Under the pieces are notes generated by a model that saw only the letters and a program-made list of their open reading frames with translations, was not told where the DNA came from and did not search any database. A stretch of 27,025 nt of DNA from a virus. The stretch is taken from positions 1-27,025 of the IMG/VR virus record IMGVR_UViG_3300037502_003121; one strand, given 5' to 3'. The position numbers and the translations under genes were made by a program. Shown piece by piece: positions 1 to 27,025 of the stretch (position 1 is its first letter; every line of letters begins with the position of its first letter).

Positions 1-239
1 ACGCGATAGCGGCCGTAGTAGCAGCACGACCGGACAGCGGCCTCGGGGCCAGCCGTCGAGAAGCCGATGCCCTCACGGCACCCGCCGTTGCGACCGCAGT
101 GCCGCAGCACTCCGGTGCGGGCCATCAGTTCGGCGTCATCCTGCGCCGACGAGATGGTCACGCGACGAGCGTAGACGTTGGTGTCCGCGACGGCCACGCC
201 GCAGAGCAGGAGCGAAAGGATCACGAGCAGACCACGCAT
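1..239 (-). CDS. small secreted CAP-like protein, 3' end cut by window edge
   Basis: Function unknown. The reading frame starts at an ATG at 239 with a GGAG element a few bases upstream and stays open to the left edge. The first ~18 residues (MRGLLVILSLLLCGVAVA) form a clear signal peptide, so the product is probably exported. The mature part has the pattern AQDDAELMARTGVLRHCG, then Cys-rich sequence ending SCCYYGRY. The same pattern (AQ..AE...R.G...H.GG......G......A...CC) occurs in the protein at 1320-1649, so the two look like paralogues. The 'A..A..MA..G...H' spacing recalls CAP/SCP-type secreted domains, but the resemblance is weak. It is last in the leftward operon within this window. 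Confidence 0.7.
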   Translation of the reverse strand, partial: MRGLLVILSLLLCGVAVADTNVYARRVTISSAQDDAELMARTGVLRHCGRNGGCREGIGFSTAGPEAAVRSCCYYGRYR

Positions 240-438
240 AGCACTTCATCTCCAGAGAATCGCACCGATCCATCGGTGCTGGGGATGAGAGCAGGATGCC
301 AAGGCTGTCAAGCAAACCGACTATGCAGCACTCCGTAACGCCGTGCCTCGCGTCTCGCGGCCGTGCGGCGCGGAATCGGCGTGGTGTTATGCGGCACGGG
401 GGCGGCTATCGGATTCCGCATACACAGTGGTTCTGTGG

Positions 439-702
439 CTACTTGCCGGTTTGTGGCGGGGCCGGAAGCGGCATCCAGTGCGTGAATCGGTCAAGACTCG
501 CTGGCCCCAGTGCTTCTGCATCCTCGTGAACGTACCAGCCCTCGCCACTCCTTCTGCCAAACGTGATCCACTTGCCGTCAGTGAGCATCACCATATCGAC
601 ATCGGTTTCAGGCAACGCCTCGTCCACCGGAATCCACCGTCGTTCCCACTCGGCCATCGTCGGCTCCAGTTCTTCGATGATGCGTCGTTTCAACCAGCCC
701 AT
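439..702 (-). CDS. DUF551-family phage protein
   Basis: An 87-residue protein of the DUF551 type, a small phage/prophage family of unknown role. The family signature is visible: RRWIPVDEALPETDVDMVML near residue 22, an aromatic-rich middle (GKWITF.....GWYV), and a C-terminal FTHWMPLPAPP. Length and motif order fit the family. I place the start at the ATG at 702 because GGAG precedes it by about six bases; an in-frame GTG at 726 would add eight residues. It lies in the leftward operon between a small membrane protein gene and a secreted protein gene. The 199 bases after it (240-438) show no convincing gene. Confidence 0.75.
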   Translation of the reverse strand: MGWLKRRIIEELEPTMAEWERRWIPVDEALPETDVDMVMLTDGKWITFGRRSGEGWYVHEDAEALGPASLDRFTHWMPLPAPPQTGK

Positions 703-774
703 TGTCGGCTCCGATTCTACGCTCACAGAACCACGCGATGCAGCGGACGAGCCGCTGATCGCGGCGTTCTGTGG

Positions 775-1029
775 CTACCCATGCCGCCACCTCACCGTGA
801 TGTACGTCCCGACAAACGCCCCCGCCGCCAACGGCACAAGGTACAGAATGTTCTTTGAGAACGTGACCACGCCGTAGGCCAAGAGCCCGTAGATCACCGA
901 CGACAACGCTGCGGCCCGAACCGCCCGCCGGTCACCGACCGCGATGATGTAGGCCGCATACAGCACGTCGATGACGACGTATGTCGCGAACACCAGCACG
1001 GCAGTGACCGGCGAGAAGTCGGGAGACAT
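775..1029 (-). CDS. small three-helix membrane protein
   Basis: An 84-residue hydrophobic protein, not recognised. Three likely membrane segments are visible: about residues 7-28 (TAVLVFATYVVIDVLYAAYI), 37-56 and 59-77, with short basic loops and a basic C-terminus (VRWRHG). Size and topology fit a holin or another small phage membrane protein, but no family motif decides this. Its ATG overlaps the TAA of the upstream gene (TAATG), so translation is probably coupled. It sits among secreted proteins downstream of the terminase, where lysis or host-envelope genes are often found. Confidence 0.65.
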   Translation of the reverse strand: MSPDFSPVTAVLVFATYVVIDVLYAAYIIAVGDRRAVRAAALSSVIYGLLAYGVVTFSKNILYLVPLAAGAFVGTYITVRWRHG

Positions 1030-1295
1030 TACCGGCACTCGCACGCCGCCACGGGCTCGCCGTGGCACGACGCCTTGGCGACACGCTTGGCCGCTCGAGC
1101 ATCCTGCCGGGCAGTCTGCCTGGCGGCGATCCGCTGGGCGACCGTCAGCCGCCCGTGGCACGACGCCGGAGCCGCCTCGCCGTGGCAGCCGGCGACCACC
1201 GGAGCGGCCTCAGGGGACGCACCGGCGAGGGCCACACCGACGAGGCCGAGGAACGCGACGAGCGAGAAAACGAGGATGGAACGAAACACGATCAC
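1029..1295 (-). CDS. secreted Cys-His-Gly repeat protein
   Basis: An 88-residue (or shorter) exported protein of unknown function. A signal peptide covers about the first 24 residues (SILVFSLVAFLGLVGVALAG). The mature region is Ala/Arg-rich and contains the triplet CHG three times (AGCHGEAA, ASCHGRLT, ASCHGEPV) plus a terminal ACECR. The even spacing of Cys-His pairs suggests metal binding or disulphides; this is inference. The start is GTG at 1295 or, with better spacing from AAAGGA, GTG at 1289. The stop overlaps the next gene's ATG. Confidence 0.6.
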   Translation of the reverse strand: MIVFRSILVFSLVAFLGLVGVALAGASPEAAPVVAGCHGEAAPASCHGRLTVAQRIAARQTARQDARAAKRVAKASCHGEPVAACECR

Positions 1296-1319
1296 CGTCC
1301 TTTCGTGAGGGAGAGAAAA

Positions 1320-1649
1320 TCAACGACCGAACCGTTTGCACGCGAACCACCGGCCGTGGCCGAATGCCACGCCCTGGTCGATAACAGGCCACCCGTTTCG
1401 CGAGTAGCAGCAGTTGGCGAGCGCCGCAGCCGGTGTCGGGCCGGAGCCGCAGCCCTCGTATCCTGCGTTGCCGCCATGGTGGCCAACGCGGCCCTGCCGG
1501 GCCTGGATCTCCGCGACGCCCTGTGCCGTCGAGGTGTCGCTGACCATGCTGCAGCGACCGGACGTGCAGCCGCGGGTGGTTGCCACGATCACGTCCTGGC
1601 CGACGGCAGTGGACGCGACGAGAACGACAAGAAGCGAAAGAAAACGCAT
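1320..1649 (-). CDS. small secreted CAP-like protein, paralogue of the one at 1-239
   Basis: A 109-residue exported protein of unknown function. The signal peptide MRFLSLLVVLVASTAVGQ is followed by a Cys-containing segment, a block AQGVAEIQARQGRVGHHGG, then GCGSGPTPAAALANCCY and a Trp/Gly-rich C-terminus (QGVAFGHGRWFACKRF). The block order matches the truncated gene at the left edge. ATG at 1649 is chosen because AAGGAG lies seven bases upstream. It follows the terminase gene after a gap of about 74 bases. Exported, Cys-rich and paralogous proteins here could act on the cell envelope or in superinfection exclusion, but nothing in the sequence proves it. Confidence 0.65.
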   Translation of the reverse strand: MRFLSLLVVLVASTAVGQDVIVATTRGCTSGRCSMVSDTSTAQGVAEIQARQGRVGHHGGNAGYEGCGSGPTPAAALANCCYSRNGWPVIDQGVAFGHGRWFACKRFGR

Positions 1650-1723
1650 CACGAACTCCTTTCGGAATGGGTTGAACGAACCACCCGCAGTTTGCCCACC
1701 AGTGAACAGGCGTCAACCTCGCC

Positions 1724-3835
1724 TTATCTTCCCATCTTGCCCATGATCGCGGCCCGTCTGGCGGCCATTTCCTCGCGGGTGATGATCTTCCGCACCGGTT
1801 TCACCACCTCGGCCCCGACGGCCGTCACGCCGCTGTAGCTGGCCGCCACGGCGGCACCGACAACACCGTCGAGCCAGTGGTTGTCGCGGCCAGGGATGAG
1901 CTGCCATTCATCCACGGTGCGTCCGGTCGTTTTGTTCTCGGTGCGGACGGGATACTCGCTCGCGATGTGGTCAAACAGCATCTCATGCCGGCCGGAGTGA
2001 AACGTGAACGCCATCGGATCGGCCGCACCCAACTTCATCCGGCCGATCACAAGCGACTTCCAGTAGTTCGTGTCGAAAAGGACGTGCCGCTGCTTCTTGA
2101 TTGTGCTGGTCCGCCAATGGGCACCGACCCGCTCGCCTGCCTCAGGTTTGCCTTCCGACATCGTCCTCCGGCTGGCCCCAACGTAGCGGCCGTGCGACGG
2201 CATCAGCCGCGTGCCGTGCCGCGATCGGCGAGCAAAGTCCCGCGTCACGTCCGCCGTCTGTGCCCAGTTGGCGTCCACCAGCATGAGTGCCACGCGGTGG
2301 ACAGCGTCGGAGTCCTCCGACTGAAACTCCCGGCCGAGTATTTCGGTAGCCACAACCTCAAGCCCCTGGTGCATGGCGTCGGCCAGCGGGGCGTTGCCGG
2401 CTGCCAGCCGCAGCGTCTTATCCACCTCGCGGAGTGCGAAATACTGCCGGTGCTGGTCCGGGTAGGTGCCGTAGGCCACGACGTGTCCGCGAAACTGCGG
2501 CCCCCATGCGGCCACCAGCCAGTAAAGGCACGCCTCCTGCACGTCCACGAATGCGGTGAGCGTGCTGCAGCCTGCCGGCACCACCCACTGCGGCACGTTG
2601 ATGGCGTGCGAGGCGAGGTCCGACGTGTTTACCGCGTCTGTTCGCGACTCGTCCGCGAGCGGCTCCTGCTGGTATTCGCTTGCGAACACCTCCGGGCCGT
2701 CGTCGATCAAGGCGTTGTAGAAGTGCTGGACCGCCGACAGCTCCTGCTCCCTGTCGTAGCAGTGCTCCCAGTAGACATCGCAACCTTCGTCCATCGCCTC
2801 GCGGTTGGTCCGGTAGAACTCAGTCGCCTCGCGCCACGCCCGCAACTGATCGCCATCGACCTCTTTGTCGTAGGTCTGCCGCAGCCGCTTGTAGTCGCCC
2901 ATCCAAAGGTCGTCGTGACGCTTCGCCCACGACCGCACCGCCTTCACTCGCACGCCCTGCCAAGCGGGATCGGCGAGTAGCTGGTCAATCACGTCGTTCT
3001 TCTGGATCACCGTGGCGTTGCACACCACCGCCAGAGTCTTGCCGTGGCCACCAAGTTTGAGAATGTTTTTCTTGATGATGGCCAACCGTTTGGCCACCTG
3101 CACCGCGGACGCGGCCGACTCGTCTGTCTGAATGTCGTCGAGGATCACGAGGTCCGGCCGGGCCTGGACGCCATCGGCACGCTTATACCGCAGGCCGCGG
3201 CTCGAGGCCATGAGGCCGTGGCACGAGATGATCGCACCGCTCGCCTTGCTTCCAGGGATCGTCGGAAGCACGATCGTGTCGGCGGTCCATTCGATGTGAG
3301 TGCTCTCTCCCCGATAGGACTGCCCTGCACACCGCTGCGGCTTGCCCTCCAGCGCCCGAATGGCGTGGCACACCTCTGGGAAGTCGTCGTAGAGCAGATC
3401 GTTTTCATTGAACTCCATCTTGATCGAGTCGATCGACATTTGGGCCTTGGTGGATTCGGACCCGAACACCGCAACGAACGATCGCCGACCCGTGCAGGCA
3501 CACCACACCGCAAACACCTCGGAGCGGGTCGTTTTGCCTGAGCCACGCGGCAACGCCTCAATCGAACGCCCGCCATTGTCCGCAGCATCCTGGCATCGCG
3601 TGTTGCCGCGTTGGTGGTCCGGCGACATCGGCCACTGGCCGGTTGAGTGTGGGAAGTAGGTGACGGCAAAAAACTCAAACGACTCCTCGGCCTTCCGGCG
3701 GCGATCCGGATCCTTGACGGGAGGGATCTCGCCTATGTCCGCCCCGCGGCGCGTGCGCTCCCGCGTCCGCTCAAGGTCGAGAAGCCGTTTCCGTTCTGCG
3801 GCCTTGGCCGGATCAGCCGAGGGTGGTCGCCCCAT
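1724..3835 (-). CDS. terL: terminase large subunit (GpA-like packaging ATPase/nuclease)
   Basis: A 703-residue DNA-packaging motor: it hydrolyses ATP to push DNA into the prohead and cuts the concatemer. Walker A is LPRGSGKTT at about residues 95-103. Walker B is DLVILDD at about 228-234. The C-terminal RNase-H-like nuclease shows acidic residues near D431 (TAFVDVQEA), D521 (LMLVDANWA) and D656 (DNHWLDGVVGAAVAAS); the last resembles the GpA-family end motif. The length fits GpA-type terminases. ATG at 3835 has an AGAGG ribosome site. The start lies inside the end of the resolvase gene (23-bp overlap). No small terminase is obvious next to it; one of the small genes upstream could fill that role. 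Confidence 0.93.
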   Translation of the reverse strand: MGRPPSADPAKAAERKRLLDLERTRERTRRGADIGEIPPVKDPDRRRKAEESFEFFAVTYFPHSTGQWPMSPDHQRGNTRCQDAADNGGRSIEALPRGSGKTTRSEVFAVWCACTGRRSFVAVFGSESTKAQMSIDSIKMEFNENDLLYDDFPEVCHAIRALEGKPQRCAGQSYRGESTHIEWTADTIVLPTIPGSKASGAIISCHGLMASSRGLRYKRADGVQARPDLVILDDIQTDESAASAVQVAKRLAIIKKNILKLGGHGKTLAVVCNATVIQKNDVIDQLLADPAWQGVRVKAVRSWAKRHDDLWMGDYKRLRQTYDKEVDGDQLRAWREATEFYRTNREAMDEGCDVYWEHCYDREQELSAVQHFYNALIDDGPEVFASEYQQEPLADESRTDAVNTSDLASHAINVPQWVVPAGCSTLTAFVDVQEACLYWLVAAWGPQFRGHVVAYGTYPDQHRQYFALREVDKTLRLAAGNAPLADAMHQGLEVVATEILGREFQSEDSDAVHRVALMLVDANWAQTADVTRDFARRSRHGTRLMPSHGRYVGASRRTMSEGKPEAGERVGAHWRTSTIKKQRHVLFDTNYWKSLVIGRMKLGAADPMAFTFHSGRHEMLFDHIASEYPVRTENKTTGRTVDEWQLIPGRDNHWLDGVVGAAVAASYSGVTAVGAEVVKPVRKIITREEMAARRAAIMGKMGR

Positions 3836-4295
3836 GGCACCTCTCGTACCAGTGGCAGAGCAGGGCGGCGTCCGCCCGGCCGTCGTCCTTCACCCTGGAA
3901 AACAGGTCGGCGTGTTTCGGCCAAAGCCGGGCCGCCGCGGCCCGGTGGCTGCCCTTGTCGCGGCTGACGCCCAACGCCTTTGTCCACACCTGCGGACGCA
4001 CCAGCGTGTGCGGGATCGCCATGCCGGCCAGCACGCCCTCGACGATGCCGAACGATCGGCCGAACGAGAACGCGGACGTGGCTCCGGTGCCCTGCACGCC
4101 CTGGACGTGCTCGAGGATCGCCATGCAGTCGCCGGCCGCGAGGATGCCTGCGAGGACGCCGTGGAGGCCCGCGGGGTCCACCCGGCGTTTGCCGTTGATC
4201 TCGACGGCCGGCATCTCGTAGCACGCGACCTGGCCGCCGCCAACGACGGCGATCGCGCCGCTGACGCCTGGGTCAATGCCGATCAGTAGGCCCAT
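3813..4295 (-). CDS. RuvC-fold Holliday-junction resolvase-like nuclease
   Basis: A 160-residue RNase-H-fold protein that probably cuts branched DNA before packaging. The first acidic motif is LLIGIDPGVSGAIAV at residues 3-17 (D8). The second is ILEHVQGVQG near 60-69 (E62). The C-terminal KDDGRADAALLCHW near 136-149 carries the paired acidic residues of RuvC. Length and motif order match bacterial and phage RuvC. ATG at 4295 has GGAGGTGA just upstream. It overlaps the HTH gene before it by 23 bp and the terminase after it by 23 bp, so it is tightly coupled to packaging. Confidence 0.9.
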   Translation of the reverse strand: MGLLIGIDPGVSGAIAVVGGGQVACYEMPAVEINGKRRVDPAGLHGVLAGILAAGDCMAILEHVQGVQGTGATSAFSFGRSFGIVEGVLAGMAIPHTLVRPQVWTKALGVSRDKGSHRAAAARLWPKHADLFSRVKDDGRADAALLCHWYERCHGATTLG

Positions 4296-4554
4296 CGCTC
4301 ACCTCCTCGACGATCGTCACCGTTCTCGCCCGACCGTCAACCCAAGAAACCACGCCGTCCCGACGCATCCGCCAGAACTTCGCCGCCACGTCTCCGACGT
4401 TGGTGCCGGCCGCGTTCGCCAACTCGCGGAACGTCGGCGGGTAGCCCTTGGCGTCGCGGAGCCTGCGAAATACTCGCAGCAGCCACAGCTGCCGGTCGGT
4501 GGTGCCGCGGGAGCGGGTGGCGAGGATCGAGGCGGCGGAGAGTTTGCTGGTCAT
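4273..4554 (-). CDS. LexA N-terminal-like winged helix-turn-helix protein
   Basis: A 93-residue DNA-binding protein. Residues about 21-80 match the DNA-binding half of LexA: LLRVFRRLRDAKGYPPTFRE, then LANAAGT as recognition helix region, then KFWRMRRDGVVSW and a wing DGRARTVTI. No LexA peptidase domain follows, so it cannot self-cleave like LexA. It might be a small phage regulator or could have lost regulatory function. Its ATG overlaps the preceding stop (ATGA). Fold confidence is good; targets are unknown. Confidence 0.75.
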   Translation of the reverse strand: MTSKLSAASILATRSRGTTDRQLWLLRVFRRLRDAKGYPPTFRELANAAGTNVGDVAAKFWRMRRDGVVSWVDGRARTVTIVEEVSDGPTDRH

Positions 4555-5069
4555 GCAAACTCCTTGACAGCACTGGTCAACGGCACAAGGTCGCCGGCCC
4601 TCGTCACCCTGGAAAACATCGGTTCCTCGCCAAGCAGGCGAAGCCTGGCGTAGTTGAGAACACGAACCGCCGACAGTGAGTGCATCTTTGGAAGTCCGAT
4701 GTCCAGCACCTTCTTCTCCACGGCCGCGAAATCAGACGGCTGTGACAAATCGACGAGAGCAAGGAAGTCCGCCGTCATCTTGCGGTCCTCATCGTCGTCA
4801 ATGTTCAACTTCAACTTCTCCTCGCGAACAGGCTGCGGTCGCGACGCTCGATTCCTGGCGGAAGCCAACTCCCGGTACGAGTCGAGAATCCACTTGAGCT
4901 GCGGGTACAGCGTGTCGTGATTCCGCTTCACGTTACGAAGGGCGTCGTACAGCATCGGCTGGTCAAGCGCGTGCAGGTCGTCGTGCCAAAGGCGACGCTC
5001 CTCGTCCGTCCACTGACACTGCGGCCAAAGTTGGTTGATCGACGCCCTGTTTTCGTCCCACGTCCTCAC
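4551..5069 (-). CDS. unknown replication-region protein, possible helicase loader
   Basis: A 172-residue protein, not firmly recognised. The N-terminal half is helical with the pattern WPQCQWTDEERRLW, then LDQPMLYDALRNVKRNHDTL and YPQLKWILDSYREL. This layout (helical repeat with 'YP...WI...Y') recalls G39P-type helicase loaders, and its position directly after the DUF1376 gene fits a loader. The C-terminal part (residues 95-172) is charged and shows no motif I know. GTG at 5069 overlaps the upstream stop (GTGA), which supports this start. The loader assignment is inference from context. Confidence 0.6.
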   Translation of the reverse strand: MRTWDENRASINQLWPQCQWTDEERRLWHDDLHALDQPMLYDALRNVKRNHDTLYPQLKWILDSYRELASARNRASRPQPVREEKLKLNIDDDEDRKMTADFLALVDLSQPSDFAAVEKKVLDIGLPKMHSLSAVRVLNYARLRLLGEEPMFSRVTRAGDLVPLTSAVKEFA

Positions 5070-5869
5070 AGGTTGCCTCCTGCCGCCTGGCGGCTTCGTG
5101 CTCGATGCGGCCCCTTCGGGTCGGCAAACTCGCCGGCCCGGATGCGATCCACGAACTGGAAAAACCTCGTCACCGGCAGGGGGCGATCGAAATACTCCCG
5201 GCTCGGGAGCATGGCCATCGCCTCAGAGGCCCGCTGAAGCCACCCAGGAGTCCCAGCAAGGTCCACCCAGCCGTCTGGCGGCGTCAGGTGCGTCCACGGC
5301 TCCGCCCGCTGCGTGGCGTTCCAGGAGGCCGCAAAGCGGCCCCATTCGTCCGCTGCCCATCCGGGTTCGCGAAAATCGTTCTCGCCCCCCGTGTGTGTGT
5401 GTGTTTCTTCGTTTGGGGAAGGGGTTGGGGATGGGTTTTGATTTGGATTTGGATTTGGATTTGGAGGCGATGTTTTTGCGATGCCGTTTGCGATCGGTTT
5501 GCGATCGGTTTGCGATCCGTTTGCGATCGGTTTGCGATCGGCCCAGCGTCGTTCGTTTCCGTTCCTGCCTGCCTCCGACCTAGCTTCCCTAAGTTCGCAA
5601 GCCTTCTCGCGGTGCTGCTCCATCCGCTCGTTTCGGCGCAGGCCGTCGTCGCCGATCGGGAACTTCGGCTCGAGGATCTCCCACACCCGGCCCACGCCAG
5701 GCGACACCAGCTCCAGGCGGCTCAGGTCGGCCGGCAGGCTTCCGGAGTCCCACTGGATCACCAGGAGCCGGATGTAGTGGCCCACCTCCTCGGCGGTCCA
5801 CATGGCCGTCGAGGCGTAGAAGTCGCGGCCGAAGAACGGCATGTAGTGGTCAACTGACGAGCGGGCCAT
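5066..5869 (-). CDS. DUF1376 (YdaU-like) replication protein
   Basis: A 267-residue protein with an N-terminal DUF1376 domain (residues about 8-85: HYMPFFGRDFYASTAMWTAE, HYIRLLVIQW, GSLPADLSRL), a family typical of phage primosome and replication-initiation genes. A repetitive linker follows at about 110-160: RKPIANG twice, then Pro-Asn repeats. A C-terminal domain follows at about 168-267 (WAADEWGRFAASWN, PPDGWVDLAGTPGWL). The linker is encoded by five 11-bp units, a GATTTG hexamer run and a seven-fold GT dinucleotide (5391-5404). ATG at 5869 has GAAAGGA before it; the in-frame TTG at 5887 is less likely. The repeats may be an origin (see repeat entry). Confidence 0.82.
   Translation of the reverse strand: MARSSVDHYMPFFGRDFYASTAMWTAEEVGHYIRLLVIQWDSGSLPADLSRLELVSPGVGRVWEILEPKFPIGDDGLRRNERMEQHREKACELREARSEAGRNGNERRWADRKPIANGSQTDRKPIANGIAKTSPPNPNPNPNQNPSPTPSPNEETHTHTGGENDFREPGWAADEWGRFAASWNATQRAEPWTHLTPPDGWVDLAGTPGWLQRASEAMAMLPSREYFDRPLPVTRFFQFVDRIRAGEFADPKGPHRARSRQAAGGNL
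5440..5541 (+). repeat. 11-bp iteron array plus adjacent AT-richer hexamer run, candidate origin
   Basis: Five tandem copies of TTTGCGATCGG (third copy TTTGCGATCCG) lie at 5487-5541, each 11 bp and so close to one helical turn. A degenerate copy lies just before at about 5475. Next to them, 5440-5463 holds four GATTTG units, the most AT-rich short stretch in this part of the window. Iterons beside an easily melted run, inside the coding sequence of a replication protein, is the layout of the lambda origin in gene O. Origin function is inferred from layout only. Confidence 0.6.
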
Positions 5870-5901
5870 GTAGTTCCTTTCTATCAATCCAATCAGTACC
5901 G

Positions 5902-7332
5902 TTACCGCCTAACAGGCCGCCGCCTTTCAACCCACGAGTTGCCTATGCTTTTTCTGCAACTCTCGCAGACATACCATCGGAGCTTGCCAGCGGCCGCGAG
6001 CTTCAACTTGTCACCCCCGCAGACGCAGATGAGAGGCGCATTGCTGCAAGAAATCTCTTGGAGCAGCCTGTTTGCGTAGTGGAATGAACGTCCACTAGTC
6101 ACTGCCAAATCCTGTTTCTCTACTGTTTCCAAACTAAGGAGCGATGTGGTGGGCCTTTTGTGTGATTCAATCTCGACATTAAGAACTACAGGAACTGGCT
6201 TCGCGGTTGATATTTCGGCAGCGGACAATGCATTTGTAACGGCAGAGTTGTTTGCAATGCTCCTGAGTTTCCTGGCATCTTCCAAAGACGCTGAGTGACC
6301 GTCCGATATACGCTTCAGAATCTGCTCGGCACTTCGGTGAACTGGCTGAGTCGCTGATGTTGAGCCGGATGAATGACGAGCACGAGACACAAACACCTCG
6401 GCCGCCTTTGCGTCGTCTATCAGTTTCTTGACGAGATCGACGATGTAGTCGCGGTCACCCTTCCAGCTTGCAGTCCACTTACCTCGGTATCTCCACTTTG
6501 TGTCGAACCACGTCCTTCGATTTATCCCTTTCCTCTTCAGTTCCGTGACAACATTTGCGTTCTCCCAATGCAGCCTCACCATCAAGTGCTTCATGCCATC
6601 GTCTGCTGTCGCCGCCTTTGACAGCGGGTGGTCTTCATCCAACAACTGCCAGCGGTCGTCTCCGCACGACTTCCAGATCAGTCCGTAGTAAAAAGCGTAC
6701 AAGGACTCGCTTCCGATTTGCGAAAACAGAGGCCATGCCTTCGGCTTAAATAGTCCGCTTACAATGACGTGGCCGACTGACTCAATGGAACGCATACAAA
6801 TGCGCTCACTCCCTTCCTTTGATCCAAGGCTCCTTGAGCCGCTGTCTGCTATCCACCAGCACCGCCGACCGCTCACCCTCATGTCGTGTATCTTTTTTTC
6901 GTACCGGCCTGTTCCGCTGCTAATCACCTCAACGGCGGTGTCTGTTTCTTCGTGATATGCGTCAAACTGAAATGACGTACTGCTGTCGCGGTGCTCGCAC
7001 GAGAATCCGATTGAGTGGAGCCCTCGCTTTATGCACAGATGGGCCGGTGTTTCAAATCCAGACGGGCACGATCCGCGGGCGGAAGCGTGTGCGAAAAAAG
7101 GAGTCCCCCTCTCGTTGACGTATAGCCGCATTTCTCCGCGACATTTCGGGCACCGAAACGATTCGCCGCTGCCGTGGAGGCCAGATACAACAGCTTGATC
7201 TGCTGTAATCAGTTCGTTTGATGAAACGAGAACCGCAAACGGGTTTGCTCTTGAGGTGGCTCGATCTCCATCCGGAAGCGAAGTGATCCTCTCAAGGATG
7301 GTGTCGTCTGAGATTTCAGATTTAGCCGTCAT
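5902..7332 (-). CDS. CoiA-like nuclease-domain protein with zinc fingers, lower GC insert
   Basis: A 476-residue protein. Residues about 58-90 form a zinc-binding module (FRCPKCRGEM, then FFAHASARGSC) as at the CoiA N-terminus. Then comes the CoiA nuclease-like core: FETPAHLCIKRGLHSIGF near 93, FQFDAYHEETDTAVEVISSG near 121-140 with D124 and E135, placed like PD-(D/E)XK acidic residues, and KIHDMRVSGRRCWWI. The middle is unrecognised. The C-terminus has a second zinc ribbon (ICVCGGD, WYVCESCRK). CoiA acts in competence, but similar phage and island genes are suspected in DNA processing or defence. Base composition is clearly lower in GC than its neighbours. ATG at 7332 has GGAGG eight bases upstream. 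It breaks the chain of overlapping genes, so it is probably a later acquisition. Confidence 0.72.
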   Translation of the reverse strand: MTAKSEISDDTILERITSLPDGDRATSRANPFAVLVSSNELITADQAVVSGLHGSGESFRCPKCRGEMRLYVNERGTPFFAHASARGSCPSGFETPAHLCIKRGLHSIGFSCEHRDSSTSFQFDAYHEETDTAVEVISSGTGRYEKKIHDMRVSGRRCWWIADSGSRSLGSKEGSERICMRSIESVGHVIVSGLFKPKAWPLFSQIGSESLYAFYYGLIWKSCGDDRWQLLDEDHPLSKAATADDGMKHLMVRLHWENANVVTELKRKGINRRTWFDTKWRYRGKWTASWKGDRDYIVDLVKKLIDDAKAAEVFVSRARHSSGSTSATQPVHRSAEQILKRISDGHSASLEDARKLRSIANNSAVTNALSAAEISTAKPVPVVLNVEIESHKRPTTSLLSLETVEKQDLAVTSGRSFHYANRLLQEISCSNAPLICVCGGDKLKLAAAGKLRWYVCESCRKSIGNSWVERRRPVRR

Positions 7333-7369
7333 CTCGCCAACCTCCAAATCCGCCAGTAAGCAATCCGGT

Positions 7370-7510
7370 TCAGCCCGCAAACGCCGCCACTAAATCCCCC
7401 GTATGGCACTTCCCCGTTGGCCACGGCCCACCATTCACACCCTGGCCCCACCGCCGGATCATCGCGCCGCGATCCGTCTCGATGCCGTCCAATACTTCCT
7501 GCAGCGTCAT
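7370..7510 (-). CDS. 46-residue coupled small protein
   Basis: A short frame beginning MTLQEVLDGIETDRGAMIRR and ending GDLVAAFAG. Its ATG overlaps the stop of the winged-helix gene (ATGA), as with its neighbours in this operon, which is the main reason to accept it. The product is charged with a small hydrophobic end; no family is recognised. Confidence 0.5.
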   Translation of the reverse strand: MTLQEVLDGIETDRGAMIRRWGQGVNGGPWPTGKCHTGDLVAAFAG

Positions 7511-7806
7511 GTGGCCCTCCGGTACTCACACTCCCCACCCGCCACCTCGCGTCCCGTCCGCGTGATCGCACCCGTCTTTCTCAGCTCGTGTAGCCGCTTC
7601 GACACCTGGGCCACCGTCAGCCCGGATCGCCTGGCGATCTCGGTCTGGCCCGCAGGGCCGTGCTCGAGGGCCGCGAGGATCTTCCCAGCGTGTTCGCCGC
7701 GGATCGCCGGCACCTTCGCGGCGGCAGCCGCGGAGGTTGGCGGGTTCGATGGGCGGAAGAGCGGGCCGAGGTCGGCGTCGGTGGGCTGGCGGTAGTAGTC
7801 GCTCAT
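7507..7806 (-). CDS. winged helix-turn-helix DNA-binding protein
   Basis: A 99-residue protein. Residues about 40-88 make a MarR/ArsR-like winged helix: HAGKILAALEHGPAGQTEIA, ARRSGLTVAQVSKRLHELRK and TGAITRTGRE as the wing. The N-terminal 35 residues are polar and Ala/Pro-rich, probably flexible. It lies directly downstream of the methyltransferase gene with an ATGA overlap. It could control the methyltransferase or a phage promoter, but no binding site is visible at either end of the gene. Confidence 0.75.
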   Translation of the reverse strand: MSDYYRQPTDADLGPLFRPSNPPTSAAAAAKVPAIRGEHAGKILAALEHGPAGQTEIARRSGLTVAQVSKRLHELRKTGAITRTGREVAGGECEYRRAT

Positions 7807-8657
7807 TTCAGCGCTCCTTCCGCTTCAATGATCGCCCGGCCGATGACTTCGACGACTTGCGGCACGACGGCGTTTCCGAGGCATCTAAGACGGTCCACCC
7901 GAGAGGGAACCCCATGAGCCACTCGACCCACGTCGGGTTCAGTGATCCACCACCCGTTGCCGTCCCATCCTTGAACACGGCCCGCCCCAGTTGGTCGAAC
8001 CTGTCCCTGTCTTCCGTGCAGTTCCAAGTCCGTGGATCTGTCACGTCCTTCCAATCGCGGCTGGTCGGCGTCGGCCATATCCTCGCCGCCACGGCTTCGA
8101 CAAATGATCCGCTGCTCCCCTTTCGTCGAAATCGCTCCGCCATTTCCGGAGTCGGCTCGCATCCGATGCAGGCATCTGCCGTTGGAGTAGGCAACGATCC
8201 AGACACGCTCGCGGCGGTGCGGGGCACCAACTGCTGAAGCTGAAATAACGTGCCATTCCGCGTCATACCCGAGCGTGGCCAGCGTCCCGAGAACAACATC
8301 GGCCCCTCGAGCAAGGAGAGCTGCGACGTTCTCCACGACAACGTAATTGGGTCGTAGCTCGCCAATGATCCGAGCGAACTCATGCCAAAGACCGGACCTT
8401 GCTCCTGCGAGGCCAGCACCTTTTCCTGCAAAGCTGATGTCTTGGCACGGGAATCCTCCGCAGATGAGGTCAACGCCGTAGTCGCCTTGCGGCGGGAACG
8501 TCCGCACGTCGTCGTGCTTTGGCACTTTTGGCCAGTGCTTTCGGAGGACTGCGGTTGCATAAGGGTCAATCTCCACTTGCCACTTGCACGTCATGCCGGC
8601 CCGTTCAAGGCCAAGAGAAAATCCGCCGATTCCAGCGAACAGCTCTCCGAACGTCAT
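7803..8657 (-). CDS. DNA (cytosine-5) methyltransferase, Dcm-type
   Basis: A 284-residue C5-methyltransferase transferring methyl groups from AdoMet to cytosine. Motif I FGELFAGIGGFSLGLERAG is at 3-21. Motif IV GGFPCQDISFAGKG is at 67-80 with catalytic C71. Motif VI VVVENVAALL is at 106-115. Motif VIII is GAPHRRERVWIVA at 144-156. The C-terminal motifs IX/X are DRLRCLGNAVVPQ near the end. All catalytic motifs are intact, and length is near the small phage type. ATG at 8657 is preceded by GGGAGG; longer upstream extensions are not supported. No partner restriction enzyme is seen, so it is probably protective or regulatory. Most of the gene also encodes a second conserved frame (7808-8560). Confidence 0.93.
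   Translation of the reverse strand: MTFGELFAGIGGFSLGLERAGMTCKWQVEIDPYATAVLRKHWPKVPKHDDVRTFPPQGDYGVDLICGGFPCQDISFAGKGAGLAGARSGLWHEFARIIGELRPNYVVVENVAALLARGADVVLGTLATLGYDAEWHVISASAVGAPHRRERVWIVAYSNGRCLHRMRADSGNGGAISTKGEQRIICRSRGGEDMADADQPRLEGRDRSTDLELHGRQGQVRPTGAGRVQGWDGNGWWITEPDVGRVAHGVPSRVDRLRCLGNAVVPQVVEVIGRAIIEAEGALK
7808..8560 (-). CDS. alternative-frame phage protein overprinting the methyltransferase
   Basis: An open frame of 250 residues in a different frame of the same strand as the methyltransferase, lying wholly inside it. It is not random: it reads DSRAKTSALQEKVLASQEQG, then WPRSGMTRNGTLFQL, GSLPTPTADACIG, WPTPTSRDWKD and SLNPTWVEWLMGFPLGWT. From memory, this block order is that of a widespread phage family often annotated as a methylase and normally found as its own gene. 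AKTSALQEKV is simply the shifted reading of the motif IV region CQDISFAGKG. Expression is not shown: ATG at 8560 has no good ribosome site. It could be a true overlapping gene, or a relic of the frame from which the separate family arose. Confidence 0.4.
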   Translation of the reverse strand: MQPQSSESTGQKCQSTTTCGRSRRKATTALTSSAEDSRAKTSALQEKVLASQEQGPVFGMSSLGSLASYDPITLSWRTSQLSLLEGPMLFSGRWPRSGMTRNGTLFQLQQLVPRTAASVSGSLPTPTADACIGCEPTPEMAERFRRKGSSGSFVEAVAARIWPTPTSRDWKDVTDPRTWNCTEDRDRFDQLGRAVFKDGTATGGGSLNPTWVEWLMGFPLGWTVLDASETPSCRKSSKSSAGRSLKRKER

Positions 8658-8884
8658 GCCATCTCCCTCCCCGCAGCCTTCATCACCGCCCGCAGGTGCC
8701 GATCGGTGTAGCGGTAGTGCCCGTACCGCATCTCCGGCGTCGGCAGTTTCGCCATCGCCTTCCGGGCGTCGTACCAGGTCATGGGCGAGCCCGCGGCCCG
8801 GAGGGCGTCGAGAATGTCGCTGCGGCGGTGCCACGTCCTGCGGTGGTCGCCTCGCATCTGATCGAACTGTCGCCACAGTCTCAC
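8654..8884 (-). CDS. small basic protein, unknown
   Basis: A 76-residue basic protein starting at GTG 8884, with GGAGG seven bases upstream. Its TGA overlaps the methyltransferase ATG. Residues about 20-76 are helical and basic (RRSDILDALRAAGSPMTWYD, ARKAMAKLPTPEMRYGHYRY, RHLRAVMKAAGREM), with a layout compatible with a winged helix. I recognise no family. Confidence 0.6.
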   Translation of the reverse strand: MRLWRQFDQMRGDHRRTWHRRSDILDALRAAGSPMTWYDARKAMAKLPTPEMRYGHYRYTDRHLRAVMKAAGREMA

Positions 8885-8985
8885 GAAACACCTCCATGTG
8901 TATTTGCCTCGTGACGTGAGGCTGCCGGCTTGGACACGCTGGGGGAGATTTCAGCGCTCCAAGCTGCCGGTGTATGCGTGGCCAT
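8881..8985 (-). CDS. possible 34-residue leader peptide
   Basis: A very short frame, MATHTPAAWSAEISPSV onward to THGGVS. Its TGA overlaps the GTG start of the next gene (GTGA), the same junction type as elsewhere in this operon. No ribosome site is obvious, and composition is uninformative. It may be only chance. Confidence 0.28.
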   Translation of the reverse strand: MATHTPAAWSAEISPSVSKPAASRHEANTHGGVS

Positions 8986-9010
8986 TGGCACGCGACGACC
9001 GCCGGCGGCG

Positions 9011-9301
9011 TCACACGATGGCCGATGAATCGCAGCCACTGCGGCCCGTGTCGGCCGTGTTCTCGATCGACTCGATCAACGCCACCACCTTGTCCCGTGC
9101 CGCCCGAAGATCCGGAAGCACGGCCATGTCGGCGGCCAACTGCGAGTAGTGCCACGAGGAGGTCATGCGGACCATCACCTGGCCCATGAACTGCGACACG
9201 AACTGCTGATCTCCGACGATGACCAACTCGCCCGTGTCGCGATCCAGGGACGGGCCGCCGCCGCTGTAGTTGTTGAGTTTGGTGCGATATACCGTGGCCA
9301 T
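9011..9301 (-). CDS. unknown protein next to DUF669-like gene
   Basis: A 96-residue protein, MATVYRTKLNNYSGGGPSLD then DTGELVIVGDQQFVSQFMGQ, SSWHYSQLAADMAVLPDLRA and a C-terminal helix DKVVALIESIEN. Not recognised. It begins 11 bases after the DUF669-like gene, so it is in the recombination part of the operon. The ribosome site (AAGAG) is weak. It could be a small accessory of the single-strand-binding protein. Confidence 0.6.
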   Translation of the reverse strand: MATVYRTKLNNYSGGGPSLDRDTGELVIVGDQQFVSQFMGQVMVRMTSSWHYSQLAADMAVLPDLRAARDKVVALIESIENTADTGRSGCDSSAIV

Positions 9302-9312
9302 TTGTGTTCTCT

Positions 9313-9789
9313 TCAAAAAGGAATGTCTTCGTTGCTGGCACCGCTGGCCGCGTCGGCCTTCTGCGTAGAGGTCCGCTTCGGCGGAGCCTTGGATGCCGGC
9401 ACGCTCACCGGTGCAGTCGCCGGCAGGAAGCCGTTGACGTAGACCCGCTGGTTGCCGACCTGGTCGAGAACCGGGGTGCCGTCCTTGACGGCCCGCTGCG
9501 TCTTCACGACGAGCACCTGGCCCACGAGGATGTCGTCCAGCTCCGCGTCCCACGGCCGCCCGAGCGACTCGTTGAGGTTCATGGCCGCCTTCTGGTGAGG
9601 CTTCTTGTCCGGGTTCATCCAGCACTCCACCTCGTTGTAGGAGTCGTTGGTGTCACGGAACGTCACGACGCACCAGGTCTCGCCCTTCTTGGACACGATC
9701 TCGCGGACCTTGGTGATCGCCATCTCGTTCTCGCCGTCGGGGATCACAGACGACGCAAAATCCTCTTCGCTGAAACGGTCAAACTTCAC
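9313..9789 (-). CDS. DUF669-like, probable single-stranded-DNA-binding protein
   Basis: A 158-residue protein. Residues about 1-110 look like a compact beta fold of the phage DUF669 type: KFDRFSEEDFASSVIPDGEN, MAITKVREIVSKKGETWCVV, TFRDTNDSY, then LGRPWDAELDDILVGQVLVV and DQVGNQRVYVNGFLP. The tail is basic and flexible (ASKAPPKRTSTQK) and ends NEDIPF, an acidic tip like that of SSB proteins which recruits partners. The neighbouring Sak4-like ATPase is the typical partner. GTG at 9789 overlaps the previous stop (GTGA). The specific family is moderately sure; ssDNA binding is inference. Confidence 0.68.
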   Translation of the reverse strand: MKFDRFSEEDFASSVIPDGENEMAITKVREIVSKKGETWCVVTFRDTNDSYNEVECWMNPDKKPHQKAAMNLNESLGRPWDAELDDILVGQVLVVKTQRAVKDGTPVLDQVGNQRVYVNGFLPATAPVSVPASKAPPKRTSTQKADAASGASNEDIPF

Positions 9790-9989
9790 GTCTGCACCTC
9801 TGGGTTGTGGGGCTTGTTGCCAACGCGGACAATCCGGTCGGCGTCGAATACCAGGGCGTCGTCGATCAAAGACTTGGCCCGATTGAAGCTCATGGCACCT
9901 CGCTTGAACGCCAGCACGGCGTCCTCCACGATCTGCATCGCGGCGGTGTGTGCCACCTCCTCGAGCCGGTCGTCGTCGCTGCGGCTCAC
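9786..9989 (-). CDS. small helical protein, unknown
   Basis: A 67-residue acidic/helical protein (SDDDRLEEVAHTAAMQIVED, AVLAFKRGAMSFNRAKSLID). GTG at 9989 overlaps the upstream stop (GTGA) and has GGAGG six bases before it; the in-frame ATG at 9992 is too close to that site. No family recognised. Confidence 0.6.
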   Translation of the reverse strand: MSRSDDDRLEEVAHTAAMQIVEDAVLAFKRGAMSFNRAKSLIDDALVFDADRIVRVGNKPHNPEVQT

Positions 9990-10201
9990 CATTCACCTCC
10001 GTATCTGGCGTTCATGCGGTCGATGTGCTCGTCCTCGCAGCCGCTGCGGTAGGCCGCGTCCGCGGCCCGGTAGCCTGGCTTCACCGGAGCTGGACACGGC
10101 CTGCCTTGTTCCTCGTTGGTTGCGTCAACGTCCGGCGTTGGTGCCGACTCGTCTCTGCGGTGCCGATTGACGGCGTCCTGGTCGTGGATGGGCTCGCTCA
10201 T
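9986..10201 (-). CDS. small hydrophilic protein, unknown
   Basis: A 71-residue hydrophilic protein, MSEPIHDQDAVNRHRRDESA to a C-terminal GCEDEHIDRMNARYGGEW. ATG at 10201 overlaps the ATPase stop (ATGA) and has an excellent GGAGGTGA ribosome site. It is probably largely disordered. No family recognised. Confidence 0.6.
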   Translation of the reverse strand: MSEPIHDQDAVNRHRRDESAPTPDVDATNEEQGRPCPAPVKPGYRAADAAYRSGCEDEHIDRMNARYGGEW

Positions 10202-11115
10202 GCCGTCACCTCCTGCGGGTCGATCTGCTCGTGCCGCTTGTTGATCTCGCCGTCCAGCTTGTTCCGCTGGCTCTCGGTCAGGTCGCCGGCCGTCACGGCC
10301 TTGTCGGCCTCGTCGGCGATCTGGCCCAGCTCCTCCACGGTGGTCGCCAACCGGACGCGGTCGAGCCATCCGGCCCGGGCCGCCGGTGCCGGCGTGACGC
10401 CAGCGAACAGCGGGGCCAACGCCTCAACGGACATCGCGACTTCTGCCGGCAGTCCGTAGCGATTCTTGGCGTCCCACGCGGCGGACCGCTCGCAGAACAG
10501 CCTCCGCTCCTTGCCGCCACGCCCGCGGAGCTTGCCGTCATCGCCCTCGACCACGCGGGTCTTGAAGTTGGCGAACAGCACGGCGTCGGACCACTCCAGA
10601 AGCTTTGGAGCCACCTTGGGCCTCATTTTCAGCTCGTACCTGTCGTAGGCTTCCTCAAGGTCCGGCGGAGAAACACGCTTCACGATGCTGTGGGCAATCA
10701 CGACGACGTTGATGCCGCGCTCCACGAGCATTGAGCAGTCGGCAAGCATCGCCGAGAAGTGCTTCGCGATCAGCACACCGCCCTGGCCGTATGGAAGGTC
10801 GTCCGGGTGCCGCTGCTTCTCGTCCTTCGACGCGAGGTGGAGGCAAAGCAGCTCCTCGGCCCAGTCGCCGGAGTCGATCACGATGGTCTGATACCCCATC
10901 GCGTCGCGTGACAGATTGACCAACGCCCCCTTGAGCGTCATCCAGTCGGCACACCGCACGCGGTGGCAGTCGATACGCCGTGAACCGTTCTCCGTGTCAA
11001 GAAACAGCGGATTCGGAAACTGGCTCGCCAGCGTCGTTTTGCCAACGCCGGCAGGACCATGGATGCAAACCTTCGCCGCCGTCTGCTCGATTCCCCTTGT
11101 GATCTTCATTGTCAT
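10198..11115 (-). CDS. phage RecA-fold AAA ATPase (Sak4-like recombinase)
   Basis: A 305-residue NTP-binding protein of the AAA_24/Sak4 type, which in phages promotes single-strand annealing with an SSB. Walker A is HGPAGVGKTTLA at about 19-30. The acidic strand LFLDTENGS is near 37-45. Walker B is TIVIDSGDW at 77-85. A sensor-like VVVIAHS is near 145. Residues about 240-305 form a separate helical tail (VEELGQIADEADKAV, ESQRNKLDGEINKRHEQ). ATG at 11115 has GGGAGG upstream; ATG at 11109 is a weaker alternative. Next to the DUF669-like gene it forms a phage recombination pair. Confidence 0.85.
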   Translation of the reverse strand: MTMKITRGIEQTAAKVCIHGPAGVGKTTLASQFPNPLFLDTENGSRRIDCHRVRCADWMTLKGALVNLSRDAMGYQTIVIDSGDWAEELLCLHLASKDEKQRHPDDLPYGQGGVLIAKHFSAMLADCSMLVERGINVVVIAHSIVKRVSPPDLEEAYDRYELKMRPKVAPKLLEWSDAVLFANFKTRVVEGDDGKLRGRGGKERRLFCERSAAWDAKNRYGLPAEVAMSVEALAPLFAGVTPAPAARAGWLDRVRLATTVEELGQIADEADKAVTAGDLTESQRNKLDGEINKRHEQIDPQEVTA

Positions 11116-11336
11116 CGCGAAACCTCCCTGCGAACGTCCTCGGAAGCCGCCTCCACCGCCTGGCGGAGAAACAGCACGTCTCCCGGGTTGACTCGATATG
11201 TGTCTGCCCCGGCTCGCTGTAGCGATGTCAGCAGCAGTGCCGCCGCACGGTGAACCCGCAGCAGCTTGCACTCCAATGCCGACGCAACGCCTTCACGAGC
11301 CCTTACCGTCTTGTTGCTCTGTCCCTGCAATCCCAT
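11112..11336 (-). CDS. small protein between CsrA and the ATPase, unknown
   Basis: A 74-residue basic, helical protein (REGVASALECKLLRVHRAAA, LLLTSLQRAGADTYRVNPGD, VLFLRQAVEAASEDVRREV). ATG at 11336 lies inside the CsrA gene, a 44-bp overlap in another frame. Its stop overlaps the ATPase start (ATGA). The deep overlap means its translation probably depends on that of CsrA. Not recognised. Confidence 0.55.
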   Translation of the reverse strand: MGLQGQSNKTVRAREGVASALECKLLRVHRAAALLLTSLQRAGADTYRVNPGDVLFLRQAVEAASEDVRREVSR

Positions 11337-11499
11337 CCCGTTCCTCCAGTTCCGTTCTCAAAATCAACACGTCCGACGGCGCTTCGATGCCGATCCTCGC
11401 CCGTGGCCAGCCGTTGAAATGGCTGATCTCGTTGAGATGGACGACGATGTCCTTCCCGATGCGGATCGACTCACCTTCGCGTCGCGTCAAGACGAGCAT
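11293..11499 (-). CDS. csrA: CsrA/RsmA-family RNA-binding regulator
   Basis: A 68-residue CsrA homologue: a dimeric protein that binds GGA in mRNA leaders and controls translation. The family pattern is complete: MLVLTRREGESIRIGKDIVV, then RARIGIEAPSDVLILRTELE, with the RNA-contacting N-terminal LxLxR strand and the late conserved Arg (R48, aligned with Arg44 of E. coli CsrA). A charged tail of about 15 residues exceeds the usual length. The start is ATG 11499 behind GGAGG; an in-frame TTG at 11511 is less likely. Phage-borne CsrA could retune host translation or the phage's own GGA-containing leaders. Confidence 0.88.
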   Translation of the reverse strand: MLVLTRREGESIRIGKDIVVHLNEISHFNGWPRARIGIEAPSDVLILRTELEERDGIAGTEQQDGKGS

Positions 11500-11547
11500 C
11501 GAAACCTCCAACCAACTCGCCGGCCGTGGCTCGTTGGCAACTTCCTG

Positions 11548-11889
11548 TCAATGACCGGCTCCGCCGGCCTCCATCCCGACACGATCCGTCGTGCCGGTCT
11601 CCTTGTTCCACGTCGTGCCACGCCACTGGCGTCCGGTCGCCTGCTGGCGACGGCGAACGTCCGAAATGCGGAGCATCGTCTGGTAGTCGGTGTGCAGCGT
11701 GGCGGCGATCTGCTTCTGCAGGTCGTCGAGCTGCTCGCGGGCCTCGGCCACGGCGTCGAAAAGCGCCTCGGCGTCACCAGCCTCGATCCGCTCGTCGATC
11801 GTGAGGTCGATCACGTCGTTGAGCGGCAGTCGCGAGGACGGGATCGCCAGAGAGTCCACCGCCCTCTGGCGAAGGACGCCGCAGGTCAC
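11548..11889 (-). CDS. helical protein of early operon, unknown
   Basis: A 113-residue protein beginning at GTG 11889, which overlaps the upstream stop (GTGA). The core is a long amphipathic helix or coiled coil (IDERIEAGDAEALFDAVAEA, REQLDDLQKQIAATLHTDYQ), followed by a polar C-terminus with Arg and Gly. A longer reading from ATG 12147 in this frame would add sequence with the low-information look of a shifted frame of the next gene, so I reject it. No family recognised. Confidence 0.6.
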   Translation of the reverse strand: MTCGVLRQRAVDSLAIPSSRLPLNDVIDLTIDERIEAGDAEALFDAVAEAREQLDDLQKQIAATLHTDYQTMLRISDVRRRQQATGRQWRGTTWNKETGTTDRVGMEAGGAGH

Positions 11890-12095
11890 TGCGACCTGTA
11901 CCGCTGCCTCCCGTCGGGCTTGCCAAAGATCGACTCCGGGGCGTCCGGCGGCGTCCACTGGCACACCTCGCCGCGTCGCCGCCGCTCCTCGGCCGGCGAC
12001 CAGCTCTGGCGGATCGCACTGGCGAGCAGCTTGATCGTGATTTCGTTGGGGTCCGCGTACCGCTGTTCCAGGTTCGCGTCGAGATCGGCGTCCAT
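11886..12095 (-). CDS. first gene of the leftward operon, unknown
   Basis: A 69-residue charged protein (MDADLDANLEQRYADPNEIT, KLLASAIRQSWSPAEERRRR, then WTPPDAPES). It is the first gene after the leftward promoter at 12337-12364. An in-frame stop lies a few codons upstream, so ATG 12095 is the only reasonable start; the ribosome site AAGGGA is weak. SAIRQSWSPAEERRR is a short helical motif that I cannot place. Its role is unknown. Confidence 0.6.
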   Translation of the reverse strand: MDADLDANLEQRYADPNEITIKLLASAIRQSWSPAEERRRRGEVCQWTPPDAPESIFGKPDGRQRYRSQ

Positions 12096-12336
12096 ACCGG
12101 GTTCCCTTCGTAATGCGGGATGCCGGCGCTGCTTTTTTGGCGGTCATCGGCGTGTCCCTCGCCCTGCCTACCCACCCGTCACGTTGACCGGTGGCGTCTG
12201 TCCTTAGGTGTACGGAAGTTCAGTTGTGCGTCAACTCGTTTTTTTGTGCGTCCAGCACGGGGAAAACGAGGAGTTGAGGAGTGGAAATCCGAAACCAATC
12301 GGTCGTTGGTACGAGTGCGTATCAACGATGTGCGGA
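12096..12336. other. untranslated leader of the leftward operon
   Basis: About 240 bases without a supported gene. From the promoter at 12337 to the first start at 12095 this would be a long 5' leader on the minus strand. It holds a T7 run on the plus strand (12240s), two GTGCGTC words and a second possible minus-strand -35 (TTGACG) whose -10 is poor. I see no clear terminator or riboswitch. A long leader in an operon that encodes CsrA is notable. Confidence 0.45.
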
Positions 12337-12346
12337 AAGATACGCA
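12316..12346. promoter_or_regulatory. inverted repeat operator over the leftward promoter
   Basis: Perfect 8-bp arms TGCGTATC (12316-12323) and GATACGCA (12339-12346), 15 bases apart. One arm covers the -10 of the leftward promoter and the other lies just past the expected start of transcription. GCGTAT also occurs inside AAGCGTAT at about 12362 and 12651, in the spacer of the HTH gene's promoter. A repressor, perhaps the product of 12410-12634, could bind these sites. Confidence 0.55.
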
Positions 12347-12364
12347 ATCGTGTAAACGTGTCAA
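12337..12364 (-). promoter_or_regulatory. sigma70-like promoter of the leftward operon
   Basis: Read on the minus strand: -35 TTGACA (12359-12364), 16-bp spacer, -10 TATCTT (12337-12342). The -35 is perfect. The next genes downstream are the long chain from 12095 to the left edge, so this is the best candidate for the main early leftward promoter. Confidence 0.65.
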
Positions 12365-12409
12365 GCGTATTTTCTTGGAGGAGAAAAATCGCTTGAAAAG
12401 CCGCAGAAA

Positions 12410-12634
12410 TCAGCCGGGGCGGAATCCGCCTCGCTTGCGGCCCGTCACCCTGGGCACCTTCGCCAGCTTCTTGATCTCGGCCTCGTCAAAGACTCGAGCA
12501 TTGGCGGCCATGTGCTCGCTCCAAAGCATTCCGTCGAGTGCCATGCGGCGAAGTCGCCCCATGCTGATGCCGAGAATCTTCGCGGCCTCGCGGGTGCTGA
12601 TGAGTTTTCGGTTGGTTTGGATTGCCATCACCAT
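12410..12634 (-). CDS. excisionase/MerR-like helix-turn-helix protein
   Basis: A 74-residue DNA-binding protein. KLISTREAAKILGISMGRLR then RMALDGMLWS and a C-terminal ARVFDEAEIKKLAK form the HTH_17/excisionase fold (recognition helix followed by a two-strand wing). Size and position, divergent from the integrase, fit an excisionase or a lysis-lysogeny regulator. A strong promoter ends exactly six bases before ATG 12634, so the mRNA may be leaderless. ATG 12628 behind GAGG is the alternative start. The tail is basic (GRKRGGFRPG). Which of the two roles it has cannot be told. Confidence 0.75.
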   Translation of the reverse strand: MVMAIQTNRKLISTREAAKILGISMGRLRRMALDGMLWSEHMAANARVFDEAEIKKLAKVPRVTGRKRGGFRPG

Positions 12635-12640
12635 GCCTCG

Positions 12641-12668
12641 ATAGTATCGCAAGCGTATGAAGAGTCAA
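12641..12668 (-). promoter_or_regulatory. promoter of the HTH gene, possibly leaderless
   Basis: On the minus strand: -35 TTGACT (12663-12668), 16-bp spacer, -10 TACTAT (12641-12646), then six bases to ATG 12634. The spacer contains ATACGCTT, the complement of AAGCGTAT, so the promoter may be autoregulated. Confidence 0.6.
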
Positions 12669-12683
12669 ACTGTCCAATCCGCC

Positions 12684-12845
12684 CGACCCTCGCTTTCGAC
12701 ACAATCCGCGTGCCCGTTTGCGTCGGGACCGCCGAGGGTCGATAGTCGAGGTGTCGGGCAGATTTCGACTGGAGGCGAGGGGAGTGGAAACCTCCCCCAC
12801 CGGTAGTATGTACAGCCGTGCAGTATCGGCGTACTCTGCCCGACA
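12684..12845. repeat. nested inverted repeats upstream of the integrase, candidate attP/arm sites
   Basis: Three perfect inverted repeats lie here. (a) CGACCCTCG at 12684-12692 pairs with CGAGGGTCG at 12733-12741. (b) TGTCGGGCAGA at 12752-12762 pairs with TCTGCCCGACA at 12835-12845. (c) GGGGAG at 12779-12784 pairs with CTCCCC at 12792-12797 and lies inside (b). Integrase arm sites, an attachment site or operators commonly lie at this place, directly before int. The crossover core cannot be defined from one sequence. Confidence 0.5.
12809..12837 (+). promoter_or_regulatory. possible integrase promoter
   Basis: TGTACA (12809-12814), 17-bp spacer, TACTCT (12832-12837). The match to -35 is only four of six. 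The -10 touches the right arm of the 11-bp inverted repeat, so a protein bound there would block it. Confidence 0.35.
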
Positions 12846-12865
12846 ATCACAAAAGGGAGACTGAA

Positions 12866-13825
12866 ATGGCACTGACGATTCGGGAGGTTACGGAGCGTTA
12901 CGCTCTGCTACGGGAGTTGAAGCCGCACACGATCGCGCTCTACGCGATGCTGTGGGAGCGCTTTGAGAGGTTTCTCGGACGGCCGGCCACGGTGCTCGAC
13001 TTCGACGACTTGCTCGTGTCGCGGTATTTGCGGTGGCGGGCCGAGACACCTGGCTGGCGTGGGCGGCTACCGTCGGCCGCGAGCGTGCGGAAGGATCGCG
13101 TGATGATCGCCGCCGTCTGGACTTACGCTGCCCGCAAGCGGTGGGCCGGTGAGTTTCCGGAGCTGCCGAAGATCCGCGTGCCGAAGCGACTGCCGGTTGG
13201 CCGTGCCTACACGGCGGCCGACGTGTCGCAGCTCATCCGCACGGCGAAGAAGCGGATCGGCAAGGTTGGAGGGCTGCCGGCGAAGTGGTGGTGGAGTACG
13301 TTGATTTATTGCGCTGTCTGCAGCGGTGAACGCTACTCGGCTTTGACCGCCCTGCGGTGGGACCAGGTGGACCTCGAGCGACGGCGGGTCATCTTCCTGG
13401 GTTCGACGCGGAAGGGCGCCACGAGGGACATTGAGCGTGGCATCACCCCGCAACTCGCGGAGATGATGGCCGAGCACCGCCGCGGCCCTGGCGACCTGGT
13501 GTGGCCGTGGGACCGCCGGACCAGGAGCCAGTGGGCGAGCCTCAAGGTTCTATGCGACTCCGCCGGCGTCAGGTATCGGGGCTTCCACGGCCTGCGTCGG
13601 ACGGCAGCGAGTTATGCAGCCCTCGTTGGCGGGACCGCCGCCGCCACGGCCCTCCTCGATCACATGGACCCGACTCTTCAACGGGTATATGTCGATCCTG
13701 AGATTTGCCCGACCGACCAAGGCGGGATCATGTCGCTGCCGCCCCTGGACCTGGACGAGCCGCCGCCGCAGCCGGAGCCCCCGGACGTGCTGCGGTTTCG
13801 CTCGCCGGAAGATCCCGCTGCTTGA
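12866..13825 (+). CDS. int: tyrosine recombinase / phage integrase
   Basis: A 319-residue site-specific recombinase catalysing integration and excision through a covalent 3'-phosphotyrosine. The N-terminal SAM-like core-binding domain is at about 5-100. In the catalytic domain, R156 (CSGERYSAL), K183 (STRKG), H241 and R244 (FHGLRRTAASYA), H266 (LLDHMDP) and the nucleophile Y275 (RVYVDPEI) are all present. The tail after 285 is Pro-rich. ATG at 12866 has AAAGGGAG upstream; a GTG at 12818 would add 16 unlikely residues. It diverges from the HTH gene, as phage int/xis or int/repressor pairs often do. Confidence 0.92.
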   Translation: MALTIREVTERYALLRELKPHTIALYAMLWERFERFLGRPATVLDFDDLLVSRYLRWRAETPGWRGRLPSAASVRKDRVMIAAVWTYAARKRWAGEFPELPKIRVPKRLPVGRAYTAADVSQLIRTAKKRIGKVGGLPAKWWWSTLIYCAVCSGERYSALTALRWDQVDLERRRVIFLGSTRKGATRDIERGITPQLAEMMAEHRRGPGDLVWPWDRRTRSQWASLKVLCDSAGVRYRGFHGLRRTAASYAALVGGTAAATALLDHMDPTLQRVYVDPEICPTDQGGIMSLPPLDLDEPPPQPEPPDVLRFRSPEDPAA

Positions 13826-13872
13826 ATCCCTGTTGATCGGTTCCGTACCTTTGCCACCGCCCGGAGGTCAGT

Positions 13873-14220
13873 ATGCGTCCGCCTGTTCGTCCAGTGTTCG
13901 TCGCTGCATCCGGCGGTGCCCTGGTGGCCACCGCCTGGGCGTGGTGCTTCCGGGCCATGCTGGCCACGCTGCCCGTTACGCACGGCCCGGCCCCGCTCGA
14001 GCACCGCGAGGAGCGGCCCGCCATGGTGGAGGCGGAGCCGACGCCGCCCATCGAGGAGAAGGTCGAGCGGCGGGTGGTGGTAGCGAAACGCCCGCGGCTT
14101 GGCGGAGTTGAACGCCGCGGCGGACCGCCTGGGCCGCCGGGCGGGATCACGGGAGGATTCTCACCCAACGGCGGGTTGCACGCTGGAGACTCCGGCGAGT
14201 TCGGAAAGCGCGGACGGTAG
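13873..14220 (+). CDS. small membrane-anchored Pro/Gly-rich protein
   Basis: A 115-residue protein 47 bases after int, with a very good GGAGG site. Residues about 7-33 (VFVAASGGALVATAWAWCFR and following) form a signal anchor. The rest is charged (HREERPAMVEAEP, IEEKVERRVVVAKR) and then Gly/Pro-rich (GGPPGPPGGITGGF). It may sit in the inner membrane with a disordered periplasmic part. Function unknown. It is the last gene before a strong terminator. Confidence 0.6.
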   Translation: MRPPVRPVFVAASGGALVATAWAWCFRAMLATLPVTHGPAPLEHREERPAMVEAEPTPPIEEKVERRVVVAKRPRLGGVERRGGPPGPPGGITGGFSPNGGLHAGDSGEFGKRGR

Positions 14221-14223
14221 CAC

Positions 14224-14251
14224 GCCGCGATCAGCGGCGGGCGGTTTTTTT
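14224..14251 (+). terminator. rho-independent terminator after the int operon
   Basis: Stem GCCGC/GCGGC with loop GATCA (14224-14238), six GC bases, then seven T (14245-14251). It overlaps the region just after the stop of the small membrane protein gene and faces right. Confidence 0.65.
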
Positions 14252-14370
14252 CGCCCCCTTTCGGGCGGCACTCTACGATTGGGTGCCGTTCGCAGCCGGG
14301 GCAGCCCGCGTGCCGCGGGCTGGAAGGACCCCCGCATCGTGGGGGGCTGTTCGCCCCCCACGGGAGGGGG

Positions 14371-14422
14371 CGCGAGTATTTCGATGGCCGACCGCCATCG
14401 GCCCGCGAGTATTTCGATGGCC
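14371..14422 (+). repeat. two 19-bp direct repeats, 33 bp apart
   Basis: CGCGAGTATTTCGATGGCC occurs exactly at 14371-14389 and again at 14404-14422, a start-to-start distance of 33 bp, about three helical turns. Each contains the 10-bp word GAGTATTTCG that is dispersed elsewhere in the window, and each runs into a GGCC-centred palindrome. Confidence 0.85.
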
Positions 14423-14579
14423 ATCGGCGGTGCTCGTCGTGCGATGGCCATCGCACGACCGCGAGCCGATGAGCCGACGACTACCAGGCCGACGAGCCGA
14501 CGAGCCGACGAGCTGGCCACGTCGTCGGCCACAATCGCACGACCGGCGACGCGGTCCGGTTTCGCGTTTCCTAACTGTC

Positions 14580-14597
14580 CATTGGCGATCGCCAATA
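14580..14597. promoter_or_regulatory. palindromic operator, copy 1
   Basis: CATTGGCGATCGCCAATA contains a 16-bp perfect palindrome (14581-14596). It is about 50 bp upstream of the -35 of the promoter at 14647 and matches the shared word (T/C)ATTGnCGATCGnCAATA found in three promoters of the rightward module. Confidence 0.6.
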
Positions 14598-14646
14598 CCA
14601 TGCCGCCCGCGATTTCCACGGTTCCAAATATTTTTCGTTCATGCCC

Positions 14647-14675
14647 TTGACACAGTATTGTCGATCGACTATACT
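14647..14675 (+). promoter_or_regulatory. near-consensus promoter with embedded operator, leaderless start
   Basis: -35 TTGACA (14647-14652), 17-bp spacer, -10 TATACT (14670-14675), then six bases to ATG 14682. The operator-like TATTGTCGATCGACTATA (14656-14673) fills the spacer and enters the -10. With this spacing transcription should begin at or next to the ATG. Confidence 0.8.
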
Positions 14676-14681
14676 CAGGAC

Positions 14682-15269
14682 ATGAACACGAACGAACACA
14701 AAGCAAACGCCGCCGCCGCTGGCCTTCAATGGGCCGACGTGCTCGCCGCATATCGTGAGGCCCGGGCTATCGAGGCCGCGGAGTTGGAGCGTATCGGCGA
14801 GTTTCGCCGCGACGCATTCCGCCAGCTATCCGGCGACGAGCACGGCGGGCGATTCAAGGGACGGCACCGCGACGCATTCGCGGGCGGCGACGCAACCTAC
14901 ATTCGCGGTCTCGACGTGACGGCCGCGGGCCGTGGCGTGACGGCCGACGAGTTGTACGCTGATCTCGCCACGTCGGCCCCGACCATGCGGCCGGCCGACG
15001 ATGTGATGGCCGAAGTGATCGACCGCCTAGCCGACCAGGCCGGCGACGCCGACGGCGTCGCGATCACCTGGACCGGCCTTGTCGCCGCCGCCGCCGCGGC
15101 CGACATAACCGAACAATGGTTGCGACAACTGGTGAAAGCCGGCAAGGTCCGCGGCCGGAAGGTCGGCCGCCGTTGGGAGGTAGCCGCGGCGGACGTGGCA
15201 TTCTTCCAGCGTCATCCGACGGCCGGCCGTCCGCGGTTGCGTGCCCACCTTGCCGCCGCCCCTTTTTGA
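14682..15269 (+). CDS. helix-turn-helix protein with RHPTAGRP tail
   Basis: A 195-residue Ala-rich protein. The N-terminal half is helical and charged (WADVLAAYREARAIEAAELE), unrecognised. The C-terminal ~75 residues form an excisionase-type HTH: ITWTGLVAAAAAADITEQWL, RQLVKAGKVRGRKVGRRWEV, then AADVAFFQRHPTAGRPRLR. The RHPTAGRP box also ends the small HTH protein at 17826-18089; GRPR resembles a minor-groove AT-hook core. It is the first gene after a near-consensus promoter six bases upstream, so it is probably translated from a leaderless mRNA and abundant. A role as regulator of the rightward module, acting on the shared operator, is inference. Confidence 0.7.
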   Translation: MNTNEHKANAAAAGLQWADVLAAYREARAIEAAELERIGEFRRDAFRQLSGDEHGGRFKGRHRDAFAGGDATYIRGLDVTAAGRGVTADELYADLATSAPTMRPADDVMAEVIDRLADQAGDADGVAITWTGLVAAAAAADITEQWLRQLVKAGKVRGRKVGRRWEVAAADVAFFQRHPTAGRPRLRAHLAAAPF

Positions 15270-15278
15270 ATCTATATT
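15250..15278 (+). promoter_or_regulatory. promoter of the 15352 gene
   Basis: TTGCCG (15250-15255), 17-bp spacer, TATATT (15273-15278). The -35 is moderate. It starts inside the 3' end of the HTH gene. An operator copy begins inside the -10. Confidence 0.5.
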
Positions 15279-15292
15279 GTCGAGCGCCAATA
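15275..15292. promoter_or_regulatory. palindromic operator, copy 3
   Basis: TATTGTCGAGCGCCAATA, an imperfect palindrome matching the consensus of the copies at 14580, 14656 and 18129. It overlaps the -10 and the expected transcription start. Confidence 0.55.
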
Positions 15293-15351
15293 CCGCACAA
15301 CCGAAACCGCCGCGGTTCAATCGGCGGAAAACCCTGCAGGAGACCGAGACC

Positions 15352-15621
15352 ATGAACGCCAACTACCTTGAAACCGTCGCCGCTGCTGACCGCCTGACGA
15401 TCGACGCCGCCTACCTTGCCGGCCAGCTCGAGGCCGCCCACATGGCCGCGGCGGGTCGCTGGGCCTGCGCCATGTTGGACGCCACCGCGGCCGGCAACGT
15501 GGCCATAGCCGCCTATGCGGCCGGCATGGCCGACAGCCACCGGGCCGCGGCCGACGCCGCCCGGGCCGTGCCCAACGCTAGCAGCGGCAAGGCCGAACCC
15601 ACCCTCACGCTCGCCTCGTGA
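15352..15621 (+). CDS. small Ala-rich protein, unknown
   Basis: An 89-residue, very Ala-rich helical protein (ETVAAADRLTIDAAYLAGQL, AAHMAAAGRWACAMLDATAA, AYAAGMADSHRAAADAARA). The whole length looks like a few amphipathic helices. ATG at 15352 has CAGGAG upstream followed by ACCGAGACC, the same leader as the ArdC-like gene. It directly precedes that gene. No family recognised; an accessory of ArdC or a small DNA-mimic-like protein could be imagined, but it is not strongly acidic. Confidence 0.6.
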   Translation: MNANYLETVAAADRLTIDAAYLAGQLEAAHMAAAGRWACAMLDATAAGNVAIAAYAAGMADSHRAAADAARAVPNASSGKAEPTLTLAS

Positions 15622-15639
15622 TCCCGACCGCCCCACAAC

Positions 15640-15674
15640 CGGCCGCCCCGCGGAGGCCGGCCATGGGGCGGCCG
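15640..15674. repeat. intergenic hairpin with GGCCGCCCC word
   Basis: Perfect 10-bp arms CGGCCGCCCC (15640-15649) and GGGGCGGCCG (15665-15674), 15-base loop, in the spacer before the ArdC-like gene. There is no T run, so it is more likely an RNA-stability or processing element than a terminator. Related words begin the next two spacers at 16675 and 17095. Confidence 0.6.
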
Positions 15675-15723
15675 GGCACGCTGCCCGACCACAACCCACA
15701 ACCACAACCGGGAGACCGAGACC

Positions 15724-16668
15724 ATGAGAACCACGACCACAACCAGCCGCCCCGACGTATACGCCACCGTCACGGACGCGATCGTCGCCAAACTGGAATC
15801 CGGCACGCTCGCCCCGTGGCATCAGCCTTGGAAGGCCGGGCACGCGGCCGGCCCGGTCTCACGACCGCTGCGCCACAACGCACAACCCTACTCAGGGGTT
15901 AACGTGCTCGTGTTGTGGATCGCGGCCGAGTCGGCCGGCCACGTTTCCCCGTACTGGCTCACCTACCGTCAGGCTCAGGAGTTGGGCGGGCACGTTCGAA
16001 AGGGTGAGAAGTCTACCACCGTCGTCTACGCGAGCACGTTCAAGAAAACCGAAACCGCCGACGACGGCACGAAAACCGACCGCTCGATCCCGTTCCTGAA
16101 AACCTACGCGGTTTTCAACGCCAACCAGTGCGACAACCTGCCCGGCCATTACTACCAAATGGCGACCCCGCCGGCCGGCCACGTTGACCCGCTGCCCTCG
16201 GTGCTCGCGTTCGCCGCCAACACCGGCGCCGACATTCGCACGGGCGGAGCACGAGCCTACTACAACCCATCCGCCGACTACGTCCAAATGCCGGAGGCTA
16301 CGACGTTTGAGGATGCCGAATCGCACGCCGGCACCCTGGTGCACGAGCTGGCACACTGGACCGGCCACGGCTCGCGACTCGCTCGCGACTTCTCCGGCCG
16401 ATTCGGCGACGACAAGTATGCCGCCGAGGAGCTGGTAGCCGAGCTGGCCGCCGCGTTCCTCGCGGCCGACCTTGGATATGAGGCCGAGCCCCGCGATGAC
16501 CACGCCGCCTACCTCGCGTCGTGGCTCCGGATTTTGAAGGCCGACAAGCGAGCGATTTTCACCGCCGCCAGCGCCGCCAGCCGCGCCGCCGCCTATCTCC
16601 ACAGTCTGCAGCCGGGCGGAGCCAACCAGCCGACCGCCGACGACCTCGAGCCGATCGCCGCCGAGTGA
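15724..16668 (+). CDS. ardC: ArdC-like antirestriction protein with zincin-type metallopeptidase domain
   Basis: A 314-residue protein. The N-terminal ssDNA-binding domain of the ArdC/TraC type is at about 9-135: DVYATVTDAIVAKLESGTLA, then PWHQPWKA, YSGVNVLVLW, PYWLTYRQAQELGGHVRKGE, and FNANQCDNLP. The C-terminal MPTase domain carries the zincin motif HELAHWTGH (H207, E208, H211) and the later EELVAELAAAFL, whose Glu is the likely third zinc ligand. ArdC protects incoming DNA from restriction and is typical of conjugative plasmids and some phages. ATG 15724 has GGGAG upstream. The full length is intact. Its presence suggests plasmid ancestry for this module. Confidence 0.9.
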   Translation: MRTTTTTSRPDVYATVTDAIVAKLESGTLAPWHQPWKAGHAAGPVSRPLRHNAQPYSGVNVLVLWIAAESAGHVSPYWLTYRQAQELGGHVRKGEKSTTVVYASTFKKTETADDGTKTDRSIPFLKTYAVFNANQCDNLPGHYYQMATPPAGHVDPLPSVLAFAANTGADIRTGGARAYYNPSADYVQMPEATTFEDAESHAGTLVHELAHWTGHGSRLARDFSGRFGDDKYAAEELVAELAAAFLAADLGYEAEPRDDHAAYLASWLRILKADKRAIFTAASAASRAAAYLHSLQPGGANQPTADDLEPIAAE

Positions 16669-16674
16669 TCGCTC

Positions 16675-16710
16675 GGCCGCCCCGGCCACCCCTCGCCGTC
16701 CGGCGAGGGG
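16675..16710. repeat. intergenic repeat word and 9-bp hairpin after ArdC
   Basis: GGCCGCCCCGGCCACC (16675-16690) recurs exactly at 17095-17110, each time a few bases after a stop codon. Here it runs into a perfect hairpin CCCCTCGCC/GGCGAGGGG (16689-16710, 4-base loop). The lack of a T run again argues for RNA processing or stability and not termination. Confidence 0.6.
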
Positions 16711-16775
16711 GCACCGGGCCGGCCCGGCAGTCTGCCGGCCACCGCGACCCAAAACACCAACCAGGAGCCACACCC

Positions 16776-17090
16776 ATGCCCACAACCGACCCGCTCATGT
16801 TCATGGACCACCCGCACGCCACCAAACACATTGACCACGCGGCATATCCAAAACTGTGCCGCACGCGATCCGATGCCGAGTTGCTCTACGTCATCGCCGA
16901 TTGTCGCGCCACGCTCGCCGCATGGCCCGACCAGCCCAACCACGGCTACTACTCCGACGAGATCAACTACTGTGCCGACGAACTGGCCCGCCGTGCTCGC
17001 GGCGGGAAGCGCCGCCGCCCGACAACCGGCGAGATCGCCGCCGCCGCCGCCCGGGCCGCTTGGGATCTCGCCGAGGGGCTCGACGACTGA
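16776..17090 (+). CDS. unknown small protein of accessory module
   Basis: A 104-residue protein: a polar N-terminus (DPLMFMDHPHATKHIDHAAY), then LLYVIADCRATLAAWPDQPN, HGYYSDEINYCADELARRAR, a basic stretch GGKRRRPTTGE and an Ala-rich helix. The YYSDEINYCADELARR segment looks like a conserved helix of plasmid small proteins, but I cannot name a family. ATG 16776 has AACCAGGAG upstream. Confidence 0.6.
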   Translation: MPTTDPLMFMDHPHATKHIDHAAYPKLCRTRSDAELLYVIADCRATLAAWPDQPNHGYYSDEINYCADELARRARGGKRRRPTTGEIAAAAARAAWDLAEGLDD

Positions 17091-17195
17091 GCCCGGCCGC
17101 CCCGGCCACCGCCGCCCCATCGGGGCCGGCGGGAACCGGGCCGGCTTGGCACAACGCCAACCGACAACCCAACGCCACAACCAGGAGAACCAACC

Positions 17196-17480
17196 ATGAG
17201 ACCCGCAGAAACCTTGAAGCATGGCACAACCCTCACGCCCGTCGTCGGAGGGTTTCGCATCCGCTGGGCAGACGGCTCCGCCGCTGCTCGCGTCGCCGTC
17301 CGCCTCCGCCGCGATCGCTCGTCGTGGCTTGCGTTCGTCGATTCTTGGGATGGCTTTTCGTGGAATCGTGACCGAGTCATCGACCGGCCGACGATTGCCG
17401 AACTTGAGCGAGCCGTACGGCAGTATGCCGTCTCGGTTGACGAGCACGCCTACGTCGCGACCGGCGCTTGCCACAACTGA
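17196..17480 (+). CDS. unknown small basic protein
   Basis: A 94-residue protein, probably mostly beta: TLTPVVGGFRIRWADGSAAA, RVAVRLRRDRSSWLAFVDSW, DGFSWNRDRVIDRPTIAELE, then a helix ERAVRQYAVSV. ATG 17196 has CCAGGAG seven to ten bases upstream within a CA-rich leader. No family recognised. Confidence 0.6.
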   Translation: MRPAETLKHGTTLTPVVGGFRIRWADGSAAARVAVRLRRDRSSWLAFVDSWDGFSWNRDRVIDRPTIAELERAVRQYAVSVDEHAYVATGACHN

Positions 17481-17524
17481 CGGCCACAACCACAACCAAC
17501 CACCCCAACCAGGAGCCCCGCCCC

Positions 17525-17764
17525 ATGACCGCCGCCACGTTCGCCCGCCTTGCCTCCCGATACTCCGCCATGCCGGACAGCATCCGCCGGGCGGTTGACG
17601 CCCTCGCCCTTGCCGATGGACGCGAGGCCGACCGCCATGCCCCGCCGGGAACCGACGCACGCCGTGCGGCTGACCGCTTCCTGCTCGACCTGGACGCCGC
17701 CGGCGCCCCCGTCGGGCCGGCCCGGCCGGTCGTGGCCCGCTGCGTCCCCATGTTCGCCGACTGA
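17525..17764 (+). CDS. unknown small helical protein
   Basis: A 79-residue protein (MTAATFARLASRYSAMPDSI, RRAVDALALADGREADRHAP, DARRAADRFLLDLDAAGAPV). ATG 17525 follows CCAGGAG in a CA-rich leader. No family recognised. Confidence 0.55.
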   Translation: MTAATFARLASRYSAMPDSIRRAVDALALADGREADRHAPPGTDARRAADRFLLDLDAAGAPVGPARPVVARCVPMFAD

Positions 17765-17791
17765 CCGCCACAACCAGCCGCCGCACCAGTA

Positions 17792-17819
17792 TTGACACCC
17801 CACAACCAGCCGCCACAAT
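17792..17819 (+). promoter_or_regulatory. promoter of the 17826 HTH gene, possibly leaderless
   Basis: -35 TTGACA (17792-17797), 16-bp spacer, -10 CACAAT (17814-17819), then six bases to ATG 17826. The -35 is perfect, the -10 weak. The gene has no ribosome-binding site, unlike all its neighbours, which supports a leaderless transcript. Confidence 0.5.
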
Positions 17820-17825
17820 GCACCC

Positions 17826-18089
17826 ATGGCACCGAAAATCGACCCAGCTCTATACGTTCGCGTCGGCACCGCCGCGGACCTGGCCAACGTGTCCCGCTTT
17901 TGGATGCTGCAGCAGGTCTCCGGCGGCAAGATCCCCGGGGTGCAGATCGACAACCAATGGTTCGTCCTGCGGTCGGCCGCTGCAGCCTACGAACGCCACC
18001 CCACGGCCGGCCGGCCGCAGTCCGACGAGACGATCGCCCGCCGGGAGAAGCTGGCCCGGAAGCGTAGCCGGAAAAAGCCTGCCGGCTGA
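17826..18089 (+). CDS. small HTH protein with RHPTAGRP motif
   Basis: An 87-residue DNA-binding protein. LYVRVGTAADLANVSRFWML, QQVSGGKIPGVQIDNQWFVL and RSAAAAYERHPTAGRPQ give an excisionase/HTH_17-like fold closely parallel to the C-terminus of the protein at 14682-15269, including the shared RHPTAGRP box. A basic helix (RREKLARKRSRKKPAG) ends it. It has no ribosome site and a promoter six bases upstream, so it is probably leaderless. The two HTH proteins may bind related sites; this is inference. Confidence 0.68.
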   Translation: MAPKIDPALYVRVGTAADLANVSRFWMLQQVSGGKIPGVQIDNQWFVLRSAAAAYERHPTAGRPQSDETIARREKLARKRSRKKPAG

Positions 18090-18119
18090 TCGCCCCGAAA
18101 AGTTTTTTTGCTAACCAAG

Positions 18120-18148
18120 TTGACACGGTATTGCCGATCGCCTATAAC
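18120..18148 (+). promoter_or_regulatory. promoter with embedded operator, copy 4
   Basis: -35 TTGACA (18120-18125), 17-bp spacer, -10 TATAAC (18143-18148). The spacer contains TATTGCCGATCGCCTATA (18129-18146), the same operator layout as at 14647. It drives the genes from 18198 on. A T7 run just upstream (18103-18109) lacks a good stem. Confidence 0.75.
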
Positions 18149-18197
18149 TACACCAACGCGGGAACGAAACCCGCAACCACAACCAGGAGATGACACG

Positions 18198-18395
18198 ATG
18201 AACGCGACCGGCTACTACGTCCTGCAGATTCTCAACTCCCAAGTGTGCTGCCTGCTGAAGTCCGGTGGCCGGGTGATCCCGATCGCCCCGGAGTCCGATT
18301 GCGTCAAGCGATTCGCCACGCTGGCCGAGGCGTGGGAGGCTTGCGACGAAATCAAGGCCGAGGGGATGCACCCGTTTTTCATTCGCACCAACTGA
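18198..18395 (+). CDS. small protein, unknown
   Basis: A 65-residue protein, MNATGYYVLQILNSQVCCLL then GGRVIPIAPESDCVKRFATL and AEAWEACDEIKAEGMHPFF. A beta-hairpin followed by a helix is likely. ATG 18198 has CCAGGAG upstream. It is the first gene after the promoter at 18120. No family recognised. Confidence 0.55.
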   Translation: MNATGYYVLQILNSQVCCLLKSGGRVIPIAPESDCVKRFATLAEAWEACDEIKAEGMHPFFIRTN

Positions 18396-18418
18396 CACCA
18401 CAACCAGGAGTCGCACCC

Positions 18419-18640
18419 ATGACCATGACCCAAGCCTTCCAAGAACTCGACGCGATCCGAAACGACCGCAGCACCACAACCAATGAGCTGATCGCCCGCG
18501 TTGACGCTATCGGCCACTGGGCCGCGTCGCAGAAGCGCTACACCGACCGGATTGGGAAGGTGCTCGCCGAGGCCAGCGACCTCCACGCCCGCCTGACCGG
18601 AGGCCCGCGGAGTGGCCGGACAACCATCGTGATCGGCTGA
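18419..18640 (+). CDS. small helical protein, unknown
   Basis: A 73-residue protein (MTMTQAFQELDAIRNDRSTT, NELIARVDAIGHWAASQKRY, DRIGKVLAEASDLHARL), mostly two amphipathic helices that could pair as a coiled coil. ATG 18419 follows CACAACCAGGAG. No family recognised. Confidence 0.55.
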   Translation: MTMTQAFQELDAIRNDRSTTTNELIARVDAIGHWAASQKRYTDRIGKVLAEASDLHARLTGGPRSGRTTIVIG

Positions 18641-18672
18641 CCACAACCAACCCAAACCAGGAGCCCACAACC

Positions 18673-19122
18673 ATGACCACGCTACTTGAAATCGGAACCC
18701 GTGTCGTCGCCGACGACGGACGTACAGCCCGTGTCGGCCAGATCGCCGACCACACAACCGACCGCTGGGGATCGTGGCACATCGTCGCGATCGACGGACA
18801 GATGGAGACCGTCGGCCATATCGGCGACGCCGGCCAGCTTGGCATCGGGTGGCGGGTCGCCACCGCCGACGACATCCGACGAGCCCGGCGGGAGCACGAC
18901 TACGACCTGGCCAACCAGGTCGCCGAGGCGATTGCCGCCGGCGACGATCTGCCGGAGGAGTTTGCCATCCTCGACACCTACCACGACATCGGAGAACCAG
19001 CCGCGGCGATCCGCTGCGAGGAGATCCGCCGCCGTGTTCACGACAACCTGACCGCCCGTGGCATCACGATCGGCGACAACGTGCCGCCGACGTTCACCAT
19101 GCTCGACCGTTACCAGAACTGA
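18673..19122 (+). CDS. unknown protein upstream of the prim-pol gene
   Basis: A 149-residue protein. The first ~55 residues look like a small beta barrel (LLEIGTRVVADDGRTARVGQ, DRWGSWHIVAIDGQMETVGH). The rest is acidic and helical (ADDIRRARREHDYDLANQVA, EAIAAGDDLPEEFAILDTYH). ATG 18673 has CCAGGAG upstream. It ends 13 bases before the prim-pol gene, so a role with it is plausible but unproved. No family recognised. Confidence 0.58.
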   Translation: MTTLLEIGTRVVADDGRTARVGQIADHTTDRWGSWHIVAIDGQMETVGHIGDAGQLGIGWRVATADDIRRARREHDYDLANQVAEAIAAGDDLPEEFAILDTYHDIGEPAAAIRCEEIRRRVHDNLTARGITIGDNVPPTFTMLDRYQN

Positions 19123-19135
19123 GGAGCCCGAACCC

Positions 19136-19624
19136 ATGACCCCCATCGAAATACTCGCCGCCGCCGGCTGCCGTTTCGTCCGCGTGGCCCACAACCAAAA
19201 GCGCCCGCTCGGCACCGCCTGGCAGCACCGCTCCACAACCAACCCAGCCGACGTTGCCCGGTGGCTCGCCGCCGGCGACAACGTCGGCCTCCTCCTCGGC
19301 CCGGAGTCGGGAGTGGTGGACGTGGAATACGACGACGAAGCCGGGCGGGACCAGCTCTCCGACTTCGGCGTGCTCGACCTGCCCACGCCCACCTGGCGAT
19401 CGGCCCGGGGCGAGCACCGGCTATTCCTTTGGGAGCCGTGGATGCCGCAGTCGGCCGTCGTGAAAACCGGCTGGCTCGAGTTGCGGATCGGCGGGCGGGC
19501 CGCCCAGTCGGTGCTGCCGCCGTCCCGACATCCGGACGGGGTGGCCTATGAGTGGATAACCAGCCCAGCGGACGTAGCGATCGCCGGCTTCCCGGCCCAA
19601 CTCCTCGCCGGAGTCTATGTATGA
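19136..19624 (+). CDS. stand-alone primase-polymerase (prim-pol) domain
   Basis: A 162-residue bifunctional primase/polymerase N-terminal-type domain, the archaeo-eukaryotic primase fold found on plasmids and phages. Visible: IEILAAAGCRFVRVAHNQKR at the start, DVARWLAAGDNVGLLLGPES, the acidic metal pair VDVEYDDEAG near 60-69, SARGEHRLFLW with the conserved His near 92, and a C-terminal WLELRIGG...VLPPSRHPDG. The domain is complete, but no helicase or PriCT domain follows, so it is a minimal version. ATG 19136 has GAGGAG upstream. It may prime replication or repair synthesis of this element. Confidence 0.82.
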   Translation: MTPIEILAAAGCRFVRVAHNQKRPLGTAWQHRSTTNPADVARWLAAGDNVGLLLGPESGVVDVEYDDEAGRDQLSDFGVLDLPTPTWRSARGEHRLFLWEPWMPQSAVVKTGWLELRIGGRAAQSVLPPSRHPDGVAYEWITSPADVAIAGFPAQLLAGVYV

Positions 19625-19758
19625 GCCGACCAACCTGGTCCGCCGTCGTCCGATCTTTGCTGCTGGTCAGGATCGGCCAGGAGTTAGGCACCGACTCCAG
19701 GCTCGCCCGTGCCGTCCACGACGCGATCGACGCTGTGCTGGCGATCGTCGGTCAATAA
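19621..19758 (+). CDS. 45-residue protein coupled to prim-pol
   Basis: A short frame whose ATG overlaps the prim-pol stop (ATGA): MSRPTWSAVVRSLLLVRIGQ, ELGTDSRLARAVHDAIDAVL, AIVGQ. One or two amphipathic helices. Coupling suggests a partner of the prim-pol protein. The last gene of the rightward module; the 115 bases to the convergent gene end at 19874 hold no clear terminator. Confidence 0.55.
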   Translation: MSRPTWSAVVRSLLLVRIGQELGTDSRLARAVHDAIDAVLAIVGQ

Positions 19759-19873
19759 AAGCGGGCCGCCCCACCCGTCGCCAAGCCGTTGTCGGGCTGC
19801 GGTCCGTGTCGGCCCAGCCAACCGAACGGCACAGATAGTCGCTGGTGGTGGCGACGCCGTCCGGGCAGCGAGA

Positions 19874-20224
19874 TCAGTCTACCGCCATTGCCCGCAGGGT
19901 ATGACGCCATCCGGCATCGTCCCACCACAGGGGCAGCACAACCTCGCCGATCGCTGAGACGGTGCCTCCTAAAACCAAATCCCATAGCGGCCCGACGCCG
20001 TGCTCCAGCTCATACCGCTCGCGGACCTGTGCCCGCATTAGCGTCAGGGCGTGCAGGATCGTCCGCGAGTTGCGGCCGGCGGCCGTCGCCGCCTCCAGGT
20101 GCCGGTGCGGCCAATGCACCACAACCAGCCTGGTGAGTTCGTCGCACCGCTCGACGCCCGCATACTGGACGCGGCTGCCCAACCGATAGCGGACGTGTGC
20201 CTGGAGCTGGGCGAGGGGCGTCAC
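19874..20224 (-). CDS. last gene of right leftward operon, unknown
   Basis: A 116-residue protein, starting at GTG 20224 close to the stop of the gene before it. The sequence is VTPLAQLQAHVRYRLGSRVQ, LTRLVVVHWPHRHLEAATAA, TLMRAQVRERYELEHGVGPL, then a less polar end (VSAIGEVVLPLWWDDAGW). No family recognised; the start is uncertain because the ribosome site is weak. Confidence 0.5.
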   Translation of the reverse strand: MTPLAQLQAHVRYRLGSRVQYAGVERCDELTRLVVVHWPHRHLEAATAAGRNSRTILHALTLMRAQVRERYELEHGVGPLWDLVLGGTVSAIGEVVLPLWWDDAGWRHTLRAMAVD

Positions 20225-20228
20225 AAGG

Positions 20229-20534
20229 TCACCGGGGCGGGCAGGTGCCGGTCGTGCAGGCCTTCGCCCGCTCCGCCACGCACCGCGGGCAGGTGCAGTC
20301 GCAGCGGGCCTCGATCCGCCCGTCCGGACGCCACACCCCACGAACGCAGGTGCTCGAGCACTTGCACGCCGTCGGCCCCGGCGGGGCCGGCGGCAGGGGC
20401 CGGGCCTCCATCTGCTCGATGATCGACGCCCGTGCCACGGCCACGGCCGCGGCTGCCCGGGCCGGCTCGGTGGCGATCCGCTCGTGATCGGCGGACAGCC
20501 ACACCAGGAACGCGACGATCCAACGCCACACCAT
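20229..20534 (-). CDS. small membrane-anchored Cys-rich protein
   Basis: A 101-residue protein: a short N-terminal anchor (MVWRWIVAFLVWLSADHE), a charged helix (ARAAAAVAVARASIIEQMEA), a Pro-rich hinge, and a C-terminal Cys-rich part with CKCSSTC, RCDCTCPRC and CTTGTC. Nine or more Cys suggest metal binding or disulphides, depending on which side of the membrane it faces. ATG 20534 follows the upstream stop by two bases. Size and position near other small membrane proteins would allow a spanin-like or lysis role, but the Cys pattern is not that of known spanins. Unrecognised. Confidence 0.55.
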   Translation of the reverse strand: MVWRWIVAFLVWLSADHERIATEPARAAAAVAVARASIIEQMEARPLPPAPPGPTACKCSSTCVRGVWRPDGRIEARCDCTCPRCVAERAKACTTGTCPPR

Positions 20535-20536
20535 GC

Positions 20537-20788
20537 TCACGGCTGCACCTCGTCGAGTTTCCGCCAGATCGCCATGCACGCCACGGCACCGATCACCGAC
20601 AGCACCAGGCCGGCAGGCCGGTAGTGGTCACCGCTCACAAGCGAACCGGCCAAACCTCCGGCCACGGACCCGGCGACGCCGATTGCGATCGTCTGCCAGC
20701 CGGGGTGGGGTTTCGCCGGTGGCCATAGCCATTCGGCGATTGACCCAGCGATCCACCCAAACAAAACCCAGATGACGATTGCGAACAT
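20537..20788 (-). CDS. GlsB/YeaQ/YmgE-family membrane protein
   Basis: An 83-residue membrane protein of the transglycosylase-associated (PF04226) family. Segments: IVIWVLFGWIAGSIAEWLWP, IAIGVAGSVAGGLAGSLV and GLVLSVIGAVACMAIW, with the family's GW(I)xGxxA start and the late GxxxSxIGA. The function of the family is unclear (stress, envelope). In a phage a holin-like use is possible. ATG 20788 is preceded by GGAGG and overlaps the upstream TGA (TGATG). Confidence 0.75.
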   Translation of the reverse strand: MFAIVIWVLFGWIAGSIAEWLWPPAKPHPGWQTIAIGVAGSVAGGLAGSLVSGDHYRPAGLVLSVIGAVACMAIWRKLDEVQP

Positions 20789-21045
20789 CACCAGCCCTCC
20801 GCATGGCAGACCATCGAACGATCGCAGTGAACCGCTGCGTATTGCTGCTCGACCGGCCTCGGCGGCGCCTCGGCAAACACCGTGAGCCACAACCCGAGTT
20901 TCGCGAACCGCGACAGCAGTTTGAGAACCGGCCGCTGGGGTTGCGGATGAAACGGATTGACCGGATCGAACCCGGGGACGGATGCGGCCAAGTAACCGGC
21001 CACCAAACACGCGAGGCAAGACAGCACGACGGCACGTTTCGACAT
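20788..21045 (-). CDS. small membrane protein, unknown
   Basis: An 85-residue protein with an N-terminal signal anchor (AVVLSCLACLVAGYLAASV) and a second weaker hydrophobic stretch (VLKLLSRFAKLGLWLTVFAE). It is Pro-rich between them and ends HCDRSMVCHAEGW. It lies between the cysteine peptidase and the GlsB-like gene. No family recognised. Confidence 0.55.
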   Translation of the reverse strand: MSKRAVVLSCLACLVAGYLAASVPGFDPVNPFHPQPQRPVLKLLSRFAKLGLWLTVFAEAPPRPVEQQYAAVHCDRSMVCHAEGW

Positions 21046-21052
21046 GGTGGAC

Positions 21053-22201
21053 CTACAACGCGAGGTAATGGTTGACGGCTGGCGACTTCGCCGCGTCGGT
21101 GGTTGCCGGGGCCGGTGCCGGCTGCAGCCAGCCGGCGTGATCGAGGTCGCGGTACTTGAAGCCGCTGACCGAACCGATGACGAATGAATCCCCCTGGGCG
21201 AGAATCGCCTCGGCATCCTGGCGGGTGATCCAGAATGATCCGTTGGGCTGATCGGCAGGGTGGCGACCGCCTCCAACGTAGTCCGCCCAGCTATTCATGA
21301 TGAGCACGCCGTCGCGGGGATTCTTCATCGGGTTTGGAGAACCCGGCCCGTTGTTCTTCGCGTACTTCACTGAAATCGCGACCATGCAGTGGTTCCAGGT
21401 CGAAGCCCTTCGACAGAACCCATCCGCGTCTCGATCGCCGCTGGCAAATCCGATGTTGCTGCAAACCGGGACGCACATTCCCGACTCCAGCGCCGCCACG
21501 AGCGAATCCCAGTCCTCGCAGAGGGCGACCGCCTTGGCGGTGTGCTTGTTGGCCTCAATGGCCAGCGGCTTGGGAACGCCAGAGTTGCCCCACGCCTGCG
21601 ATCTGGCGATCGAATACGACGACAAGTCCACGTCGCCATACTTCTGCCGATAGAGAATCCCGCCCACCGTCGGATCCTTGCACCGGCCCGACACCCAACG
21701 GGCCGCGGCCCCGCCGTAGCTGCCGTCGGAGTAGCCGGCCAGCGTCACCGGAGGCATCCTGCCGGCCGTGCGGCTTCCGCCATACACCGGCTCGGTGGCT
21801 ACCAGCAGAGGGCATTCAGCCAGCCCGCCCGTGACGTGATCGACGCACTGGCCAACGTAGGATCCCATGGCCCAGCCGAACGACACGCACGAACCGTGCG
21901 GCCCCTGGTTCCATGGCCCGAACGGCTTGCCATACTTCTGCCGGTGGCACCGATCGGCGAACCGATAGAGGTAGGCATCGTGCCCCTTCGCCCCCGCTAT
22001 GACCTCGGCCCCGGCCTGCCGGAACATCGGCTGGTCCAGCTCGCGGAGAAACTCCTGCGTGCCCTCAGGATTGGGGTCGTAACCGAAGTTGCTCTCGACC
22101 CGCTCGGCCAGCCGCGAGACGTACCGGGACACCAGTGTCCCCAGCATTGCCGCGACGACAACGAACGCGATCGCCGACCATGACCAATCACTGCGCCGCA
22201 T
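21053..22201 (-). CDS. membrane-anchored papain-like (C1 fold) cysteine peptidase
   Basis: A 382-residue protein. Residues about 5-26 (DWSWSAIAFVVVAAMLGTLV) form a signal anchor, so the domain faces outward. The peptidase core shows the papain order: Q99 in WNQGPHGSCVSFGWAMG (oxyanion Gln, then C105 as nucleophile), H271 in STWNHCMVAIS, and N303 in VLIMNSWADYVGG. All four catalytic positions are present, so it is likely active. The C-terminal tail is Ala/Pro-rich. ATG 22201 gives a 14-base overlap with the gene before it. The substrate is unknown: it may cut envelope proteins, host receptors or a virion protein. Papain-like enzymes are unusual among phage lysis genes. Confidence 0.8.
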   Translation of the reverse strand: MRRSDWSWSAIAFVVVAAMLGTLVSRYVSRLAERVESNFGYDPNPEGTQEFLRELDQPMFRQAGAEVIAGAKGHDAYLYRFADRCHRQKYGKPFGPWNQGPHGSCVSFGWAMGSYVGQCVDHVTGGLAECPLLVATEPVYGGSRTAGRMPPVTLAGYSDGSYGGAAARWVSGRCKDPTVGGILYRQKYGDVDLSSYSIARSQAWGNSGVPKPLAIEANKHTAKAVALCEDWDSLVAALESGMCVPVCSNIGFASGDRDADGFCRRASTWNHCMVAISVKYAKNNGPGSPNPMKNPRDGVLIMNSWADYVGGGRHPADQPNGSFWITRQDAEAILAQGDSFVIGSVSGFKYRDLDHAGWLQPAPAPATTDAAKSPAVNHYLAL

Positions 22202-22736
22202 CGGTCGCCGCCCTCCCCACGTCACGGTAGGCTGCAACCCACGCCGATCGCTGCTCGGCGGTCAGCGGGCCGCCGTCGGTGCCGACCGCCGCCTCGAGGT
22301 ATTTGGCGATCGCGTCCCGGGCTGCCGGCTGCCGATCGCCGATCGAAATACCCCGACAGCGAAACTCGCGAACCCGCCGCCGCAACTCATCGACGGCGAC
22401 GCCGGTGGCCAGGTAGCCCTCCGGCTTGCCAGACGCAAACTCAATCTCGTCGGCAATCTCCTGGCACATCGCACCTACCAGGATGGCGTCCTCGCTGGCC
22501 GTGCTGCCGGCGAACAACCCCGACAGGGACAACGGGCCAGCGTCGGGGGCGGGCGTCGGGGGCACCTCGGCCGACGGAGCCATGCCGTAGGCCACGGCCG
22601 CGGCCACCAGAGCGATGGCGGCGTAGTGCCGTGGCGTCAGCGGCGGCACCGCCGTGCGGGCCTTCTCGATCAGCGGAACCAGATTCGGCCACGCCCACGC
22701 GGCGAACGCGGCGAGCACTAATAGCGTCGGGATCAT
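22188..22736 (-). CDS. membrane protein with soluble C-terminal domain
   Basis: A 182-residue protein with two membrane segments (TLLVLAAFAAWAWPNLVPLI and YAAIALVAAAVAYGMAP), a Pro-rich hinge and a helical soluble domain (ILVGAMCQEIADEIEFASGK, VDELRRRVREFRCRGISIGD, LTAEQRSAWVAAYRDVG). ATG 22736 overlaps the upstream stop (ATGA). Not recognised; its place beside a peptidase suggests a shared envelope job. Confidence 0.58.
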   Translation of the reverse strand: MIPTLLVLAAFAAWAWPNLVPLIEKARTAVPPLTPRHYAAIALVAAAVAYGMAPSAEVPPTPAPDAGPLSLSGLFAGSTASEDAILVGAMCQEIADEIEFASGKPEGYLATGVAVDELRRRVREFRCRGISIGDRQPAARDAIAKYLEAAVGTDGGPLTAEQRSAWVAAYRDVGRAATDAAQ

Positions 22737-23110
22737 GCGAGCCTCACAAGTGGCAGGATTTGCTCGATCGCCCCGCCGGCGAGGGCGAGAACCAATGCCC
22801 GGATCGCGGGCCGGGCCAGCATCCAAACGGGATAGGCGACGATCGGCACCGCCCGATCGGCGAGGGCGTCAAACAACCGGGCGACGGCCTCGACCGCGAA
22901 TGACTTCTTCTCGTCCCCGGTCATGCTGCCGACGGCGTCGAGGGCGGCGACCGTCAGGTGGAGCAGGGCCACCATCAGTTCGCCGAACTCCTGCCACGTC
23001 AGGCCGTCAACAGTGGCAGCACGGGCACTCGCGATGAACAGGGCGACCTTGTCCACAACCGATGATTGCCCATCGGCGGCAGCCTTTGAATCGCTAACCT
23101 GACCGATCAT
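22733..23110 (-). CDS. possible membrane-associated phage protein
   Basis: A 125-residue, largely helical and apolar protein (VVDKVALFIASARAATVDGL, FGELMVALLHLTVAALDAVG, FAVEAVARLFDALADRAVPI, VWMLARPAIRALVLALAGG). The helices are moderately hydrophobic, so it may lie on or in the membrane. ATG 23110 overlaps the upstream stop (ATGA). No family recognised. Confidence 0.55.
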   Translation of the reverse strand: MIGQVSDSKAAADGQSSVVDKVALFIASARAATVDGLTWQEFGELMVALLHLTVAALDAVGSMTGDEKKSFAVEAVARLFDALADRAVPIVAYPVWMLARPAIRALVLALAGGAIEQILPLVRLA

Positions 23111-23589
23111 GCGTTCCCGGCGTAGACGCCGACCCCGACCATGGTGAGATCGACGGTGTACGTTCCGGTGGGACCGCTCGACAGCGATACGGAGACGCCG
23201 GTGGCGCCGACCTGGTAGTCGGCCCAATGCACCTGCCCGCCGACACCCACCCGCGTGCCGGTGATGCCGCCGGGGGCCGCGAGACTTAGGAATCCACCCG
23301 TCGGGCCGGAGACGATGTTGACCAGAAGCTCTTTAAGCGTGCCGATGGCCAGGATGCCGGTCACGCCGAACGCCTGGATCTCCAAGCCTCCGATCGACAG
23401 ACTGCTGCCGGATCCGGTGCAGGTGATCCGCTGCGAGTGGGCGACGTTGGCCTGCCCCGGGCCGGTGCCGTTCGTGATGCTCCGCGTCGTCCGCTGCTCG
23501 GTGCCAGACGATTGCGTGGCGCCGCTATCGGCGTTGGATAGCGACCACGACAGCCGCGTCGTGCCGGCTGCGGTAAGGCTATTTGGCAT
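23107..23589 (-). CDS. probable virion structural protein
   Basis: A 160-residue protein rich in Gly, Ser, Thr and Val, with few charges: alternating beta pattern (LTAAGTTRLSWSLSNADSGA, VSLSSGPTGTYTVDLTMVGV). This composition is typical of tail or decoration proteins. No signal peptide or catalytic motif is seen. ATG 23589 lies 11 bases inside the 3' end of the gene before it and is preceded by AGGAGAG. Confidence 0.6.
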   Translation of the reverse strand: MPNSLTAAGTTRLSWSLSNADSGATQSSGTEQRTTRSITNGTGPGQANVAHSQRITCTGSGSSLSIGGLEIQAFGVTGILAIGTLKELLVNIVSGPTGGFLSLAAPGGITGTRVGVGGQVHWADYQVGATGVSVSLSSGPTGTYTVDLTMVGVGVYAGNA

Positions 23590-23749
23590 CGGCGGTCTCT
23601 CCTGTGTTTACTGGCGCCCTTGGCGGCGGGCCGCCTATCGAAATAACCTGCACGGAAGCGGCAGGCGACTCACCTGCGACGACTGGCGAAGGGGGCAGCG
23701 ACTCTACGGCGACTGGCTCAGACGAAACGTCGGGCTTGGGCTTGCTCAT
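23579..23749 (-). CDS. 56-residue Pro/Val-rich small protein
   Basis: MSKPKPDVSSEPVAVESLPP through GGPPPRAPVNTGETADAK. Low-complexity and probably disordered. ATG 23749 overlaps the upstream TGA (TGATG) and has AAGGA eight bases before it; its end overlaps the next gene's start. Short, but well supported by both junctions. Unknown role. Confidence 0.55.
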   Translation of the reverse strand: MSKPKPDVSSEPVAVESLPPSPVVAGESPAASVQVISIGGPPPRAPVNTGETADAK

Positions 23750-23985
23750 CAGTTGATCCTTCCGGATTGGTGAAGTCGGATCGCTTCGGCCAGCGTGACG
23801 CCCAGCCGAATCGCGAGGTGTTCGTAAAACGTCAGTCGTGGCCGCTCATCGGGCCGCCTACTGGTGATGCAGCCAACCCCGACACGACGGTGTGGCTGGT
23901 AGTGAATGTGTTCTCCTGACTCGCCTGCCGACGCCAGCGGCTCCCGGCCCCGGGCCGTTGTCCGAAATAGCGACTCGCGGGCCAT
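23749..23985 (-). CDS. small basic protein, unknown
   Basis: A 78-residue protein (MARESLFRTTARGREPLASA, GEHIHYQPHRRVGVGC, then LTFYEHLAIRLGVTLAEAIR). The HxH segment and lone Cys do not form a complete zinc site. ATG 23985 has GGAGA upstream. No family recognised. Confidence 0.55.
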   Translation of the reverse strand: MARESLFRTTARGREPLASAGESGEHIHYQPHRRVGVGCITSRRPDERPRLTFYEHLAIRLGVTLAEAIRLHQSGRIN

Positions 23986-24015
23986 GCGGCTCTCCTACCA
24001 CCATTGTACGGTTGT

Positions 24016-24636
24016 TCAGGTAGAGTCCGGGCGCGTACAACCGGGGCCGCGGAGCGTCCCACTGTTGATCTCCGGCCACAACTTGTCGGAGTGGATCGCC
24101 GCCAGCAGGTTCCAGGCGGCGTGGCCCAGGTGCGGCTCGGATCGGTCGCCCTCCAAAAACTGGAAAATGTGGGCGATGGCATGGTTCAAGAGGTCGTGAA
24201 CCGGCATTCCCTTTTCCCAGTTCCAATCGCCGTACTTGCCGGCCCCCTCGGCACAGGCCCGTGCCACTTCGCGGAGTCCGATCGGCGAAACCAGGTCATA
24301 CCGAAACTCCTCGACCGAGTCGCTTCGCACAGCCCCGGTGCCGAACTTCGCCGTCGTGCCTGCGGCCGGCTCCGGCTGCGACGGCTTCACGGCCGAGTAG
24401 ACGACTCGCCGCGGTGCGTCGGATGTCCGCTCGCGATACCGCTTCCATGCTGCCTCGATCACCGACGGGTCATAGGGTGGGGCTGACTGCTCCAGCATCT
24501 TCAAAATCTCCTCTCGTTCACGGATCAAACGCATCGTGTGGGCCGCCAGCGTCCCGGCCGTTCCGGTCCACTGGCCCTGGTATTTCCTTGCGTCGGCCTT
24601 CGCCTGGGCGATGTAGTCGTCGGGCAATAGCGTCAC
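24016..24636 (-). CDS. DUF5664 / dATP-dGTP diphosphohydrolase-like (MazZ-type) protein
   Basis: A 206-residue protein. Residues about 98-185 match the phage DUF5664 family, now linked to MazZ-type (d)NTP diphosphohydrolases: FGTGAVRSDSVEEFRYDLVS, PIGLREVARACAEGAGKYGD, WNWEKGMPVHDLLNHAIAHI, and LEGDRSEPHLGHAAWNLLAA. Glu/Asp and His residues typical of the all-alpha MazG-like fold are present. The N-terminal ~90 residues are helical and specific to this protein. GTG 24636 overlaps the upstream stop (GTGA). MazZ enzymes act on dGTP in phages that use 2-aminoadenine, but neither PurZ nor DatZ is in this window, so nucleotide-pool control in general is the safe reading. Confidence 0.72.
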   Translation of the reverse strand: MTLLPDDYIAQAKADARKYQGQWTGTAGTLAAHTMRLIREREEILKMLEQSAPPYDPSVIEAAWKRYRERTSDAPRRVVYSAVKPSQPEPAAGTTAKFGTGAVRSDSVEEFRYDLVSPIGLREVARACAEGAGKYGDWNWEKGMPVHDLLNHAIAHIFQFLEGDRSEPHLGHAAWNLLAAIHSDKLWPEINSGTLRGPGCTRPDST

Positions 24637-25841
24637 GCCAACCGTCCGATCTCGAGCCGTGGCCCGGCGACGTGCATCGCACGCAGCCCGCCGGCCTGGT
24701 CGTAGATGAACAACTCCATCGCCCGTCGGCTGCCGACGAATCCGCTCGCCGCGTGCCAGTCATCGGCTGGGCATAGCGCCGGGGCTATACGCACCAGCAC
24801 GCCGTCGATCGTCTCGATCGGCCGCGACCATTCCGCCGCCTGGTTGTGCAGGTGGCCGGTATGAATCTCACGGTACGGGCTCGCGGCCCATGCCGCGGCG
24901 GCCTCGTGGGCCATGAGTTGCGGCAACCGCTTCTTCGCACGATGCCCGTGGACGAATCCCAATAGGTTCCGGCCGTGCGTCAGATACTTCCGCGGCGTGT
25001 AGGCGGCATCGACGCGAACCCGTTTCGACTTCGCGTACCGCTCCACCAGGATGCGATGGAACGCGACGGTCAGCGTCTCGTCGTGATTGCCGTTCACCAC
25101 CAGCACGTCGGCCGGCGCCACGTCGGCGGCATGATCCACAACGGACACCAGGGCGTCGGCGCCGACGGAGATCATCTTTTGGATTCTCCCGTCACGCTCC
25201 AGCGGCGTCCCGCTGGTCGTCGTCCCCGAGGGCGTATCGTAATGAAAGAGGTCTCCAAGCCCGGCAACGGTGATTCGGCCGGGCGAGTATTTCGCAGCCG
25301 AGTCAAGCAACTCTGCCGACGCCTCGCGGACCAACCGATCGGCGATGTCGAGGTCGTAGTCAGCCTCGCCTGTGGACTTCGCCCAGGCGTATTTCCCGAA
25401 GTGACAGTCGGCGATAACGAGCACGGCCCACGGCCGATCGCCCTTGGCGTCCGCGGTTCGCGAATCGCGGACACGCAGGGAGCCGGCGGCCCCCGAGATC
25501 ATCGCCTCCACCAGCTCGGAGACCTTTGGCCCAGCCTTCGGCCTCAACCGGACGAAGACGCGAAACAGCTCGGTGACGACCGGCTCGCCTGTGGACTTGT
25601 CTGCGGTCAGCCCTTCCCACTTCGTGGCTTCGCTCACCGCCACCTCAAACCGATCCATGTCCGCGGCGATGTGCCGCAGCAGATCCTCAACCGTGCGGAT
25701 CGTCCGCGAGACGCTACGGGCCTCAACGGCGTCGCCGCTGGAACGCTTCGTCACTTCTTCGATGGTCAGGCCGTCGCCGCCGGCAGCCGTCACGGCGGCC
25801 TTGGTAGAAACGCGATCGGCTAATCGCGGCGACTTAGCCAT
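24633..25841 (-). CDS. calcineurin-like metallophosphoesterase with N-terminal helical domain
   Basis: A 402-residue protein. The metal-binding motifs are in order: VIADCHFGK (143-151), GLGDLFHYD (194-202), VVNGNHDET (248-256), GFVHGHRAK (295-303) and IHTGHLHNQ (326-334), a complete two-metal site. Residues 1-75 resemble an HTH-like region with conserved helix (TIEEVTKRSSGDAVEARSVS, VEDLLRHIAADMDRFEVAV). Such enzymes occur in phages as DNA or nucleotide phosphoesterases. ATG 25841 lies 22 bases inside the gene before it. Beside the DUF5664 gene, a role in DNA or nucleotide metabolism is likely. Confidence 0.88.
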   Translation of the reverse strand: MAKSPRLADRVSTKAAVTAAGGDGLTIEEVTKRSSGDAVEARSVSRTIRTVEDLLRHIAADMDRFEVAVSEATKWEGLTADKSTGEPVVTELFRVFVRLRPKAGPKVSELVEAMISGAAGSLRVRDSRTADAKGDRPWAVLVIADCHFGKYAWAKSTGEADYDLDIADRLVREASAELLDSAAKYSPGRITVAGLGDLFHYDTPSGTTTSGTPLERDGRIQKMISVGADALVSVVDHAADVAPADVLVVNGNHDETLTVAFHRILVERYAKSKRVRVDAAYTPRKYLTHGRNLLGFVHGHRAKKRLPQLMAHEAAAAWAASPYREIHTGHLHNQAAEWSRPIETIDGVLVRIAPALCPADDWHAASGFVGSRRAMELFIYDQAGGLRAMHVAGPRLEIGRLA

Positions 25842-26077
25842 ACACGCATCCCCTGCGGTCCGCAAACTTCCCAGCCGCTCGTCGCGGCCTCCTCGATCAG
25901 CAGGTCCGCGAGGGACGAAGCCGACGCCTGCAGTTCGCCGGCCTGGAACCGGCGGCGGACCTCAAGCAACTCGGCCTGGGCCTCCGGCGGCAGCTTGTCG
26001 AAGAAGTTTCGCGGCCGGCTTGGCGTGGCCGCGATCCTCTCGGCAACCCGGTCAACGAGTGATTGACGTGCGGTCAT
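25820..26077 (-). CDS. small protein, unknown
   Basis: An 85-residue protein (MTARQSLVDRVAERIAATPS, RPRNFFDKLPPEAQAELLEV, RRRFQAGELQASASSLADLL, then WEVCGPQGMRVWLSRRD). The helical pattern FF.KL....Q..LLEVR..F..G....S...LA is seen in small phage DNA-binding proteins, so a small HTH or a small terminase is conceivable but not shown. ATG 26077 overlaps the upstream stop (ATGA). Confidence 0.58.
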   Translation of the reverse strand: MTARQSLVDRVAERIAATPSRPRNFFDKLPPEAQAELLEVRRRFQAGELQASASSLADLLIEEAATSGWEVCGPQGMRVWLSRRD

Positions 26078-26385
26078 TCATCGAGTTTGCCCATACCTGT
26101 ACGGGCGTCAACCCCGGGATTTGCCGTCGATCCGGGCGGCATCCCCAGCCATTTTGCCCCGGCAGCATTTAATGCCGCTTGGCGTTCCGGGCATCGGCAC
26201 GGGCCGCCGACAACAGCAGACACTCGCTCCTTCGTGACCCCGACCGACGCGAGGCCCGCGGCGACCATGTCGCCCAGGCCGGGGCGGCAGTCAGCAATCA
26301 ACTCCCCGGAAATGTATCCATTCACAAATCGACCGCACCTAACGCACAAGGCGCCGCCGTCCGTTTTCTTAAATGCGCATTTCAT
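26074..26385 (-). CDS. small phage protein with Cys-rich N-terminus
   Basis: A 103-residue protein. The N-terminal MKCAFKKTDGGALCVRCGRF holds a CxxC-type zinc ribbon; it is followed by GLGDMVAAGLASVGVTKERV, then GGPCRCPERQAALNAAGAKW. The block 'GLGD..A..L...G.T..R.....G..C.C..R...LN' recurs in many phage genomes as a small protein of unknown role. ATG 26385 overlaps the upstream stop (ATGA). Confidence 0.65.
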   Translation of the reverse strand: MKCAFKKTDGGALCVRCGRFVNGYISGELIADCRPGLGDMVAAGLASVGVTKERVSAVVGGPCRCPERQAALNAAGAKWLGMPPGSTANPGVDARTGMGKLDE

Positions 26386-27025
26386 ACAAACTGCGCAACA
26401 AAGTTCCACGGCGCAGACTTCCGGTAATACGACATTCCCCACATAATCGACGGATAAGTTGTATCTGTGTATATGCCGGCTGTTCCGTAAGTGCCGCCGT
26501 AAGATTCCGGCCCTCGCCCGTACCTTCCTGACAATCGCGTAGGGAACTGATTGCCACACAATACACTTTGGCCTGCCGCTGGAGCAGGAAACATAACAAA
26601 CTCTTGAATGCGTTGGTTGTCCAACTCAAGGCCTGAAATGGTTCCGGTTGGAAGACCAAACCAGTTTCTACGAAGTAAATAATAGAAACCAATGTTTTTT
26701 GCCAATCGAATATCAGCGTACACCACCGACGTTTCTTGCGGCCTCCAATCTCCGATTGCGTTGAACGGGTACGTTCTCAACGTGCATTCTACTGTGAACC
26801 TGCAAATACTAGAAACGTCAGACGCGCGGGTGATTGTCCATAAAACCATCGCTTGATATGCGGAAGAATCACCGAGATACTGATATCCGCCGCTGGAGCT
26901 TCCATACCTATCAAGCACAATCGTAGCGCTAATCGGCGGGACAACGCAGTTAATGTTGGTAACGCCAGCAGCGCCGCCGGGGTTCGCCAAATGGTAACCG
27001 CCGGCCGATCCTGCATTCGATATCA
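26382..27025 (-). CDS. probable tail/virion protein, 5' end outside window
   Basis: An open frame running in from the right edge, at least 214 residues visible. It reads SAGGYHLANPGGAAGVTNIN at its visible start, then VVPPISATIVLDRYGSSSGG, CRFTVECTLRTYPFNAIGDW, VYADIRLAKNIGFYYLLRRN, and a Gly/Tyr-rich end (GRGPESYGGTYGTAGIYTD). Rich in Tyr, Ser and Gly with a beta pattern, like phage tail or capsid-decoration proteins. GC content is lower than in the genes around it. No conserved domain recognised. Confidence 0.6.
   Translation of the reverse strand, partial: ISNAGSAGGYHLANPGGAAGVTNINCVVPPISATIVLDRYGSSSGGYQYLGDSSAYQAMVLWTITRASDVSSICRFTVECTLRTYPFNAIGDWRPQETSVVYADIRLAKNIGFYYLLRRNWFGLPTGTISGLELDNQRIQEFVMFPAPAAGQSVLCGNQFPTRLSGRYGRGPESYGGTYGTAGIYTDTTYPSIMWGMSYYRKSAPWNFVAQFV

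Follow-up and report, generated by a model that had tools for sequence, protein, structure and literature searches.

Tandem 11-bp units inside a viral DUF1376-like gene as the probable iteron part of an in-gene replication origin

The DNA analysed here, hereafter the window, is a 27,025-bp IMG/VR virus record (IMGVR_UViG_3300037502_003121; GC 0.65), in which the gene for a DUF1376-like protein carries an array of tandem 11-bp units. Judged from sequence comparison, this array is most probably the iteron part of an in-gene phage replication origin, with the DUF1376 protein as the candidate initiator. We read it so because a family-wide 11-bp period, an AT-rich tract on one side of the repeats and, in relatives, neighbouring loader genes, all described below, are what a lambda-type in-gene origin predicts.

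The array and the adjoining hexamers in the window

The array spans 5466..5541 on the minus strand and consists of five 11-bp units at 5487-5541, a 12-bp sixth unit at 5475-5486 and a degenerate seventh, GGCGAT, at 5466-5471, with which the array reaches 5466. The first-pass annotation had described five tandem units; four of these (5487-5497, 5498-5508, 5520-5530 and 5531-5541) are indeed perfect and read TTTGCGATCGG on the plus strand, but the one at 5509-5519 (TTTGCGATCCG) is near-perfect, with one mismatch, and the sixth unit (TTTGCGATGCCG) had been overlooked. In its coding-strand form, the window unit is GATCGCAAACS. TRF scores the array 111 at period 11 and 127 at period 33, and identity at lag 11, counted from 5486, amounts to 42 of 44 positions, as compared with 24/44 for the best stretch elsewhere in the 27 kb and 27/44 for the best over 200 first-order Markov shuffles.

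The peptide encoded by the array, ADRKPIANGSQTDRKPIANGIAK, lies within the linker of the DUF1376-like protein, and 33 bp, or three units, correspond to an 11-residue peptide repeat (DRKPIANGSQT/DRKPIANG) present in about two copies. When the protein was held fixed and synonymous codons were permuted, the lag-11 identity, 0.94 in the actual sequence, averaged 0.63 (p=1/301, the lowest that this test allows); the earlier objection to a repeated peptide as the cause of the array therefore holds. Within the array, relatives compared in pairs encode a shared amino acid by the same codon 92% of the time, compared with 53-59% in the two folded domains.

The four GATTTG hexamers lie exactly where they had been placed previously, at 5440..5463 on the minus strand and likewise within the linker-coding part; they read CCAAAT on the coding strand, encode PNPNPNPN and form a candidate unwinding element. 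Their lag-6 identity exceeds what the protein explains (p=0.005), and by nearest-neighbour calculation the 50-bp stretch over them (5428..5477) ranks within the least stable 0.5% of all such stretches in the window (-1.32 vs a mean of -1.59), with the GC content of 5430-5486 at 0.44 compared with 0.65 for the window as a whole. Past the hexamers, an (AC)n/(GT)n run at 5391..5404 on the minus strand encodes THTHT; as a (CA)n run in the coding direction, it is retained in most relatives (L014-L041).

The DUF1376-like protein and its gene neighbourhood

The gene of the proposed origin-binding initiator was assigned to 5066..5869 on the minus strand from profile matches, predicted structure and homologue starts, and its product has 267 residues. 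An ATG start at 5869 is favoured over a TTG at 5887, given that the homologues L017 and L019 begin at the MAR methionine. The protein matches the Pfam DUF1376 profile (PF07120) weakly (E 2.8e-5; 24.9 bits, under the cut-off of 30.1), and 56 of the 57 members of its alignment match the same profile at E<=0.001; among PHROGs, it matches primosomal protein families (2e-10). In a Pfam scan at E<=0.01 DUF1376 alone was listed, with no match to Phage_rep_O, the lambda O family.

AlphaFold2 models the DUF1376 domain at high confidence and the linker (model residues 118-154) as disordered, and the predicted layout comprises a winged-helix-like N-domain, the disordered linker and a helical C-domain. 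Since the linker encoded by the array is predicted to be disordered, it could tolerate DNA shaped by an origin. The best fold matches of the N-domain are weak (all below Z 8) and fall on winged-helix domains, led by the ORC2 C-terminal domain (Z 5.5) and including MarR proteins (Z 2.3-3.6), which agrees with a DNA-binding N-domain without proving one; a sequence search returned no solved DUF1376 structure below E 0.75.

Immediately downstream, a companion gene (4551..5069, minus strand, 172 aa) overlaps the DUF1376 stop by 4 bp and occupies the position that P holds in lambda; it is conserved along with the DUF1376 gene and stands at the equivalent place in nearly all relatives. Neither profile nor fold comparison matched its product to a loader family, and the fold search with its model gave nothing below E 0.38, with hits to generic helical bundles only and the N-terminal part barely covered. 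In relatives, the DUF1376 gene is often found downstream of cro/cII-like regulators, and the gene that follows it often encodes a P-like loader (L057, L060, L074), a DnaC-like loader (L066) or a helicase (L089, L120); in named phages, genes annotated as DnaC, P, DnaB-like or DnaA-like neighbour DUF1376.

The rest of the window carries genes for a terminase large subunit (1724-3835), a RuvC-like resolvase (3813-4295), a DNA methyltransferase (7803-9341), an SSB-like protein (9313-9996, a weak match), a Sak4-like annealing ATPase (10198-11271), a protein with a dATP/dGTP diphosphohydrolase N-domain (24016-24636; Pfam 1.5e-19) and a DNA repair exonuclease (24633-25865). Directly upstream of the DUF1376 gene, in a stretch whose GC content is below that of the rest, 5902-7380 encodes a protein that weakly matches the CoiA N-terminal profile (E 9.3e-5). 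Between the minus-strand phage genes, a plus-strand block at 12818-20000 encodes an integrase, an ArdC-type antirestriction protein and a Prim-Pol primase N-domain (19058-19624), and may have been inserted as an element or be a separate module that brings its own replication gene.

The 11-bp period in relatives and across the family

A scan of IMG/VR yielded 29 relatives of the window gene; GTDB genomes contributed none of the window clade. Every relative with a readable linker has an array of 11-bp period at the equivalent place, with slightly differing unit counts. The main unit class, GATCGCAAANN, is found in the window and in most other relatives, a second class, CAAGCAAACGN, in L018, L035, L037, L038, L040 and L041, and the distant relative L042 has the unit GATCGCAGTGN; the DNA core common to the two main classes is GCAAAC. 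Comparison of the DUF1376 cores revealed no nameable specificity residues for the change of unit from GATCGCAAACC to CAAGCAAACGG: besides poorly aligned N-terminal residues, position 111 alone separates the two classes, and it sits at the edge of the array. Comparing L018 with L017/L022, the unit class changes (GATCGCAAA to CAAGCAAAC) with a nearly unchanged DUF1376 core, as if arrays were exchangeable or GCAAAC alone were read.

Beyond this clade, we collected 197 DUF1376 genes from GenBank phages, GTDB genomes and IMG/VR, which gave 130 non-redundant linkers. Across these, the best local identity at lag 11 averages 0.610, while most other lags outside the multiples of three give about 0.42-0.48; lag 22, a multiple of 11, reaches 0.528, and lags 6 and 12 are likewise high, owing to the hexamers. 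At lag 11, no signal is seen in the controls, namely the C-terminal parts (0.417) and the flanking DNA (0.437). With codons permuted within each gene and the protein fixed, 58% of the genes are significant at lag 11 (p<=0.05), compared with 12% at lag 10 and 4% at lag 13, and with 2.9% at lag 11 for 102 neighbouring control ORFs; a significant lag-11 signal is thus missing in 42% of the family. Taking one gene from each of 34 N-domain clusters at 60% identity, lag 11 still stands at 0.593, over a background of 0.443 +/- 0.014 (Wilcoxon p=2e-6).

The units themselves differ between lineages, with CAACGACCGTT in Pseudomonas, Enterobacteria and Moraxella, ATGCAAATGCA in Rhizobium, AGCAATGC-type units in relatives from Methylorubrum, Mesorhizobium and Sphingomonas, and GATCGCAATGC in Fulvimarina and Aquamicrobium. 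As the units vary by clade while the 11-bp period persists, it is the pitch that is conserved and not the unit. DNA-level conservation in related phages, which the first-pass annotation had put forward as a check, is therefore found for the 11-bp pitch and its position but not for the letters of the unit. The same annotation had named related genes lacking an iteron pattern in the linker as evidence against an origin; we find the opposite, an 11-bp linker period that is family-wide and goes beyond what the protein sequence accounts for.

The position of the array and the composition around it recur as well. Within the family, the array centre lies at a median of 44% into the gene. Among the 76 genes whose array is significant, 73 are richer in AT over the 60 nt on its 3' side than on its 5' side (GC 0.435 vs 0.575). 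The GC3 of these 60 nt is 0.347 as compared with 0.615 gene-wide; given this AT bias at synonymous third positions, the AT-rich tract is not solely due to the encoded amino acids. Of the 29 genes that have both iterons and hexamers (ACAGAT, CCATCT or CCAAAT, for example), 28 place the hexamers after the iterons.

Proposed mechanism, competing explanations and known origins

In the mechanism that we propose, the winged-helix-like N-terminal domain of DUF1376 would bind the 11-bp units, one for each turn of the helix, which would align several protomers along one face of the DNA; their binding would strain and open the neighbouring hexamer tract, which is AT-rich and lies 3' of the array in coding-strand orientation, and the replicative helicase would be loaded at the opened tract with the aid of the protein encoded by the next gene (4551-5069). 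We infer all of these steps, from the binding of DUF1376 and the place of melting to the part of the 4551-5069 product in helicase loading, and likewise origin activity itself. A more far-reaching proposal, whose chances we place a little short of even, is that DUF1376 constitutes a distinct class of initiator that carries the origin in its own gene and forms a one-faced filament on the 11-bp array, with one protomer per turn, which feeds a melting element made of hexamers, the unit drifting around a short core (such as GCAAA or TCAACG) while the pitch stays fixed.

Several observations count against an origin. The Prim-Pol primase fragment at 19.1-19.6 kb may be part of a different replication module, the companion gene of the window matches no loader family, 42% of the family genes lack the lag-11 signal, and cumulative GC skew, suggested earlier as a check, shows no turn at 5.5 kb: the curve falls steadily through this position and turns near 12 kb with gene orientation, which is all that it tracks, so that it is uninformative on the origin.

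Of the other explanations, an operator, at which the DUF1376 protein or a phage repressor would bind the units and control transcription of the operon rather than replication, is the one to which we grant most, although it too is unlikely. Helical phasing suits any cooperative DNA binder, and cro/cII-like regulators lie just upstream in relatives; an operator, however, needs neither a site in the middle of the gene, nor a one-sided tract with synonymous AT bias, nor loaders as neighbours. The protein itself could be the reason for the repeats if the 11-residue DRKPIANGSQT were useful to the linker and the DNA period a by-product, and the match between three units and 11 residues, with the peptide recurring about twice, speaks for this; but synonymous permutation strips much of the signal, both in the window and in 58% of the family, the codons within the array are 92% identical, and the linker is predicted to be disordered. 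We consider a peptide origin of the period very improbable and have rejected it, as the lag-11 signal exceeds the encoded protein by both permutation and codon identity.

The two last explanations have, in our estimate, a slightly smaller chance still. Neutral tandem expansion through slippage in a tolerant linker would fit the readiness with which tandem repeats expand and the slight variation in unit count among relatives, but slippage favours no particular period, whereas 11 beats 10, 13 and 14 across differing units, and units are retained in divergent relatives; we rejected it on the preference for period 11 across different units. The repeats might also act in RNA, for instance as sites for an RNA-binding protein or as a transcript pause signal, since the sequence is transcribed and the tests applied cannot separate RNA from DNA; against this stand a period of 11 nt, which is about one turn of the DNA helix and for which single-stranded RNA offers no evident reason, and the setting in a replication operon.

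The reading of the array as the iteron part of an origin matters beyond the window. DUF1376, a large family found in prophages and phages, is listed as being of 'unknown function' in Pfam, and the DNA signature inside its gene would assign it the role of an origin-binding initiator. If this is true, the replication origin could be located from sequence alone in many prophages and phages, and an in-gene origin design built on one helical turn would join that of lambda.

Lambda carries its origin midway through gene O, where an AT-rich tract follows the iterons (PMC7466680). The resemblance to the lambda origin, which extends to the Shiga-toxin-converting lambdoid phages, is that the proposed origin is placed in the middle of the candidate initiator gene, with the iterons preceding the AT-rich tract in the same direction, and a helicase loader as the next gene is seen in DUF1376 relatives as in lambda. 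The differences are in the iterons and in the initiator: lambda has four iterons of 18 bp each at spacings of 20, 24 and 23 bp, while the window has six or seven 11-bp units placed 11-12 bp apart, and the lambda initiator belongs to the O family, to which DUF1376 has no match. Of the lambda-type origin proposed in the first-pass annotation, the layout therefore stands, with iterons in mid-gene and an AT-rich tract toward the 3' end of the gene, but not the family of the initiator or the 18-bp iteron.

A second comparison is offered by the Rac prophage of E. coli K-12, which possesses an active origin, oriJ (PMC3945230); plasmids based on oriJ have been studied (Potrykus 2000, as cited in PMC11014345). 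In this prophage, the replication genes of the stretch concerned are ydaU (DUF1376) and the adjoining ydaV, which is annotated as a putative ATP-binding protein and whose counterpart in the related phage 683R6 is annotated as DnaC-like. The literature searched contained no text that places oriJ within ydaU. Like the window gene, the gene L044, near-identical to ydaU, has a lag-11 signal, although a weak one (p=0.033), and an adjacent AT-rich tract; it differs in that its units are degenerate and 11-12 bp apart.

The openly accessible literature searched held nothing that links DUF1376 to iterons or describes a family-wide 11-bp form. Plasmid iteron origins of the RepA/RepE type likewise have direct repeats in tandem that are phased with the helix and sit beside an AT-rich tract, as in the DUF1376 genes, but their iterons are longer and usually located outside the rep gene, and their initiators are unrelated to DUF1376. 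In-gene iteron origins are already known, and the new part, judged by the literature searched, is the family-wide 11-bp form tied to DUF1376.
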